A stretch of 64,000 nt of DNA from Bacteriovoracaceae bacterium. Lineage in GTDB: Bacteria > Bdellovibrionota > Bacteriovoracia > Bacteriovoracales > Bacteriovoracaceae. A program made the position numbers and the translations under genes. The stretch lies in the NCBI GenBank assembly GCA_016784965.1, contig JADHTQ010000003.1, positions 62,001 through 126,000 on the forward strand, in the 5' to 3' direction. Below are positions 1 through 64,000 of this stretch, piece after piece (the stretch's first letter is position 1; every line of letters starts with the position of its first letter). The notes beneath the pieces are model-generated. The model was not told where the DNA came from. It saw only the letters and a list, made by a program, of their open reading frames with translations, and ran no database searches.

Positions 1-289
1 GATTAGAGACCTTTACACAGAGTTTGATATAAACATTCCTCTCAATAATAATTTTTCAACTTTGGCCGGATTTTTCCTGGATACTCTTGGCAATACTTTT
101 CCCGAGAGGGGACAGATTATCGTTTGGGAAGGGTTAACCTTTGAGCTAACAAGAGTAGAAAACTCTGAAATCAAAGAGATTCTCATCAAAGAGATCACTC
201 GAGATAGAAGAGAGGACCAAGATGACAAAGATCGCGATAACGAGCGCGATGATCATGAAGAAGACAAAGATGGCAATTTAAACTCTTGA
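1..289 (+). CDS. CorC/HlyC-type transporter-associated domain, C-terminal part (partial)
   Basis: The frame is open from base 2 of the window, so only the C-terminal end of a longer protein is present. The visible part matches the CorC_HlyC domain at the end of CNNM/HlyC-type magnesium and cobalt efflux proteins: a Thr-Leu-Ala-Gly segment, an acidic and aromatic strand (WEGLTFEL) and a closing strand with REN-like spacing. It ends in a very acidic, Asp/Glu/Arg-rich tail of about 30 residues, which is low complexity and probably flexible. The membrane and CBS domains expected upstream are outside the window. The family call is fairly secure; the exact substrate is unknown. Confidence 0.6.
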   Translation, partial: IRDLYTEFDINIPLNNNFSTLAGFFLDTLGNTFPERGQIIVWEGLTFELTRVENSEIKEILIKEITRDRREDQDDKDRDNERDDHEEDKDGNLNS

Positions 290-355
290 TTGACACTAAA
301 GCCGGTAAATGCTGCACATCTATCATTTCATTGTTATTTTTACTATAATAACCAT

Positions 356-1471
356 ATGATCAGCCGTTGTGCGCCAACATATTTTTTATTACTACTAATT
401 ATCTATATTCCTAGCTCTTTTAGTGCGATTACATTTCAAGATGGTATATTTCCAGAGCTGGCTACCTCTGCAAGGGCCCAAGCAATGGGCAATGCTTTTC
501 AGTGTCGCGTTGAGGATGCTTCAGCTGTTTTTTATAATCCTGCAGGGCTTGGAACTGTAAGATTTTCCCATCTTCACTTCACCAATATTCACCTTGAGTC
601 AAATAAAAATTGGTTTGATGCTACCACAAATGGAGGGTTGCTTGGGACCATGGGCAACTTTATGAAAGGATTTAGCCTCGATGGGTCGCGGGAGCTGTTG
701 CTTGAAAACAAAGGGACAATTTCTTATGGTCGCTATCATGCAATTCCCAACTTAACTACCAGATATGCCAGTATTGGCTATTTATATTCTAAGCAAACTA
801 GAACGACCTTAGGTAAAGAAGCAGGGGCACAGTTTGAATATGCAACTAGGCAGGATCATGGACCATATGCTGCTTTAAATCTTTCCATTTTTGGAGGCGT
901 GGTCAAAGCAGGAGCTTCAGTTATTTGGTTAAATAGATCCGAAGCCATTGGGGAAGCCGACCCCAACATTCCCCTTGTTCTAACAGACACCGACTACAAG
1001 TCAGGATCGGCATTTATTGGAACCGCTGGTGCCCGGATAACTTTACCAATTAAATTTCTTCCTACCTTTTCTGGGGTTGTTCATAACGCTCTAAGGGTAC
1101 CATTTGTAGCTCTAAGTGGGAGCGGAGGGGCACCCGATACAATAAAATCCTCCATGGATGCAGGGTTTTCCATTACGCCACAAATTGGAAGAACTACTCG
1201 TGTTCATATTGAGGTCAACTATAAAGATCTTTCACGAGAGTATAGCGACCTTGGAAGCCTTAGAAGAATTCTTTTTGGGGTTGAGTTTGATATGGCAAGA
1301 GTCGTGTTTGTTAGGTTTGGCTATGGTGATGGGTTTCTCTCTGGGGGTATTGGGGTAAAAACTCAAAGTGTCGAGTTCGACCTGACGACGTATGCCGTTG
1401 ATACTACAACTAACGAGTTTAGAGGCCAAGAGGATCGGCATTTTGCTTTCTCGCTTTCTTCTGGCTTTTAG
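356..1471 (+). CDS. Outer-membrane beta-barrel protein, FadL/PorV-like
   Basis: I start at the ATG that gives a clean signal peptide (positively charged start, Leu/Ile run, Ser-Phe-Ser-Ala cleavage site) and reject an upstream in-frame TTG. Just after the signal is the family hallmark: an Ala-Arg-Ala-x-x-Met-Gly run followed by an EDASAVFYNPAGL segment, as in PorV, FadL and UPF0164 barrels. The rest alternates hydrophobic and polar residues and ends in Gly-Phe, a usual terminal strand signal for outer-membrane insertion. It may carry hydrophobic substrates or be structural. Its 3' end overlaps the convergent ComEC-like gene by about 50 bases. Confidence 0.65.
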   Translation: MISRCAPTYFLLLLIIYIPSSFSAITFQDGIFPELATSARAQAMGNAFQCRVEDASAVFYNPAGLGTVRFSHLHFTNIHLESNKNWFDATTNGGLLGTMGNFMKGFSLDGSRELLLENKGTISYGRYHAIPNLTTRYASIGYLYSKQTRTTLGKEAGAQFEYATRQDHGPYAALNLSIFGGVVKAGASVIWLNRSEAIGEADPNIPLVLTDTDYKSGSAFIGTAGARITLPIKFLPTFSGVVHNALRVPFVALSGSGGAPDTIKSSMDAGFSITPQIGRTTRVHIEVNYKDLSREYSDLGSLRRILFGVEFDMARVVFVRFGYGDGFLSGGIGVKTQSVEFDLTTYAVDTTTNEFRGQEDRHFAFSLSSGF

Positions 1472-2744
1472 CAGCACATCTACCTTCATAAAAGTTGTCA
1501 AATATTTTAATTCGACAGGTTTTTCCACTTGCAAGTAGTATTTTGTACCCTCGTCTAGTTCTTTTTTGTTTTAGCAATTTGTCACTTTTTTTAAACTTCC
1601 AAAATCGTTTTGTTTGAGCAACTTTAGAATGTAAAAATGCGCCCCTTGGTAGATTTAAAACGGGACCACTATGTATTAGCAATAGGAACAAAAAGATCGG
1701 GACTTTCCATTTATTTTTTAATTTTAAAGAGAAGATGATAAAAATTAAAACTATTGGTAGAGAGCTATAATAATGACCAAACCGCTCAGTTTGTATAGAG
1801 CAGAAGGATATCAATTTCCAATAGGAAGTAATTAGAATTTCTAAGAAGGTTGTCCCAAAGATGGGAGAGCTCCAAAAAAACATAAAAATTAGCGGAAAAA
1901 TAAGTCCAAAAAGCCCTGTTAGAAAAAAGCCGAATATAAAGCCAGTTGTAGTAAGTGTTCTTAGTTGAAAGTAAGCTATAATGACTTGACCACCAAGTAG
2001 GGCAAACATGAGGTATGACTTTGGTTTATGGGTGGTGCTTAGGATTATTCCTAAAAATAAAAAGCTATACATAAAGCTAAGTGGAGATTGATCATATGTT
2101 CCAAAGAAAAAATCTATGATAAATGTTAAAATAAAGATGGCAAATATTGGTATGCGGTCGCTAACTTTACTCCCATAAAAATTTAACAGGCGCAAAATAG
2201 ACATTCTTTTTATAGAGTAAAACTTGGAGAATAGTAAAAATGGCAGTAGGCAAACAGCTGTTATTACTGCGGCATGTGCCAATTTTGATTTTTTTTTGAT
2301 TAAGTATAAAAACGGAAAGATAAATATGAGAATTGAGGAGAGGTGAATTCCAGATGGCGTAAATAGGTGGTATAGGGCCAAGTTGCGATGTGCTACTTTT
2401 ACTTTTTTGGTAAGCCTAAGCTTATCTCCCGTCACGTAGGACATGAGTAATTCGGCCATTTCCTTACTTTTTAACGAGTTTCTAATTTCAATTCGCTTAC
2501 TTGCAATAAATGGTGAAGTGACACGCTTGTAGTAGTTAAAAGGTGGAGATAGATCGAACTCTTGGATCAAAAAAAGCCCCAAAAGCGCAGTGCAGTAAAT
2601 GAATGTAAGTTTTGATATCATCATAAAAAAAAGTACATGAAAGAGTAAAAAAATAAGCTTTGGGCCTAACATATTGAAAAAAAGAGGGTAGAAAGCAAAC
2701 AGTAGTAAAAAATTGAAAAGGCCAAGATAAAGGATTGATTGCAT
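1419..2744 (-). CDS. ComEC/Rec2-like competence-domain membrane protein
   Basis: About 441 residues with many hydrophobic helices. The recognisable element is the ComEC competence-domain segment LYHLFTPSGIHLS near residues 125-140, equivalent to the usual H-L-x-A-x-S-G-L-H motif. ComEC forms the inner-membrane channel for DNA uptake. This copy lacks both the N-terminal OB-fold region and the C-terminal metallo-beta-lactamase domain of full-length ComEC, so it is a short form or a relative with another role; the C-terminal end is basic. The chosen ATG shares a CATG with the start of the divergent nadC; a GTG two codons upstream is an alternative, and neither has a clear ribosome site. Confidence 0.6.
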   Translation of the reverse strand: MQSILYLGLFNFLLLFAFYPLFFNMLGPKLIFLLFHVLFFMMISKLTFIYCTALLGLFLIQEFDLSPPFNYYKRVTSPFIASKRIEIRNSLKSKEMAELLMSYVTGDKLRLTKKVKVAHRNLALYHLFTPSGIHLSSILIFIFPFLYLIKKKSKLAHAAVITAVCLLPFLLFSKFYSIKRMSILRLLNFYGSKVSDRIPIFAIFILTFIIDFFFGTYDQSPLSFMYSFLFLGIILSTTHKPKSYLMFALLGGQVIIAYFQLRTLTTTGFIFGFFLTGLFGLIFPLIFMFFWSSPIFGTTFLEILITSYWKLISFCSIQTERFGHYYSSLPIVLIFIIFSLKLKNKWKVPIFLFLLLIHSGPVLNLPRGAFLHSKVAQTKRFWKFKKSDKLLKQKRTRRGYKILLASGKTCRIKIFDNFYEGRCAAKSQKKARKQNADPLGL

Positions 2745-3600
2745 GGACACTACATTTTGGGGACGAAGTTTACAAAAGGATTTAGAACATTACTTTTTAG
2801 AAGATGATCTTTCTAGAAATTTTTATTATATCGCAAAGCTCCCAACTGATCAGGTAGTTTGTTCTTTAAAGTTCAAATCAGATCTATTAATTGCTGGCTT
2901 GCCCTACTTTGCTCAATGTTTTAAGTACTTGGGGGCAGACAAATTGGATTTAGCACATTTTATGAAGTTTGAATCAAGGACAGTTACAAAAGAATCAAAA
3001 TTTGCAATTAACTTTGAGTTACCTTTTAATATTGCAGTTACAGGTGAGCGAATTGCCCTTAATTTACTGCAAAGGGCCTCAAGTATTGCCACTTTTACAA
3101 ATCAGTTTGTGGAAAAAGCAAAAAAATATAATATTGCCATTTTAGATACTAGAAAAACCACACCAGGTTTGCGGGCCTTGGAAAAATATGCAGTTCAAAT
3201 CGGAGGCGGGCATAATCATCGCTTAGGTCAAACAGATGTCTGGATGGTAAAAGATAACCATAAAAACTACTTTGGTGGACTTACAGGTGCAGTGGATTTT
3301 TTTAGATCTATGCATGGCTTTTATACACCCATCGAAGTAGAAATTCATAACTTGGATGAGCTGAAACAGGCACTTGACCTAAAAGTAACCCATGTAATGT
3401 TAGACAATTTTACCCCTGATGAAATTGCTAAGGCCATAAACATAAAGCCTGACTTTATGAGCTATGAAGTATCAGGTGGAATAACAATTGATAACATAGA
3501 TCAATATCTCGTTTCGGGGATTGATGCAATTAGTATCGGAGCATTGACCTATGCAGCTCCAAGTGTAGATGTGTCATTAAAATATAAAAAGGATCGATAG
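2743..3600 (+). CDS. nadC: Quinolinate phosphoribosyltransferase (decarboxylating)
   Basis: Makes nicotinate mononucleotide from quinolinate and PRPP in de novo NAD synthesis. The 285 residues fit the family. The core signature is present: LDTRKTTPGLR around residues 134-145, followed by the GGGHNHRLG substrate-binding loop, and late barrel strands with EVSGGI and SIGALT, which bind phosphate in this fold. An AAAGGA ribosome site precedes the ATG. The stop codon is followed immediately by the nadB start, so the two genes form a NAD operon. nadA is not in this window. Confidence 0.93.
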   Translation: MDTTFWGRSLQKDLEHYFLEDDLSRNFYYIAKLPTDQVVCSLKFKSDLLIAGLPYFAQCFKYLGADKLDLAHFMKFESRTVTKESKFAINFELPFNIAVTGERIALNLLQRASSIATFTNQFVEKAKKYNIAILDTRKTTPGLRALEKYAVQIGGGHNHRLGQTDVWMVKDNHKNYFGGLTGAVDFFRSMHGFYTPIEVEIHNLDELKQALDLKVTHVMLDNFTPDEIAKAINIKPDFMSYEVSGGITIDNIDQYLVSGIDAISIGALTYAAPSVDVSLKYKKDR

Positions 3601-5172
3601 ATGACGACTTATAGCTTTGACGTTTTGGTTATAGGGTGCGGAATTTCAGGACTTAGTAGTGCCATCAAACTAGCAGAATCCGGCATTAAAGTGGGGGTAA
3701 TATCAAGAAGTGATACTCCTGAAATTACTAATACCTATTATGCCCAAGGAGGAATTGTATATTGTGGCTTAGATAGCAATAAAGAACTGTTGGAAGAAGA
3801 CATTTTAAAGGCATCATCAAAAACTTCAAATAAACTGGCAACACAGGTGTTAACAAGTCGCTCAGGGGATATATTAAAAGAGATTTTAATCGATAAGGCC
3901 AAGACTCCTTTTTCAAAAGATAGCGGTGGTAATTTAAAATATACAAAAGAAGCAGCTCACTCCAAAGCAAGAATTATTTACAAAGGTGATTACACTGGTA
4001 AGGCAATTGAGATAGCGTTACTAAATTATCTAAGAGATCAAAAACGTTTTCCCAATGTGTCCTTTTTAACCTCACACACTGCTATTGATCTCTTAACACC
4101 CGGGCACCATGGTGTTTCAATACAGCAACGTTACGAAGAAAATCGCATTTTGGGTGCTTATGTATTAAATCAATTGACTTGTGAGGTTGTAAAAGTGTTG
4201 GCCAAAGTAACCATCTTGGCCACTGGGGGCGTTGCTGCGCTTTATCTCCATCATTCCAACGCAGAAGGATCAAGAGGTGATGGTCATGCAATGGCAAAAA
4301 GAGCTGGGGCCCAACTTATTAACATGGAGTTTATTCAATTTCATCCAACCACTTTTTTTGATCAGTCGTCTCATCGTCGTTTTTTAATAAGTGAAGCAGT
4401 TAGAGGGGAAGGAGGCATTCTTACTAATAGTGATGGGGAAGCCTTTATGCAAAAGTATCACCCGGACAAAGAGCTTGCTCCCCGCGATGTGGTCTCCAGG
4501 GCCATCGTAGAAGAAACGATTCAAACAGAGCATGGGTGTGTCTACTTGGATATTTCTCATAAAGACAGCAATTGGATTCAAGAAAGATTTCCGACAATTT
4601 ATGAACATTGTTTAGAGCATGGAATTGACATAACCAAGGGACCGATTCCTGTTGTTCCCTCAGCTCATTATACTTGTGGGGGAATCAAGACGGACCTTCT
4701 GGGTAAAACCAACTTAAGGTATTTATATGCTGTGGGAGAAGTCGCCTGTACAGGACTTCATGGTGCCAATCGTTTGGCATCGACGGCCCTTTTAGAAGGG
4801 GTAACATGGGGATATATTGCAGCAGAAGACATAATGACATATGTGTCTGAGATGGAACATTACAATCCACAAGACGTTAAAGATTGGACCGCAAAGGCAA
4901 GTGGAGAGTGTGATCAGGCACTCATTCGTCAAGATTGGTTAACTCTAAAACAAACGATGTGGAATTATGTAGGACTGACCAGAACGCCTGAAAGGCTATC
5001 AAGAGGGTATGCCATGTTTCGAGAACTATATGATCAAATCCAAAAATTCTATCGAAATGTTTCATTAAACGATGAATTGATTGGTCTTAGAAACTCTGTA
5101 GAAACTGGTTATTTAGTTATCAATGCCTCTAGAAAAGATCAAGATTTAAGTGGACGCTTCTATAGAAACTAA
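3601..5172 (+). CDS. nadB: L-aspartate oxidase
   Basis: Oxidises L-aspartate to iminoaspartate, the first step of de novo NAD synthesis. The FAD-binding GxGxxG is at residues 12-17 (GCGISG). Further flavoprotein signatures of the succinate dehydrogenase/aspartate oxidase family are the QGGI segment, [18 protein letters not shown], the HYTCGGI stretch and the [16 protein letters not shown] segment near the C-terminal third. At 523 residues it is close to the usual length. It begins on the base after the nadC stop, implying translational coupling, and dnaN follows after 16 bases. Confidence 0.93.
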
Positions 5173-5188
5173 GGTGAGGAATTGGCCT

Positions 5189-6313
5189 ATGAAACTATCT
5201 GTTAATGTAGCAAACTTAAGGCAGGGCCTTGCTAACGTGATCAGTGTTATAGATAAAAAAAATACTAATCCGATATTTAGTAGTGTTCTAATTAGCTTCT
5301 CTCCAACAGATGGACTCACTCTTTTTGCTACAGACTTAGAGGTGTTTGCAAAAACATATATTGCACAGGATTGTGATCAAGCATGTGAATTTTGTGTCAG
5401 TGCTAAAAATCTTTATGATATCCTTAGTCAGCTGCCGGGTGAAATAGCTGATTTTGAATTTGATCAAGATCAAAACTTACTAAAGATAGGGCAAAGAAAA
5501 ATCAACTGTTCTATGATCGTTTTTGCCACAACCACTTATCCACAAGTTTCTTTTGACAATATCGGAGTTGATTTTTGCTTGCAGGCCGTTGACATCAAAC
5601 GTCTTATTGAAACTACTTCATATGCTATTTCTGATGATGAGATAAGAGTCTTTTTAAATGGCATCTTTTTGCATGTGGAAAATGAGCTGCTTAAGGTAGT
5701 TGCTACCAATGGCTACCAATTGTCATTAATTGAATTTCCCAACATGAAAATTGAAAATACTTATTTGCATGAAGGGATCATTATTCCCAAAAAAGGAGTA
5801 TTGGAGCTAAAAAAATTGGCCGAAAAATATGAAAGGCATAAACTACAATTTTTTGTCGACCAAGCCTACCTTTATGCGTACATTCCTTCTGAGTTTTATT
5901 TAAAAATTAGACTGATTTCAAGAGAGTTCATAGAATACAAGTCACTAATTAGAAGAAAAAGTGTGTTTCAATTTCAAGTGTCAAGAACTGATATAATAAG
6001 CGCAATAAAAAGAGTAAAACTTTTTTCCAATGAACAGACCAATGCAATAAAACTACAATTAACTAACAATTCTCTAAGGATTGTTTCCAGTGACTCTTTC
6101 TATGGAAATGCCAACGAGGAAGTTGAAATAACTTATACTGGAAAAGACTTAAGTGTTGGCTTTAATGCGGGGCTTCTCCTTGAAACACTTTCTAATATTG
6201 ATGCAGAAATGATTTCCTTTGAGTTTGATAATCAATTTTTACCATTTATGATTAAAACACAACAAATCCCCAATTTTGTGGCCCTTGTAAGTCCCATGAG
6301 AGTTCAAGTGTAA
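5189..6313 (+). CDS. dnaN: DNA polymerase III beta subunit (sliding clamp)
   Basis: The 374-residue protein has the beta-clamp plan of three repeated domains; the first begins MKLSVN and carries the NPIFSSVLI segment seen in clamps, and the ATNGYQLSL region marks the end of the second domain, like the TDGHRLA of other clamps. It holds DNA polymerase III on the template. The ATG is preceded by an AGGTGAGGA ribosome site; an upstream in-frame TTG would lie inside nadB and is rejected. dnaN usually sits beside dnaA, but here it follows nadC-nadB and no dnaA is present, so it could be a relocated gene or a second copy. Confidence 0.88.
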   Translation: MKLSVNVANLRQGLANVISVIDKKNTNPIFSSVLISFSPTDGLTLFATDLEVFAKTYIAQDCDQACEFCVSAKNLYDILSQLPGEIADFEFDQDQNLLKIGQRKINCSMIVFATTTYPQVSFDNIGVDFCLQAVDIKRLIETTSYAISDDEIRVFLNGIFLHVENELLKVVATNGYQLSLIEFPNMKIENTYLHEGIIIPKKGVLELKKLAEKYERHKLQFFVDQAYLYAYIPSEFYLKIRLISREFIEYKSLIRRKSVFQFQVSRTDIISAIKRVKLFSNEQTNAIKLQLTNNSLRIVSSDSFYGNANEEVEITYTGKDLSVGFNAGLLLETLSNIDAEMISFEFDNQFLPFMIKTQQIPNFVALVSPMRVQV

Positions 6314-6332
6314 CGAAACAGAAACGGTTACC

Positions 6333-6353
6333 GTTGCTGTTGCTGTTGCCGTT
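6333..6353. repeat. Short GTTGCT repeat inside an imperfect hairpin
   Basis: Downstream of dnaN there are two copies of GTTGCT, then GTTGCC and GTT. They are flanked by GAAACGG and CCGTTTTC, which can pair with one bulge to give a stem with a long loop. There is no clear U tract, so this may be a weak terminator or simply a local repeat. Confidence 0.35.
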
Positions 6354-6414
6354 TTCAGTTTGGGCTAGACTGAAGTTTCACTTAATAAAATGATCTTTTT
6401 TCCGATAATAAGGA

Positions 6415-7167
6415 GTGGGAGAGCATAAAACAAGACCATTTTGGACCATTATTATCACTGTTTTTTTTAGTGGATCTATAACCATTTGGCCTAATCTCAT
6501 AGAGGATATTTCGAGTTTTAATAGACAGCTTGCCTCCTTGGATGAAACACCGGTTAAATATTGTATCTCTCAAAGCAAAAAGACCAGTGTTGTTAAGGTG
6601 GATAGAGATTACAAATATCAGTGTAGCAGGGGACTTGTAACCTATGAAAGTATGCAAGCACGCTACAAACTTAAAAAAGTCGATGAGTTGATAAAGATCA
6701 TGATGTCAATTGAGCTTGATTACACTCATCCATCTATCTTAGATTCGATCACTTTGGCCAAAGAGAAAATTCAAAGAGCTTACTCTTGTGCCCAAAACTT
6801 TTTTAGAGAACATGATCTGCTGTTAGAGTTAAAACTTTATCATTACTCCAAAGGTCGGCCCAAGTGTGTAGGCTGTGATTGGACAATGAAAATATATAAA
6901 TATTTAAAAAGAGCTGATAAACAAAAGCTATCTTTGCAGGACCCATCAGGTACATTGGACGATGAACAGTTTTGTGCGCTTTTTATACATGAGCTAGGGC
7001 ATTTCATGGGCCTTGCCGATCAGTATGATGACTCTTCTATTTGTCCAGGCAGACTACCTTCAGCTAACAGCTCTTTTATGGGTAATTTTCGCCACTATAC
7101 GTTTCGAGAACTTTTTATTGATGAGATGGATGTTTTGAAAATCATAGGTCCTCTATGCGAAGAGTAA
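6415..7167 (+). CDS. Secreted or membrane-anchored zinc metalloprotease, family not recognised
   Basis: The zinc site is clear: HELGHFMGLADQYDD near residue 192, an HExxHxxGxxD pattern typical of metzincin-like proteases, with a later Met (SSFMG) that could form the Met-turn. The N-terminal end has one hydrophobic segment (TIIITVFFSG and following), a signal or anchor. Several Cys, including a CVGC pair, suggest disulfides outside the cytoplasm. The start is uncertain: the GTG used overlaps the AAGGAG ribosome-site sequence, and no better in-frame start is near. It overlaps the next gene by 13 bases, so the two are probably made together. Substrate unknown. Confidence 0.55.
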   Translation: MGEHKTRPFWTIIITVFFSGSITIWPNLIEDISSFNRQLASLDETPVKYCISQSKKTSVVKVDRDYKYQCSRGLVTYESMQARYKLKKVDELIKIMMSIELDYTHPSILDSITLAKEKIQRAYSCAQNFFREHDLLLELKLYHYSKGRPKCVGCDWTMKIYKYLKRADKQKLSLQDPSGTLDDEQFCALFIHELGHFMGLADQYDDSSICPGRLPSANSSFMGNFRHYTFRELFIDEMDVLKIIGPLCEE

Positions 7168-9209
7168 TTGTTATTATTTTTTTTTCTCTTCTATCTCAAA
7201 CTGCTACAGGCCAGTCATCATCAACCAAGACCCAAGCATTAACACTCTCAAAAAAGATTCAGTTGGAAATGCACAGACACTCAAGGGCAATTACAATTTA
7301 CAATCAGCAATTACTTCAGACAAAAAGTAAGCTAGATAAATTTAAAAGAAAGAGACTCTATCAATTCATGAAACCAAAGTCTGCAGCATCAAAGCTTATG
7401 AATGAAGTGGATGAGCTTTTAAAGTCACCTGCAATCCAAGGTAGTAATGAATTTGATTTGCTTTTGGCCCTAAAAAACAAAATGGAAAAATTTGATAAAA
7501 TGTCTAAAGCTCTACATCACTGTACATACCAGTGGAAAATTAAAGATGGTGATACTCGCAAGATATTGGCCGCAACTGGAGCTTCACTATTATCAGGTGC
7601 CAGTACGGTGAATCCTTGCTTGGTACAATTTTCAAAGTGGCATCAGCTTGATCAACTAGCTGAATCTGTTGGTGACATAGAGACTTTTAATAATGCTTTA
7701 AGCTTTAAAGAGAAGATGTTTTCAAAGGCAAAAAAAGATTATGACACGTTAATGAAGCTCGAGCGTATAAATGACAATGCCTTATCTGCAAGTGTAGATC
7801 ATCAGTTTAAGCTGAGATGGTTAGACCAACTTACCTGGGGAAAAAATGGAGATGGTACAGATCGCTTTAGAAATTGTAACAAAGAGGCAGAAGATTTACC
7901 CCCTGATTTGAGACAGAAAATTAGGCTAAATTGCAGCTTTTTAGAGACAGTGGCAAAAAGTGAGTTGGGTAAATTGATTCCAAAAACAGATGCAGACTCC
8001 TATGCAAGTAGCGTACATCGTACAACAACTTTTGTAAGAGAATTGTTAAGTGAGACCATGAAGAACGTAAGGCAAGGCAGAGGGCCCAAAACTTCCTCAA
8101 AAGAGCGCTTGAAGGCCTATCAAGTGGCACAAACTTGCTTACAAAAACTAGGTAGTAGTTCACCATTTGTGAGCCAAATTTTTTTAAGTAATACAAAAAT
8201 AGGGGAATATTTAAAAGAAGCCAATGATAGTGGAAATTATGTTCACTTTTATCGATTACTTTCAAAATCAGGGCGTGCAATAGCACAATTTAGTCATGAA
8301 AAAAATTTTGTCGAGCAATTTCACTCTGAGATGGCACTAAAGTTTGCGATGAGAAAGGCCCATCAAACTCATCGCAAAAAGCAACTTGAACTTCTAGAGA
8401 AATTTAAAAAGAAGTTTAAAAAACACCGCAAAAGATCACAACGTTTACAGCAAAAAAGAGAGCGATTTAAACATGCAATAAAGACCTTATCAACAAATAT
8501 GCCCTCAGAAATGGTATTTCATCATGCTCACTTTGCTCATTCACAAGTTGAAAGCATGAAAGAGCAAATAGCCGATACTCTTTTTGATAATCCTATCACC
8601 TTCGGTATGGCCGCTCTAGAAAATGACTTAGCACAAGATCAAGCAACATTATGTCAAATTTTAGAAGGTGGAGCGATGAAAACAGTTGACTACGAAGCCT
8701 ATCAAAGAAATTTGGCATTAGTCGCCATGGGGGCTTTTATGATTGGAGGAGGAGTTGGCTTTGTATCAAATCCAGGTGTGTTTATAACCTCTATGAGTAA
8801 GGTGCTAAATATCGCTGGAATGGCAACTACTGTTGGGGCGAGTATCAATAATGCGAACTATTACACACAACTATCTCCCGTAGTAGATAACGCTAACTTT
8901 AATCTCATTGATCCCATTATTCACTCTTTGTCAAAGCGTTCAATACAGTATATTGATCCCGAAAAGGCCAACAGGGAAGAGGATTTAAGGTGGAGCAAGA
9001 ACATGGTATCTGTAATGGTAATTGCTGGAATTGCCGCAAAGAGTGTGCAACTTAGTCAGCAACTACCAGTAACAGTGGTAGGACCCACAAAACAGGTCTA
9101 TAAAAAAATGGGGCTCAGTGAAGTTGCTGTAGCAAAGGCGCCAATAAGTGATTTGAGTAGTTTTGCCCGGCAACTGCAACAGTGTGGATCAATACCTCTG
9201 ACCAAATAG
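7155..9209 (+). CDS. Large secreted helical protein of unknown function
   Basis: A 684-residue protein with a clear signal peptide (basic start, VIVIIFFSLL core, Ala-Thr-Gly-Gln cleavage region). Most of it looks alpha-helical; residues 395-440 form a strongly basic, Lys/Arg-rich coiled-coil-like stretch. Near residues 515-560 are two hydrophobic Gly-rich segments that could insert in a membrane, followed by a polar end. Scattered Cys fit an extracytoplasmic location. I recognise no family. Its start lies within the metalloprotease gene, so the pair is translationally coupled; a protease with its substrate or partner is one possible reading. Confidence 0.6.
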   Translation: MRRVIVIIFFSLLSQTATGQSSSTKTQALTLSKKIQLEMHRHSRAITIYNQQLLQTKSKLDKFKRKRLYQFMKPKSAASKLMNEVDELLKSPAIQGSNEFDLLLALKNKMEKFDKMSKALHHCTYQWKIKDGDTRKILAATGASLLSGASTVNPCLVQFSKWHQLDQLAESVGDIETFNNALSFKEKMFSKAKKDYDTLMKLERINDNALSASVDHQFKLRWLDQLTWGKNGDGTDRFRNCNKEAEDLPPDLRQKIRLNCSFLETVAKSELGKLIPKTDADSYASSVHRTTTFVRELLSETMKNVRQGRGPKTSSKERLKAYQVAQTCLQKLGSSSPFVSQIFLSNTKIGEYLKEANDSGNYVHFYRLLSKSGRAIAQFSHEKNFVEQFHSEMALKFAMRKAHQTHRKKQLELLEKFKKKFKKHRKRSQRLQQKRERFKHAIKTLSTNMPSEMVFHHAHFAHSQVESMKEQIADTLFDNPITFGMAALENDLAQDQATLCQILEGGAMKTVDYEAYQRNLALVAMGAFMIGGGVGFVSNPGVFITSMSKVLNIAGMATTVGASINNANYYTQLSPVVDNANFNLIDPIIHSLSKRSIQYIDPEKANREEDLRWSKNMVSVMVIAGIAAKSVQLSQQLPVTVVGPTKQVYKKMGLSEVAVAKAPISDLSSFARQLQQCGSIPLTK

Positions 9210-9218
9210 CTAATCGGG

Positions 9219-9241
9219 CCACTATTCCACAAGGAATATGG
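9219..9241. terminator. Hairpin after the helical secreted protein
   Basis: TATTCC and GGAATA pair perfectly around an ACAA loop, and CCA/TGG extend the stem past a single bulged C. No U tract follows, so it may act as a processing or weak termination structure between this operon and ftsK. Confidence 0.4.
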
Positions 9242-9316
9242 CGGCAGGCTTTGTACGACTCTTAAGCCCTTAGTTTAGCGTAGCAATTTACTGTTCATTG
9301 AGATAGAATAGCAGAT

Positions 9317-11617
9317 ATGGACCGTACAAGTGCGTTAATTGCCAAAATGTTAAAGATAGAATTATTTTGTTTGTTTTTATTAACACTCTTTTCTTGTTTT
9401 GGGCACTACTACAAAGAGTTTTTACCCGATAGTTTTTTTTCTATCTCTTCAGACACTTCGTCGATTAATTATATTTCTTATTATTTTACGACCTTTATTA
9501 TGTTCACGGGGTATTATTCTGGCCCATGGCTATTTTTTCCATTTATTATTTTTGCATTATTTTATTCTTTTCAGTTTTCCAAGAGGAACTATAAACTCGA
9601 TCCTTTTAATATCTTTTTTCTACTGATTTGGTTATTAATTCTGTGTTATCTCGTTGTTCCATCAGCTCTTGGTGATGGTGTGTATTATTTAATTCAAAAG
9701 CACTTTTCAACTACATTACTGATTTTGGCAGCTATCGTGTCGTTTTTAGTATTCATATTTGTTTGTTATAGGATCTCTTTTAAGCAAACGGTTATTACCG
9801 TAACTGCCTCTATATGGAACTCCCCGGATTTGATGAATAAGATGTTACATGCCCTAAACCCAGTTAAAGCAGCTTCTGCAACCGCTATTATTTATAAGCG
9901 CTGTATTTCCATAGTAAAAACTAAAATACCTTCATTCCTGCAAGGCCACACATCTGCTGCAAGCTCAAAAGCAGTAATTATCCATTCTTTGGCCCTGCCA
10001 AAAAGTGAACCAGTGCTAAAGAATGATTTTGATTTAGAAGTGGAGCTTGAAAATTCTAAAGCTACCGATAAGGTTATCAAAGATGAAAATATAAAAAGCT
10101 CACATCCGATCTGGGATGAAAAAAAGTATAGTGAATTAATAGATTGTCTGGCCATGAACAGAAGCATCAACAAAGTCAGTCATCCCGATGATAAATATTT
10201 TGAGCAAATTATCTCAAGGATTGAGGATAAACTAAATGATTTTCGCATAGATGGGGTGATTGTTGACGTTTTAAAAGGACCAGTTGTAGATACTTTTTTA
10301 TTGGAGCTAGGAAAAGGGGTCAAAGTTTCCAAGGTTACTTCCAGTGCAGATGATTTAAGTGGGGCCCTTTATGGAGCTCCGATACGAATAGTTTATCCAA
10401 TGCGTGGACGAACATCTGTTGGTATAGAGGTTCCAAGAAATCCCAGAGAGATTATCTATTTAGACGAAGTTTTGGCTTCATCTGAATATAAAGACTGCAA
10501 TCAACACCTACCAATTGCCATTGGTAAGGACGCCTACGGTAAAACTTTTATCGTAGACTTGGCCGATATGCCCCATATGCTTGTGGCCGGTGCAACTGGA
10601 GCCGGAAAGTCAGTGTTTATCAATACGTTGCTAGTCTCTCTTTTAGTTAAAAAATCACCTCAAGACATGAAACTAATTTTGATCGATCCCAAACAACTAG
10701 AGCTTGCACAGTATGCAAAGCTTCCCCATTTGGCACTGCCAGTTATTAATGATGGCAAGTCTGCTTCGCTTGCACTTTTGTGGGCGGTACAAGAAATGGA
10801 ACGTCGTTATTCCATCATGATGGAGTTTGGTGTACGCAATGTTGAAACCTTTAATAGTAAAATCCTTCATGCAAGTTCAAATGATGTCGATAGCATTAGA
10901 AAATTTTACGAAGCAGGACACAACGAAGACTACAAATTACCTTATGTAGTTGTGATTATTGATGAATTTGCCGATTTGATATTGAGTAAAGCTGGAAAAG
11001 AAATTGAAAACAATGTCTGTCGACTTGCGGGAAAGGCAAGGGCAGCAGGAATTCATCTTGTCATTGCAACCCAAAGACCTTCAGTGGATGTTATCACTGG
11101 GTTGATTAAGTCTAATTTCCCTACTAGGATTTCTTTTAGAGTTACAACCAGCATTGATTCAAGAACGATATTGAGTGCGATGGGGGCAGAAAAATTACTA
11201 GGTAAGGGAGATATGCTTTACAAAAGAGGAGTGGATACTGCAAGAGTACACTCTTCATATGTAGACGAAGATGAAATTTTAGCACTTGTTAACAACCTGT
11301 GCTCTTTGCCAACCGAGTTTGATAAAAGTGCTATGGATTTTCTAGAAAGTGATGGAAGTCCTGATGAATCAGACCCCTACGCATTTGGCAGTCATATTCC
11401 CACAGTGTTAGAATCTGGAGGTGGGGATGATGAACTCTATGATGAAGCAGTAAGTGTAGTGATGGAGTATCGAGCCGCCAGTGCCTCAATGTTGCAGCGA
11501 AGATTAAAAATTGGATACAATCGCGCCGCAAATTTAGTAGAATTAATGGAAGAAAAAGGGATCGTGGGTCCGGCCCAAGGATCAAAGCCTAGAAAAATAT
11601 TAGTCAGTTTAGATTGA
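9317..11617 (+). CDS. ftsK: DNA translocase FtsK/SpoIIIE
   Basis: Pumps DNA at the division septum and helps resolve chromosome dimers. Four N-terminal membrane helices (within about residues 1-155) are followed by a short linker, an alpha-domain, and the motor with Walker A GATGAGKS at residues 425-432 and Walker B VVIIDEFADLI. The ATQRPS segment and the closing winged-helix gamma domain (SASMLQRRLKIGYNRAA, then LMEEKGIVGP) are typical. At 766 residues it is of SpoIIIE size, without the very long Pro/Gln linker of E. coli FtsK. The PilZ protein gene follows closely. Confidence 0.93.
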   Translation: MDRTSALIAKMLKIELFCLFLLTLFSCFGHYYKEFLPDSFFSISSDTSSINYISYYFTTFIMFTGYYSGPWLFFPFIIFALFYSFQFSKRNYKLDPFNIFFLLIWLLILCYLVVPSALGDGVYYLIQKHFSTTLLILAAIVSFLVFIFVCYRISFKQTVITVTASIWNSPDLMNKMLHALNPVKAASATAIIYKRCISIVKTKIPSFLQGHTSAASSKAVIIHSLALPKSEPVLKNDFDLEVELENSKATDKVIKDENIKSSHPIWDEKKYSELIDCLAMNRSINKVSHPDDKYFEQIISRIEDKLNDFRIDGVIVDVLKGPVVDTFLLELGKGVKVSKVTSSADDLSGALYGAPIRIVYPMRGRTSVGIEVPRNPREIIYLDEVLASSEYKDCNQHLPIAIGKDAYGKTFIVDLADMPHMLVAGATGAGKSVFINTLLVSLLVKKSPQDMKLILIDPKQLELAQYAKLPHLALPVINDGKSASLALLWAVQEMERRYSIMMEFGVRNVETFNSKILHASSNDVDSIRKFYEAGHNEDYKLPYVVVIIDEFADLILSKAGKEIENNVCRLAGKARAAGIHLVIATQRPSVDVITGLIKSNFPTRISFRVTTSIDSRTILSAMGAEKLLGKGDMLYKRGVDTARVHSSYVDEDEILALVNNLCSLPTEFDKSAMDFLESDGSPDESDPYAFGSHIPTVLESGGGDDELYDEAVSVVMEYRAASASMLQRRLKIGYNRAANLVELMEEKGIVGPAQGSKPRKILVSLD

Positions 11618-11638
11618 ATATAAAGCAGGAGAATAATT

Positions 11639-12352
11639 GTGAACAGTATTGAGCTAGACGGCAATTTGGATGATATTCAAGAAATATTTAAAGTTGTTGA
11701 AGATGAAGAAGTAGATCAAGTTATTCATCAACTAATTAAAGAAAAAGGTGAGTTTAGCATCTGGAAAAGCGGAGATGAATTCAGTGAAATTTTTATTCCG
11801 GTAAGTTTTGAAGATGATATCTTATGTTTAAAAAGGTTTGAAGAAGAAGAAAGTCATTTAGTCGACAAGAACATTATGTTGAAATTTGAAAAAGCAAGAT
11901 CCCAGTTTTTTACCTCTGGAACCTTGACCTATGATGATGAAGAGGATCTATTTAGTATTGACTTAGAATATGAAATCTTCAAAATGGATAAGAGGCAAGA
12001 TGCCAGGCTTTGCTTAAGTATGTTTGAGGGTGTAGTGACATTTGAAAACGAAAGTTATGAGGCCTTTGATGTTTCAAAAAGTGGCATAAGTTTTATCAGC
12101 AACTCAAGTGAGGACTTTAAGTATCCTGAAGGTCAAATTATCAAGGATGTTGAGTTAAGCTTTAATGAACAAACATTTGCCATAAAAGAGGCACAGCTGC
12201 TTCATATTTTTCGAGTTGAAAATGTTAAAAAGCAGAAGGAGCGACTTAAAATAGGTATGAAGTTTGTCGATCCCTCACAAGAATTGATTGAAAGATTAGA
12301 AATGGAAATTACTAATTGCTCGTTGTATATACTGTCTAGATCGCATAAGTGA
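11639..12352 (+). CDS. PilZ-domain protein, probable c-di-GMP receptor
   Basis: The C-terminal half carries the two PilZ signatures: an RxxxR motif (KRQDARL) and a DVSKSGI stretch matching D/N-x-S-x-x-G. PilZ domains bind cyclic di-GMP. The N-terminal 110 residues are acidic and resemble the YcgR-type N-terminal domain in position, but I cannot assign them. The GTG start has a GCAGGAG ribosome site. The stop overlaps the GTG of the MobB-MobA fusion, so the two are co-translated. A PAS-GGDEF cyclase elsewhere in this window could supply the ligand. Confidence 0.7.
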   Translation: MNSIELDGNLDDIQEIFKVVEDEEVDQVIHQLIKEKGEFSIWKSGDEFSEIFIPVSFEDDILCLKRFEEEESHLVDKNIMLKFEKARSQFFTSGTLTYDDEEDLFSIDLEYEIFKMDKRQDARLCLSMFEGVVTFENESYEAFDVSKSGISFISNSSEDFKYPEGQIIKDVELSFNEQTFAIKEAQLLHIFRVENVKKQKERLKIGMKFVDPSQELIERLEMEITNCSLYILSRSHK

Positions 12353-13560
12353 TTGAACTAACCAACTTAATATTGATTGGGTCTACAGGTCGAAATAGTG
12401 GAAAAACCCTGCTAGCAACTAAGATTATTCATAATCTCAAAGATTTGCATTCCATTATAGGTTTAAAAATTACAACGATACATGCAAAAAAGGCAAAATG
12501 CCCAAGAGGTGGCAAAGGGTGTGGTGTTTGCTCTTCTTTGCAGTCTAATTATGAAATCAGAGAAGAACAAGATCCAACTTCTGGCAAAGATACTTCTAAG
12601 CTATTAAATGCGGGTGCAAAAAAGGTTTATTGGATATTGGCCCTTAAAGATTTTTTAGCTGATGCCATCTTTGAGCTTTTAAAAAAGATAGATCATGGTG
12701 CTATCATTGTTGCTGAGTCAAATTGTTTAAGAACCATAGTTAAGCCCGGCCTATTTTATGTAATGCAGGGATCTCACCCCCACGAGATAAAGTCTTCTGC
12801 TAAACAGGTTATACACTTTGCTAACCAGGTTATCTCTTTTGATCAAAGACATTTGGATTTTTTACCTCCCAAGATAACGTATCATGGGAAGCTTTTAAGC
12901 TATAAAAGAAATGCAACTGCCATAATATTGGCCGGAGGCAAAAGTACCAGAATGGGCCAGGACAAAAGATATCTGGACGTGTTAGGTAGGCCGATGCTTT
13001 ATTATATCTATGAGCAAGTAAAGAATAGATTTGATGAGGTTATACTTTGTATCGGTTATGCAGACTCAGGTGACTATACTGAGTTTGAAGATGCTTTAAT
13101 TGTACGAGATGAACTGGCTGATATAGGTCCGCTCATGGGTATGAGTGGAGGGCTTAAGCTTTCAAAACATGAGGTTAACTTTATTGTGGCCTGTGATATA
13201 CCCAATATTGACTTTTTAGTAGTTGATCAAATGATCCAAATGCAAAAATCACAAAAAAAAGATGCAGTGATACCCAAGCATAATAATTTTATTGAGCCTC
13301 TGCATGCAATTTATCAAAAGAAGATGTATGAATCTATGTTAAGAGCAATCAGGCAGGATAAAAGAAAAATCACAGATTCTTTTAAACAAAAAAATGTTTT
13401 GTTTATGGATTTTCAAAATGAACTTAGTGCTGTCAATATAAATACGTTTGCAGACTATGAGAATTTTAAAGATAAAAACCTAGCTCAAAGGCCAAAGAAA
13501 GCCAGTTGGCAGTTACGTAACGATCCTGGGTACCTTGAAGAGATGCCAGGTTGTAACTGA
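12349..13560 (+). CDS. MobB-MobA-like fusion, molybdenum cofactor guanylyltransferase
   Basis: Two domains. Residues 1-185 are a P-loop domain like MobB (GSTGRNSGKT at about residues 11-20) with an inserted Cys cluster, C-x6-C-x2-C (CPRGGKGCGVC). Residues 188-400 are a MobA-type nucleotidyltransferase with the LAGGKSTRMGQDK signature and a VACDIPNI metal-binding segment. MobA attaches GMP to molybdopterin to form the bis-MGD cofactor. Fused Mob proteins exist, but the Cys insert is unusual to me. The last 95 bases overlap the convergent membrane-protein gene. No molybdoenzyme is encoded in the window. Confidence 0.72.
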   Translation: MIELTNLILIGSTGRNSGKTLLATKIIHNLKDLHSIIGLKITTIHAKKAKCPRGGKGCGVCSSLQSNYEIREEQDPTSGKDTSKLLNAGAKKVYWILALKDFLADAIFELLKKIDHGAIIVAESNCLRTIVKPGLFYVMQGSHPHEIKSSAKQVIHFANQVISFDQRHLDFLPPKITYHGKLLSYKRNATAIILAGGKSTRMGQDKRYLDVLGRPMLYYIYEQVKNRFDEVILCIGYADSGDYTEFEDALIVRDELADIGPLMGMSGGLKLSKHEVNFIVACDIPNIDFLVVDQMIQMQKSQKKDAVIPKHNNFIEPLHAIYQKKMYESMLRAIRQDKRKITDSFKQKNVLFMDFQNELSAVNINTFADYENFKDKNLAQRPKKASWQLRNDPGYLEEMPGCN

Positions 13561-14137
13561 ACCTCAGTCCATAGTGAAAGCTTGCAGAAGACCTTTTGTG
13601 GATGCTGTAATCGGCCCTAATCCCAGGTCCAATATAAGCAATTTGTTCAAATGTTTCTCTAAAATAGTGGACTGAAGCAAAAGCAGTTATAGTTTCAAAC
13701 AAATTCCTGGCAGAAAATAAGCTTTGAATTAGTTTAAAGCGATGCCCATATCCAACACCTCCAGAAATAATATTTTCACTAGTTGCCCCAGGTATAACAG
13801 CACTGGTCGCTATTACAGCGTACTTTAAAAAAGTTTCAGAGATATAAAAATTTAAATAGCCATCCTCTAAATCATTAAATTTTGTGGCATAAATTAACTC
13901 AAACGATAAAAAGTCAGTTGCTTTTAAAGGATGGTGGTTAATGTGAAACAATGCTGTATAAGAGGTACTGTCTTGAGCGTTAATGTTATAGGTAGTATCA
14001 AAAACACCGGTATCTAAATTTCTTTCATGAAAAACAAGCTCACCATCGACTTCCTCGCTTTTAACATTGGCTACGCTACTAAATGCTTTTTGGGCAAGTA
14101 TTTGGTAGATAATAAAAAGCAAGATTGTTATTTTCAT
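13466..14137 (-). CDS. Putative outer-membrane beta-barrel protein, unknown
   Basis: A 223-residue protein with a signal peptide (hydrophobic run then Ala-Phe-Ser-Ser) and a body of alternating aromatic and polar strands ending in Phe-Tyr-Leu, which suggests a small barrel. I recognise no family. Its ATG overlaps the stop of the TolC-family gene upstream by four bases (ATGA), so it is the second gene of that pair and may belong to the same export process. The 3' end overlaps the convergent MobB-MobA fusion gene. Confidence 0.5.
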   Translation of the reverse strand: MKITILLFIIYQILAQKAFSSVANVKSEEVDGELVFHERNLDTGVFDTTYNINAQDSTSYTALFHINHHPLKATDFLSFELIYATKFNDLEDGYLNFYISETFLKYAVIATSAVIPGATSENIISGGVGYGHRFKLIQSLFSARNLFETITAFASVHYFRETFEQIAYIGPGIRADYSIHKRSSASFHYGLRFSYNLASLQGTQDRYVTANWLSLAFELGFYL

Positions 14138-15597
14138 TTTGCCTCATCCTTGTATGCAAGGTCGTCAAAATGGTTGCCTGGGAAGTCACTTATACCCATG
14201 CTACCGGCAAGTTGTAATTTATATTTTAAATGTGCGTGTTTTGCCTTTTCTAAATCGATTTGGGTCTTGGTCATTTCTAATAGTGCATGACTAAGATTAT
14301 GAAATGATGACTTTCTGTCTAAATATAACTTAAGTGTGTTATCAAATAGATTTTTAAGGTTGATAACTTTATTGCGCAGAATTTTAACTTGGTTTTCCAT
14401 GTTTAAAATATGCCTGTAGAGTCGACGAACTGAAGATTTTGCATGGTGCATAGATTTTTTTAAGCTCTCTTTGGCAATTTTATTGTTAATCACTGCCCGC
14501 TCTCTTCTCCTTTTATTAAAGAGACCATTTTCTCCCAGGATGGTCCAGGTAGCATTTATTGAGGCCATCAATTCTATGTTAGTAGAGTTTAGAGTACTTG
14601 TTTGATAACCAGTGTCTGAAAATCCACCTGCAAATGTGTGCAGGTAGGCACCTAAATCAATGCTAAATTCGGGTAGAGGGAGGTTTTGCTTGAGTGCAAG
14701 CTTATAGTCTCTATTGGTATTTTCGATTTGTAGTTTGGCATCCAACACTTTTGAATTTCTTCTTTCTGCAATTTCTAATGCTTCATCAATTCTTGTGAGT
14801 AATTCGACATGTCTTAGTTTTTCATCAGTGACATAACGAGTGCCAGGTGGATCATCAAGCAACATGGACATTTGTTCATCGGCTACCTGGGACTTTGTTT
14901 TGGCATTATGGTAGACTTGTTGTGCCCGCAGATATTCTTCTCTGGTTTGATAGTATTCTCTTTTGGCAATTTTGCCAGAAGCAATTTTTTGACGGTTTAG
15001 GCGATAAACAAATGAGGCATGGGCCAGCTGTGTCTTAGTGGCCTTTTCAATATTTTTTTGCATCAATAGTTCAAAATATCTTGCAACTAGTACGTGCTTT
15101 AGGTCTCTGCGCTGTTCAGAGATTATTTTTTTTCTTCTTTTAAATGTAGATTGTGCATTTAAGTAGGTTAAGTAGTCCTTTCCCCAGTTAAAAACTTTAT
15201 AGTCTCCTAGGCGAAGACCAAACACACCGCTTGGAGCATTTCCTGGATCTCCTGACTTAAGATCGCTTATTACATGTTTGTTGGCCTGTAACATCAAAGA
15301 AACTGGTGGAAACCAAAAGGAGTCTCGGGCATTTTTCCAGTCGAGCTCAAGGTTACCTACTTCCAATTTTTTAATGTTATGATCGTAACTTTTTCTTATA
15401 CCCTGCTCAACTGCTGCACTAAGGCTTAATTTTTTAAAACGATCTTTAAAATCAAACTCTTTAAGTTTTTGAATGTATACATTTTTGCCATCTGTTCTTC
15501 TTTTGTAACTGTCTTTGGCAAGCTCGTGTGATGGCATCTGAGAAAATGCACTGCTGGCAATTAAAGTTGTAAAAATAGCTATAAGTAAAAATTTCAT
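14134..15597 (-). CDS. TolC-family outer-membrane efflux protein
   Basis: A 487-residue protein with a signal peptide ending near SSAFSQ. Long amphipathic helices and the repeated outer-membrane-factor pattern (for example ELDWKNARDSFWFPPVSL in the first half and LELMASINATWTI in the second) fit the TolC/OEP fold. TolC proteins form trimeric channels through the outer membrane for type I or RND export. No inner-membrane pump is adjacent; the second gene of the pair is a small barrel-like protein. A second TolC-like protein lies elsewhere in the window and differs clearly from it. Confidence 0.75.
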   Translation of the reverse strand: MKFLLIAIFTTLIASSAFSQMPSHELAKDSYKRRTDGKNVYIQKLKEFDFKDRFKKLSLSAAVEQGIRKSYDHNIKKLEVGNLELDWKNARDSFWFPPVSLMLQANKHVISDLKSGDPGNAPSGVFGLRLGDYKVFNWGKDYLTYLNAQSTFKRRKKIISEQRRDLKHVLVARYFELLMQKNIEKATKTQLAHASFVYRLNRQKIASGKIAKREYYQTREEYLRAQQVYHNAKTKSQVADEQMSMLLDDPPGTRYVTDEKLRHVELLTRIDEALEIAERRNSKVLDAKLQIENTNRDYKLALKQNLPLPEFSIDLGAYLHTFAGGFSDTGYQTSTLNSTNIELMASINATWTILGENGLFNKRRRERAVINNKIAKESLKKSMHHAKSSVRRLYRHILNMENQVKILRNKVINLKNLFDNTLKLYLDRKSSFHNLSHALLEMTKTQIDLEKAKHAHLKYKLQLAGSMGISDFPGNHFDDLAYKDEAK

Positions 15598-15643
15598 AAA
15601 TCCAAATAATTTTAGTTATTTATTGGAGCTATGTCAAAAGTAG

Positions 15644-16021
15644 TTATAATTGTAATCCAGGACAACCTTGCATAACTATATCCTTAGTCATATCTTCAAT
15701 CCTCGATTTGGCAAAATAATACTCTCTAAGAATTGAATTATAGTTGATGCGCAGCCGTTGAAGTTGCAGTTGTTTATACTTTGGAATCTGTTTGGCCAAA
15801 TTTCTGTTTCTGGCTAGTAGTATTTTAAGTTTCTTTTTGTGTTGTACTTTTTTATTTCTTTCATCGAGGGAATCTTGACACTTTAGACTGACAGTTGGGT
15901 CCGTAATTGCACTTTTTAAATACTCCTGAGAAAATGCTGCGACAGGGCAAAGGTGTAGGCTAAGCGTCAATATTACGGTAGTGCTCGTTAGTATCTTGGA
16001 CCTGTATTTTTTTGCTAGCAC
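15644..16021 (-). CDS. Small secreted protein of unknown function
   Basis: About 125 residues from a GTG start, with a signal peptide (Leu-rich core, Val-Ala-Ala-Phe-Ser-Gln cleavage region). The mature part is rich in Lys, Arg, Gln and Leu, probably one or two long helices, and holds two Cys that could form a disulfide. It is divergent from kdsB and upstream of the TolC gene. No family recognised. Confidence 0.45.
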   Translation of the reverse strand: MLAKKYRSKILTSTTVILTLSLHLCPVAAFSQEYLKSAITDPTVSLKCQDSLDERNKKVQHKKKLKILLARNRNLAKQIPKYKQLQLQRLRINYNSILREYYFAKSRIEDMTKDIVMQGCPGLQL

Positions 16022-16140
16022 AAATTTCTCTTTTTCATTACACGTTTGCTATTAAAGATAGGTCTATTGTATCATATTTTTGCAAGTCAGAACCTAAGGT
16101 GATAGATTCTACCTTTTATGAAAAATTAGGGGAATTTTTG

Positions 16141-16902
16141 GTGGAGAATGATTTTAAAGTGTTGGTCTTAATTCCTGCACGCTTTGGATCAAAGCGATTT
16201 CCTGGTAAACCGCTGGCAAAGATTTTAGATAAATCGATGATTCAAATGGTTTATGATAATGCCCAAAGCAGTGGAATGGAGATTTGTGTTGTTACCGATA
16301 ATTCTGAAATTGAGCAGCATGTAAGATCTTTTTCTGGAAATGTCCGCATGGTGGAAGATGACGTACACTCTGGCTCTGCAAGGATCTATTTGGCCTACAA
16401 GCGCTATTTTAGCAATAAAAAATATGATTTGATCATAAATGTGCAAGGTGATGAGCCCCTGCTTGCAGGAGATGAGTTACTTAGGCTTGCCAAGTTTCAC
16501 ATGAGCTGCAAAGAAGATATCTGTACTTTGGTAAAAAGAAAACATGACTTCGGGGAGGAGTTTGATGACTCCAACCGAGTTAAGGCAATCTTTTCCCAGC
16601 AAACTGGTAGGTGTCACTATTTTTCCAGATCAAAGATACCATATGTTAGCCAAGGCGAAGAAGCACTTTATTGGTTTTTACACATTGGGGTGTATTCCTT
16701 TACGCCTTCTGCCCTAGAGCGATTTAATCGTGGAGTTGATTCATATTATCAAAAAGTAGAGAGGTTAGAACAATTGGGGGCACTTGATATGGGGCTTACC
16801 ATTTCAGCTATCGAAACTCACAAAGAGCTTATTGGGGTGGATATACCTGAGGATATTAAAATAATTGAGGGAGTAATAAGTGGCAAAGCAACAGGGAGTT
16901 AA
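16141..16902 (+). CDS. kdsB: 3-deoxy-manno-octulosonate cytidylyltransferase
   Basis: Activates Kdo as CMP-Kdo for lipid A-core assembly. The start chosen is a GTG with an AGGGGA ribosome site; it gives about 253 residues, the family's normal size, with the signature LIPARFGSKRFPGKPL directly at the start. The NVQGDEPL segment binds metal and nucleotide in this fold. A longer in-frame reading upstream adds 43 residues with no homologous features and is rejected. The end overlaps pyrG, and kdsA and kdsC follow, forming one Kdo operon interrupted only by CTP synthase. Confidence 0.9.
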   Translation: MENDFKVLVLIPARFGSKRFPGKPLAKILDKSMIQMVYDNAQSSGMEICVVTDNSEIEQHVRSFSGNVRMVEDDVHSGSARIYLAYKRYFSNKKYDLIINVQGDEPLLAGDELLRLAKFHMSCKEDICTLVKRKHDFGEEFDDSNRVKAIFSQQTGRCHYFSRSKIPYVSQGEEALYWFLHIGVYSFTPSALERFNRGVDSYYQKVERLEQLGALDMGLTISAIETHKELIGVDIPEDIKIIEGVISGKATGS

Positions 16903-18499
16903 AAAATTCATCTTTATCACTGGAGGGGTCGCCAGCTCTTTGGGAAAGGGGTTAGCGTCTGCTAGTATTGCGGCATTGTTAGAAAGAAGAGGAATCAAAG
17001 TCAACATGCTCAAAATGGATCCCTATATCAATGTTGACCCAGGGACGATGAGTCCTACTCAACATGGTGAAGTTTTTGTAACTGATGATGGGGCAGAGAC
17101 TGATTTGGATTTAGGACACTATGAAAGATTTACTTCTTTGACTCTGACCAAAAAATGTAATTTTACCACAGGGCAGGTCTATCTTCAGGTAATAGATAAC
17201 GAAAGAGAGGGGAAATACTTGGGTAAAACTGTGCAGGTTGTTCCTCACATTACCAACGAAATAAAAAGAAGAATACATGTTGCAGCGGAAGAGTCAGATC
17301 TATTAATTGGAGAAATTGGTGGTACTGTTGGAGATATTGAGTCTTTGCCATTTATGGAATCAATCAGACAATTTGCTTCAGATGTTGGACATGAAAATGT
17401 TCTATTTGTACACTTAGTGCTTTTGCCATACATAGCCGCTGCCGGAGAGTTGAAGTCTAAGCCTGCTCAGCACTCTGTCAAAGAGTTGCGCTCAATAGGT
17501 CTTTTTCCACAAGTTATTATCTGTCGCTCTGATCGAGACATTGAAGATAAATTTTTGGATAAGCTGTCTCTGTTTTGCAATGTTCCCAAGGCCAATGTGT
17601 TTAAGTCATTTGATCTAGATTTGATCTATAAGTTACCAGTAGAGTTTCACCAGCAAGGTGTGGATCAAAAGGTAACAGAGCTTCTGGGGATTTGGACTGG
17701 AAGGCCAAATATTAATGATCTAAAACAAGTTATTTTTAATTTTGAAAATCCACTTACGACAGTTAATATCGGGGTTGTTGGGAAATATACAGAGCTTATT
17801 GAGTCCTATAAATCTCTCGATGAGGCCCTAAAGCATGGTGCAATTTCAAATCAAGTAAAATTAAAATTAGTCTATATTGATGCGACTGACTTAGAAAATA
17901 AAAAAGACCTCGATAAAATTTTAGGACCAATTCACGGAATTTTAGTGCCAGGAGGCTTTGGACAGCGGGGTACTGAGGGCAAAATCAACGCCATTAGATA
18001 TGCCAGAGAAAAAGAAATACCATTTTTTGGCATTTGCCTGGGAATGCAACTTGCTATGGTCGAGTTTGCTCGCAATATTGCCAAAATCAAAGACGCCACA
18101 TCGGAGGAATTTCAAACCACGGGTAGTAAGATTATTCATTATATGAAAGGTCAATCAATTGACGTGCGAAAAGGTGGCAGCATGAGGCTTGGGGCATATA
18201 GCTGTCACTTAAAGCGGGGAAGTAAAAGTTTTGAATTATATAAAATGCAAGATATCTCAGAAAGGCATAGGCATCGATTGGAAGTGAACAATGATTATGT
18301 AGAAGAAATAACCAAAGCTGGCATGACGATTGCGGGAGTAAATAAGGAACTCAATTTGGTTGAGGTGATAGAACTTTCCAACCATCCATTTTTCATCGGG
18401 TGTCAGTACCATCCAGAGTTTAAATCGCGACCATTTTCACCCCATCCCTTGTTTAAATCATTTATTGAAAAATCATTTCAAAGATCAAAAAGTGTTTAG
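16880..18499 (+). CDS. pyrG: CTP synthase
   Basis: Converts UTP to CTP with glutamine. The 539 residues match the family. The N-terminal amidoligase starts FIFITGGVASSLGKGLASASIA (P-loop) and continues with KMDPYINVDPGTMSP; the C-terminal glutaminase carries the nucleophile in FGICLGMQ (Cys386) and the YHPEFKSRP His-Glu pair. The GTG start lies within the 3' end of kdsB, so the two are coupled. The position makes sense: KdsB uses CTP, the product of this enzyme. Confidence 0.95.
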   Translation: MAKQQGVKKFIFITGGVASSLGKGLASASIAALLERRGIKVNMLKMDPYINVDPGTMSPTQHGEVFVTDDGAETDLDLGHYERFTSLTLTKKCNFTTGQVYLQVIDNEREGKYLGKTVQVVPHITNEIKRRIHVAAEESDLLIGEIGGTVGDIESLPFMESIRQFASDVGHENVLFVHLVLLPYIAAAGELKSKPAQHSVKELRSIGLFPQVIICRSDRDIEDKFLDKLSLFCNVPKANVFKSFDLDLIYKLPVEFHQQGVDQKVTELLGIWTGRPNINDLKQVIFNFENPLTTVNIGVVGKYTELIESYKSLDEALKHGAISNQVKLKLVYIDATDLENKKDLDKILGPIHGILVPGGFGQRGTEGKINAIRYAREKEIPFFGICLGMQLAMVEFARNIAKIKDATSEEFQTTGSKIIHYMKGQSIDVRKGGSMRLGAYSCHLKRGSKSFELYKMQDISERHRHRLEVNNDYVEEITKAGMTIAGVNKELNLVEVIELSNHPFFIGCQYHPEFKSRPFSPHPLFKSFIEKSFQRSKSV

Positions 18500-18510
18500 G
18501 GACTAATTTT

Positions 18511-19314
18511 ATGAAAAAAATAGACTTTATAATTGGCCCATGTGTTTTAGAAAATGAAGCGTTGGTACTCAACATTGCAGAGCGCCTTAAAGATGATTTG
18601 GGGCCTTTTTCAGACAAGATTAACTTAACTTTTAAGGGGAGTTTTGATAAGGCCAACAGGACCTCCATAGACTCATTTAGAGGACCTGGTATCGATAAAG
18701 GTCTTGCCATGTTGGCCAGAGTTAAAAAGGATTTTGAGCTAAGTGTGCTCACTGACTTTCATCTTCCCAGTCAGGCCAGCAGTGTCGCTGAAGTTGTCGA
18801 TATTTTGCAGGTACCAGCTTTTTTGTGCAGGCAAACAGATATGATCGTAGAGGGGAGTAAGGCCTGTAAAACACATGACAGAGTATTAAATATAAAAAAG
18901 GGCCAATTTTTATCTCCAATGGAGTGTGAGCATATTGTTAAGAAGGCGCAAACCATTTTACCCAATGATAAAATTTGTATAACTGAGCGAGGAACTTCTT
19001 TTGGCTATAATAATTTAATTGTAGATATGTCATCATTCCAAATACTAAATAGTTTTGGAGTAAAATCAATATTTGATGCTACCCATGCTGTTCAAAGGCC
19101 CGGAGGGCAGGGCACTACTTCAGGTGGAAAAAGGGAGCAAGTGGCTTGCTTGGCAAAAGCAGCAGTGGCGGCAGGGGCCCAAGGAATTTTTTTAGAAACT
19201 CATCCCAATCCCGAGCAGGCCCTGTCTGATTCTGCAACCAGTCTACCGTTGTTCCAGGTAAAAGATCTAGTGAAGCAGCTAATTGATATATATACAGTGA
19301 TCTCAACACACTAA
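18511..19314 (+). CDS. kdsA: 3-deoxy-8-phosphooctulonate synthase
   Basis: Condenses phosphoenolpyruvate and arabinose 5-phosphate to Kdo-8-phosphate. The 267-residue TIM barrel shows the expected features: IGPCVLENE near the start, FKGSFDKANRTS, a VLTDFH segment, ERGTSFGYNNLIVDMSS, FDATHAVQRPGG and a closing FLETHPNPEQALSD. It sits 11 bases after pyrG and 11 bases before kdsC, so the operon encodes three of the Kdo steps in order. The isomerase kdsD is not in the window. Confidence 0.95.
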   Translation: MKKIDFIIGPCVLENEALVLNIAERLKDDLGPFSDKINLTFKGSFDKANRTSIDSFRGPGIDKGLAMLARVKKDFELSVLTDFHLPSQASSVAEVVDILQVPAFLCRQTDMIVEGSKACKTHDRVLNIKKGQFLSPMECEHIVKKAQTILPNDKICITERGTSFGYNNLIVDMSSFQILNSFGVKSIFDATHAVQRPGGQGTTSGGKREQVACLAKAAVAAGAQGIFLETHPNPEQALSDSATSLPLFQVKDLVKQLIDIYTVISTH

Positions 19315-19325
19315 GGTATAAATCT

Positions 19326-19880
19326 ATGAAAGATCAAATTAACTTTTTAGAATTGGCCCGTAAGTATGAAGATAAGCTCAGGCCAATTAAAGTATTTTTA
19401 ACTGATGTAGATGGCATTTTAACAGATGGTAAAATCTATTTTGCAGGAGATGAGGTTGGCTTCAACCGTTTTTTTCATGTACATGATGGATATGGCTTTA
19501 AGCTATTGCAAGCTGCCGGCATTAAAGTGGGAATTATTTCTGGAGGAGCAAGCTTAGGTCTTGAAAAAAGATTTTCAACTTTAAAAGTAGATTATTGTTT
19601 TATAGGCAACGAAGATAAAAGAGAAGCTTATTTGAAGATTAAAGAAGATGGATTTAAAGATAGCGAAATCTTATATATGGGAGATGAGCTATTTGATTTG
19701 CCTATTTTAAAAAGAGCAGGATTTTGTGCTACTGTACCCAGTGCTTGCCTTGAAGTTCAAGAGGTAGTTGATTACACAACTTTTAGAGAAAGCGGACAAG
19801 GGTGTGTTCGAGAAGTTATCGACATTGTCAGGTTTGCCCAAAATATTGTTTCTTTTGTTCCTGACTTTGATGAACTTTAA
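19326..19880 (+). CDS. kdsC: 3-deoxy-8-phosphooctulonate phosphatase
   Basis: Removes phosphate from Kdo-8-phosphate. A 184-residue HAD phosphatase without a cap domain, as in KdsC. The catalytic DxD is at residues 27-29 in FLTDVDGILTDG, motif II is IISGG, and motif IV is the GDELFDLP acidic pair. The protein is the normal length for KdsC, and its place directly after kdsA supports the substrate assignment over other small HAD enzymes. Confidence 0.92.
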   Translation: MKDQINFLELARKYEDKLRPIKVFLTDVDGILTDGKIYFAGDEVGFNRFFHVHDGYGFKLLQAAGIKVGIISGGASLGLEKRFSTLKVDYCFIGNEDKREAYLKIKEDGFKDSEILYMGDELFDLPILKRAGFCATVPSACLEVQEVVDYTTFRESGQGCVREVIDIVRFAQNIVSFVPDFDEL

Positions 19881-19904
19881 ATAGCGATATTGATTATTTA
19901 GCCA

Positions 19905-19933
19905 TTGCAACTTTGATATGATCCTCATAGAAT
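19905..19933 (+). promoter_or_regulatory. Possible sigma-70 promoter of the Lys-rich protein gene
   Basis: TTGCAA and TAGAAT are separated by exactly 17 bases, and transcription would start about 25 bases before the ATG of the Lys-rich protein. This would give that gene its own transcript, separate from the Kdo operon. Confidence 0.35.
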
Positions 19934-19966
19934 TATCGGATAAAATATCTTAAATGGAGTTTATGT

Positions 19967-20326
19967 ATGGCAGTTTCAAAGAAAAAAGCAAAAAGTCCTA
20001 CAGATGCTAAAACAACTACAAAGAAGGTCACAAAGAAGACGACCAAGAAGGTAACAGCAAAAAAGACCACTACAAAAAAAGTTGAAGCAAAGAAAAAAGT
20101 GGCCAAAAAAGTGGCGGCAAAACCGATAGCAAAACAAAAAAATACCATTACATTTCCCGAAAAGGATTTAAAAAAATGGCTTGAAGGACGTGCTTTTTGG
20201 AGTCACGACGATTGGCTGGGTTTGCTAAATGACCTTTACAATCAAGGACATACCGACCTTGTGTCTACAGATAAGGGCAGGTGTGCTATCGGAGACTTTC
20301 TAGAAAAGTATCGGATGACCTACTAA
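19967..20326 (+). CDS. Lys-rich histone H1-like small protein
   Basis: A 119-residue protein in two parts. Residues 1-60 are low complexity, Lys/Thr/Ala rich with repeated KKTTKK-like units, similar to the tails of bacterial histone H1-like proteins and likely to bind DNA or RNA. Residues 65-119 form a compact, acidic-aromatic segment (WLEGRAFWSHDDWLGLLNDL) that I do not recognise. The ATG has a TGGAG ribosome site. Its stop overlaps that of the convergent PhaR-like gene by four bases. Confidence 0.55.
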   Translation: MAVSKKKAKSPTDAKTTTKKVTKKTTKKVTAKKTTTKKVEAKKKVAKKVAAKPIAKQKNTITFPEKDLKKWLEGRAFWSHDDWLGLLNDLYNQGHTDLVSTDKGRCAIGDFLEKYRMTY

Positions 20327-20619
20327 CAAGTTTGTTGTAATTGCGAAATATATCCTGCGAATGTACCGTTATCGGACTTGATAACGCTTTCTAGCATTTC
20401 AGTGTTTTTGTCGCCCAACGTTTTTCTCTCCATTTCATAGAGAAGCTGTAAAAGCGTGCGATAAGTGATATCGCATTTGGTTTGATTACATTTAATGGTG
20501 ACTCTTAGGCCCTCACGAATTAATTGGGCCACTTCCTCTAACGTTACATATGAACTAGTATAGGTGTCGTAGAGTTTTCGATTTGCGTATTTTCTGATTA
20601 ATCTTTCCGGGGCCGACAT
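20323..20619 (-). CDS. PhaR/PHB-accumulation regulator N-domain protein
   Basis: A 98-residue protein with the PHB_acc_N (PhaR) DNA-binding signature IRKYANRKLYDT, then SSYVTLEEVAQLIREG. In polyester-storing bacteria PhaR represses phasin genes; related proteins occur in species without polyhydroxyalkanoate, so the target is not known here. The ATG chosen has a strong AAGGAGG ribosome site seven bases upstream; an in-frame start 13 codons earlier lacks one. No storage-polymer gene is near. The C-terminal part is shorter than in classical PhaR. Confidence 0.72.
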   Translation of the reverse strand: MSAPERLIRKYANRKLYDTYTSSYVTLEEVAQLIREGLRVTIKCNQTKCDITYRTLLQLLYEMERKTLGDKNTEMLESVIKSDNGTFAGYISQLQQTC

Positions 20620-20702
20620 AGAACCTCCTTGATCAAGCCTCATGACGCACAGTATCACGCGTACTGTTTTTTGTCAATTTGATTATTATTTAGGAAAAAT
20701 TT

Positions 20703-21119
20703 TCATTGTGGCCATATGGTCAAAAAACTCATAGGTTGTCTGATTATTAATTTTTTGGATTCAAAGTGGCGCCTGAATATCAATGATTTAAGGGTGTTAA
20801 GCAGGCATGCTTGGAACCTTGGTAGTGTTTTTGGGTGATCCATGGGTCTTTCAATGAGTACGCTGAGATTATTTAGCACACCTTTATTGTTTATCTCAAA
20901 TATTAAAACACACCTTTCAAAAAGGGCAGAAGATCCAACATAACATTGCTTAATTTTATTCCTATAGGTAAGGATTTGGTCCCTGATAATGTTTGGAGTC
21001 TCAGATATATCCAAAACGGCCGTATTTGAATTTGGGTCAACATCAAGCTCAGATAATGGTCCTGCCACTGTACTACTAGCATCGTTGTTAGTACTTGGAG
21101 TGGTGCAAGCAATGGCCAA
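20703..21119 (-). CDS. Probable lipoprotein of unknown function, start uncertain
   Basis: The listed start (TTG) cuts into a signal peptide. The same frame continues upstream to a stop at 21,168-21,170 and encodes a hydrophobic segment (NLLFFIFYLLAIAC) whose last four residues form a lipobox with Cys, followed by a Thr/Ser/Asn-rich linker. No ATG, GTG or TTG lies in this extension; ATT at 21,158 or CTG at 21,143 would be needed. The mature part (about 110 residues) has a CYVGSSALFERCVLIFEI segment similar to TonB/AgmX-like C-terminal domains of unknown role. The MMPL exporter gene ends upstream on the same strand. Confidence 0.5.
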   Translation of the reverse strand: MAIACTTPSTNNDASSTVAGPLSELDVDPNSNTAVLDISETPNIIRDQILTYRNKIKQCYVGSSALFERCVLIFEINNKGVLNNLSVLIERPMDHPKTLPRFQACLLNTLKSLIFRRHFESKKLIIRQPMSFLTIWPQ

Positions 21120-21172
21120 GAGGTAAAAGATGAAAAAAAGCAGATTTATTTTATTAATGTTTATTCCCTAGT

Positions 21173-23488
21173 TTAACTATATTTTTTTAATTTTGTTAAA
21201 AGCCCAGCAGTTGAGTCTTTTATGATTGGAAAAATGATCATACAAACTAAATACATGGACAACTGCCCCAACACAGAGATCCAAGCAATACCCTTGAGCA
21301 TTCCGGCATGGGCAAAAAAGAGTGATCCAAAACCAATCATGGTAGTAAGGGCCGACAACTGTATTGCTTGAGCAATAAATTTGACGCTAGAAATGGAGGT
21401 GCCAGTAACTTCTAGCTCTCTATGGCGCACGTGTACCCCCATATCGACACCGGCTGCAAGAACCGCTGGTATCATTGCTACATTTAAAATGGTAAATCTC
21501 TCACCTACCAACCCCATTAAAGTAACTAAAACTGCGATACCTAAAATGAGTTGCATCTCTAAGATTAGAGCACCTGAAAATGTTTTAAAATCAATCCAAA
21601 AAACAATAAATGCTCCGATGAGAAAAAGCGCCATCACTACTCTCCCATCGTTGATTATATAGTTGATAATGGCCACAAATACTAATGTATCACTACCAAT
21701 TCTTAGGTCCATGAAATGTTTCATCCCATCATTTAGGACATCTGCAAATTGCCATATTGCTTGGGCGGTAGTTTGTTTGTGGCGGGGATATGCCAAAACA
21801 ATATTTCCTCCCTCTCCAAAAGAATGTTGCAGACGAGTAGGTAAGTCATTCAACGTATAGGGTTTTGCATCTAGCCAGGACATAATTTTTGACTTTTTTA
21901 TGCCGACTTTGTCAATCAATTCTTGATCGGTAATATCCTTGACTAATTTTTTTAGCTTTTTGAGTCTTCTAAACCTAGATTTCATGTCAGTAGGTAATAC
22001 TGAATGTATTGAAATCACTTCTTTGATAGCATTTTTTCTTTGATCCTCTCTCAACCAGTTTGCCAACTTTAAGGCCGACTTCTCATTTTTGACCCAAAGT
22101 GCTGCAGGAGTCAGTGATTTTCCGTAGAGTTCATGGGCCAAACGGTTCATTTGCTCTACTTTTTTAGAAAGTTGATGCATTCTTTCAAAATCATATTCAA
22201 ATTCAGCGCGGTAGAGCCCAACAATCATGAGTGCGATAACAATAGGGGCGAGCCAAATAAGCTTAGAAGAAAATGGGTAAAACCCAAATATCTCTACGGC
22301 TTTTGGAAACCTCACTTGAGGGCGTAAGTATTTTCCAACTACGGGAAAAGTTAAAAAGTATACAAAAAAGATGGATACAATACCAAGCCCTGCAATGACT
22401 CCTAGCTCTGAAAAGCCGCGAAAATCGCTATAATACAGCACCAAAAAAGCAGCAGAAGAAGTAAGCATGGCAGATAGAAGAATCCTGCCCATGGTAAGGT
22501 AGGTAAATTTTAGAGCATTTTGATGAGATAGGCCCTTTTGTCGCTCTTGGTAGAATCTCCTAATCAAATGAATACCATACTCAGCTCCCAATCCGCTTAA
22601 GATTGCAAGTAAAAAGGCAGTCAGGACGTTAATCTGTCCAACAAAGTGTTGAGCTATACCAATGGTCCACCCCATGGATAAGACCATGGCGCAATTGACG
22701 AGTAAAGCAGCGCGGATGGAGCCGATTCCAATGACCATAATGATAAACAGTGCCACGATGCTGATAATACCTGTGCGGGCGATGTCAAATTCCAATTGTT
22801 TTTTATCGTGGACCTTTTCGATGTATCGCCCGATGATATCATAGGGGATCTTCTGCCCAAGGACGTTGTCTAATCGTTTTTGCACTACATGAGTTAGGTC
22901 AATTGATCGCTGTACTGCCACTGAATCAAATGCAGGTTTAATGAGCAGCATGGCGTACTTTTTATCGTGTGACAGATAATAGCGTTGTGGAGAGCTGTCT
23001 TTTTTGAAATTTTTAAAAAAATCAAGGGCATCTTCTTTTTTTTGCTCAATTTCGGGGTCTTCTGCTAGCCCCAAGTCAAAGTTATCCGTACTTTTACCAA
23101 ACAGCACTCTAGCGTGTCTGGTCATTTTTTTAAAATCTTTTTTAGTTAACAGGTAGAGAGATTTATCTCTTAGTAGATACTCTTCTTTTTCGTAGAAAGT
23201 ATATTTAACATCGGGAACACCTTTTAGGGCGTCAGACAACTGTGACAAGTATTGCTCAGGTTTGTGAGTTGGCCCCACTAGCACAATGAGATAACCAACA
23301 CCGCCTACTTTTTCAAGCACATAATTCATGTCGTTAACAATCTTTTTATTTTTTGGCAGAAGGTCAGAGAGGTTGAGATTTATGGGCAGCTGCCCTCCAC
23401 TTTTAAATCCTAAAATGCTAATTACAAGTGCCAAAACAAAGAAAAAATACTTGAAGCGAAAATGTGTATTGTAAATTTTGCCAAACAT
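21173..23488 (-). CDS. MMPL/RND-type exporter (HpnN-like)
   Basis: A 771-residue transporter with the duplicated RND plan: one membrane helix, a periplasmic domain, then five helices, repeated once. The first helix set includes a GLGAEYGIHLIRRFYQER segment and the second a GVDMGVHVRHRELE segment, the matching loops of MMPL/SSD-type exporters. Such proteins move lipids or hydrophobic compounds; HpnN and its relatives carry hopanoids. It is divergent from an mlaC-tolC pair, which supports a role in lipid movement to the outer membrane. No hopanoid biosynthesis gene is present. Confidence 0.75.
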   Translation of the reverse strand: MFGKIYNTHFRFKYFFFVLALVISILGFKSGGQLPINLNLSDLLPKNKKIVNDMNYVLEKVGGVGYLIVLVGPTHKPEQYLSQLSDALKGVPDVKYTFYEKEEYLLRDKSLYLLTKKDFKKMTRHARVLFGKSTDNFDLGLAEDPEIEQKKEDALDFFKNFKKDSSPQRYYLSHDKKYAMLLIKPAFDSVAVQRSIDLTHVVQKRLDNVLGQKIPYDIIGRYIEKVHDKKQLEFDIARTGIISIVALFIIMVIGIGSIRAALLVNCAMVLSMGWTIGIAQHFVGQINVLTAFLLAILSGLGAEYGIHLIRRFYQERQKGLSHQNALKFTYLTMGRILLSAMLTSSAAFLVLYYSDFRGFSELGVIAGLGIVSIFFVYFLTFPVVGKYLRPQVRFPKAVEIFGFYPFSSKLIWLAPIVIALMIVGLYRAEFEYDFERMHQLSKKVEQMNRLAHELYGKSLTPAALWVKNEKSALKLANWLREDQRKNAIKEVISIHSVLPTDMKSRFRRLKKLKKLVKDITDQELIDKVGIKKSKIMSWLDAKPYTLNDLPTRLQHSFGEGGNIVLAYPRHKQTTAQAIWQFADVLNDGMKHFMDLRIGSDTLVFVAIINYIINDGRVVMALFLIGAFIVFWIDFKTFSGALILEMQLILGIAVLVTLMGLVGERFTILNVAMIPAVLAAGVDMGVHVRHRELEVTGTSISSVKFIAQAIQLSALTTMIGFGSLFFAHAGMLKGIAWISVLGQLSMYLVCMIIFPIIKDSTAGLLTKLKKYS

Positions 23489-23665
23489 TTATCGCCTTGG
23501 TTATATGTTAACGTGCAACTACTTTTTAAGTTATTATATTTGAAGCAGTTAGTAAAAAAAAATCAGTGTATTTCGGCCGAAGTTGTTGACTTTTACATAA
23601 CCATTTGGCACGATGCACATCAGCATTATTTGTCATAATTAAAAGAATTAACAAGGATATCTCTT

Positions 23666-24277
23666 TTGAAAATATTTCTAATCATAATCACTTTGTTAGG
23701 ATTGGGTCCTAATATTTTATATTCCAAAGAAGTGGGACCTAAAGCAGTTGTAGAGATTATTTTTAAAAAGGCCCAGCAAAAAGATATTGCTACAGATGCA
23801 AAAAAACAAGCAGCATTGAATAAGTATATTAACTTTACCACAATGGGAGTGAGCATACTTGGCAAAAATAAAAAACCATTAAGTAGGGAGCAGATAAATT
23901 GGTTTAATAAAACTTTAAAGTCCATCATCACTAGAACTGTTTACCCTTTAGCGCCTAAATTTTTTAAAGATGTGAAGGTTACTTATGAAGGAGTTGAGGT
24001 AACCAAGCAAAATACAGTTGTGAAGTCAGTTGTTTTTAGTAAAGGCGAGGAGACAGAAGTTGCTTACTACCTCAAAAAGTTTCAAAAAGAATGGAAAATT
24101 GTAGATATTGCAATTGACGATGAATCGTGGACCGAAGGGATTAATGAACAAGTCAATAGAACTATTAAGAGTGAAAAATGGGCCGGAGTAAAGAAGAGAT
24201 TGACTAAGAGATTGAAAGAACTAAAAAACAAAAAAAATAAAAAAAACAAATCCTCAAAACGCAAAACAAAAAAGTAG
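23666..24277 (+). CDS. MlaC/Ttg2D-like phospholipid-binding protein
   Basis: A 203-residue periplasmic protein with a signal peptide (Leu-Ile core). The body fits the MlaC/Ttg2D fold: INFTTMGVSILG, a KVTYEGVEV strand and the W-K-I-V-D-I-A-I strand followed by ESW near residue 150. MlaC shuttles phospholipids between membranes. It ends in a very basic Lys/Asn tail not usual in MlaC. The start is TTG with an AAGGAT ribosome site. The next gene is a TolC-family protein six bases away, and an MMPL exporter is divergent. Confidence 0.75.
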   Translation: MKIFLIIITLLGLGPNILYSKEVGPKAVVEIIFKKAQQKDIATDAKKQAALNKYINFTTMGVSILGKNKKPLSREQINWFNKTLKSIITRTVYPLAPKFFKDVKVTYEGVEVTKQNTVVKSVVFSKGEETEVAYYLKKFQKEWKIVDIAIDDESWTEGINEQVNRTIKSEKWAGVKKRLTKRLKELKNKKNKKNKSSKRKTKK

Positions 24278-24283
24278 TTTACT

Positions 24284-25597
24284 ATGTTAAAAAATATTAT
24301 TTTCTTATCTATGATTTTTTTGAGCACGGCTTTACAAGCAGAAGCACTTAAGTCTACTAGGCTAAGCTTGCAAGAGGCCATTTCTTCTGCACTTGCATCA
24401 AATTTAGAGCTGAAGGCCTTTAAACATATTATCAATGAGCAGTACCTCGATGTGAAAATAATTAAGGCTCACTTTAAGCCACAATTTGAGTCGACTTTTG
24501 GGGTTGGGCCAATCTCCAAGATTAGCGGTGACGCTCTTGAGTCCACCCAAGACTTTAACCAATGGGGAACAATTTTTCTTGGCAGTATTAAGTTTATGTG
24601 GCCGATGTATGCATGGAGACGTAAAAAAAACTTAATTCAAGCTGTTATCCAGGGGGTTGATGTTAAAAAAGCAGATAAAAGGGCCAAAGAATTAGAAATT
24701 ATATATAAAATTAAAGAGGCATATTATGGGGCATTGTATGCGTTGACGATGTTAGATTTTGTTGAGGGTGTTGAAGAAGACTTGCAAATGGTTGTTGACG
24801 AGCTCAAAAAAAATAAATCCCCCAAAGAAGATATTTATAGAATGGAAATCATGAGGGCCATGCTTGAAGGTGAGAAGGTTAAAATAAATAAAGGTTACGA
24901 TTTGGCCATTACTGGGCTTACTACTTACGTCGGTTTAAGTGATGTTACCAATGTGGTTCCCAGCCAGAAGTGGCTGACATATGTTCACAAGAAGTTAGAG
25001 CCAGTTGATCATTACTGGAAATTGACCCAAAGAGTACATGTTGATTTAAAAAGAGTTAATGCCGGTATTAGAGCTAAACAGTATTTGGCACAAGCTGAAA
25101 AAAAGGGGCAATACCCAGTAATTGGTATATTTGGAAGCTATGATTTTACTAGTTCCAGAATGAGCCAAAAACAAACCAGCAAGTTTGCTTACGACCCCTA
25201 TAATAACAATGAATTTGCTATTGGGGTAGGCATTAAATGGGACTTTGATTGGGGAATATCTAAAGCTAAAGCGGAAAAACTGCATGCCAAAAGGCTAGAA
25301 CTAGAAACCATGAGAAATTATGCCCTAAAATCTGGGCCCGCACTTGTTAAGAAGTTCTGGCTCGATGTGGATGAAGCTTCCAAGAAAGTTAAGCATACCA
25401 AGAAGGCCTTTAAATATGGAAAAAAATGGTTTAGAAGAATTGCATCTAATGTGGGGCTTGGACTGCTAAATGCCAGAGACCTCGTTGATGCCTATGAGGC
25501 CCGTGCCTTAACTTTAAAAAATTATTATGAATCGATATATAATTACCATATGGCCTGGGCCAGATTTTCAAAAAATTTGGGAGTAGAGGTTGACTGA
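24284..25597 (+). CDS. TolC-family outer-membrane protein
   Basis: A 437-residue protein with a signal peptide ending near LQAEA and an outer-membrane-factor layout: LSLQEAISSALASNLELKA at the N-terminal end is the standard TolC opening, and the second half repeats it with FAIGVGIKWDFDWGISKA. It would form the outer-membrane channel for the MlaC/MMPL neighbours or bind another pump. The stop overlaps the TTG start of proB, so the genes are transcribed together although their functions differ. Confidence 0.75.
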   Translation: MLKNIIFLSMIFLSTALQAEALKSTRLSLQEAISSALASNLELKAFKHIINEQYLDVKIIKAHFKPQFESTFGVGPISKISGDALESTQDFNQWGTIFLGSIKFMWPMYAWRRKKNLIQAVIQGVDVKKADKRAKELEIIYKIKEAYYGALYALTMLDFVEGVEEDLQMVVDELKKNKSPKEDIYRMEIMRAMLEGEKVKINKGYDLAITGLTTYVGLSDVTNVVPSQKWLTYVHKKLEPVDHYWKLTQRVHVDLKRVNAGIRAKQYLAQAEKKGQYPVIGIFGSYDFTSSRMSQKQTSKFAYDPYNNNEFAIGVGIKWDFDWGISKAKAEKLHAKRLELETMRNYALKSGPALVKKFWLDVDEASKKVKHTKKAFKYGKKWFRRIASNVGLGLLNARDLVDAYEARALTLKNYYESIYNYHMAWARFSKNLGVEVD

Positions 25598-26729
25598 AAA
25601 AACTTCTAGAGCGAAGGTTCAATCAAATATAAAAAGGGTGGTCATAAAATTAGGTTCTAGCGCCATTGCCTCAACACAAGAGGGTATCGACTCCAAGAAG
25701 TTAAAACACCTAGTAAGTGAAGTAGTAGCTCTGCATAAACAAGGTATTCAGGTTATAGTGGTAAGTTCTGGTGCAATAGCTGTGGGGAAAAAATACCTCA
25801 AGTACGATGAAATACAACTTAGAGAAAATAGAAATATTGCCGTAATGCAGGCCCTCAGTGCTGTGGGGCAACCCTATCTTATGAGTGCATACAATAATTT
25901 TTTTGCACAAGAGGGAGTTTGTGCTGCTCAAATTCTTTTGACTCATGAAGATTTCAAAGATCGCACCAGATACTTAAATATGAAAAATACAATAAATGAA
26001 CTACTAGAGCAAAATGTGATTCCCGTTTTAAATGAAAATGATAGTGTTAGCTTTAGTGAGATATCTTTGGGCGATAATGATCAGCTTGCGGCGATGACTG
26101 CCCAATTGCTACAGGTAGATCTTTTGGTAATGCTCACTGAATATGATGGACTCTATGACAAAAATCCCAATGAACAAGATGCAACACATATTCCAATAGT
26201 GCCTTATCGCCACGACTTTAAAGGCGTTGCTTTTAAAAAGAAATCGAGTGTCGGAACAGGTGGTATGAAAACCAAACTAGAAGCTGTGACAAAACTTACC
26301 TCTCTTGGCATTCCGGTAGTGATTGCATCCCATAACAAATTGCATCCCATTGACAGAGCAGTATATAAAGAAGCAGGTACTTATTTTGCAGCAGATAGTA
26401 ACATCTCAAATTCAAAAAAGAAGGGGTGGATTGTTACAACTGTCAAGCAGGGGTGCCATATCGTCGTGGACGAAGGTGCTTATCGGGCCTTAAAAAGAGG
26501 CGCTTCCTTGTTACCTTCTGGTATTACCAAGGTAAATAGTAAGTTTAAACGTGGAGATTCTATCTTTGTAAAATATGGAAGAAAAACCGTAGCAATTGGA
26601 TTTTGTGAGTATGACTCTAAAGAAATTGAAAAAATTAAAGGACAGCAGGCAACTAAAATAATCGAAGTTTTGGGTTTCTGCCATTCAAGTGTCGTGCTTC
26701 ATAGAAATAATATGGTATTGAAGGAATAA
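25590..26729 (+). CDS. proB: Glutamate 5-kinase
   Basis: First enzyme of proline synthesis; phosphorylates glutamate. The kinase domain starts VVIKLGSSAIAS and contains VIVVSSGAIAVG, the ENDSVSF segment, LGDNDQLAA and a GTGGMKTKLEA motif that holds the nucleotide and substrate. Residues 280-379 form the PUA domain of longer ProB proteins. The TTG start lies within the 3' end of the TolC gene. proA follows two bases later. Confidence 0.95.
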   Translation: MTEKTSRAKVQSNIKRVVIKLGSSAIASTQEGIDSKKLKHLVSEVVALHKQGIQVIVVSSGAIAVGKKYLKYDEIQLRENRNIAVMQALSAVGQPYLMSAYNNFFAQEGVCAAQILLTHEDFKDRTRYLNMKNTINELLEQNVIPVLNENDSVSFSEISLGDNDQLAAMTAQLLQVDLLVMLTEYDGLYDKNPNEQDATHIPIVPYRHDFKGVAFKKKSSVGTGGMKTKLEAVTKLTSLGIPVVIASHNKLHPIDRAVYKEAGTYFAADSNISNSKKKGWIVTTVKQGCHIVVDEGAYRALKRGASLLPSGITKVNSKFKRGDSIFVKYGRKTVAIGFCEYDSKEIEKIKGQQATKIIEVLGFCHSSVVLHRNNMVLKE

Positions 26730-26731
26730 AC

Positions 26732-27973
26732 ATGAGCGTAGAAGACATCGGAAAAAAGGCCAAGGACGCATCAATTGCATTAAGGCAATTGACAGAGGAA
26801 GATCGATTTAGAGCATTAACTGCTATTGTGCAGCTTTTAAGAGACAACAAGCAAAAAATTATAGCTGCAAATGAAATCGATTTAAAAAGTGCCAAAGAGC
26901 AAAACTTGTCAGATGCTTTAGTCGATAGATTGACATTAACAGCAGATAGAATCGATGCAATGGCCCAGTCAGTATCTGATATTGCTTTTCAAAATGCAGT
27001 AGTTGGTGAAGTGGTATCTGCCAGCAAACTTGACAATGGACTGTTGGTTAGAAGAGAGAGAATTCCAATTGGTGTTTTAGCGATGATTTTTGAAAGCCGT
27101 CCAAATGTTGTGGTAGATTGTTCTGCCTTGGCCATAAAATCAGCAAATGCGATAATTTTAAAAGGTGGCAAAGAAGCTTATCAGTCTAATAAATTATTGG
27201 GGGAGTTAGTTAGGCAGGCCATCGAAAAAAATATTCCCAAAGATACAATCCAAGTTATTGATTCTTTCGATAGAGAAATAGTTAGTGGCTTATTAACTTT
27301 GAACAAATACGTGGACCTAATTATACCCCGTGGGGGAGAAGGGCTTGTTAACTTTGTCTATGCAAATGCCACGGTGCCAGTTATTGCTCACTTTAAAGGG
27401 CTCTGTCACATTTATATCCATGATGATGCTGATTTACAGAGTGCTTTGGATATCTGTTTAAATGCCAAAGTTCAACGACCAGGTGTTTGTAACGCAATGG
27501 AGACGTTAATTATTCATGAAAAAGTTGACGATAAATTTTTACAGGAGTTGATTAATAAATATATTGAAAATGGGGTAGAGCTTAGAATGTGTGAAAAACT
27601 AGCACCTAGATTCCCCAACCTCCCTAGGGCCTGCAATGTCGATTGGGATAGTGAGTATCTCGATAAAATTTTATCGATTAAGCTTGTCACAAATGAAGAT
27701 GAGGCCATTGATCATGTTTTAAAACATGGCACAAACCACACTGAGGGGATTGTCGCTAAAGATCAAGAGGTGATCAAAAAATTTATCAATGGTGTTGATG
27801 CATCTTGCGTAATGGTAAATGCTTCCACTCGCTTTAACGATGGTGGTCAGCTAGGTCTTGGGGCCGAGCTTGGTATTTCAACTACGAAAATTCATGCCTA
27901 TGGCCCAATGGGTGCCTCTGAATTAACGACTTTAAGATTTATCGTAGAGGGTAGTGGCCATATTCGAACCTAA
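26732..27973 (+). CDS. proA: Gamma-glutamyl phosphate reductase
   Basis: Reduces glutamyl 5-phosphate to the semialdehyde in proline synthesis. The 413 residues match the family; MIFESRPNVVVDCSALAIKSANAIILKGGKEA is the N-terminal signature, the catalytic Cys is in QRPGVCNAMETL, and FNDGGQLGLGAELGIST marks the conserved end. It is coupled to proB and is the last gene of the block. proC is not in the window. Confidence 0.96.
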   Translation: MSVEDIGKKAKDASIALRQLTEEDRFRALTAIVQLLRDNKQKIIAANEIDLKSAKEQNLSDALVDRLTLTADRIDAMAQSVSDIAFQNAVVGEVVSASKLDNGLLVRRERIPIGVLAMIFESRPNVVVDCSALAIKSANAIILKGGKEAYQSNKLLGELVRQAIEKNIPKDTIQVIDSFDREIVSGLLTLNKYVDLIIPRGGEGLVNFVYANATVPVIAHFKGLCHIYIHDDADLQSALDICLNAKVQRPGVCNAMETLIIHEKVDDKFLQELINKYIENGVELRMCEKLAPRFPNLPRACNVDWDSEYLDKILSIKLVTNEDEAIDHVLKHGTNHTEGIVAKDQEVIKKFINGVDASCVMVNASTRFNDGGQLGLGAELGISTTKIHAYGPMGASELTTLRFIVEGSGHIRT

Positions 27974-28111
27974 TATAAAATAGATCATAAGCCTCTGTAA
28001 TTTTAAGAAGTTCATAGAGCAAGTCTTACTTTTTGAAAGAAAGTTGTACAACAATAATGGTTTTGTTAAACTTGTCGTCTTAAAAAAACAAGAGGTGGAA
28101 TCGGAGGTATT

Positions 28112-28855
28112 ATGGCCGGACATAGTAAATGGAAAAATATTCAACACAGAAAAGGTGCTCAAGACGCTAAAAGAGGAAAGATTTTTACCAAGTTAATTAA
28201 AGAAATTACTGTTGCTGTCAAAACTGGTGGTGGACCAGATATCGATTCCAACCCCAGGTTGCGCTTGGCCATATCAAATGCCAAAGGTGCAAACATGCCC
28301 AAGGATATAATTGAGCGTGCCATTAAAAAGGCTTCAGGAGCTGGTGGGGAAAATTATGTTGAGGGTACATTTGAAGGCTATGGACCAGCTGGGGTTGCAG
28401 TATTTGTAGAGGTAGCCACTGATAATAATACTAGAACCATTGCCAATATTCGCTCTTACTTTAATAAGTATAGTGGCAGCTTGGGAAAAGATGGCTGCTT
28501 GCAATTTGTATTTGAACGAAAGGGGATTTTTAATCTATCTAGTGATGGGATTGATGAGGAAGAATTCACATTGGAGCTAATAGATGGCGGTGCCGAGGAT
28601 GTTGAATTTGATAATGGAGTAGTCACAGTCACAACTCAGATGGAGGACTTTGGTCCGGTGCAGAAAAAGTTTGCGGAGTTAAAAATTGAACCCCAAGAGT
28701 CTGGCCTGCAAAGAGTTCCGGTAACTTACAAAGAAGTTGATCAGAAGTCCTTTGCTACACTTATGAAGTTGATAAATGTTTTAGAAGATGACGACGATGT
28801 TTTAAACGTTTATCACAATATTGAGTTTAGCGAAGAGCTGGCACAACAAATATAG
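28112..28855 (+). CDS. YebC/PmpR-family protein (TACO1-like)
   Basis: A 247-residue protein with the YebC signature at the start: MAGHSKWKNIQHRKGAQDAKRGKIFTK-like opening, then the NPRLRLAISNAKGANMPKDIIERAIKKA segment and GYGPAGVA. YebC proteins act as transcription regulators or help ribosomes through difficult peptides. A strong CGGAGGT ribosome site precedes the ATG. The family member RuvC neighbour common in proteobacteria is absent; a DinG-type helicase follows nine bases downstream, so the two may be co-expressed. Confidence 0.93.
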   Translation: MAGHSKWKNIQHRKGAQDAKRGKIFTKLIKEITVAVKTGGGPDIDSNPRLRLAISNAKGANMPKDIIERAIKKASGAGGENYVEGTFEGYGPAGVAVFVEVATDNNTRTIANIRSYFNKYSGSLGKDGCLQFVFERKGIFNLSSDGIDEEEFTLELIDGGAEDVEFDNGVVTVTTQMEDFGPVQKKFAELKIEPQESGLQRVPVTYKEVDQKSFATLMKLINVLEDDDDVLNVYHNIEFSEELAQQI

Positions 28856-28864
28856 GAAAGTCTT

Positions 28865-31777
28865 ATGACTCACCCCCTTGGCATATGGGCGGCCATTGAC
28901 ATTGAAACGACTGGTATCGATCCAGTCAAAGACTCTATTATTGATTTGGGATACCTTCAATTTGAAGGTACCAAGTTAATAAAAAAATACAGCTCGTTGG
29001 TGCAGTTTGATGGGAATCTGTCATATTTTATCCAAAAGCTCACAGGCATATCTGCAAATATGCTTCACAATGCTCCATCCTGGGATGAAGTGGAGCTTCA
29101 CTTACAAGAACTTTTTGGCCACAGCTTATTGGCGCACAATGCAAGCTTTGAACAAAAGTTTCTTGAGCAGTATTTCGACGATATAGATGATGGAAATGAG
29201 CGAGAAAGTTTCGAAGATACTCTCTACTACTTGGCCTTACTTTTTCCCGATATTGGCTCATTAAAACTAGAAAATTTTATTACCGGTTTTGGGCTTAGAG
29301 ATGGTGAGGTACATCGTGGACTTGAAGATTCAGTAGATTTATTGAGGGTTATTCTAGTTGCCACTAAGCTTATTAGAAGAGATAAAACTAGATATCAGTT
29401 TATCTTAGAATCCTTTAAGCAAAACGGTATGGGTGACTTATGGTTTTGCAAGTTTTTTAAGTTACCTGAGTCAGAGCTAACAGAGATTGCTCAGCAGATT
29501 GATTTCAATTTAGAAGAAGTCGTAGAGAAAATTCCTCAAGGTAAGATTAGTGTTATCTCCGATGAGGGTAATCAAAAAGACCAAGATAGCTTGAATGATT
29601 TGAAACCTAGATGGTCGTTTGAGTTTAATGGCGAAAATATCAAAAACATTTTAACAGATGAGCAAAAGGTACAGGAAGTATTTCCGCAGTATAAATTTAG
29701 AAAGTCTCAACTTGATCTTTCTTTAAAGGTGGGACAGTCTTTTAAAAATAATGTTCACAGCTTAGTGCAAGCACCTACTGGTACGGGGAAAACGTTGGGC
29801 TATTTATTACCAGTTGCTCTTTTTGCTCTCAATGAAGATAGACAGATATTAGTGGCAACTGGAACCAAAACCCTCCAACATCAAGCTATGACCAAAGATG
29901 TTCCTCAAATTAAAAAATTGTTGGGACTTAAAAATGATGACCTAAGAATCAGACGACTGATCGGTTCGAGCAATCATTTTTGCGAGCTGCTTTTTAATCA
30001 AAATAAGCAGGAGACAAACCTTTTGGCAGCCGTAAAGAGCTTTGAAGAAAAATTTACAGAGATGTTTTTTGAATTGGTTTTTTTTCATAATAGCTTAGTG
30101 GGTCCAAATGAAGTCATAACCAGAGGGGACATACCTTATGTGTTAAAAAAACAGTTTAAATACTTTCACACTTTGCAAGAGGAAATAGCAGTTGATTTTA
30201 GAGCGTGCTCGGGAAAAAATTGTCCCTTTGTTAGAGGATGTGGATATATTGCAGGATTGCAGGCCGCTAAGGATGCAGAAATTATAGTTGGCAATCATGC
30301 CTTGATGTTTTCTTGGCCTAAAGGGTTTCCAAGACCCATGCATGTAGTAATTGATGAGGCCCACAAGATTGAAGGTGAAGTTACAAACGCATTTTCTTTG
30401 GAAGTATCACAAATTGCTTTAACCAAACTGTCTGACCACCTGGTACATTTACAAGGAATTGGTTCACTGTTTTATCTGTTGTCTTGTGCACCAGAGGGAA
30501 GTGAAAATGCGACAGAGCTCATTAATGAGATTAGAGATGAAGCGCAAAAAGTGAACGAAATTTTACAAGATCACCTGGAGCCACTAGAAGATTTAGTAGA
30601 ACAGCACTTTAAAAAGCTACCTCGATTTACTAGTTTATATTGGAATGAAGTACCAATGTTTACAAAAGATAGTAACAAAGGGGTGGCGGAGGCAGCGATC
30701 TTAAACCATTTAACTAGTGTACAATTTGTTATTACTGAATTCTATAATTATTTATTTCCATACCAAGAGCGTTGGAGCCAAGGAAGTCTAGTTGACAAAA
30801 AAATGATAATGGCATTTTCTAGGTTTGAAAGTTTTATGGGGCAGCTTGAAGATTTGATAACGGCCTTTGATCTATCGCTGGGAAGTAAGGAAGGATACGC
30901 ACATTCTTTGAAATACCATGAAGAATATGGCTACACGCTGTTTTCAGCACCAATAGATGTTGGACGAGTTCTACACGACGGCGTTTTACAGCCTTCTTCG
31001 TCAGTGGTTTGTACTTCAGCAACACTCGGAAATGCAAATGGTGATCACGGTACTAAGGGAATAGAGTGGGCAAGTGGTCACCTGTATTTAGATGGTGAAA
31101 GAAGGTTTCGCACGGGCTTTTATTTACCGGCCGTTTTTGACTACAAGAATAAGGCAAAAGTATTTCTTTGTGATGATACTTTGCCTCTCTACGATACTTT
31201 CTTTGTAGAAAAAACATTAGTTCCAATCATGAAATTGATCCGTAAGCTAGATGGAAAATCCCTATTGCTCTTTTCCGCCAAAACAAGATTTGAGGTAGCT
31301 AGAGAAATTTTAATCAAAGAATTTGAAGCAGAAAACCCAGTCTTTATTCAGGGGATGGGTAATAAAGTTGTAGATGATTTTAAAAATACTAGTAACGGCA
31401 TTTTGTTGGGCATGGAATCTTTTGGCGAAGGCATAGATATTCCTGGTGAATCTCTGCAGTTTCTATTTATTGATAAAATTCCAGATATTCGCATGGATCT
31501 CGTTATCAATAAAAGACGTGATTTTTACGAAAGAACTATTGGTAATGAATTTACCGATTACTTTATGGCCCATCGAGCAAGATCTCTTCATCAAAAACTA
31601 GGCCGACTTCTTCGCACTGAACAAGATTTTGGTGCTGCAATAATTGTTGATTCTAGAATCAGGAAGTGGAAAGGAAATACAATCCAGAAACTTTATAAAC
31701 TGATGGAGCCATATCAAATCAATCGCAGTGGACTTGATGCCGCTTGTAAAAGTATTCCCGGCTTTTTACAGTCTTAG
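28865..31777 (+). CDS. DnaQ-like exonuclease fused to DinG/XPD-type helicase
   Basis: A 970-residue two-part protein. Residues 1-180 are a DEDD exonuclease: IDIETTG, LLAHNASFE and HRGLEDSVD give the acidic residues. From about 280 is a superfamily 2 helicase of the DinG/XPD group with Walker A APTGTGKT (Lys309), DEAH at 497-500 and a QKLGRLLR motif VI. Cys in SNHFC and in CSGKNCPFVRGC could hold the iron-sulfur cluster of this group. The architecture resembles the DnaQ-DinG fusions of Firmicutes. Such enzymes unwind DNA in repair; the exonuclease would trim ends. Confidence 0.85.
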   Translation: MTHPLGIWAAIDIETTGIDPVKDSIIDLGYLQFEGTKLIKKYSSLVQFDGNLSYFIQKLTGISANMLHNAPSWDEVELHLQELFGHSLLAHNASFEQKFLEQYFDDIDDGNERESFEDTLYYLALLFPDIGSLKLENFITGFGLRDGEVHRGLEDSVDLLRVILVATKLIRRDKTRYQFILESFKQNGMGDLWFCKFFKLPESELTEIAQQIDFNLEEVVEKIPQGKISVISDEGNQKDQDSLNDLKPRWSFEFNGENIKNILTDEQKVQEVFPQYKFRKSQLDLSLKVGQSFKNNVHSLVQAPTGTGKTLGYLLPVALFALNEDRQILVATGTKTLQHQAMTKDVPQIKKLLGLKNDDLRIRRLIGSSNHFCELLFNQNKQETNLLAAVKSFEEKFTEMFFELVFFHNSLVGPNEVITRGDIPYVLKKQFKYFHTLQEEIAVDFRACSGKNCPFVRGCGYIAGLQAAKDAEIIVGNHALMFSWPKGFPRPMHVVIDEAHKIEGEVTNAFSLEVSQIALTKLSDHLVHLQGIGSLFYLLSCAPEGSENATELINEIRDEAQKVNEILQDHLEPLEDLVEQHFKKLPRFTSLYWNEVPMFTKDSNKGVAEAAILNHLTSVQFVITEFYNYLFPYQERWSQGSLVDKKMIMAFSRFESFMGQLEDLITAFDLSLGSKEGYAHSLKYHEEYGYTLFSAPIDVGRVLHDGVLQPSSSVVCTSATLGNANGDHGTKGIEWASGHLYLDGERRFRTGFYLPAVFDYKNKAKVFLCDDTLPLYDTFFVEKTLVPIMKLIRKLDGKSLLLFSAKTRFEVAREILIKEFEAENPVFIQGMGNKVVDDFKNTSNGILLGMESFGEGIDIPGESLQFLFIDKIPDIRMDLVINKRRDFYERTIGNEFTDYFMAHRARSLHQKLGRLLRTEQDFGAAIIVDSRIRKWKGNTIQKLYKLMEPYQINRSGLDAACKSIPGFLQS

Positions 31778-31778
31778 A

Positions 31779-32534
31779 TTAAACCTCTTCGAGATCGTTT
31801 AAGTATTTAATTTGAATTTTTAGATTCTCGTGATCAGATTTAATAAGATAGGGGATAGCTAAATATTTACTTATGTACATATCTACGTAAGGTAGTTGTT
31901 CACCCTGTGTCAAACTTTGTGCTGTCTCTTTATCGATGTCTTCATAGAGTCTAAAATGTTCTGCAAAAATAGTGTTGTCTTCAATGTTAACAGCAACTTG
32001 AGTTCTCATTTTTTCTAGTGCGATTATTTTCGTTTCTGGTTGGTGTGCATATTCCCAATCATTATTACTTCTTATAACAGAGTATATATTTTTCATCGTA
32101 GAGCGAAAATGTTTTGAGAGAAAAAATTGAAAAGCAGTGCACGCAAAAGGTGTATTAATGTAAAAACGTGGAGGTGTGGGAACTTGGCAGCTGCTTTGTC
32201 TATCATCTTTTGCGAAAGTGTAGATGACATGATTGGTTTTTCCGTCGTGGAGATAGTGCTCAACAATATTATTTCTCCCCAGTCTCTTTGAGATGGTAAC
32301 TTCTTGTGGTATCCAATCTTTGGCAAAGCGATAATTTAACTCTAGTGCCAAAATTTCCCCTGATGATACTCTGCCAAATAGTTTTGCTTTAAACAGGTGG
32401 CCAAGACCACGATTATCCTGGAACACTTCGAAGCTTTCTTCTGCGTAAGCTCGATCGCCAGTATAATAAATAAAGCCACCGCGGTAGAGTTTATGGGTGT
32501 CTAGTTTTGGCAGCACAATATCAAATTCATCCAC
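31779..32534 (-). CDS. Conserved-looking protein of unknown function
   Basis: About 252 residues with no signal peptide and no motif I recognise; several aromatic-rich strands alternate with polar segments, suggesting a mixed alpha/beta cytoplasmic protein. I prefer the GTG start because TTGGAGAAG lies six bases before it; an upstream TTG adds 11 residues but has no ribosome site. It converges on the DinG fusion gene, with one base between the stops, and is divergent from nqrA. Confidence 0.5.
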   Translation of the reverse strand: MDEFDIVLPKLDTHKLYRGGFIYYTGDRAYAEESFEVFQDNRGLGHLFKAKLFGRVSSGEILALELNYRFAKDWIPQEVTISKRLGRNNIVEHYLHDGKTNHVIYTFAKDDRQSSCQVPTPPRFYINTPFACTAFQFFLSKHFRSTMKNIYSVIRSNNDWEYAHQPETKIIALEKMRTQVAVNIEDNTIFAEHFRLYEDIDKETAQSLTQGEQLPYVDMYISKYLAIPYLIKSDHENLKIQIKYLNDLEEV

Positions 32535-32662
32535 GATGCTTCTCCAATTATTGGACAAAAAAGGCAAAGTAATTGTTGTCCATATAAACGAAGTATAATA
32601 TATTGTATACGAAATTGCATCGTGATTTTGTAAACTCTGACTTTTAAAAGGTTAAATACTCT

Positions 32663-34015
32663 ATGGTACACATCAAAAAAGGCTTAGACCTACCAATTCT
32701 TGGCGCCCCCAAGCAAGAAATTGATAGTGAGGTTAAAAAGTTAAAAGTAGTGGCCCTACTTGGCGGTGATTACGTCGGTATGAAGCCAAGTATGTTGGTC
32801 AAGGTGGGGGATAAAGTAAAAATTGGAACTCCAGTTTTTGCCTGTAAAAAGACTCACGGGGTTGTTTATACTTCTCCTGCAGCTGGTAAAGTTATTGAGG
32901 TTAATAGGGGGGCAAAAAGAGTCTTTCAATCTCTAGTTATTGAGCTTGCAGATACAGAGGAGCAACTGACTTATAAGTCATATAAAAACAAGCAGATTCA
33001 GTCATTAAAATTTGAAGAAGTGAAAGAATTGCTAATTGAATCAGGCATGTGGACGGCATTACGTGCTAGGCCATACTCCAAAGTACCAGCTACCGATACA
33101 AGACCACATGCCGTCTATATTACCGGCACCGATACCAATCCTCTAAGTCCAGACCCAAAACTTATTATTGATAAAGAAATGGATGCTTTTAAGGACGGGA
33201 TAGAGACTCTTTCTAAATTAACCGAAGGCAAAACTTATGTTTGTGTGAAAGAGGGGATTGAACTAACACTGCCAAAGCATTGCACCCATGTTGAAAAGTG
33301 GCGCTTTAGTGGTGTCCACCCTGCAGGCAATGTAGGAACTCATATCCATTTTATAGATCCTGTTCATGCTGAAAAAGTTGTTTGGCACATGGGATATCAA
33401 GATGTAATTGCTGTGGGAAAATTATTTAAAACGGGCAAAATTTCATTGGATAGAGTAATTTCTATAGCTGGACCAAATGCAAAAAAACCCCGTTTGGTAA
33501 AAACTAGAATTGGTGCAAATGTTACGACTTTAGTTTGTGATGAAAAAGTGGGCGATAATGTACGGGTAGTTTCGGGCTCAGTTTTTAAAGGAACAAAGGC
33601 GTTTGGTAATTTTGACTACCTTGGTCGTTACCATCAACAGGTTTCTTTGCTGGAAGAGGGAGACAAAAGAGAATTTTTTGGGTGGATAGTTCCAGGTAGC
33701 AAGAAGTTTTCTTTGACACGTGCTTTTTTATCTAAGTTTTTTCCAGGCCAGAAGTATAAAATGACGACTACAACTTCAGGAAGCCCAAGAGCCATAGTTC
33801 CAGTTGGACTTTATGAATCTGTCATGCCTTTAGATATCTTACCGACACAACTTTTTTACTCCTTGATGGCAGGTGATACTGATCAGGCCCAAAAATTGGG
33901 GTGTATGGAATTGGATGAAGAAGATGTGGCACTTTGTACCTATGTATGTCCGGGAAAAAATGATTTTGGAGCGGCCTTAAGAAAGAATTTAACCACGATT
34001 GAAAAAGAAGGATAA
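32663..34015 (+). CDS. nqrA: Na+-translocating NADH:quinone reductase subunit A
   Basis: Peripheral, quinone-proximal subunit of the Na+-NQR. The 450 residues contain the family's opening ([12 protein letters not shown]), a [19 protein letters not shown] segment, the [16 protein letters not shown] stretch and a late [22 protein letters not shown] region. It begins the six-gene nqrABCDEF operon, with nqrB six bases downstream. The complex oxidises NADH and pumps Na+, so it supports a sodium-driven metabolism. Confidence 0.95.
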
Positions 34016-34020
34016 CAAGA

Positions 34021-35229
34021 ATGAAGTTTATTCGTAACCTCTTTGATAAACAAGAAGCACATTTTGTAAAGGGTGGTAAGCTTGCAAGGCTTTATCCTCT
34101 TTATGAAGCAATAGATACTTTCTTGTTTACTTCAGGTGAAGTAAACAGGGGAACTACCCATGTAAGAGACAGCATTGATCTAAAACGTTTGATGTCTATG
34201 GTAATTATTGCACTTACTCCTTGTATTATCATGGGGATGTATAATACAGGCTTTTTGGCCAACAGTGCCATATCTGCAATGAACTTGAGTGAGGTGCCTG
34301 GGTGGCGTGCAGAATGTTTGCTCTATATGGGACTTGGATTTGACCCTACCTCTATCATAGGCAACATAATACATGGTCTGTTGTACTTTTTACCAATTTT
34401 TATTGTAACAAACATTGCGGGGCTATCCATTGAGCTGCTATTTAGTGTGGTTCGCAAACATGAAATTAATGAAGGGTTTTTAGTTACAGGTATGCTCATG
34501 CCCATGATTGTTCCGGCTTCCATTCCTTTGTGGCAAGTTGCAGTGGCAGTTATCTTTGCCGTAACGTTTGCCAAAGAGGTTTTTGGTGGAACCGGCAAAA
34601 ACTTTTTAAACCCGGCCCTTGCAGCGAGAGCATTTTTATTTTTTGCCTACCCCGGTGAGATTTCGGGAGATGCTGTTTGGGTTGCAGTTGACGGACATAC
34701 AGGAGCTACGGCCCTATCCCAACTGGCTGCTGGTGGTACAGCTGCTTTGACCGATACTTGGTGGGATGCATTTTTGGGATTTATTCCTGGAAGCTTTGGT
34801 GAAACCTCGACACTTGCTTGCCTTTTGGGAGCAATGTTTTTGATATATACCGGTATTGGTTCCTGGAGAATTATGCTGAGTGTACTTGTTGGCATGATCA
34901 CACTTTCATTTTTATTCAATATAATTGGTAGTGATACAAACCCCATGTTTGCAGTTGGTCCTTCTTGGCATCTGGTGACTGGTGGTTTTGCCTTTGGAAC
35001 TGTATTTATGGCCACTGATCCAGTTACTGCCGCAACGACAAATATGGGTAAATATTATTATGGGTTACTAATAGGTTTTATGGTAGTTTTGGTTAGAGTT
35101 ATCAACCCTGCTTTCCCCGAGGGGATGATGCTAGCGATTCTCTTTGGAAACCTCTTTGCCCCCATCATTGATTATTTTGTTGTGGAGTCAAATATTAAAA
35201 GAAGGGAGTTAAAAAATGGCATCAGATGA
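34021..35229 (+). CDS. nqrB: Na+-translocating NADH:quinone reductase subunit B
   Basis: Membrane subunit with covalent FMN and the Na+ channel. About ten hydrophobic helices in 402 residues. The flavinylation site is the Thr in [10 protein letters not shown] (Thr230); the motif reads T-G-A-T where many homologs have S-G-A-T, a tolerated change. The [20 protein letters not shown] segment is typical of the subunit. Its last bases overlap the nqrC start. Flavin is attached by ApbE, encoded downstream. Confidence 0.95.
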
Positions 35230-36001
35230 TAGTGTACAAAAGACACTGATAGTCGCAACACTTCTTTGTATAGTATGTTCTATCTTGGTTTCTTCTGCTG
35301 CTGTCTTTTTACGGCCTTTGCAGGAAGAAAACAAAAAAATGGATATTAAAAAGAGTCTGTTGTTATCTGCAGGTTTATTAAAAGATCCCCAGGCACCAAA
35401 AGAAGAAATTTTGGATACCTTCAAACAGATAGAAGCAAAAATTATTGATCTAGAAACCGGGGATGTAGTGTTAAACGTTCCCGTAGAAAGCTTCAATCAA
35501 AGAGCTGCTGCAAAAGACTCTGCCCACAACAAAATGATAAAAAAGCAAGATGATTTAGCAGGGATTTCCATGCGCTCCAAAAGAGCAAAAGTGTATTTTG
35601 CCAAAGAAGACGGTGAGGTTAACTTAATTATTCTTCCAATTCATGGAAAGGGACTATGGTCCACCCTCTACGGATTTTTGGCCTTAGCTCCAGATACTAA
35701 AACAATTAAAGGATTTGGTTTTTACGAGCATGGAGAAACTCCAGGACTTGGAGGCGAAGTAGATAATGCTAAGTGGAAAGCATCATGGAAAGATAAAACA
35801 GTTTACAACGAAAGTTTTGAGCCGATTTTAGACGTAGTCAAAGGCAGAATACGACCAGGAAGTAGTGATGCCTACCATCAAATTGATGGATTATCTGGGG
35901 CAACTCTTACCAGCAATGGTGTTGAAAACTTGGTTCAATATTGGCTCGGTAAGGATGGCTTTGGTCCATTTTTGGCCAAATTTAGAGGAGGAGCAAGATA
36001 A
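35216..36001 (+). CDS. nqrC: Na+-translocating NADH:quinone reductase subunit C
   Basis: A single-helix subunit (membrane segment at about residues 10-32) with a periplasmic FMN-binding domain. The flavinylation motif is [10 protein letters not shown], with the FMN Thr at residue 230. The upstream [15 protein letters not shown] and [11 protein letters not shown] segments are conserved in NqrC and RnfG. It overlaps nqrB by 14 bases and shares its last base with the nqrD start. Confidence 0.95.
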
Positions 36002-36618
36002 TGAGTATCAAAAAGACTTTGTTTGATCCACTCTTTAATAACAATCCCATCGCATTGCAGATTTTAGGCATTTGCTCGGCACTAGCTGTGACTACAAAGC
36101 TAGAGACAGTTATTGCTATGTCTGTGGCGGTTACGATCGTCACTGGTTTTTCAAACCTTGCAGTTAGTTTAATTAGAAGCCATATGCCAAACAGTATTAG
36201 AATAATTATCCAGATGACCATTATAGCTTCACTGGTTATTATTGCTGATCAGGTTTTAAAGGCATACTTCTACTCAATATCCAAGAGTCTATCGGTGTAT
36301 GTAGGGTTAATTATCACCAACTGTATAGTTATGGGGCGGGCCGAAGGCTACGCTATGAAAAATCCTCCTCTGATGAGTTTTTTAGATGGGATAGGCAACG
36401 GAATTGGGTACAGCCTGATATTACTGTTTGTTGGGGTTTTTAGAGAACTTTTCGGTAGTGGATCACTGCTGGGCTTTACCATCTTACCACTAACTAATGA
36501 TGGTGGTTGGTATAATCCAAACGGTTTGATGTTACTAGCACCCAGTGCTTTTTTCCTCATTGGGGTATTTATTTGGTTAGTAAGAACTTGGAAAACAGAT
36601 CAAGTGGAAAAGGAATAG
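36001..36618 (+). CDS. nqrD: Na+-translocating NADH:quinone reductase subunit D
   Basis: A 205-residue integral membrane protein with six helices, homologous to NqrE and to RnfE. Signatures include [22 protein letters not shown] near the start, a Cys there that ligates an intramembrane iron site in the family, and [16 protein letters not shown] in the middle. NqrD and NqrE are inverted repeats that surround the iron centre passing electrons across the membrane. Confidence 0.94.
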
Positions 36619-36621
36619 GCC

Positions 36622-37233
36622 ATGTTAGAAAACTATCTCAGTATAATAATTAAGTCGATTTTTACAGAAAACTTGGCGTTAGGGTTTTTTCTTGGGATGT
36701 GCACCTTTCTTGCCGTTTCCCAAAAGGTAAAGACGGCCATGGGACTCGGAGTTGCTGTCATTGTTGTACAATCGATTACAATTCCTGCCAATAATCTCAT
36801 CTATAATTTGCTACTAAAAGATGGCGCTCTGGCTTGGGCAGGACACCCAGAAATGGACCTTTCATTTTTAGGCTTGATCAGTTATATCGGCGTTATTGCC
36901 GCAATGGTACAGATTTTAGAGATGACCTTAGATAAATTTTTTCCTCCATTATATAATGCGCTAGGGATTTTTCTGCCTCTCATTACGGTGAACTGTGCGA
37001 TTTTAGGTGGATCACTTTTAATGGTTGAGCGAGACTACACTTTTGGTGAAAGTATTGCCTATGGTGTCGGTTCAGGTGTCGGTTGGGCCATGGCGATTGT
37101 AGTGCTTGCAGGAATTAGAGAAAAAATGAAATATAGTGATGTGCCGGATGGGCTAAGAGGGCTGGGAATAACTTTTATTACCGTAGGGCTGATGGCCTTT
37201 GGCTTTTTGGCATTTTCGGGAATACAACTTTAA
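36622..37233 (+). CDS. nqrE: Na+-translocating NADH:quinone reductase subunit E
   Basis: A 203-residue, six-helix membrane protein, partner of NqrD. It has the expected [18 protein letters not shown] opening with the conserved Cys, and a [17 protein letters not shown] segment with the second conserved Cys. The spacing to nqrD is three bases and to nqrF 26 bases, within one operon. Confidence 0.94.
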
Positions 37234-37259
37234 TTAATGTTAATGAAAAAAAATAGGAA

Positions 37260-38483
37260 TTGCAGATGAATGTAATTTTGCTCGGTGTTTTGATGTTTAC
37301 TGTAGTAGTTTTGGCCCTGGTAGCTCTTATTCTGCTTGCCAAGTCGAAATTAGTAAACAGTGGTGATGTTAGTCTCAATATAAATGGTGAAATGGATTTG
37401 AAGGTCTCTGCTGGTCAAAAGTTACTTGGAGCACTAGCTTCCCAAAAGATTTTTGTATCATCTGCCTGCGGAGGTGGAGGGACTTGCGGCCAATGCAAGG
37501 TTGATGTAGAAGAAGGTGGTGGTGGAATTTTACCCACTGAAACTTCTCATTTTACAAAAAGAGAAATGAGGGCCGGTGGCAGACTCGCCTGTCAAGTTCC
37601 TGTAAAACAAGATATGAAACTAGCTGTACCAGAAGAGGTATTTGGTGTTAAAAAGTGGATTTGCAAAGTAAGGTCAAATCATAATGTTGCTACCTTCATT
37701 AAAGAATTAGTATTAGAAATTCCAGCGGGAGAGTCGGTTCCCTTTCGGGCCGGGGGATATATTCAGATTGAGTGTCCTCCCCATGAACTTTCATATAAAG
37801 AATTTGATATTGAGCCAGAGTACCGAGGCGACTGGGATCACTTTAATATGTGGCAATATAAGTCTGTAGTTAAAGAAGAGACAATCAGAGCATATTCTAT
37901 GGCCAGCTATCCCGAAGAGAAAGGGCTAATCATGCTCAATGTTAGGATTGCATCTCCACCGCCAAGAACTAAAGGCATTCCACCTGGTATCATGTCTTCT
38001 TATATTTTTAATCTAAAGCCTGGGGATGATGTTACAATCTCTGGACCATTCGGAGAGTTTTATGCTCGCGAGACAAATAAGGAGATGGTCTTTGTTGGTG
38101 GTGGCGCAGGCATGGCACCCATGCGTTCACATATTTTTGATCAATTAAAGAGACTTTCAACCAAAAGAAAAGTTACTTTCTGGTATGGAGCTAGAAGTAA
38201 AAAAGAGATGTTCTATGTAGAGGACTTTGATACTCTTCAAAAAGAAAATCCTAATTTTTCTTGGCATGTGGCCTTAAGTGATCCTCAACCAGAAGATAAC
38301 TGGACTGGGTTTACAGGCTTTATACATAATGTAATTCATGATAAGTATTTAAAAGACCATGAAGCACCTGAAGATTGCGAATACTACATGTGTGGGCCAC
38401 CAATTATGAATAAGTGTGTTATTGATATGCTCTTAGACCTTGGCGTTGAAAGAGAAGATATAATGCTCGATGATTTTGGATGA
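37260..38483 (+). CDS. nqrF: Na+-translocating NADH:quinone reductase subunit F
   Basis: The NADH-oxidising subunit. After one N-terminal helix comes a 2Fe-2S domain with [10 protein letters not shown] and a distant fourth Cys in RLACQVP, then an FAD domain with RAYSMASYP, and an NADH domain with [14 protein letters not shown] and a CGPPIM segment. At 407 residues it is the normal size. It takes electrons from NADH and hands them to the membrane subunits. apbE follows 10 bases later. Confidence 0.96.
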
Positions 38484-38493
38484 TTTTTAAACT

Positions 38494-39516
38494 ATGAAAA
38501 CTTATAAATTTGTGGCCCTAAGTTTAATCTTAGGGCCTTTTATTATTAGTTGTATAGGCCAGCGAGATTCAGTGTTGACTATCAAGGGTAGAACCATGGG
38601 GACTACCTATATAGTTAAGTATGTAGCACAAGTTGACATTCCCACAAATTTAGTTTTAAAAGAGAAGGTTGATGAAGTGCTTGTCAACATTAATCAAAGT
38701 ATGTCGACCTATATAAATGATTCTGAAATTTCATTATTTAATCAAAACTATAGTACTACTTGGTTCAATGTCTCAAAACAATTTATAAAAGTATTGGCCC
38801 ACGCCCAGAAAATCTCAAAAATTACCAAAGGGGCCTTTGATGTTACCGTGGGGCCACTTGTAAACTTATGGGGTTTTGGTCCATTGGGTAGTAGAAAAAT
38901 TCCCAACAAACAGCAGATAAAAAATAAATTAAAAACGATTGGATTCCAAAAGTTGATTATAAACCATAAAAAGTCACAGGTGAGAAAAAGGGATGCTAGA
39001 ATTTATATCGATTTTTCCGCCATTGCCAAAGGATTTGGTGTAGACCAAGTATCCCAGCTTCTTGAAGATGAAGGCATTGATAATTATCTGGTAGAAATTG
39101 GCGGTGAGATAAAAGCTAAAGGGAGTAAACCGCGAGGTGTAAACTGGAAAATCGCAGTGGAGTCCCCCAGACCAGATGACAAGACATATAGTAAAATCTT
39201 AAATATTGGTGGATTGGCCCTTGCAACATCTGGAAATTATCGAAATTATTTTGATGAATATGGAAAGCGCTACTCCCATACAATAGATCCCAAAACCGGA
39301 AGCCCCGTAGAGCATACATTGGCAAGTGTTACAGTTATTGATAGTAACTCTTGCATGAATGCTGATGCTTGGGCCACTGCATTTATGGTACTTGGTCATA
39401 AAAAGGGGATGGAAGTTGCAAAAAAGGTTGCAATTGCAGCATATTTTATTTATGAAGAAAACGGAGCATTTGTAAAAGTTGCAACACCTAAATTTTTAGA
39501 GCAATTTAAATTATGA
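38494..39516 (+). CDS. apbE: FAD:protein FMN transferase
   Basis: Attaches FMN to the Thr residues of NqrB and NqrC. The 340-residue protein has a lipoprotein signal (FIISC lipobox, Cys at about residue 20), then GRTMGTTYIVKY and the late HTIDPKTGSPVEH and NADAWATAFMVLG motifs with the conserved Asp and Thr residues that bind Mg and FAD. It directly follows nqrF and precedes nqrM, so the operon encodes both the enzyme and its maturation. Confidence 0.94.
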   Translation: MKTYKFVALSLILGPFIISCIGQRDSVLTIKGRTMGTTYIVKYVAQVDIPTNLVLKEKVDEVLVNINQSMSTYINDSEISLFNQNYSTTWFNVSKQFIKVLAHAQKISKITKGAFDVTVGPLVNLWGFGPLGSRKIPNKQQIKNKLKTIGFQKLIINHKKSQVRKRDARIYIDFSAIAKGFGVDQVSQLLEDEGIDNYLVEIGGEIKAKGSKPRGVNWKIAVESPRPDDKTYSKILNIGGLALATSGNYRNYFDEYGKRYSHTIDPKTGSPVEHTLASVTVIDSNSCMNADAWATAFMVLGHKKGMEVAKKVAIAAYFIYEENGAFVKVATPKFLEQFKL

Positions 39517-39535
39517 TAGGAACTAAAAAACGGCC

Positions 39536-39721
39536 ATGTTTGATTACTTTTTTTTAACTCTTGTATTTTTTGGAATTTTTCTAATTTTTATGTCAATTGG
39601 TGTGATCTTAAGTGACCTGCAAATTAAAGGATCTTGTGGTGGCGCCAGTAAACTGACTGGACAAAAGTGCCCTCATTGTTCTGGAACCGGTAGTGCGAGT
39701 ACCTGTAGCAGCTCAGTTTGA
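39536..39721 (+). CDS. nqrM: NqrM, Na+-NQR maturation protein
   Basis: A 61-residue protein with one membrane helix (about residues 5-27) followed by a Cys-rich tail: GSCGG, then KCPHC and a final Cys near the C-terminal end. This is the DUF539/NqrM layout; NqrM delivers iron to the NqrD/NqrE centre. Its location after apbE fits exactly. Confidence 0.9.
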   Translation: MFDYFFLTLVFFGIFLIFMSIGVILSDLQIKGSCGGASKLTGQKCPHCSGTGSASTCSSSV

Positions 39722-39768
39722 ATTTTTAAGTCTACCAAAACCCACTGGTCTGGCGCCTAAGGATATAA

Positions 39769-40863
39769 ATGAAAAGCTTTATAAATACGTTCTTCGTTAG
39801 TACTTTTTTGGTTCTAGCAGCAATTGCTAGCATTACCTCAACGAATCTTGTAGATGCAAAATGTTTAAAATGGGGAGACACGTATAAGGTAGGGCAACTT
39901 GATGAAAAAATATTAAATGAAGCCAGCTCCATTGCTATCTCCAAAAATTATAATCGCCTTTATCACATGAATGATTCCATAAAAGACACAACAAATCCTA
40001 CTGGTTACTCAACTGCTCCTTATTTTTACTATACAGATGATTTGGGTAGTAAAACAACGAAAGTTAAAATTAATAATGTAAGTTTAACAGATGTGGAAGA
40101 TATGACCTATGGGAGTTGTCACAGCAAAGTAGCAGAGGATAGGTGTATATTTATTGCAGATATTGGGATCGCAAGAGGAGACAGAAAAAATGTTAGTAAG
40201 CAAATAATAATAATCAAGGAAATGAAAAACTTCCCCGCATCCGTAGATCCTATTGTGGTCATACCAATTCAACTTCAAATAGAAAATGAGCAAAAAATGG
40301 ATGCTGAAAGTATAGGAATTCACCCTGATGGTGATCTTTATATTCTTAGTAAAAATTATCATTACAAAGGATTTAAAAATTCTAAGGCCTTCGCTTCAAA
40401 TTTGTTTAGACTAAAAAAACAAAAATGGGTTGATTACAAAAAAAGTGACAAGACTTTAACTATGAAAAACTATGGGACCATCGATTTATCAGATTTTTTC
40501 TCTAATAGTAAAAATATTAAAGTTCGTTATCCAGATTTTCCTGGTTGGCTCTATCAGGTGCCTACCAGTATGGATATTTCAAAAGATGGTTCAAAATTTA
40601 TCATTCTAACCTACTTAGGTGCCATTGAAATACACTATGATCTCTCACAAGGTGAGCTTTCGCCAGGTTTTGCAAAATCATTATTACAAAAAAGCGCATC
40701 TATTCTACAGTTTAACAAAGAATTTGAAATTCAAACAAATCAAGAGGCAATTGCTTATTCAAAAGATACTGTAAGTTTTATATATACTAGCGAATATAAT
40801 GCAAAAAAGTTTCCTGGAAAAAAACCTCTTATCCTTAAGCGCAAATGTCTATCACATAAATAG
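39769..40863 (+). CDS. Secreted protein of unknown function, possible beta-propeller
   Basis: A 364-residue protein with a signal peptide ending near NLVDA and a mature part of short strands with recurring elements such as EDRCIFIADIG, MDAESIGIHPDGDLYILSK and PTSMDISKDGSKFIILTY. These spaced hydrophobic strands with D-G turns suggest a beta-propeller, perhaps like SMP-30 or esterase-like propellers. Five or more Cys fit the periplasm. No family is assigned. It stands alone, with a probable terminator just after it. Confidence 0.5.
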   Translation: MKSFINTFFVSTFLVLAAIASITSTNLVDAKCLKWGDTYKVGQLDEKILNEASSIAISKNYNRLYHMNDSIKDTTNPTGYSTAPYFYYTDDLGSKTTKVKINNVSLTDVEDMTYGSCHSKVAEDRCIFIADIGIARGDRKNVSKQIIIIKEMKNFPASVDPIVVIPIQLQIENEQKMDAESIGIHPDGDLYILSKNYHYKGFKNSKAFASNLFRLKKQKWVDYKKSDKTLTMKNYGTIDLSDFFSNSKNIKVRYPDFPGWLYQVPTSMDISKDGSKFIILTYLGAIEIHYDLSQGELSPGFAKSLLQKSASILQFNKEFEIQTNQEAIAYSKDTVSFIYTSEYNAKKFPGKKPLILKRKCLSHK

Positions 40864-40875
40864 CGTTTTAAGGGC

Positions 40876-40901
40876 ACAGTTCTGCCAGCTGTCTGATTTT
40901 T
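40876..40901 (+). terminator. Probable intrinsic terminator after the propeller-like gene
   Basis: ACAGTT and AGCTGT pair (one G-U pair) around a CTGCC loop, followed after four bases by a run of five T. It lies about 15 bases after the stop codon. The stem is short, so strength is uncertain. The rest of the gap to the nuclease gene shows no other feature. Confidence 0.4.
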
Positions 40902-41057
40902 CAACAGTTGTAACAAAGATCTCCAACTTGTATGTAAAAACCTAAATTATCAGCGCTTAACCGCCTGAAATTACAGACGTTAATGTGGTATCTTTTTTGC
41001 ATTTATTACCTTAAAAGATCACTTATTTAATAAACTTCAAGTTTAAAAGAGGTTCAA

Positions 41058-42185
41058 ATGAAAAAGTTACTTAATTTGCGATGCACTTTGTTGATCAGTT
41101 ATACACTGATGTTTATGTTCATTTCATTTTCTACACATGCTTGGAGAGAGACGGGACATTTTGCTGTTTGTGATATTGCATATAAAAACTTAACCAAAAC
41201 AGCTAAAGCTAAAGTTGATGAAATTATGCAGGGAGAAAACTTTGTCTATAACTGTATTTGGCCAGATTTGGTTAGGTACTCAAAACAATGGAGACACACT
41301 AAAACTTGGCATTTTCTAAACCTTGAAGATCAACATGCAAAACTAGATTTAAACAAACCTGGAATTGGTTATTTAAATAGTAACTTACTATCAGAAAAAG
41401 GAGACATCTTAAGAGGTATTCTTCTGGCACAAAAAGTTTTGCAGACCAAATTTGATTGCAAGAAGGCCAAAGGGTGTAAGTCTCAACTTGATAATTTGAG
41501 ATTTTTAGCGCACTTGGTTGCAGATATTCATCAACCAATTCACTTAGGAAGAAAAAGTGATCGTGGAGGCAATAAGGCCGAAGTTTCATGGTTTGGTGAT
41601 CGCGATCATGCCTATAGTAACACATTTAAGGCGAAGCTTGCAAAAGGCCAGGTGTGTGGCGATCAAATTACAGTAAGAAGAAAATATAAGTATAAAACTT
41701 ATTTTCATCCATTACTTAAACAACTTTGTGTCGCTACAGCGACTTACAGCTCAAAGATATCCCTTCACAAGGTTTGGGATTTACATTTTATTGATAAACT
41801 ACTCGCGGATAAAGGGTTAGGGCAGGAAGAAAATGCTTCCCCTTACTCCTATAAAGAATATGCACAATATATTACAAAAGGACTTTTGGTAGATACAATA
41901 TCTAAGTGGCAAAACTCAAGCATTGTAGATTGGGCACAGGAATCATTGGGGCTACGCGCACAGATGTACGACTTCACTAGAGCAGATTTAAGTGGAGAAT
42001 ACTATCGCAAAAATATTGAAGTAATAAATAGCAGGCTAGCGCAAGCTGGGTATAGATTGGCGGCAACCCTCAACAGACTGTTTGATAAAACAGTAAGAGA
42101 CCACAAGCAAAATCAATATTTAGCAGAGCAAGAACAAAAGCTTAGTAGAGCAATTCGACAAATGCTTGACAACCCTTCTAAGTAA
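41058..42185 (+). CDS. S1/P1-family nuclease, secreted
   Basis: Zinc-dependent nuclease acting on single-stranded nucleic acids. The signal peptide ends at Ala28, leaving Trp29 as the mature N-terminal residue (WRETGH), which is a zinc ligand in this family. Other ligands are in KQWRHTKTWHF, HLVADIHQPIHLG (HxxxD pair) and RGGNKAEV. At 375 residues it is longer than S1 nuclease; the extra C-terminal part is helical and charged. A secreted nuclease would suit nutrient recovery from DNA, for example in a predator or scavenger. Confidence 0.88.
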   Translation: MKKLLNLRCTLLISYTLMFMFISFSTHAWRETGHFAVCDIAYKNLTKTAKAKVDEIMQGENFVYNCIWPDLVRYSKQWRHTKTWHFLNLEDQHAKLDLNKPGIGYLNSNLLSEKGDILRGILLAQKVLQTKFDCKKAKGCKSQLDNLRFLAHLVADIHQPIHLGRKSDRGGNKAEVSWFGDRDHAYSNTFKAKLAKGQVCGDQITVRRKYKYKTYFHPLLKQLCVATATYSSKISLHKVWDLHFIDKLLADKGLGQEENASPYSYKEYAQYITKGLLVDTISKWQNSSIVDWAQESLGLRAQMYDFTRADLSGEYYRKNIEVINSRLAQAGYRLAATLNRLFDKTVRDHKQNQYLAEQEQKLSRAIRQMLDNPSK

Positions 42186-42219
42186 ATACTTTGAAAGAGA
42201 TCACCTGAAAAATTATTGG

Positions 42220-42249
42220 TAGACACATAGTTTCTAATTAATTCATAAT
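42220..42249 (+). promoter_or_regulatory. Possible promoter of the PAS-GGDEF gene, near-leaderless
   Basis: TAGACA and CATAAT, each one base from consensus, are 18 bases apart. The expected transcription start is only about four bases before the ATG, and no ribosome site is visible upstream of it. Confidence 0.35.
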
Positions 42250-42259
42250 ATATAGTGTT

Positions 42260-43303
42260 ATGGATAACAATCAATTACATGATGAACTGCTAAGAATCTC
42301 TAAAAATAATAACATCAATTTTGATGACCCTACAAAAATAGATAAAGACAACTTTGAGTGTTTTTTTCAAGACGTCAGTGACTCTTTTGTGTCAATGCAA
42401 CTTAAAAAATCTCAAGCTGAACTGGAACATGAAAAGCTTAAAGTTGTTGTGGATAATACTCCATGCACTATCTCTTGGATTAACAGTAAGCTTGAGTACC
42501 AATGGGTTAACAAGTCATTAAGTGAGTTGTGGGAACTCCCGGCAAAAGAGTATGTGGGAAAAAAGGTTGGCTTTTTAACCAAGGAGAGCTATTTCTACGA
42601 GTTTTCAAAAGAGTTGTTTGCTCAACCTAAACCGACTCTATACAGAGAGTTAGTTTCTGCTCACGAAGGGACGACTAGACATTTCTGGGTAGTAGGCAGC
42701 AAGTATGCAGGAGATACCGAAGCTGTAATTATCGGCATTGAAACCACAGAACTAAAGCAGGCCAAAAAAAAGTTAGAGATAAGCGAAAAACTGGTAGAAA
42801 TGGACGACCTGACAGGCCTGTTCAACATGAGGTCGATGTTTTGTAAAATTGAAAATGAAATTGAAAGGGTGAGAAGATTTCTTAAGCCCTTTGGTGTCGT
42901 TATGATGGATATGGATAATTTTAAATCGGTAAACGATAACCATAACCATCTTTTTGGCAGCTACGTTTTAAAAGAAGTGGGCAAGATTATTAGGCGCCAC
43001 TTAAGAAAGGTCGATATTGCTGCAAGGTATGGAGGAGATGAATTTTTACTGCTTACAATTCAAACTGGTGCTGCTGGAATGGAGACTATTTGTGAGCGTA
43101 TTAGGCAGACCATAGAAGAGCGAGTTTTTGAAAAAGACGGTGATAGGATATCTTTGACTGTTAGTATTGGGTACTCGATCTTTTTTCCAGATATGGATAT
43201 CTCTGCCAAAGACCTTGTAAAGCTTGCAGATGTTGCGCTTTACAAGGCAAAACATGATGGCCGAAACAATGTAAAGGGCCATTTATACGGTGATCAAACT
43301 TAA
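42260..43303 (+). CDS. PAS-GGDEF diguanylate cyclase
   Basis: Makes cyclic di-GMP. Residues 50-160 form a PAS domain (VVDNTPCTISWINSKLEYQWVN and later strands), which may sense a small molecule or redox state. Residues 170-345 are a GGDEF domain with GGDEF at 258-262 and a complete inhibitory I-site RKVD at 249-252, so the enzyme should be active and product-inhibited. There is no membrane helix; it is cytoplasmic. The PilZ protein elsewhere in the window could be a receptor. Confidence 0.85.
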   Translation: MDNNQLHDELLRISKNNNINFDDPTKIDKDNFECFFQDVSDSFVSMQLKKSQAELEHEKLKVVVDNTPCTISWINSKLEYQWVNKSLSELWELPAKEYVGKKVGFLTKESYFYEFSKELFAQPKPTLYRELVSAHEGTTRHFWVVGSKYAGDTEAVIIGIETTELKQAKKKLEISEKLVEMDDLTGLFNMRSMFCKIENEIERVRRFLKPFGVVMMDMDNFKSVNDNHNHLFGSYVLKEVGKIIRRHLRKVDIAARYGGDEFLLLTIQTGAAGMETICERIRQTIEERVFEKDGDRISLTVSIGYSIFFPDMDISAKDLVKLADVALYKAKHDGRNNVKGHLYGDQT

Positions 43304-43304
43304 A

Positions 43305-43706
43305 TTATTTTACAATAACATCAAATTCGGGGGCGGCCTCAATTGCTTTTTTGACAGCACATTGCTCTGCAGCTAACTTTACAGATTGCCGATATTTGTC
43401 TGGAAAGTTAGAAGGAAGTTCAATGTTAATTTCTATACGTCTTTTGTATTTGTTGGTTTCATCTTTGGTATCAACCTGACTTATTTTTATACCATCAGTT
43501 GCAATATCTCTTTTGCCACAGAATGCTCTGACATAAAAGCCAGCACAAAGTGCCATGGAGGAGAGAAAATAATCAAAAGGCTCTGGAGCGTTTTCTTGCC
43601 CTCCTACTACTTTGCTTTGGTCACTCACAACTTTAAATTCTTTAAAGCTTGCTTCGAGGTTTTGTCCCTCTAAAAATTTAACATCAATTTTCATTTTGTT
43701 CTCCAA
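43305..43706 (-). CDS. OsmC-family protein
   Basis: A 133-residue peroxide-reducing or related protein of the OsmC/YhfA group. The two signature Cys are at SSMALCAGFYVRAFC and AAEQCAVKKAI; in this family one pair forms the reactive site for organic peroxides. It is single, divergent from the symporter gene and convergent with the cyclase gene. Confidence 0.78.
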   Translation of the reverse strand: MENKMKIDVKFLEGQNLEASFKEFKVVSDQSKVVGGQENAPEPFDYFLSSMALCAGFYVRAFCGKRDIATDGIKISQVDTKDETNKYKRRIEINIELPSNFPDKYRQSVKLAAEQCAVKKAIEAAPEFDVIVK

Positions 43707-43801
43707 CTAAGCTTGGGGTAATAAATTCGTGAATCATTGTATTCAATTATTCGACAGATTGCCACATTATTGCTACTTTTTTTAAAAATTGGGGAGGGGA
43801 C

Positions 43802-45229
43802 ATGAACTCAAAAATAAAAGTATATGATGTGATGAGCAGTTTAGATTGGACAGTATTTTGTGTAATCTTACTATTAACCTTTTTATCGGTCATCTATGGT
43901 CACAGCTTAAAAAAGAAAACGTTAAAAACAGATGATGAAAAGGAATCATTTCTCGATCTCATTCTTATGGGAAGACAACTTACTCTTCCTATGTTTGTCG
44001 CAACATTAGTGGCCACTTGGTATGGAGGCATCTTTGGTGTTACAGCAATAGCATTTGAAAAAGGTGTTTACAACTTTGTTACCCAAGGTGCTTTTTGGTA
44101 CATAGCATATCTAATTTTTGCCTTCTTTTTAGTGGATAAAATTGCACGGTACAAAGCAATTACTTTGCCCGATCTTATTGAGCAGATGTTTGGGCCCAAA
44201 TCGGCAAAAGTATGTGGTGTTTTTAATTTTTTTAATGTGCTACCTATTGTTTATACAATTAGCTTGGGTCTATTTTTACAGTTAATTTTTGGTGGACACT
44301 TATGGCAGATGATGATTCTTGGTATTTTAATAGTTGTCGCCTATTCGATGTATGGCGGATTTCGGGCCGTTGTTTTTTCTGACATCATCCAATTTTTTGT
44401 TATGTGTCTGGCAGTTTTAACAGTACTGTTGCTGTCGCTTTATATGTATGGGGGACCAACTTTTTTAGTTAATAATCTTCCCAAGCAGCACTTTACTTTA
44501 ACTGGAGGGGAGTCTTGGGCAACCACTTTTGTTTGGGGGTTTATTGCCCTTTCAACCTTAGTGGATCCCAACTTTTATCAACGAGTTTTTGCAGCAAAAT
44601 CATCAAAGGTGGCCAAGGTTGGAATAATTATTTCAACATTGATTTGGTTCATATTTGATATTTGTACAACCTTTGGTGCGATGTATGCAAAAGCTGTAAT
44701 TCCTCAAGCTGATTCCAGCTACGCCTATATGATCTATGCAATTCAAATTTTACCAAATGGCCTGCGCGGCTTTTTTATGGCCGGAATCTTGGCCACAATT
44801 TTGTCTACTTTAGATTCCTACCTATTTTTGGCCGGCACCACTATAACTTACGATCTAGTTCCCAGGAAGTGGAAAGGGAAGCCTCTTTTGCATCACATAG
44901 GGATTGTTTTTGTAGGGGGTTTGGCCATTGTTTTAGCAATAGTATTTAAAGGCAATATAAAAGTCGTATGGAAAACTCTAGGCAGCTACTCTGCATCTTG
45001 TTTATTATTACCAGTTTTATATGGCCATATTTTCCCCCGAAAAATTTCTGATGCACAGTTTGTTTTTGCCTGTATATGTGGGGTTGTTGCGACTACATAT
45101 TGGAGGCTGGTGGCTCACCAGGGCTTTTTAAAACACGTTGATGAGTTGTATATTGGTATTTTAGCAACGAGCCTTGGTCTGTCAGTGTTTGCCGCTATGC
45201 GACACGCTTCGCGGAAGAAGATTTTGTAA
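43802..45229 (+). CDS. Sodium:solute symporter (SSS family)
   Basis: A 475-residue integral membrane protein with about 13 helices and SSS-family features: ILMGRQLTLPMFVATLVATWYGG near the start, the PILIVVAYSMYGGFRAVVFSD-like region and a late ILATILSTLDSYLFLAGTTI segment. The substrate (a sugar, amino acid or carboxylate) cannot be told. It fits the Na+ gradient made by the Nqr complex. An AGGGGAC ribosome site precedes the ATG. Confidence 0.82.
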   Translation: MNSKIKVYDVMSSLDWTVFCVILLLTFLSVIYGHSLKKKTLKTDDEKESFLDLILMGRQLTLPMFVATLVATWYGGIFGVTAIAFEKGVYNFVTQGAFWYIAYLIFAFFLVDKIARYKAITLPDLIEQMFGPKSAKVCGVFNFFNVLPIVYTISLGLFLQLIFGGHLWQMMILGILIVVAYSMYGGFRAVVFSDIIQFFVMCLAVLTVLLLSLYMYGGPTFLVNNLPKQHFTLTGGESWATTFVWGFIALSTLVDPNFYQRVFAAKSSKVAKVGIIISTLIWFIFDICTTFGAMYAKAVIPQADSSYAYMIYAIQILPNGLRGFFMAGILATILSTLDSYLFLAGTTITYDLVPRKWKGKPLLHHIGIVFVGGLAIVLAIVFKGNIKVVWKTLGSYSASCLLLPVLYGHIFPRKISDAQFVFACICGVVATTYWRLVAHQGFLKHVDELYIGILATSLGLSVFAAMRHASRKKIL

Positions 45230-45296
45230 TAGCTTGCAATCCATAAATGGTGTAAATTAGCAATATATAAAGAAATTGATTACGCCGGAGGAACAG

Positions 45297-46577
45297 ATGG
45301 GTAAAAAAGAAGACAAAGAGGCCTTAAATTATCATAGTGAGGGCAAACCAGGTAAAGTTGAAGTCGTTGCCACAAAACCTTGTGAAACTGCTCAAGATCT
45401 ATCTCTTGCCTATACACCAGGAGTAGCTGTTCCGTGCTTAGAAATCGAAAAAAATATTGCCGAAGCATATAAATATACATCAAAAGGCAACCTCGTTGCA
45501 GTTGTCTCTAATGGTACCGCAGTTTTAGGGCTTGGTAACATTGGAGCATCGGCATCAAAGCCAGTTATGGAAGGCAAGGGGGTGCTTTTTAAGAGATTTG
45601 CCGATGTTGATGTTTTTGATATTGAAGTAAATGAACCAACCGTAGATGGTATGGTTGATTTAGTAAAAAAGTTAGAACCAACGTTTGGTGGAATTAACTT
45701 GGAAGACATAAAAGCTCCAGAGTGCTTTGAAATTGAAGAGCAGTTAATTGAAGCTATGAACATACCAGTTTTCCATGACGACCAGCACGGCACAGCAATT
45801 ATTGCCGCAGCCGGTTTTATTAATGCACTAGAGATATCTGGGCGCAAAATTGAGGATGTCAAAGTAGTGTACAGTGGAGCAGGTGCAGCTGCTGTGGCTT
45901 GTGCAAAGATCTTTTTCGACCTTGGTGTCTTAAAGCAAAACCTCATTATGTGTGACTCCAAAGGGGTTATTTATAAGGGCCGTACAAATGGAATGAATAA
46001 ATATAAAGAACAATTTGCGATAGAGACTGATAAAAGAAGTCTTAAAGATGCGATGGAGGGAGCGGACGCATTTATTGGCGTTTCGGTAAAGGGCTTACTA
46101 ACCAAAGATATGGTAAAAAGTATGGCAAAAGATCCAATTATCTTTGCCATGGCCAATCCAGATCCAGAAATACTACCCCAAGATGCACTAGATGCCAGAG
46201 CTGATGTTATTATGGCAACTGGGCGATCTGATTTTCCCAATCAAGTAAATAATGTTTTAGGATTTCCGTTTATTTTTAGAGGGGCCTTAGATGTAAGGGC
46301 CAAAAAAATTAATAAGGAGATGAAACTTGCCGCTGTCTATGCTCTTGCTAATCTGGCCAAGGAAAAAGTTTCACAAGAGGTGAAGAAAGCATATGATAAC
46401 TGTGATTTTAGCTTTGGTAAGGACTATTTAATTCCTAAACCATTTGATAAGCGAGTTTTAACTTGGGTTGCTCCCGCTGTTGCACGGGCTGCGATAGAGA
46501 CCGGTGCAGCGCAAACCATCATAGAGGATTTTGATGAATATACCAAGAATTTAGAAAAAAGGATTGGAACTAAATAA
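45297..46577 (+). CDS. Malic enzyme
   Basis: Oxidative decarboxylation of malate to pyruvate with NAD(P). The 426-residue protein has the malic enzyme core: [15 protein letters not shown] with the catalytic Tyr, [48 protein letters not shown] with metal-binding acids, [11 protein letters not shown] and a [12 protein letters not shown] nucleotide loop. It lacks the phosphotransacetylase domain of MaeB. The ATG has a GGAGGA ribosome site five bases upstream; an upstream TTG adds seven residues and is less likely. Confidence 0.93.
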
Positions 46578-46624
46578 TTTATAAGATATGGAGGTCTTCT
46601 AACAAGTAGTTTAATTGGAGAACA

Positions 46625-47296
46625 ATGTTTCAACGTAAGTATATTTTTGAAACAAAGAAAACAAAGTATTTTAGATACTTGAAAAATACAATTTTTTTAC
46701 TTTTTCTGCTGGTTGCAGTGTACTCAGTTTTATCGACTTTTTTTATAATGTTTTCAGTAAGAGAAAATGAAGAGGCCAGTGACTTTTTTTATAGAAGACC
46801 CCCCGATGCGATTGTAGTGTTTACAGGTGATGGTGGAAGGATTCCCTATGCAATTAAAAAGGCACTTGAGTATAAGCAAGAAAATTTAAATATTTTTATA
46901 ACTGGAGTTTATTCAAAAAATACCGTTGAGACTCTGCTACGCCCATTTAAAATAAATAAAGACATAGATTTAGGTCACCTAGAGATAGATTATACTGCCA
47001 GAAATACTGTGGAAAATGTGATTTCCACTCTACGTTACTTAAGGGGTAAAAAGGGCCTAGATAAAGTCTTAATTATTTCTCACGATTACCATATAATGCG
47101 AATTAAGTTAATCATGAATAAACTCAAAACGGCAGAAGACAATTATCAATTTTATTATTCAGGAATCAAAACCGATTATAAAAACCTAAGAAACCTAAAA
47201 CTCCTTTACAAAGAGGTTTTCAAATTGATCCGGACCTATGGATTTTTACTCTTTTGGACACCCGAGACTCCTTCAGAATCCGTGTTAAAAAATTAA
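46625..47296 (+). CDS. DUF218/YdcF-SanA-like membrane protein
   Basis: A 223-residue protein with one N-terminal helix (about residues 20-42) and a DUF218 domain: PDAIVVFTGDGGRIPYAIKKALEY, then the ARNTVENVISTLRYL and VLIISHDYHIMRI segments with the family's conserved Asn, His and Arg. Members such as SanA and ElyC affect the cell envelope; the reaction is unknown. An ATTGGAG ribosome site precedes the ATG. It lies between malic enzyme and nupC. Confidence 0.75.
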   Translation: MFQRKYIFETKKTKYFRYLKNTIFLLFLLVAVYSVLSTFFIMFSVRENEEASDFFYRRPPDAIVVFTGDGGRIPYAIKKALEYKQENLNIFITGVYSKNTVETLLRPFKINKDIDLGHLEIDYTARNTVENVISTLRYLRGKKGLDKVLIISHDYHIMRIKLIMNKLKTAEDNYQFYYSGIKTDYKNLRNLKLLYKEVFKLIRTYGFLLFWTPETPSESVLKN

Positions 47297-47385
47297 GTTG
47301 GCAATTAGATTAAATTCGTTATAAGTTCCAAGATAACTATTAACGTGTAAGTTGACTTCGTGCGGCAAGGTGTCTTGGGGGTTAT

Positions 47386-48627
47386 ATGTCAGATATTGGC
47401 AGTAGATTTATTTCAATATTGGGTTTATTTGTTATGATTGGTGTGGCCTATCTATTTAGTGTTGATAGGAAAAAAATAAACTGGAAAACAGTAATAAGTG
47501 GTGTGTTGCTACAGGTTGTTTTTGGTATTTTGATCCTCAAAACTCAGACGGGTCAAAGTGTTTTTGAAGGTGCCAGAAATTTTTTCTCTTCCATTCTTGC
47601 TTACACTAACGAAGGCTCTAAATTTGTATTTGGGGGATTGGTCGAAATTCCCAAAGTGGGATTTGTTTTTGCCACAATGGTACTACCGACAATAATTTTT
47701 ATGAGTTCGTTGATGGCGGTGTTGTACCACATTGGGATTATGGGTTATGTAATTAAAGTAGTTGCTTGGATCATGATGAAAGTCATGGGGACATCTGGTG
47801 CGGAATCTTTAGCTGCAGCAGCAAATATTTTTGCAGGTCAAACTGAAGCCCCACTCGTTGTGAAACCATTAATTAGTAAAATGACTGAGTCAGAAATAAT
47901 GTCCCTGATGACCGGTGGTATGGCCACGGTTGCAGGTGGAGTTTTGGCCGCATACGTTGGTATGGGTATTGATGCCGGGCACCTGTTGTCGGCGTCGGTT
48001 ATGTCGGCTCCTGCGGCACTTGTATGTGCAAAACTTCTAGTACCGGAGAGGGGAGTACCAGTTTCTTCAGGGGATATTGATCTTAAAATTCCAAAGTCTT
48101 CAACAAATATTATAGATGCCGCAGCAGCAGGAGCTTCTGAAGGGCTAACCTTGGCCCTAAATGTTGCAGCTATGCTTCTTGCCTTTATCGCCCTTATAGC
48201 CCTGATTAACGGGTTTTTAGGGATGGTGGGCGGATGGTTTGGTTATCCAAAATTTGGACTTGAATTGGTGACGGGATATATATTTTCACCCGTTGCGTGG
48301 ATCATTGGTGTTCCTTGGGCCGATTCTTATCAAGTGGGAACACTTTTGGGTAAGAAGTTAATTCTAAATGAATTTGTTGCCTACTTAGATCTGCAGCAAA
48401 TGATGAAAGTTACAGGAGAAGGGGCCCTGTCACCCAGGGCCGTGACAATTTCTACATATGCACTATGTGGTTTTGCAAACTTTGCTTCAATTGCTATTCA
48501 GGTTGGAGGCATTGGAGGGCTTGTGCCTGAACGTAGAAAAGATTTTGCAAAATACGGAATTAAATGCCTTATTGGCGGCACTCTTGCCTGCTTGATGACG
48601 GCCTGTATAGCGGGTATATTCATATAA
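47386..48627 (+). CDS. NupC-family concentrative nucleoside transporter
   Basis: A 413-residue membrane protein with the CNT layout: an N-terminal three-helix part, then the core with GTSGAESLAAAANIFAGQTEAPLVV (substrate and Na+ site), TGGMATVAGGVLAAYV, an EGLTLALNVAAMLLAF segment and a late TYALCGFANFASIAIQVGG. It imports nucleosides with Na+ or H+. Together with a secreted nuclease nearby, this could form a nucleic-acid salvage route. Confidence 0.9.
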   Translation: MSDIGSRFISILGLFVMIGVAYLFSVDRKKINWKTVISGVLLQVVFGILILKTQTGQSVFEGARNFFSSILAYTNEGSKFVFGGLVEIPKVGFVFATMVLPTIIFMSSLMAVLYHIGIMGYVIKVVAWIMMKVMGTSGAESLAAAANIFAGQTEAPLVVKPLISKMTESEIMSLMTGGMATVAGGVLAAYVGMGIDAGHLLSASVMSAPAALVCAKLLVPERGVPVSSGDIDLKIPKSSTNIIDAAAAGASEGLTLALNVAAMLLAFIALIALINGFLGMVGGWFGYPKFGLELVTGYIFSPVAWIIGVPWADSYQVGTLLGKKLILNEFVAYLDLQQMMKVTGEGALSPRAVTISTYALCGFANFASIAIQVGGIGGLVPERRKDFAKYGIKCLIGGTLACLMTACIAGIFI

Positions 48628-48668
48628 AAGACTTTTAACAAAAAATTCATTAATCTAAGGAACACAAG

Positions 48669-50261
48669 ATGGCCAAGGAGCTAATAATTAACCAGACGCT
48701 CAATGAGTGTCGAGCCGCATTGATTGAAAATGGTGAGATCATTGACTACGTAATGGATCGTGGGAGTGATGGTGTAGACAATAACCCCGTTGTGGGAAAT
48801 ATATACAAAGGAATTGTACTTAGAGTTTTACCCGGAATGCAGTCGGCCTTTGTCGATATAGGACACGAAAAAGCAGCTTTTTTATATGTAGATGATGCGT
48901 ATATTCCCACATTGGAAGAGCAAAGAGATATGGCCGAAAAATTACAAAAACTTCAGGAAGAAAAGATTGAGTCCAAAGAGTCCGGGGAAATTATTCCTGA
49001 TGAGCTAAGCAGCTTATCGGAATCTGTGAATTTGCGGTTTTGTTCAGATAAATCGATTGAAACCTTTTTAAAAGAGGGGCAAGAGATTTTAGTCCAGGTG
49101 TCCAAAGAGCCAATTTCAACCAAGGGCCCTCGCGTTACTAGACATATTACTTTAGCAGGGCGCCATGTGGTCTTTATGCCTTCCATTGAGCACACCGGTG
49201 TTTCAAGAAGAATTCAAGATGAAGCAGAGAGAAATCGCTTAAAAGATGTTCTCGACTCAATTCGTCCAGAGGGTAAGGGAGTTATTGCAAGGACTATCGC
49301 GGATGGCCAATCGTACAAGGTTTTAAAGTTTGATTTCAATATGTTGGTAAAAATTTGGAAAGAAATTTCTAAAAAAGCTCAAAAAAGTAAAGCGCCAGTG
49401 CTAATCCATAAGGACTTGACCTTTGTTCAAAGAATTCTAAGGGATATTACCGATGAAGAGGTTGTCGGAATTGTAGTAGATACAAAAGAAAACCTTAAGG
49501 AAGTAGAAAAATTTACCAGTAAGTATTTAACAACCCTTAAGGGTAAGGCATCTTGCTACACTGGTGACATGCCCATCTTTGAACACTATGGAATAGACCT
49601 AGAGGTTGAAAGGGGCATTAGTAACAAGGTATACCTAAGGTCTGGTGGGTCTATAAATATAGATCAAACTGAAGCCCTCGTTTCTATCGATGTAAATACC
49701 GGTAAGTTCGTTGGAAGAAAGAACTTAGAGGATACAATTGTTAGAACAAACTTAGAAGCAGTAAAAGAAATTGCCTATCAACTAAGGCTTCGCAATTGTG
49801 GTGGATTAATAATTGTAGATTTTATTGATATGGAAAAAGCTGAACATCGAGACAGTATCTATCAGGCATTGATAGAGGCGTTGAAAAAAGATAGGGCAAA
49901 AACAAATGTTCTTCCCATATCGGGGCTTGGTTTGATTGAGATGACTAGAAAAAGAACCCGGGATACATTAATTAGGATTATGTGTGACCATTGTTCTTAC
50001 TGTGAAGGGACTGGTCGTGTTAAATCTACACTGACCGTTTGTTACGAGCTAGTAAGAGAATTAATCAAGACATTGAAAAAGACTAAGGGTAATAAGGTCT
50101 TTATTTATGCTCACCCGGAAGTAACTGCACGGTTATGCGGTGAAGACCTTGATATTATTGAAAATCTCGAAAACGTATATGCTAAAAACTTGATTGTACG
50201 ATCCGAAAATAATTATCACATAGAGCAGTATGAAATATTTGCTCAGGAATTTGGTAGTTAA
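48669..50261 (+). CDS. rng: Ribonuclease G/E
   Basis: A 530-residue endonuclease that processes rRNA and degrades mRNA. The N-terminal S1 domain (NIYKGIVLRVLPGMQSAFVDIG, YVDD) is followed by the catalytic domain with the Mg-binding Asp341 (VSIDVNTG) and Asp384 (IIVDFIDM) and the Zn-link Cys pair in MCDHCSYCEGTG. Its length and lack of a long C-terminal scaffold fit RNase G rather than RNase E. It is the last ordinary chromosomal gene before the magnetosome cluster. Confidence 0.93.
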   Translation: MAKELIINQTLNECRAALIENGEIIDYVMDRGSDGVDNNPVVGNIYKGIVLRVLPGMQSAFVDIGHEKAAFLYVDDAYIPTLEEQRDMAEKLQKLQEEKIESKESGEIIPDELSSLSESVNLRFCSDKSIETFLKEGQEILVQVSKEPISTKGPRVTRHITLAGRHVVFMPSIEHTGVSRRIQDEAERNRLKDVLDSIRPEGKGVIARTIADGQSYKVLKFDFNMLVKIWKEISKKAQKSKAPVLIHKDLTFVQRILRDITDEEVVGIVVDTKENLKEVEKFTSKYLTTLKGKASCYTGDMPIFEHYGIDLEVERGISNKVYLRSGGSINIDQTEALVSIDVNTGKFVGRKNLEDTIVRTNLEAVKEIAYQLRLRNCGGLIIVDFIDMEKAEHRDSIYQALIEALKKDRAKTNVLPISGLGLIEMTRKRTRDTLIRIMCDHCSYCEGTGRVKSTLTVCYELVRELIKTLKKTKGNKVFIYAHPEVTARLCGEDLDIIENLENVYAKNLIVRSENNYHIEQYEIFAQEFGS

Positions 50262-50272
50262 CTTCGGAATAT

Positions 50273-50294
50273 TTGGCTCCCCTAAGGGAGCCAA
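50273..50294. terminator. Hairpin between rng and the mms6-like gene
   Basis: A perfect nine-pair stem, TTGGCTCCC with GGGAGCCAA, closes a CTAA loop. It lies between two convergent genes and could stop transcription both ways, though neither side has a clear U tract. It marks the boundary between the housekeeping block and the magnetosome cluster. Confidence 0.55.
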
Positions 50295-50302
50295 TAAGCT
50301 GA

Positions 50303-50683
50303 CTACTTCTTATTATTCCATGAGTGAGCTCGTATAGAAGACTTTTCTTTGTGGCTTTTAAAATATGAGTGTATAGCGACAGCTCCAACCGCAAGGCCAA
50401 CTGTTGCTAGTGCACCTATTAACATAGCGCTCCATACGCCAGTAATGGATAGACCACTACCTGCAGCTACTTTTGCAACCGCCATTTTAGTTGTGCCTAC
50501 TGCACCCTTTGCACCTGCTCCAGCTGCTTTTGCTGCACCAGCGCCAGCTCCTTTGGCAACTCCGGCTCCCTTAACTCCTCCTGCTGTAAGGCCACCTTCA
50601 GCTTCTACCGCTACTACTTTTCCACCTATCCCTCGTATTACCTCGGTTTCTACGAGTGGGTTATTCAATTGTGCTACTGGCAT
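50303..50683 (-). CDS. Mms6/MamD-like magnetosome mineral protein
   Basis: A 126-residue protein with the Mms6 plan. Residues 30-75 are a Gly/Ala/Lys-rich, low-complexity stretch (GAGVAKGAGAG and AGAGAKGAV units). Residues 82-104 are one hydrophobic helix with a VGLAVGAVAIHSYFKS end that resembles the AGAVYAYMKS end of Mms6. The short C-terminal tail is basic rather than acidic, unlike Mms6, so mineral binding may differ. Mms6 binds iron and shapes magnetite in Magnetospirillum. It is divergent from the mam operon. The GAGGGA ribosome site supports the start. Confidence 0.58.
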   Translation of the reverse strand: MPVAQLNNPLVETEVIRGIGGKVVAVEAEGGLTAGGVKGAGVAKGAGAGAAKAAGAGAKGAVGTTKMAVAKVAAGSGLSITGVWSAMLIGALATVGLAVGAVAIHSYFKSHKEKSSIRAHSWNNKK

Positions 50684-50738
50684 ATGTCCCTCTTTTATCT
50701 TATAGGTTAAACTAAATTTATTAAGTCAGATTGATTGG

Positions 50739-50753
50739 GCGTATATTATACGC
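50739..50753. promoter_or_regulatory. Palindromic operator-like site over a minus-strand -10 box
   Basis: GCGTATA and TATACGC form a perfect inverted repeat around a single T, between the divergent mms6-like gene and the mam operon. On the minus strand it contains TATAAT, a perfect -10 box for the mms6-like gene, with a weak TTGCTT 15 bases upstream. A regulator bound here would block that promoter. Confidence 0.42.
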
Positions 50754-50812
50754 TGATGAAACGGAAAGCAAGAAAACTCTGGGAAAAAACGTAATATATT
50801 TATTGGAAGTTG

Positions 50813-50841
50813 TTGACAATTAATGTTTCATACAATAAAAA
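50813..50841 (+). promoter_or_regulatory. Possible promoter of the mam operon
   Basis: A perfect TTGACA followed 17 bases later by TAAAAA (four of six -10 bases). Transcription would begin near 50,848, which favours the ATG at 50,879 as start of the first gene over the TTG at 50,855. A nearer TACAAT is only 12 bases from TTGACA and so was not chosen. Confidence 0.38.
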
Positions 50842-50878
50842 ACACTAAATTAAATTGAGCGGTAGTGTAATAGTAAAA

Positions 50879-51373
50879 ATGAAAGATAAACAAGCCAAAT
50901 TGCTTAGCAAACAAGAGAGTAGGAGAGCTTTTCGAGAAGTGCTTACTTCTAAATACAGTATAATGGCTCTTATTTTTGGTGCATTTATCTTTTCTTTAAC
51001 CGTCATTAACACTAATAAGGCGAAAAAAATTAAAGCTTTTTTATCAGAGAGAGATATAGTAGACCATTCATTTGTACATGGTCGCTTTCGGTTGAGCCGG
51101 TTTCAAGCACAACCAGGAAACACTACTCCTAAGGTGAATATTATAAACCCTTATAAAACTGTTAAGAGCAAGGCTGGTGGCAAGCGTTCATGCATATGCC
51201 CTATAGACCGTGTTGTATATGTTGATATGCAGACTTGCAAAAGTGCTTGTCCTGTCTGTCGCAAGCACCTTTTTGGCGCTGTATACGGGGGGGATGGTGC
51301 TATGAAACCAAAGATTACAACGAAGATTGCGGGTGTCAAGAAGCCAAATAAGCTACCTCAGGTAAAATTATAA
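50879..51373 (+). CDS. Membrane protein with Cys motif, first gene of the mam operon
   Basis: A 164-residue protein with one helix near residues 27-46 and a C-terminal region bearing five Cys in the pattern C-x-C-x12-C-x3-C-x2-C (CICP, then TCKSACPVC), which could bind zinc, a metal cluster or form disulfides. There is no CxxCH, so it is not a c-type cytochrome. I do not recognise it, but its position and Cys pairs suggest a magnetosome-associated protein akin to the zinc-ribbon proteins later in the operon. A TTG eight codons upstream is an alternative start. Confidence 0.55.
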   Translation: MKDKQAKLLSKQESRRAFREVLTSKYSIMALIFGAFIFSLTVINTNKAKKIKAFLSERDIVDHSFVHGRFRLSRFQAQPGNTTPKVNIINPYKTVKSKAGGKRSCICPIDRVVYVDMQTCKSACPVCRKHLFGAVYGGDGAMKPKITTKIAGVKKPNKLPQVKL

Positions 51374-51387
51374 AACAGGAAACGATA

Positions 51388-51735
51388 ATGATGAACAAGA
51401 GAACATTCCATCTTCTTTTTGGCCTAACGATGCTTGGCTTAGGAATATTTGGAATAATCGATGAATGGTACAATGTGATAGACTTTGTACTCGGCTTGTC
51501 TGCAATTGTATTAACATTGTGGGGTACTGTTCTCATTGCAGTTGGTGGAAAAAGAAGTGGATTTTCCAGAACAATTTATGTATCGATAGGATTGTTTTTA
51601 TTTTGTTTTGGTGTGTTTGGCATTTATGATGAGTGGGGAACCGTTCGCGACCTAGGGATTGGCATTATACCTGTTCTCAGTTTGATGTTTGGGACTTTAG
51701 CATTAGTTGCAGGTGTAAATCGTTTAAAAAACTAA
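51388..51735 (+). CDS. Tandem MamI-like magnetosome membrane protein
   Basis: A 115-residue protein made of two MamI-like halves. Each half has a hydrophobic helix, then an acidic aromatic turn (GIFGIIDEWYNVIDF in the first, GVFGIYDEWGTVRDL in the second) and a second helix ending near basic residues. MamI is about 70 residues in Magnetospirillum and is needed for magnetosome vesicle formation. The next gene is a single MamI-like protein with the same signature. I infer duplication and fusion. Start ATG-ATG with an AACAGGAAA site upstream. Confidence 0.65.
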   Translation: MMNKRTFHLLFGLTMLGLGIFGIIDEWYNVIDFVLGLSAIVLTLWGTVLIAVGGKRSGFSRTIYVSIGLFLFCFGVFGIYDEWGTVRDLGIGIIPVLSLMFGTLALVAGVNRLKN

Positions 51736-51758
51736 TTTAAACAAACGAAGGTACTAAT

Positions 51759-51944
51759 ATGGCACAGATAGTAACAGGTCTTTTTTTAATTGCATTTGGT
51801 TTGTGGGGAGTATTCGATGCTTGGCACTACATGGTTGATGCTTTAAAAGGTGGGTCTGGCATAGTTATGGCCATTGTAGGTGTGTTGTCACTAGCATTGG
51901 CGACAAAAAGTTCAGAGAAATTTGTTATTGGAAGAGATGAGTAA
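51759..51944 (+). CDS. mamI: MamI-like small membrane protein
   Basis: A 61-residue, two-helix protein with the MamI signature: GLFLIAFGLWGVFDAWHYMVDALKGG between the helices, and a polar C-terminal end. MamI is required for membrane invagination in Magnetospirillum. The GAAGG ribosome site lies well before the ATG, and mamA follows. The paralog just upstream is a fused double copy. The order relative to mamA is not the classical one, but the cluster context supports the call. Confidence 0.72.
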   Translation: MAQIVTGLFLIAFGLWGVFDAWHYMVDALKGGSGIVMAIVGVLSLALATKSSEKFVIGRDE

Positions 51945-51963
51945 TATTTAAGGAGCAACTTTA

Positions 51964-52647
51964 ATGAATAATAAAACAGCAGCAAGTCAAGAAAAGATGA
52001 TTCCAGATTTCGAATATGTTTTGCATTCAGCATTATTAATGATTGGAAAATGGTTTCACAGCCTTCTGACTTGGTATGAAAATCTATTTACTCTGAGTTC
52101 TACGGATCAGTTTAAAGTGTATGCCAACTTGGTAAATCATTATAGAAAAAAAGGAAAGCTTGATGAGGCTGTGGCAATGGCGAAAAAAGCTCTAAAAACT
52201 GCCGGAGCTCAGGACAAGGCTGCTGCCCAAAGAAACTTAGCAGACCTCTTTTTTGCTATTAGTGATTTTACGAACGCAAAAACTAATTATGAGATTTGTT
52301 TAAAGAAAAACAGTGCTGACTCCAAAATTAAAGTTAGATTGGCAATAATTTGCAGGAAAAATGGCGACATAGAAGGCGCGATTAAGTTTTTTGAAGAAGC
52401 ATTAGAGCTCAATGCAAAAGACCACGAAACTATGTATAACGTTGCCCAACTGTACGATAAGGCAAATAAAAGAGAAGAAGCTGTTGCTATGATTCAAAAG
52501 GCACTTGCTTTAAGCCCAAATTGTATTAGTTATCACCAGTTCTTGGGATTCCTATATGAGTCTTTAGACAAGCATCAAGACGCTCTTCCCCACTTTAAAA
52601 AGGTAATGGAATTAGAACATGCTGCTGTAGCTAACGTGGTTCAATAG
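51964..52647 (+). CDS. mamA: MamA, TPR protein of the magnetosome surface
   Basis: A 227-residue protein with at least four to five TPR repeats (KGKLDEAVAMAKKAL, NTNAKTNYEICLKK-like, NGDIEGAIKFFEEALELN, ANKREEAVAMIQKALALSP, LDKHQDALPHFKKVMEL). MamA coats the magnetosome on the cytoplasmic side and scaffolds other Mam proteins. The first 50 residues are less repetitive and include two amphipathic helices. AAGGAG precedes the ATG. mamQ follows after 11 bases, as in the classical mamA-mamQ order. Confidence 0.82.
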   Translation: MNNKTAASQEKMIPDFEYVLHSALLMIGKWFHSLLTWYENLFTLSSTDQFKVYANLVNHYRKKGKLDEAVAMAKKALKTAGAQDKAAAQRNLADLFFAISDFTNAKTNYEICLKKNSADSKIKVRLAIICRKNGDIEGAIKFFEEALELNAKDHETMYNVAQLYDKANKREEAVAMIQKALALSPNCISYHQFLGFLYESLDKHQDALPHFKKVMELEHAAVANVVQ

Positions 52648-52658
52648 GGGAGACTCAG

Positions 52659-53387
52659 GTGACCGGAAAAACAAGCCACATTATTGAACAAATATATCGT
52701 GAGGACATGTTCACTGACGATTTCAACATTGCTCAAAGAGCTTGGATTTCTCTTACCAAAAAGATTAAGAATATATTTCCTCCAGATGCCGATAGATACT
52801 TAAGTCATGCTCGCAAACTCATTCTCCTAGGTATCGTAGGTTGCTCATTTTTTATTTTTGGAGGCATTTTTTATTACAACCAGTTTTATGTTAAATATCA
52901 AGACATGCTAGCAGCAGAGAGTAAGATTCACACCTTTTTACAGAAAAGGCGCAATGTTCAATTAAATATTTCCAAGATTGTTTTTAATTACTCACAACAT
53001 GAAAGTAGTGTGTTTAAAGGGGTCGTTGCTTCTCGCCAGGCTTTTGCAACAGATGGAATGGCTAGTTTGGTTGACAAATTAAAGGACGCAAAGCAAATAC
53101 CAGATGGTGCTTCATTAGAAGGATTTATGTCGAAGATTTTTGCACTTTCTGAGCAATACCCTGATTTGAAATTAAATACGAACCTTTTAAAGTTTATTGA
53201 TGTGATTTTAGCTGTAGAAAAGAATGTAGCCGATGCAAGGGTCGAATTTAACCTTTGTCTGAATTCTTATTCAACGGTGCTTAAGACTTTTCCAGGAAAT
53301 GTTTACAATCTTTTCTTTGGATTTAAATCTAAGCCATATTATAGGGCAGCTGAAAATGCTAGAGATTTTAAAATCATCACTTACTGA
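52659..53387 (+). CDS. mamQ: MamQ, LemA-family magnetosome protein
   Basis: A 242-residue protein. One helix near residues 53-72 is followed by a helical LemA domain that closes with the family signature FPGNVYNLFFGFKSKPYY. MamQ is needed for magnetosome membrane formation in Magnetospirillum. The GTG start has a GGGGAGA ribosome site. Its 3' end overlaps the next gene's likely start by 32 bases. Position between mamA and mamB repeats the Magnetospirillum order, which makes this more than a generic LemA protein. Confidence 0.82.
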   Translation: MTGKTSHIIEQIYREDMFTDDFNIAQRAWISLTKKIKNIFPPDADRYLSHARKLILLGIVGCSFFIFGGIFYYNQFYVKYQDMLAAESKIHTFLQKRRNVQLNISKIVFNYSQHESSVFKGVVASRQAFATDGMASLVDKLKDAKQIPDGASLEGFMSKIFALSEQYPDLKLNTNLLKFIDVILAVEKNVADARVEFNLCLNSYSTVLKTFPGNVYNLFFGFKSKPYYRAAENARDFKIITY

Positions 53388-53844
53388 GCTTAAATTAAAG
53401 GCCAAGGAACACTATGTCTTTCTAGGCATGTGCTTGATTTCGGCTTGGATTGTACTGTATTCCGACTATAACTTGGCAACAGGAACCGGTAACTTAAGTT
53501 TGATGTTGTTTTTTTTAGCAAATACGTATGTACCAGCTAAGTTTTTGAGAGAGGCATTTAATTTAAAAAATGTTTCAACTTTTTTTATAACATATCTGCG
53601 TTGGCACTGTAATTTAAACATTATTGCCTTTTTAGTGGCTTGCTTACATGCATGGCTCACTAACTGGGTGAATTTCTGGCTGCAGGTATCTCTAATATTG
53701 ATGGGATGGTTAACGTTTGGGGGCTTTTTATTAAAATTTAAATATAACGCAATGGTTAAGAAGTGGGTTTATTTTTTACATGGCCAGCTCTTTTTATTTG
53801 TTATATTGGTCTATGCTCTGCTAAAAGGCCATTATGTTTTTTAA
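53356..53844 (+). CDS. Four-helix membrane protein, possible heme-b/ferric reductase-like
   Basis: About 162 residues with four predicted helices. Two helices each carry a His pair: His84 and His98 (14 apart) in one, His142 and His159 (17 apart) in the other. This resembles the di-heme b layout of ferric reductase-type or cytochrome b561-like membrane proteins, so it might move electrons across the magnetosome membrane to iron. I know of no named Mam protein in this position. The ATG chosen overlaps mamQ by 32 bases; upstream alternatives add non-conserved sequence. Confidence 0.52.
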   Translation: MLEILKSSLTELKLKAKEHYVFLGMCLISAWIVLYSDYNLATGTGNLSLMLFFLANTYVPAKFLREAFNLKNVSTFFITYLRWHCNLNIIAFLVACLHAWLTNWVNFWLQVSLILMGWLTFGGFLLKFKYNAMVKKWVYFLHGQLFLFVILVYALLKGHYVF

Positions 53845-53870
53845 AAACGATTAATTTGGAGGTTAGTTGT

Positions 53871-53978
53871 ATGGTGGGAATAGTAATGCTTATTGTGGTA
53901 GTTGTCGGGGGCGGGTATTTGTACTCTCGTATTGCAAAACTTGAAAAAGAAATAGAAACAGAGAAAGAGACAAGATAA
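53871..53978 (+). CDS. 35-residue single-pass membrane peptide
   Basis: A short ORF with a strong GGAGG ribosome site at seven bases from its ATG. Residues 2-20 are hydrophobic (VGIVMLIVVVVGGG-like), then a short charged coil (KLEKEIETEKETR). It lies in the slot held by mamR in Magnetospirillum, but the sequence is too short to claim homology. A small subunit or regulator of the neighbouring membrane protein is possible. Confidence 0.55.
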   Translation: MVGIVMLIVVVVGGGYLYSRIAKLEKEIETEKETR

Positions 53979-53992
53979 TTTAAGGAAATGAT

Positions 53993-54904
53993 GTGGCAAC
54001 TGAAGTTGATATAAGCAATACCAAATTAAAGCATAGCGCTTGTGAAAAGTGTATTAAGTCACTAGGTGCTATTAATGTTGGCGGGAACAGTTTTGTCGCT
54101 TTAGTCAAGATGTATCTCGGAATCGTTGGCGGTAGTGCCGCCCTTTTTGCCGATGGGATACACTCTTTTGGTGATGTCGCTGGCTCTATGACCATGCTTG
54201 TGGGCCTGAAAATTGTCAATAGACCAAATGATGAAAAGTACCCGTACGGATATGGTAAATTCGAATATGTTTCAGCATGTGCAATCTACTCCCTTCTATT
54301 TGGCGTAGGTGTCTATATTTTTATAATGGCAATACACCTAATTGTTTTAGGCCATGCCGTTAATCCTGATATGGTTACAGTTATAGGTGCTATGATTTCT
54401 CTAGTTGCCAATGAGCTTATGTATCGTCAAAGCTTTTGTGCTGGAAACCAGTTGCATAGTCCATCCATGATTGCCAATGCCCATGAAAAAAGAGCAGATG
54501 TGTGGTCATCACTAGCGGTTCTTCTTGGAATTGTTGGTTCTAAGTTTGGGTTGTGGTTCTTTGACCCACTGGCTGCACTATTAGTTAGTGGCTTTATTTT
54601 TAAACTAAGCCTAGAGTCGATATATCACGCTATTCATGGTCTCATGGATCACCAACTACCAGATGAGGACCACGAAATTGTGCTAAATGAATTAAGTGCA
54701 GCAGAAGGCTTTGAGGTTAGGGAAGTAAGAACGAGAGAGTTGGGTCAAAAAATAAGTGTTGAAGTGGAGCTTTTTGCACCAGCAAATAAGGCCCTTAAGG
54801 AGCTGGATGCTCTTCGAAAGGATCTTACAAGAGCAATTTTAGATAGGATAGAAAGACCAGGAGAAGTGCTATTCTATTTTTTTACAAAGAAAGTGAAACA
54901 ATAA
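53993..54904 (+). CDS. mamB: MamB, cation diffusion facilitator
   Basis: A 303-residue CDF protein, which in Magnetospirillum transports iron and is needed for vesicle formation. An N-terminal CEKC pair precedes six helices. The transport ligands are His57 and Asp61 (HSFGD) in helix 2 and Glu165 and Asp169 (EKRAD) in helix 5, close to the acidic pattern of MamB. The NELMYRQSFCAGNQLHSPSMIANA segment is nearly that of MamB. GTG start with TAAGGA upstream. Position after mamQ supports MamB over MamM. Confidence 0.8.
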   Translation: MATEVDISNTKLKHSACEKCIKSLGAINVGGNSFVALVKMYLGIVGGSAALFADGIHSFGDVAGSMTMLVGLKIVNRPNDEKYPYGYGKFEYVSACAIYSLLFGVGVYIFIMAIHLIVLGHAVNPDMVTVIGAMISLVANELMYRQSFCAGNQLHSPSMIANAHEKRADVWSSLAVLLGIVGSKFGLWFFDPLAALLVSGFIFKLSLESIYHAIHGLMDHQLPDEDHEIVLNELSAAEGFEVREVRTRELGQKISVEVELFAPANKALKELDALRKDLTRAILDRIERPGEVLFYFFTKKVKQ

Positions 54905-54925
54905 AAAGAAATTGGGGTTAAGCAA

Positions 54926-56569
54926 GTGAAAGATAATAGTTCTGGTACTGACTTTTGTATGAAACAATTTAAGCCCATTGTGGGTGTTGTTTTAGTCCTA
55001 CTTTTGATCGTTGTCGGTTGGACTGTGTACATAGAGTTAGGTTATGGCCAAAGAGGAAGCACAACAACCCTGCACGCAAGAGGCGCAACTAGAGTAGCAG
55101 CATTTAAAATACCCATTAGGATAAACATGTTGATGCATCACGTGTTCAGGGGAAACAATTGTTACCAGTGCCATAAATTGGTTGGTGCACCAGAAATGCC
55201 CCCTATGCCGGCAAGACCAATATTGCCTAAGGCGCCCATGACTCACCCATTTTGGGGTAAGTGTACAAACTGCCATAAGATACTCGGAGCACCTGCAGCT
55301 GGGGGCAAGCCAGTTGGTTTTGTACCAGTATTTGGAGCGGGCAAAATACCCATCCAAATAGGCCAACTTGTACTTCATCCAAATTACGGAAATGACTGTA
55401 TGATGTGCCATATGATCCCCGGTGGAGATCAGAAGCCAGCAATACCAGCTGATCCTATTCAATGGACTATACCGCTACCACATCCATTTTGGGGAGCATG
55501 CAAAAAGTGTCATGCAATAATAAAAACACCAGCTCCAGGAGCAGCACCAGTAGCGTTTATAAATTCTAAAATTGGTAAAAATTACTTCGGAGCCGATTTG
55601 CTGACAGTTGATAGGTTACTTGCAGAACAGTTTAATCTTCCCTCCAATAACGGAGTCTTGGTTAACAGTCTCAAACCGCAATCCTATGCAGCGACTGTTG
55701 GGTTTTTGGAAGGAGACATTATTACTGATGTGAATAATATCCCCGTCACAACTCTGGCAGGCTTCGCGCGAGAAATTGATAAGTATATTCCCGGAGATAG
55801 AATTAATGTAAAGGTAATTCGAAATAAGGGCCGGACAAAAAATTTAAAATTTAAAATGAAAGCGTGGGCTCCAACGGTTGGCGATCCTACAAATAAAATT
55901 GGGATTTTAGCTACTGGTAAAACCTTGAATTCACCCGTAGCTTTTAGTCTGGTTAATGCGCCCTATATGATTGTCTATGAGTTAGATATTGATAACTTTT
56001 ATGCTGTGGCGAACCCTTTTAAGGGTATAGCTAACAACAAAGTATCTAGCTGGATTGTTACAAAAAAAGTAGGCAGTATAGTTACAGGCAATATTAATCA
56101 ATCAGACTTTATAAATCTTCAAAGAAATAATGTTACGGTATATAACTCGGTTTTTGGTACTGCTGCAGATGCAGTTGCTTTGTATCGCCAAGGAGATTTG
56201 ATAGCGAAGAAGGGACCACAGGTAGTGGCCTTTAATCGGAACATAATCAACATTTTGGGTATACCTTCAAATTATGCAGATCCTGCTTCTAATATTGCAC
56301 CATCACTAGAAACTGCTCAGTATTTAATTAAAGTGGAGCTGGATCAAAATATGTATGAGGTCATAATCAACCCATATTTTAACCAACCTAAAGTAAATGG
56401 GTTAATGATGGCCCACTTTCTTGTTGATAATGAGTTTGATGCATTGATTACCAATAAAATAGGCAACAGTACTTTAGTTGAGCTAAAGAAGTTGAATGTA
56501 CAGGTAATAAATGGAGTTAATAGCACTGTTAGTGATGCCATTTTAAATTTTCAAAATGGTAAACTGTAG
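54926..56569 (+). CDS. Tetraheme magnetochrome-PDZ-NifX-like magnetosome protein
   Basis: A 547-residue protein with a membrane anchor (about residues 18-40). It has four CxxCH heme sites at residues 79-83, 113-117, 158-162 and 192-196. The spacing 34 residues within each pair and exactly 79 between pairs, plus matching HPFWG flanks, shows an internal duplication of a double magnetochrome unit, as in MamE, MamP and MamT. A PDZ domain follows (about 222-310), then two NifX/NafY-like domains (323-424, 430-547), each ending in a VFGT or GVNST-type motif and D/A-rich helix. MamP has a PDZ domain before two magnetochromes; here the order is reversed and more domains are added. Likely an iron redox regulator. 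Confidence 0.7.
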   Translation: MKDNSSGTDFCMKQFKPIVGVVLVLLLIVVGWTVYIELGYGQRGSTTTLHARGATRVAAFKIPIRINMLMHHVFRGNNCYQCHKLVGAPEMPPMPARPILPKAPMTHPFWGKCTNCHKILGAPAAGGKPVGFVPVFGAGKIPIQIGQLVLHPNYGNDCMMCHMIPGGDQKPAIPADPIQWTIPLPHPFWGACKKCHAIIKTPAPGAAPVAFINSKIGKNYFGADLLTVDRLLAEQFNLPSNNGVLVNSLKPQSYAATVGFLEGDIITDVNNIPVTTLAGFAREIDKYIPGDRINVKVIRNKGRTKNLKFKMKAWAPTVGDPTNKIGILATGKTLNSPVAFSLVNAPYMIVYELDIDNFYAVANPFKGIANNKVSSWIVTKKVGSIVTGNINQSDFINLQRNNVTVYNSVFGTAADAVALYRQGDLIAKKGPQVVAFNRNIINILGIPSNYADPASNIAPSLETAQYLIKVELDQNMYEVIINPYFNQPKVNGLMMAHFLVDNEFDALITNKIGNSTLVELKKLNVQVINGVNSTVSDAILNFQNGKL

Positions 56570-56580
56570 GAGAGTTAAGC

Positions 56581-58278
56581 GTGGAACACTCTGGAATTCG
56601 TAAGCACGGTCAAGCGATCAAAGGTTATTGTGAAGACATTAATCTGCTCTTCTACCTTTTAGTAATTTTAATTGTTTTGGCAATGTTTTATGTTATTTTT
56701 GGTTGGGGTGAAAGTTCGCGAATTAAAGTTAATTTTGCAGGACGTTCTCCAGAAGTTTTACTGCCTCCAGAAGTTGAACGTGTTGTTCCTCAAGCAGCCA
56801 GAGGTGCCGCTGCTGGTGCAGGTGGTGCAGCTGCCGGTGCACTAAAACCAGTGCCAGAAATTGAGGGAGTAATTTTACCTGCTGCTCCTCCAAAAGTTAA
56901 AAAAGTTGTGTTTGGCTTTGGTGAAAGCACTAAAGTTGGATTAAAGTTGATCCCAATCGATTTATGGCATCTGCAGACTTTAGGACTAAAAAATAATGAG
57001 GGAGCACTTGTCTATTCTGTAAAAGCTGGATCGATGGCCAGTAAAGCAGGTATTATAGAAAATGACGTTATAATAAGAGTTAATGGAACTGCCATTGACA
57101 ACGCTAATGAGTTTAAAGCAGTTGAGCAGACTTTCATAGATGGAATTAGATACCGCATTAAAATAATTAGAAAAGGAAAGTTTAAAAAACTAAACCTTGT
57201 TTATCATAAAAGTGCATTGGCGGTGGCCCTACAAAATACTGGTCCTCCATGGATTGGTGTCAATGTGCAAAGAATTGATTCAGTGATTGTTAAGCAATTT
57301 AAGTTGGCGAGTGCTGCCGGTGCAATCGTTGCATCAACCGCTCCCAAGGGGCCAGCGGCAAAAGCTAATATAGTACAAGGTGATATCATTTTAGAAGTAG
57401 ATGGCAAAAAAATTATGGGCCCCACTGACCTTCGAGTAATTTTTAAAACCCTAAAGCCAGGCGCTATGATTCCGATCACTATTTTTAGAGATGGTAAGAT
57501 GTTTACTACAGATCTGACAGTAGAAACAAAGCCTGCCGGTGGACCTTTGAAACCTAGTTTTTTACCTGCTCCAAGTATTGAGGTTGAGGCCTCTTGGGTG
57601 GGCTTAACTATTGCGACTTTGACTAAAAAAGATGCACAGAGAGTTCGTCTTGGACCCAATACACACGGTGTTTTGGTTGTTGCGGTTGCCAACGGCCCCG
57701 GTTTGGGAGCGGGCTTAATCGGTGATGATGTAATCATCGGGGTAAATGGTCACGCCGTTAATGATCTTAGAGAATTTAAAAAAGCAGTCCAAATGCAAGA
57801 AGGTGTTGTACTAGATGTATTGCGCGATGGCGGGATACATCGCTATATTACAATTGAGCAAGTACGGCCGCACCTTTTGTCAAATATTAAACCTAATAAA
57901 GCTGGTAGTATTACCCGAGTAGCAGCACTTATGGGTGCTACTAAGCAGGTCGCGGTTGGATCCTATGGCAATGCTTTATTTGATCAGGTTTATCCTTATT
58001 TTGACAATTCTCCATTTTTTATTATTTATAATCCAAATGATGGCACTTATAAGGCCATTAAAAACCCTGCAGCAGGAGACCTTACTAAAAAACAAAGATT
58101 TAAGCTGCCAACCGTATTAATAAAGGAAGGGGTGGGAACGATTATTACTGGAAATATGCAACGTGATATACAGTCAGCATTTAAAGCAGAAAACTTTGAG
58201 GTTTTTACAGGCGCTTTTGGCAACACCAACAATATTATCACGATGTATTTAGGTCAGAAATTGATTCAGAGTAACTAG
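56581..58278 (+). CDS. Triple-PDZ protein with NifX-like end, magnetosome-associated
   Basis: A 565-residue protein with one anchor helix (about 21-40), a Gly/Ala/Pro-rich linker, and three PDZ domains (about 117-208, 223-314 and 338-425), each with the G-x-x-x-x-D-V/I-I-I-x-V-N/D-G core. The C-terminal domain (about 453-563) is NifX/NafY-like and clearly related to those in the preceding gene (TGAFGN and YLGQKL against VFGT and YRQGDL). There is no heme site and no protease triad, so it probably binds partners. GTG start with GGAGAG upstream. Confidence 0.68.
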   Translation: MEHSGIRKHGQAIKGYCEDINLLFYLLVILIVLAMFYVIFGWGESSRIKVNFAGRSPEVLLPPEVERVVPQAARGAAAGAGGAAAGALKPVPEIEGVILPAAPPKVKKVVFGFGESTKVGLKLIPIDLWHLQTLGLKNNEGALVYSVKAGSMASKAGIIENDVIIRVNGTAIDNANEFKAVEQTFIDGIRYRIKIIRKGKFKKLNLVYHKSALAVALQNTGPPWIGVNVQRIDSVIVKQFKLASAAGAIVASTAPKGPAAKANIVQGDIILEVDGKKIMGPTDLRVIFKTLKPGAMIPITIFRDGKMFTTDLTVETKPAGGPLKPSFLPAPSIEVEASWVGLTIATLTKKDAQRVRLGPNTHGVLVVAVANGPGLGAGLIGDDVIIGVNGHAVNDLREFKKAVQMQEGVVLDVLRDGGIHRYITIEQVRPHLLSNIKPNKAGSITRVAALMGATKQVAVGSYGNALFDQVYPYFDNSPFFIIYNPNDGTYKAIKNPAAGDLTKKQRFKLPTVLIKEGVGTIITGNMQRDIQSAFKAENFEVFTGAFGNTNNIITMYLGQKLIQSN

Positions 58279-59226
58279 ATGATGTTTAGAGTTTTTATTG
58301 GATTAATAATTATTTTTTCAGGAGTTACTAGGGCACAAATCGATCCGTTAGGGGCTTTACAAGAAAGACAAAATGATGCCATCGCGCGGGCCAAATACAG
58401 TGTAGTGCATATTAAGGCGTATGATAAAAGAACTCCAGGTCTTGAAAATATAGGTTCGGGAGTGATCGTCCACCAACAAGGGTTCATTGTAACCAATGAC
58501 CATGTGGTAAATGGGTTTGATACAATTGAGGTAACAATTAATCGTGGGAGAAAACACGTAATATACACTGCCTCGATTCTTAAGTCTGATCCTAAGGCCG
58601 ACTTGTCGCTAATTAAAGTCAATGGAAGTGTTTTGCTATACCCAATACAGCTTCCCAAGAACAAACTGTTAGATATAGGGGCGACTGTTTTTGTAATTGG
58701 AAGTCCTTTTGGATTAGATCATACTGTGACAAAAGGAATTGTAAGTAAACGAAGAAGGTCAGTGGTGATAGGTGGCATTGTATACAGTGAGATGATTCAA
58801 ACTGATGCAAATATTAATCAGGGGAACTCTGGTGGAGCTGTTATTAATATGAATGGTGAAATAATTGGGATCGCTAGTGCGATATACTCAGAAACCACTA
58901 ATTCATCGGGCATTGGGTTTGCCATACCTATTGCAAGAGTAAAAGATTTTTATCAAGCCGAAGTACAGCAACATAAGAAAAAATTCTTGAAGAAGCTGCG
59001 AACTAAAGATCTAACGCTGCCATTTAAGCGTATTTTAGATAATCAAATATATTTACCAATGGTTGATAGAAGCTCTAAGCAGTTTCAAATGGAAAAACAA
59101 AGACGATCATACCATCTGTCATCAGCACTTCTAGTTAAGTATACAACTATTTTAGTTTTAATTACTTTTGCAATCATGGTAGCAATTATCTTGTTTCTAA
59201 GAAGAAAAACGGTGGTGCTGGCATGA
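58279..59226 (+). CDS. mamE: HtrA-like serine protease, MamE-like
   Basis: A 315-residue trypsin-like protease with an intact triad: His75 (TNDHVV), Asp108 (KADLSLI) and Ser184 (GNSGG). Residues 1-19 are a signal or anchor and residues 287-306 a C-terminal helix; the protease would face the magnetosome lumen or periplasm. MamE in Magnetospirillum also has two heme motifs and two PDZ domains, absent here; those domains occur instead in the two genes just upstream. It starts directly after the upstream stop codon, and its own stop overlaps the next start (ATGA). Confidence 0.7.
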   Translation: MMFRVFIGLIIIFSGVTRAQIDPLGALQERQNDAIARAKYSVVHIKAYDKRTPGLENIGSGVIVHQQGFIVTNDHVVNGFDTIEVTINRGRKHVIYTASILKSDPKADLSLIKVNGSVLLYPIQLPKNKLLDIGATVFVIGSPFGLDHTVTKGIVSKRRRSVVIGGIVYSEMIQTDANINQGNSGGAVINMNGEIIGIASAIYSETTNSSGIGFAIPIARVKDFYQAEVQQHKKKFLKKLRTKDLTLPFKRILDNQIYLPMVDRSSKQFQMEKQRRSYHLSSALLVKYTTILVLITFAIMVAIILFLRRKTVVLA

Positions 59227-60065
59227 GTAAGCGGATAATTATTGTAGTAGTAGCGATCTTTTTTATAGGTGTTTTTTACTTTGGTTATAATTCACATAAG
59301 AGTGTAATGATACCTCTGCCAAATACCAATTGGAAGACAAAAAGCAGAACACTTCGTAGGTTTCAAAATCTTCCACCTGCTAACCTGACAAAAGACCAGG
59401 TTATGATCAACGAAACTATCCAACATAGTACTAATAAACTTTTGGTAAAAGTTAGACCTTGTGTCGTGAGTGTAATCAGTTATAGTGCCGCACCCTTGAG
59501 ACATAATGGTGAATTTTTTGGTAAGATTTTAGACCCTCACAAAGTGGGCAACAAGTTAATAAGTTCTGGCATTATTGTTGGAAAAAGTGGGCATATCATA
59601 ACTGCCTATGACGCAGTTCCGGCCAATCAAATTGAAGTTAAGCTATTTAGACATGTACCTAACGTGTTTAAAGCTCAAATCCAAAAGGTAGATAAAAACC
59701 TTCATCTAGCATTGCTAAAAATTGTAGACCCTGGCAACTTCCCAGTTTGTAATCTGGGTAACTCCAGTGTACTAAATGTAGGCGACCTAGTATATGCAGT
59801 TGGCAGCCCTTACGGTTTTTCTCAAACGGTCACCTCTGGAATAATCAGTAGCAATCGTAAGAAAATGAATGTTCACGGTGATATCTTTCAAAAATTGATC
59901 CAGACTGATGCGGCCATAAACAAGGGAAACAATGGAGGTCCTCTAGTCAATATAAGGGGAGAAGTTATTGGGATTAATGCGATTGTTTATTCGACAAATG
60001 CCGGAAATGCAGGTATTAACTTTGCTATACCTGTAAACGATGTGAAGACTTTACTTCAAAAGTAG
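59223..60065 (+). CDS. mamO: Trypsin-like pseudoprotease, MamO-like
   Basis: A 280-residue membrane-anchored protein with a trypsin-like fold but no active triad. Compared with the preceding MamE-like protein, the His is Asp130 (TAYDAV), the Asp is His161 (NLHLALL) and the Ser is Asn237 (GNNGG). The framework around each site is well conserved, so the loss seems selected rather than decay. MamO of Magnetospirillum is also a degenerate protease that binds metal and activates MamE. The ATG overlaps the mamE-like stop by four bases. Confidence 0.7.
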   Translation: MSKRIIIVVVAIFFIGVFYFGYNSHKSVMIPLPNTNWKTKSRTLRRFQNLPPANLTKDQVMINETIQHSTNKLLVKVRPCVVSVISYSAAPLRHNGEFFGKILDPHKVGNKLISSGIIVGKSGHIITAYDAVPANQIEVKLFRHVPNVFKAQIQKVDKNLHLALLKIVDPGNFPVCNLGNSSVLNVGDLVYAVGSPYGFSQTVTSGIISSNRKKMNVHGDIFQKLIQTDAAINKGNNGGPLVNIRGEVIGINAIVYSTNAGNAGINFAIPVNDVKTLLQK

Positions 60066-60078
60066 GAGAGGAGGGGCA

Positions 60079-60453
60079 ATGGAGCGGAAGCATTTTTATT
60101 TTGCTGGTATATTGCTAATCATAATGTTTCTAGTGTTGATTTTTGACTATATGAAACATCATGCACCAGTTAACCAAGGGAGACACCACGCTGTGGTGCC
60201 AGCGCAAAACCCTAATGCTAGACGAGTGAAACTTACCACTCCAGCTACGACAAAATATATTGCCGGAGGGCAGTACATGTGTATGCGATGCTCTCACACT
60301 GGAATTCCAAAGTTTAATGGGACTAAAAGTCCCCGATGTTCCATGTGTGGTGGATTTATGCAAACAATTCGGCTGAGTTCAGTAGACGCTGCAAAAATTT
60401 GCGGCAACTTTCATTGTCCTCATGCAAAAACGGGTGGAAGATTAATTAAATAA
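60079..60453 (+). CDS. Zinc-ribbon membrane protein A, magnetosome-associated
   Basis: A 124-residue protein with an N-terminal helix and a zinc ribbon formed by C68-x2-C71 and C87-x2-C90 in a frame shared with the next gene: C-x-x-C-S-H-T-G-x-P, then P-R-C-x-x-C and a Met. Two further Cys lie at 108 and 113. There is no CxxCH, so heme attachment is not expected. A very strong ribosome site (GGAGAGGAGGGG) precedes the ATG. I know no named Mam protein with this motif; metal sensing, redox or structural roles are possible. Confidence 0.62.
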   Translation: MERKHFYFAGILLIIMFLVLIFDYMKHHAPVNQGRHHAVVPAQNPNARRVKLTTPATTKYIAGGQYMCMRCSHTGIPKFNGTKSPRCSMCGGFMQTIRLSSVDAAKICGNFHCPHAKTGGRLIK

Positions 60454-60465
60454 TGAAGATAATTT

Positions 60466-61023
60466 GTGATGAATAAAAACAGCAATTATGTTAATGGTAG
60501 CGATGAAAAGTCTTCACTTATAGTGATTGCTTCTTTTTTTGTGATTACGCTACTAGTAGGCGCTATTTTTCATCACGATAAAAAGAAGATTAATGTAGAT
60601 AAAATGAAGATGCCGGCCCAACAGGCAAAAAAAATGCGGAGAATGGCCATTACATTAAAAAAACATATTGCTCGCAATACACCTCCTCAAGCCAAGCTTA
60701 AAGTTAAGCCTCTTATAAAGTCGTTAGCTCTGCTACATTGTGCTATGGATAAAAAAAATTATGTTCCCATGTGTTCTAGATGCAATGTGCCCTTTACTAA
60801 GGTGGGAGTGTCCCTTCATTGTCCGGTCTGCAAGCAGGAAGCATTATTTATGTGTCCCAATAATATACAAAATAAAATGGTTCTTTGGAATGTGCACTCT
60901 CATAGGAAAAGGCATGCAAATGCAACATATGTATGTCCTGTATGTGCACATAGTGGACCTCCGCGTTGGGATAGTAGAGGGGCACCAAGATGTCCATATT
61001 GTAGAAACATAATGAAGCTTTAA
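60466..61023 (+). CDS. Double zinc-ribbon membrane protein B, magnetosome-associated
   Basis: A 185-residue protein (GTG or the ATG one codon later) with a helix near residues 17-35 and two Cys ribbons: C103/C106 with C119/C122, and C157/C160 with C176/C179. The second ribbon repeats the motif of the gene before it (C-x-x-C-A-H-S-G-P-P and P-R-C-x-x-C), which points to a local duplication. Basic linker of about 50 residues between helix and ribbons. No enzyme motif found. It stands directly before mamL. Confidence 0.62.
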   Translation: MMNKNSNYVNGSDEKSSLIVIASFFVITLLVGAIFHHDKKKINVDKMKMPAQQAKKMRRMAITLKKHIARNTPPQAKLKVKPLIKSLALLHCAMDKKNYVPMCSRCNVPFTKVGVSLHCPVCKQEALFMCPNNIQNKMVLWNVHSHRKRHANATYVCPVCAHSGPPRWDSRGAPRCPYCRNIMKL

Positions 61024-61041
61024 GTTAAGTGGGGTAAAGTT

Positions 61042-61269
61042 ATGGCCAAAATATTGTCTTTTTTAATACTTGCTGCGCTAGGGATAGTTTTTGTTATCCA
61101 AAATAGCGAACATGTAGTCATTCAACTGGTAATTGGAAACCCCATACGAATACGTTTAATCTTTTTACTGTTGGTGTTTTTTGCCATTGGTTACTTGTTG
61201 GCGAAATTTGAAGGACTACATAGAGAAAGAAGATTTAAAAAGAAGCTTGCTAAGATACACAATAAGTGA
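61042..61269 (+). CDS. mamL: MamL, small magnetosome membrane protein
   Basis: A 75-residue, two-helix protein with a LapA-like core (FVIQNSEHVVIQL, then LIFLLLVFFAIGYLLAKFEG) and a basic amphipathic C-terminal tail. MamL is required for magnetosome membrane formation, and its basic tail may help to bend the membrane. A GGGG ribosome site precedes the ATG. It is followed by mamM and mamN, exactly the Magnetospirillum order. Confidence 0.75.
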   Translation: MAKILSFLILAALGIVFVIQNSEHVVIQLVIGNPIRIRLIFLLLVFFAIGYLLAKFEGLHRERRFKKKLAKIHNK

Positions 61270-61280
61270 GGACCTAACTG

Positions 61281-62162
61281 ATGCATTGTGAAAATAAAAA
61301 TCGTGATAAATGTGTTCGGTGTCGTGAGCATGCTGGAACGGCACAGCTCGGTGGTACAATATTTTTAACTGTTTTAAAAATTGTAGTGGGTATTTTGGGT
61401 AACTCAAAAGGGTTACTAGCAGATGCAATTCACTCAGCAGCAAACATTGTAACCTCCGCTGCCATTTTTATTAGTAAAAAATGGGGAGACAAACCCGCAG
61501 ATAAAGAACACCCATTTGGGCATGGTAAACTTGAATTTGTTACCTCTTCTATGGTTAGTGGTTTGCTCGTTGTGAGTACACTTTATATAATTTGGCACTC
61601 TCTAGATGAAATACTTCATGGTCACCCCGGTGAGATGCCTCACTGGACTGTTGTAGTTGTGGCCATAATTTCGATTATTGTTAACGAAGCTCTGTTTCAA
61701 TACTTACAATGCGTTGGTAATGAATTTAAAAGTAGTAGTATTTTAACCAACTCTTGGGCGATACGTTCAGATAGTTTCTCTTCTATTGCGGTTATAGCAG
61801 GGGTTATAGCCACAAGGTTGGGCTTTACTCACTCTGATGGGTATGTGGCATTAGCGGTTGCTAGTATTATCGTTTATGTATGTTTTAAACTATTCTTAGA
61901 CTCCATTATGCATTTGATGGATAAGTCAATTCCACTAGATCAATTAAATGATATTCGTGCCACAATTAACGATGTTGTGGGAGATAGATTGCAAAGTTTG
62001 TCTGCCCGTCTAAATGGTAGAAAAATATGGGTGAACGCAACTCTTAGTTTGGGTACAAATAGCAAAATTAATGTACTAACTGATTATGATGAAAAAATCC
62101 AAGAGGGTGTCAGGAAGAATCATAAGCAGGTAGACAAGGTACTTGTGGATTTTAAATTATGA
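61281..62162 (+). CDS. mamM: MamM-position cation diffusion facilitator with missing ligands
   Basis: A 293-residue CDF protein in the mamL-mamM-mamN order. It has an N-terminal C-x2-C pair (DKCVRCREH) and six helices. Of the four usual transport ligands, helix 2 keeps His51 but has Asn55 instead of Asp (HSAAN), and helix 5 has Ala160 where an acidic residue or His is expected, keeping Asp164 (AIRSD). So transport may be weak or of another ion. The NEALFQYLQCVGNEF segment resembles MamB, so sequence alone does not decide MamB against MamM. GAGGA ribosome site; overlaps mamN by four bases. Confidence 0.72.
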   Translation: MHCENKNRDKCVRCREHAGTAQLGGTIFLTVLKIVVGILGNSKGLLADAIHSAANIVTSAAIFISKKWGDKPADKEHPFGHGKLEFVTSSMVSGLLVVSTLYIIWHSLDEILHGHPGEMPHWTVVVVAIISIIVNEALFQYLQCVGNEFKSSSILTNSWAIRSDSFSSIAVIAGVIATRLGFTHSDGYVALAVASIIVYVCFKLFLDSIMHLMDKSIPLDQLNDIRATINDVVGDRLQSLSARLNGRKIWVNATLSLGTNSKINVLTDYDEKIQEGVRKNHKQVDKVLVDFKL

Positions 62163-63601
62163 TGAATGTTGCGACAAAAAAACAAAGTGTTTCATTCTAC
62201 TTTGTCTTTAGTGTGCTATGTGTTTGGTGTATTTACACCGTAACCACACCAACATTTTTGCTCAAAACCAATCCATTAAATGGCACTTTAAAGAATATTG
62301 TTGCCCAAGTAATTTGCCTTAAAATCTTAATCGTTACTTTTGCAACCCTTTACTATCGTCCGACAAAGCGTCTGTTTGTTTTAAGTTTGGGAAGTTTAGC
62401 AATTTTGGCGGTAGGGACATATGTAGGATTTTATAACCTATCTTATGCACTACAAAGCATAGACATTAGCACTCTTTCTTTGCTGTTTGGTATGGGTTTG
62501 ATCTCAACTATACTGGCCGCCACAAACTGTTTTAAAGTTGTGACCAACCGTTTAATTGAGATGTTTGGCAAGTATCATTTTGCTTTGTTTGTGATCTTGG
62601 TATTGCTTACATATTTTTTCTCTTTATTCATTAACAATCTGACTACGATGCTTCTGATTTTACCTGTTACCCTTACGCTGGCAGATACACTTAAGTTGAA
62701 GGCGACACCTTTTATTATCGGCCAAATAATTGCCTCAAACCTTGGTGGAGCATCAAGCATGTTAGGTGATTTTCCAAATATGTTAATTGCTTCCAAGATG
62801 CATATACCTTTTCACCTATTTATTAAACACATGATGCCAATTTGTTTAATAAATTTAGGAGTGATGTTGTTGTATTTTTACAGGAAAGTAGATTTTGGCG
62901 ACAGTGCAACGACAGAAGATAAATTGGTGCAACTAACTCTACCAAATGCTTCCATAACAAACTCTAAAGCATTAAATCTTTCCATCCTAGTCCTTATTAC
63001 GATGATTGGTTTTTTTATGTTTTCTCGAATTAGTCCGGGGATAGTCGCTCTTGTTGGTGCCGGTATTCTTTTAGCATTTTCTAGTATTGATAAAGAAGAA
63101 ATTATTGCGAGAGTGAATTATACGGACTTGGGTTTTTTTCTTCTGCTTTTTGTATTGATTGGTGGCGTTGAGTCATCAGGTTTACTGGAGACAGTCTCTG
63201 ATGGCGTCTTATATGTATCTGGTGGCAACGAGTTTGTACGACTATTGATTTTAATGTGGGGCGCCAGCTTTGTGACTATGTTTTTTAATGCAGGGCCCAC
63301 GACAATTTTGTTTTTACCGATGTTTTTGGGGGTTAGTGGACTACAACCACATAATTTAATATTTTGGGCATTATCTCTGGGAATATGTGCGGGCTCAAGT
63401 GGTAGCTTAAATGGTGCAACTGCAGGCCCTGTATCTCTAACATTAATGGAAAAATTTTACCGCAACGATAGCAAAACAGATAAGCGGGAACATTTAACGT
63501 ATGCGTCTTATTCGATTATAGGATTTCCTATAATGTACCTGCATTTGTTGATCTCAACTTTATATGTTTTAATACTGTACTGGATGAGTTTTAAATATTA
63601 G
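62159..63601 (+). CDS. mamN: MamN, ion transporter-like magnetosome protein
   Basis: A 480-residue membrane protein with about 11-12 helices, of the ArsB/NhaD (ion transporter) superfamily. The NNLTTMLLILPVTL and later FNAGPTTILFLPMFLG segments are the paired half-helix motifs of this fold. MamN in Magnetospirillum is thought to export protons produced as magnetite forms. The ATGA overlap with mamM and the order mamL-mamM-mamN strongly support the name. The N-terminal 70 residues hold two additional helices. Confidence 0.8.
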   Translation: MMNVATKKQSVSFYFVFSVLCVWCIYTVTTPTFLLKTNPLNGTLKNIVAQVICLKILIVTFATLYYRPTKRLFVLSLGSLAILAVGTYVGFYNLSYALQSIDISTLSLLFGMGLISTILAATNCFKVVTNRLIEMFGKYHFALFVILVLLTYFFSLFINNLTTMLLILPVTLTLADTLKLKATPFIIGQIIASNLGGASSMLGDFPNMLIASKMHIPFHLFIKHMMPICLINLGVMLLYFYRKVDFGDSATTEDKLVQLTLPNASITNSKALNLSILVLITMIGFFMFSRISPGIVALVGAGILLAFSSIDKEEIIARVNYTDLGFFLLLFVLIGGVESSGLLETVSDGVLYVSGGNEFVRLLILMWGASFVTMFFNAGPTTILFLPMFLGVSGLQPHNLIFWALSLGICAGSSGSLNGATAGPVSLTLMEKFYRNDSKTDKREHLTYASYSIIGFPIMYLHLLISTLYVLILYWMSFKY

Positions 63602-63630
63602 AATACCAAAGATCTAGGATTGAGAGGTTT

Positions 63631-63990
63631 ATGAAACAAAACATGTGTAAGAATTGTTCTGTAAAGGGATATAGCTTTGAGCTATGTACAGCTCATCGTA
63701 TTCATATGGGTGGTAAGGGAAAATGTAGTAATTTTCAACGCAAAAAAAGTTACAAAGATCACTTAAAGCTCAATACCGTCGTTTATGCAGGAGCATCTGT
63801 TTTGGGCGTGACTGCCGGTATCGTTGCTGCACCCGTTTTGGGATTGCCAGTAATAGCTCACGCTGCATTTTTTAAAGTTGGAGCAGGGTTGTTGGGCGGT
63901 AGTATGTCAATAATGGAAAATAAGAAAAAAGACACGGAAAAAGTAATAGAAGGAGAAGGAGATGAACATGGAAACGAAAGCGAAGAATAA
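63631..63990 (+). CDS. Small Cys-rich hydrophobic protein with acidic tail
   Basis: A 119-residue protein in three parts. Residues 5-32 contain four Cys (6, 9, 19, 32), a possible metal-binding knuckle. Residues 48-95 are Gly/Ala-rich and hydrophobic (two helices, GASVLGVTAGIVAAPVLGLP), and the last 25 residues are acidic (DEHGNESEE). Hydrophobic Gly-rich plus acidic ends recall mineral-binding magnetosome proteins such as Mms6 and MamC, but there is no clear match. It lies after mamN; a ribosome site for the next gene is inside its coding end. Confidence 0.5.
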   Translation: MKQNMCKNCSVKGYSFELCTAHRIHMGGKGKCSNFQRKKSYKDHLKLNTVVYAGASVLGVTAGIVAAPVLGLPVIAHAAFFKVGAGLLGGSMSIMENKKKDTEKVIEGEGDEHGNESEE

Positions 63991-64000
63991 GAGTTATCTG
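63962..64000 (+). CDS. Start of a further gene, cut by the window edge
   Basis: A GGAGAAGGAG ribosome site inside the end of the preceding gene is followed by an ATG and an open frame of 13 codons (MNMETKAKNKSYL) to the window end. A second ATG two codons on is an alternative. Too short to identify; it shows only that the operon continues. Confidence 0.4.
   Translation, partial: MNMETKAKNKSYL

Follow-up and report, generated by a model that had tools for sequence, protein, structure and literature searches.

Gene content and organisation of the locus

The window, the whole 64,000-nucleotide stretch analysed here, carries at 50855-63990 a single run of plus-strand genes, most of them separated by gaps of -4 to 29 bases. 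The tight, same-direction operon proposed in the preliminary description is present with every gene listed there, save for the mms6 identity of one. The first operon gene (50855..51373) encodes a protein with an N-terminal membrane anchor and a CxxC motif; it has no Pfam match and only marginal NCBIfam matches, and is conserved in related clusters, with homologues at the equivalent site in genomes G056 (36%) and G061 (26%). It is followed by a tandem MamI with two units in one protein (51388..51735; NCBIfam MamI 3.5e-19, two stretches), a single MamI (51759..51944; NCBIfam MamI 7e-12), the TPR protein MamA (51964..52647; NCBIfam MamA 2e-35, top family) and MamQ with a LemA fold (52659..53387; NCBIfam MamQ 8e-19, the sole family matched). 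Two CDF iron transporters are encoded, MamB (53993..54904; NCBIfam MamB 2e-62) and MamM (61281..62162; NCBIfam MamM 8e-61), and MamN, a CitMHS/NhaD-like transporter (62159..63601), scores 6e-91 with its NCBIfam family against 3e-14 for the next-ranked one. The best NCBIfam families of these proteins agree with the original calls of two mamI-like genes, mamA, mamQ, mamB, mamM and mamN. MamL (61042..61269), with a weak LapA domain, is corroborated by 37-61% identity to the proteins at the MamL position of related clusters. All Mam profile scores lie under the curated NCBIfam cut-offs, as expected where the lineage is distant, and mamA, mamB, mamI, mamM and mamQ are found in synteny.

In a phylogenetic tree, MamB and MamM each group with magnetosome MamB or MamM with moderate support (68-72), separate from the four other CDF proteins of the host. 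It had been proposed that assignment of the proteins to general families, with no magnetosome clade, would speak against a magnetosome cluster; since MamB and MamM stand apart from the housekeeping CDFs, this objection does not apply.

The operon reaches beyond position 64000, which is the window edge and not the end of the cluster. A Gly-rich membrane protein (63631..63990; 32-49% identity in related clusters) is followed by the start of a second one (63962..64000, plus strand, the rest lying past the window). Next come a protein of 175 aa, a ferredoxin, a TauE protein of MamO type (C81:127573-128373) and FeoB (C81:129072-131336). A candidate second magnetosome cluster on contig C49 was rejected, its MamN match being an ordinary permease with unrelated neighbours.

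On the minus strand, the divergent gene at 50303..50683 encodes a small Gly/Ala-rich protein with one TM segment. It matches no Pfam or NCBIfam family, Mms6 included, and BLAST returned no counterpart in any related cluster examined, leaving both its earlier label as mms6-like and its membership of the cluster unsupported.

Protease, magnetochrome and accessory proteins

Between mamB and mamL lie several multidomain proteins. The MamP-like/Fmp-like product of 54926..56569 combines four CxxCH magnetochrome haem sites with a PDZ domain and two Nitro_FeMo-Co domains (Pfam MCR 2.4e-15, Nitro_FeMo-Co 1.9e-16), which confirms the magnetochrome protein recognised earlier. The next protein (56581..58278) resembles the C-terminal part of MamE, with PDZ_2 over three stretches (4.5e-29) and Nitro_FeMo-Co (1.3e-9). 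Counterparts in ER2bin7 and AM-lipid-02-D7_bin-222 align with these fusion proteins. Such fusions had been regarded as unfamiliar, but they have a precedent in FmpA and FmpB of RS-1 and were dropped as a novelty; in RS-1, mutants of the Fe-Mo domains of fmpA and fmpB show crystal defects (PMC12748827).

The anticipated pair of HtrA protease and pseudoprotease is likewise present. The MamE-type protease (58279..59226; MamE 1e-53 versus 3.5e-59 for general DegP/HtrA) has an intact H/D/S triad, and H75, D108 and S184 are kept in 9/9 proteins compared. Its MamO-like neighbour (59223..60065) carries D/H/N in place of the triad, which is also incomplete in 8/8 homologues compared.

Smaller membrane proteins occupy conserved sites. 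Between mamQ and mamB, as is mad2 in FSS-1 (PMC7951924), lies a Mad2-like multi-helix protein (53299..53844), which probably begins at an in-frame ATG further downstream. It shares 40-66% identity with the proteins of loci L050, L053 and L054, and the invariance of H103, H117, H161 and H178 suggests that it is possibly a b-type cytochrome; its AF2 model is weak and of low confidence, with Dcytb as the top, non-significant fold match. The short membrane/coiled-coil ORF at 53763..53978 has a counterpart at the equivalent site of G056 (52% over 50 aa) and probably starts further in, in the same frame. The membrane-anchored CxxC protein at the Mad4 position (60079..60453) is kept at the equivalent site by three of the phylum's families and by two outside MTB. 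At the Mad6 position (60466..61023), a membrane-anchored protein with four CxxC pairs resembles zinc-ribbon/rubredoxin proteins; its cysteines are invariant across five genomes, the Zn-ribbon matches are weak, and its AF2 model is of low confidence.

MamK, Mad28 and actin-like families

A PF06723 search of eight MGC-bearing genomes from this phylum found no MamK, returning MreB, FtsA-sized and DnaK-sized proteins and weak matches of other sizes, while MamK-like proteins were recovered from two outside MTB used as a positive control. The cluster is thus not a classical, MamK-containing MGC. The same profile misses Mad28, which PF25216 detects, and a PF25216 match on contig C102 ruled out the idea, derived from PF06723, of a genome devoid of Mad28. 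C102, which lies outside the window cluster and is not physically joined to the contig of the mam operon (C81), encodes a Volactin-family protein that we take to be Mad28 on the basis of its size, its ParA-type (Mad29-like) neighbour and its presence in 10/10 MGC genomes searched. Further mad-like genes, HEAT-repeat and coiled-coil proteins and two actin-like proteins are found on the same contig.

Encoded next to Mad28 are the two actin-like families, A3 with about 400 residues and A4 with about 370. Among 369 Bdellovibrionota genomes, A3 occurs in 8/8 with an MGC versus 0/361 of the others, and A4 is distributed similarly except for one marginal match. One genome of another phylum likewise carries A3 on its magnetosome contig, so A3 is not confined to Bdellovibrionota. 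The A3 members match PF21522 in 7/7 cases (best 1.2e-7) and Alp7A and Actin in 4/7 each; that of the host (G000:C102:40653-42149), with 498 residues and a charged tail, scores under the curated cut-off of the actin-family model. Nucleotide motifs GGELGTSTSKF, VIDIGHGTWIKL and IIGGGAHLL are present in A3. Profile-profile comparison relates A3 to A4 (77.5%, E 2e-5); its matches to MreB, FtsA and Mad28 are not significant, the profiles being shallow, and searching the PDB with A3 or A4 profiles gave no usable match.

Bergot et al. 2026 posed the replacement of MamK as a question and proposed Mad28 (PMC13200544). A3 and A4 are candidate substitutes for MamK, and it may be tentatively suggested, at somewhat less than even odds, that the magnetosome skeleton of magnetotactic Bdellovibrionota is not MamK but an actin-superfamily set of Mad28, A3 and A4. 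Strict co-occurrence of A3 and A4 with the clusters makes the question testable, offering concrete genes for expression or removal.

Host, related genomes and alternative explanations

A Bdellovibrionota-like host had been surmised from the DNA, and the GTDB family, shared with JABGUH01, JADFZW01 and JADGAN01, bears this out. The cluster recurs in four other genomes of that family. In SI034_bin15 from Saanich Inlet the mam operon matches gene for gene; the gene order is common to nKLKbin12, nN3bin31, ER2bin7 and AM-lipid-02-D7_bin-222, and four related genomes retain the set of genes, with identities mostly of 30-75%. We take nKLKbin12 and nN3bin31 to be published magnetically enriched MAGs. 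Magnetite-bearing, magnetotactic Bdellovibrionota were described by Bergot et al. 2026, who reported an MGC in a Black Sea Bacteriovoracia MAG (PMC13200544); their Bacteriovoracaceae MAG is probably the host of the window. The host is known as a MAG, and we found no report of its own cells being magnetic.

For most of the proteins there is a match to a general Pfam superfamily as well, as there would be for ordinary CDF, TPR, LemA, LapA, HtrA and NhaD genes that had become neighbours by chance. This reading is contradicted by the tree and by synteny: the top NCBIfam families are MamN, MamQ, MamI, MamA, MamB and MamM, MamB and MamM each form one group separate from housekeeping CDFs, and 19 genes stand in identical order in SI034_bin15, making coincidence a negligible prospect. 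Misbinning of a contig from another organism, to which a genome contamination estimate of 3.78% lends some room, is scarcely more credible, given that the GC content of the window (37.8%) agrees with other sampled stretches (36.4-41.7%, pooled 37.7%) and that the cluster is present in the four further family members.

Somewhat less remote, though still improbable, is that the cluster has decayed or been repurposed and encodes an ancient iron-handling compartment in which magnetic crystals have ceased to form. The missing MamK and a host genome that is a MAG with no attached phenotype would suit it. Against it, the reading frames are open, the HtrA triad and the four haem sites are retained, and the gene set is kept in four relatives, two of them taken as magnetically enriched MAGs; magnetite chains have moreover been observed in mamK-less Bdellovibrionota (PMC13200544).

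Proposed function

We conclude with high confidence that a Bdellovibrionota of the class Bacteriovoracia here carries a magnetosome operon of mamAB type, belonging to the deep-branching, Desulfobacterota-like group. Gene identity and order, conservation, kept and lost catalytic residues and co-occurrence are direct observations; the host probably builds internal magnetic crystals with the genes of the window.

In such a cell, MamI, MamL, MamQ and MamB would shape the magnetosome membrane, MamB and MamM would import iron supplied by FeoB, and MamN and the TauE protein would adjust ions. Crystal onset and shape, together with the Fe(II)/Fe(III) balance, would be set by the HtrA protease, its pseudoprotease partner and the magnetochrome/PDZ/Nitro_FeMo-Co proteins, a step that the Mad2-like cytochrome and the CxxC proteins perhaps feed. 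MamA would coat the organelle, and the products of C102 (Mad28, HEAT-repeat, coiled-coil and the two actin-like proteins) would position the chain instead of MamK. We infer all these biochemical steps, as well as magnetite as the mineral and magnetotactic cells.

The cluster is real and of an already known kind, since magnetic relatives of Bdellovibrio were published in 2026 (PMC13200544). What is new is the gene set split over contigs, the lack of MamK in eight MGC genomes and the two actin-like families beside Mad28, which add gene-level detail for mamK-less clusters from a group noted for its predators.

Comparison with known magnetosome clusters

The mamAB operon of Magnetospirillum has the orders mamA-mamQ-x-mamB and mamL-mamM-mamN, the same as in the window. 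The window differs from it in having no mamK or recognised mms gene and in distributing MamE/MamO-type modules over five proteins. The Magnetospirillum-like order noted at first thus holds for these two segments, but the cluster is closer to that of the Desulfobacterota FSS-1 (PMC7951924).

Likeness to the Desulfobacterota FSS-1, RS-1 and BW-1 extends to the Nitro_FeMo-Co domains, as in FmpA and FmpB of RS-1; in contrast to those clusters, the window is without mamK, has mamN, encodes TauE as a separate protein and fuses two MamI units. Within the phylum, mamN, present here, was not seen in three clusters from other families, those of G157, G327 and G328. The Bdellovibrionota MGCs already described (PMC13200544) are alike in mamAB order, mamK absence, FeoB and, with the C102 protein taken as Mad28, mad28 presence; here the mad28/mad23-like block lies on a separate contig.

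Structure of the magnetosome operon

The magnetosome gene cluster (MGC) is real and well supported. From 50855 to 63990 all open reading frames run in the same direction, most neighbours lying 0-29 bases apart or slightly overlapping, and the best NCBIfam families are MamA, MamQ, MamB, MamM, MamN and MamI, in agreement with the tight one-direction operon proposed in the preliminary description. Because every one of these scores falls below its curated cut-off, the Mam identities rest jointly on best family, gene order and tree. The first MamI gene comprises two MamI units in tandem, and Pfam detects magnetochrome, PDZ and Nitro_FeMo-Co domains among the operon proteins. The magnetochrome protein named earlier carries both the Pfam domain and four CxxCH haem sites, and the suggested HtrA protease and pseudoprotease are likewise borne out: the protease at 58279-59226 keeps H75, D108 and S184, as do 9/9 homologues compared, and its neighbour at 59223-60065 has D, H and N at the triad positions, with the triad partly lost in 8/8 homologues. 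The mms6-like gene claimed alongside them finds no support in Pfam and NCBIfam family searches.

In a tree of CDF proteins including four others from the host genome, MamB and MamM each form a single group separate from the housekeeping CDFs (bootstrap 68 and 72), the four housekeeping rows being long branches whose own placement is unsure. This tree comes near to the refuting condition set in the preliminary description, in which Mam proteins would fall inside general families, and it leaves the idea of a magnetosome cluster standing.

The gene between mamQ and mamB occupies the position of mad2 in FSS-1. Alignment with related loci reveals four invariant histidines in its product, which suggests a putative di-haem b-type cytochrome; the structure model is weak, and the best-scoring fold, that of human Dcytb, falls short of significance. 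At the FSS-1 positions of mad4 and mad6 lie two membrane-anchored CxxC proteins. The cluster runs on beyond the window edge, where a second Gly-rich protein is followed by a protein of 175 aa, a ferredoxin, a TauE protein of MamO type and FeoB. Further downstream on the same contig (L008 3-3101, G000:C81) are a second FeoB, a DtxR-like and a Fur-like gene. The second MamN match in the genome, which lies on C49, proved to be an ordinary permease.

Related clusters in the phylum

Among 369 genomes of the phylum, MamN matched strongly in five genomes of one family, including that of the window (G000). A MamB-alignment scan of named genomes identified three of the five as SI034_bin15, nKLKbin12 and nN3bin31, and recovered two more clusters of the type found in magnetotactic bacteria (MTB), in ER2bin7 and AM-lipid-02-D7_bin-222, MTB from outside the phylum. 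SI034_bin15, by its name a Saanich Inlet MAG, has a cluster equal to that of the window gene for gene; nKLKbin12 and nN3bin31 share most of its gene order, and shared order is also seen with ER2bin7 and AM-lipid-02-D7_bin-222. We take nKLKbin12 and nN3bin31 to be the pair of Bdellovibrionota MAGs from magnetic enrichment that Bergot et al. cite; neither name is printed in the text consulted. The nN3bin31 operon (locus L044) is broken and rearranged, mamI-mamA-mamQ (3018-5548) running in the opposite direction to mamB-to-mamN (9683-19998) on the same contig. Two other families of the phylum contribute three more genomes, each with a mamA-mamQ-mad2-mamB-MCR-PDZ cluster where no mamN was seen. 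Genome G060 has a second locus away from its main cluster (L099, contig C66, 9589-12946), where a 902-aa magnetochrome/PDZ/double Nitro_FeMo-Co protein adjoins a second mamQ; a similar large protein is encoded on G059:C4.

Actin-like proteins and the second locus

In the phylum's eight genomes with an MGC, a PF06723 search found no MamK and returned MreB, FtsA-sized and DnaK-sized proteins; the positive controls ER2bin7 and AM-lipid-02-D7_bin-222 yielded MamK-like proteins. This model misses Mad28. A cluster protein of genome G157 matches Pfam Volactin, and a Volactin search found one protein in every MGC genome tested. The G000 copy, on another contig (C102:44508-45470), is taken to be Mad28, since a ParA-type gene follows it and mad28 and mad29 lie together in a Nitrospirota cluster. 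An AAA ATPase, a Mad23-like HEAT-repeat protein and further proteins surround it, many common to other MGC genomes. Past the ParA-PilZ gene, a 1471-aa ORF (G000:C102:46718-51133; L116:1718-6133) shows weak similarity to large proteins that other MGC genomes encode. The MGC genome G157 also encodes a second MreB-type protein (C4:54146-55120, E 9e-121) beside the usual MreB.

Two actin-like families, A3 (498 aa in G000, C102:40653-42149; about 400 aa elsewhere) and A4 (373 aa), adjoin Mad28. All A3 members (7/7) match PF21522, an archaeal actin homologue (best 1.2e-7), and four match the Alp7A and Actin models; A4 is less strongly supported by actin-family models. Both contain phosphate- and adenosine-type motifs, and their profiles match each other (77.5%), with no significant profile match to MreB, FtsA or Mad28. 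Across the 369 genomes A3 occurs in exactly the eight MGC genomes, and A4 is confined to these eight apart from one marginal match. Treating genomes as independent, an assumption that does not hold, gives a chance of 1.3e-16 for two such sets of eight to coincide. A3 is absent from ER2bin7 and AM-lipid-02-D7_bin-222, both with MamK-like proteins, and occurs in 1/395 genomes of ER2bin7's phylum, on a contig that also bears magnetochrome genes and genes resembling mamQ, mamA and mamB. G056:C37:44897-46009 encodes, in an ORF of 685 aa, a further and more distant member of the A3 family, the second in that genome.

Comparison with described systems

The window cluster belongs to a kind described in 2026: the consulted text of Bergot et al. 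(PMC13200544) adds 21 MAGs of Bdellovibrionota that carry magnetosome clusters, mamK in none, reports magnetite chains in spring populations, and mentions two genera of Bacteriovoracia found in Saanich Inlet and the Black Sea. The consulted part of the Black Sea paper (PMC8067304) gives a single Bacteriovoracaceae MAG (estimated 4.78 Mb, GC 37.2%, completeness 92.41%, contamination 3.63%); the G000 assembly has 4,585,181 bases, which scale to 4.78 Mb when multiplied by (1 - 0.0363)/0.9241, and a pooled GC of 37.7% over 227 kb. The scaling was picked with the published figure already in view, which makes the agreement a strong hint, short of proof, that the two are the same. A gene set split between two loci is not new, three separate magnetosome regions being reported in a Nitrospirota MTB (PMC9376291). 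Set against the text of Bergot et al., whose figures show which genes are conserved in the magnetotactic Bdellovibrionota alone, the A3/A4 pair would be a candidate new and testable point, and either A3 or the AAA ATPase may correspond to the mad27 of others.
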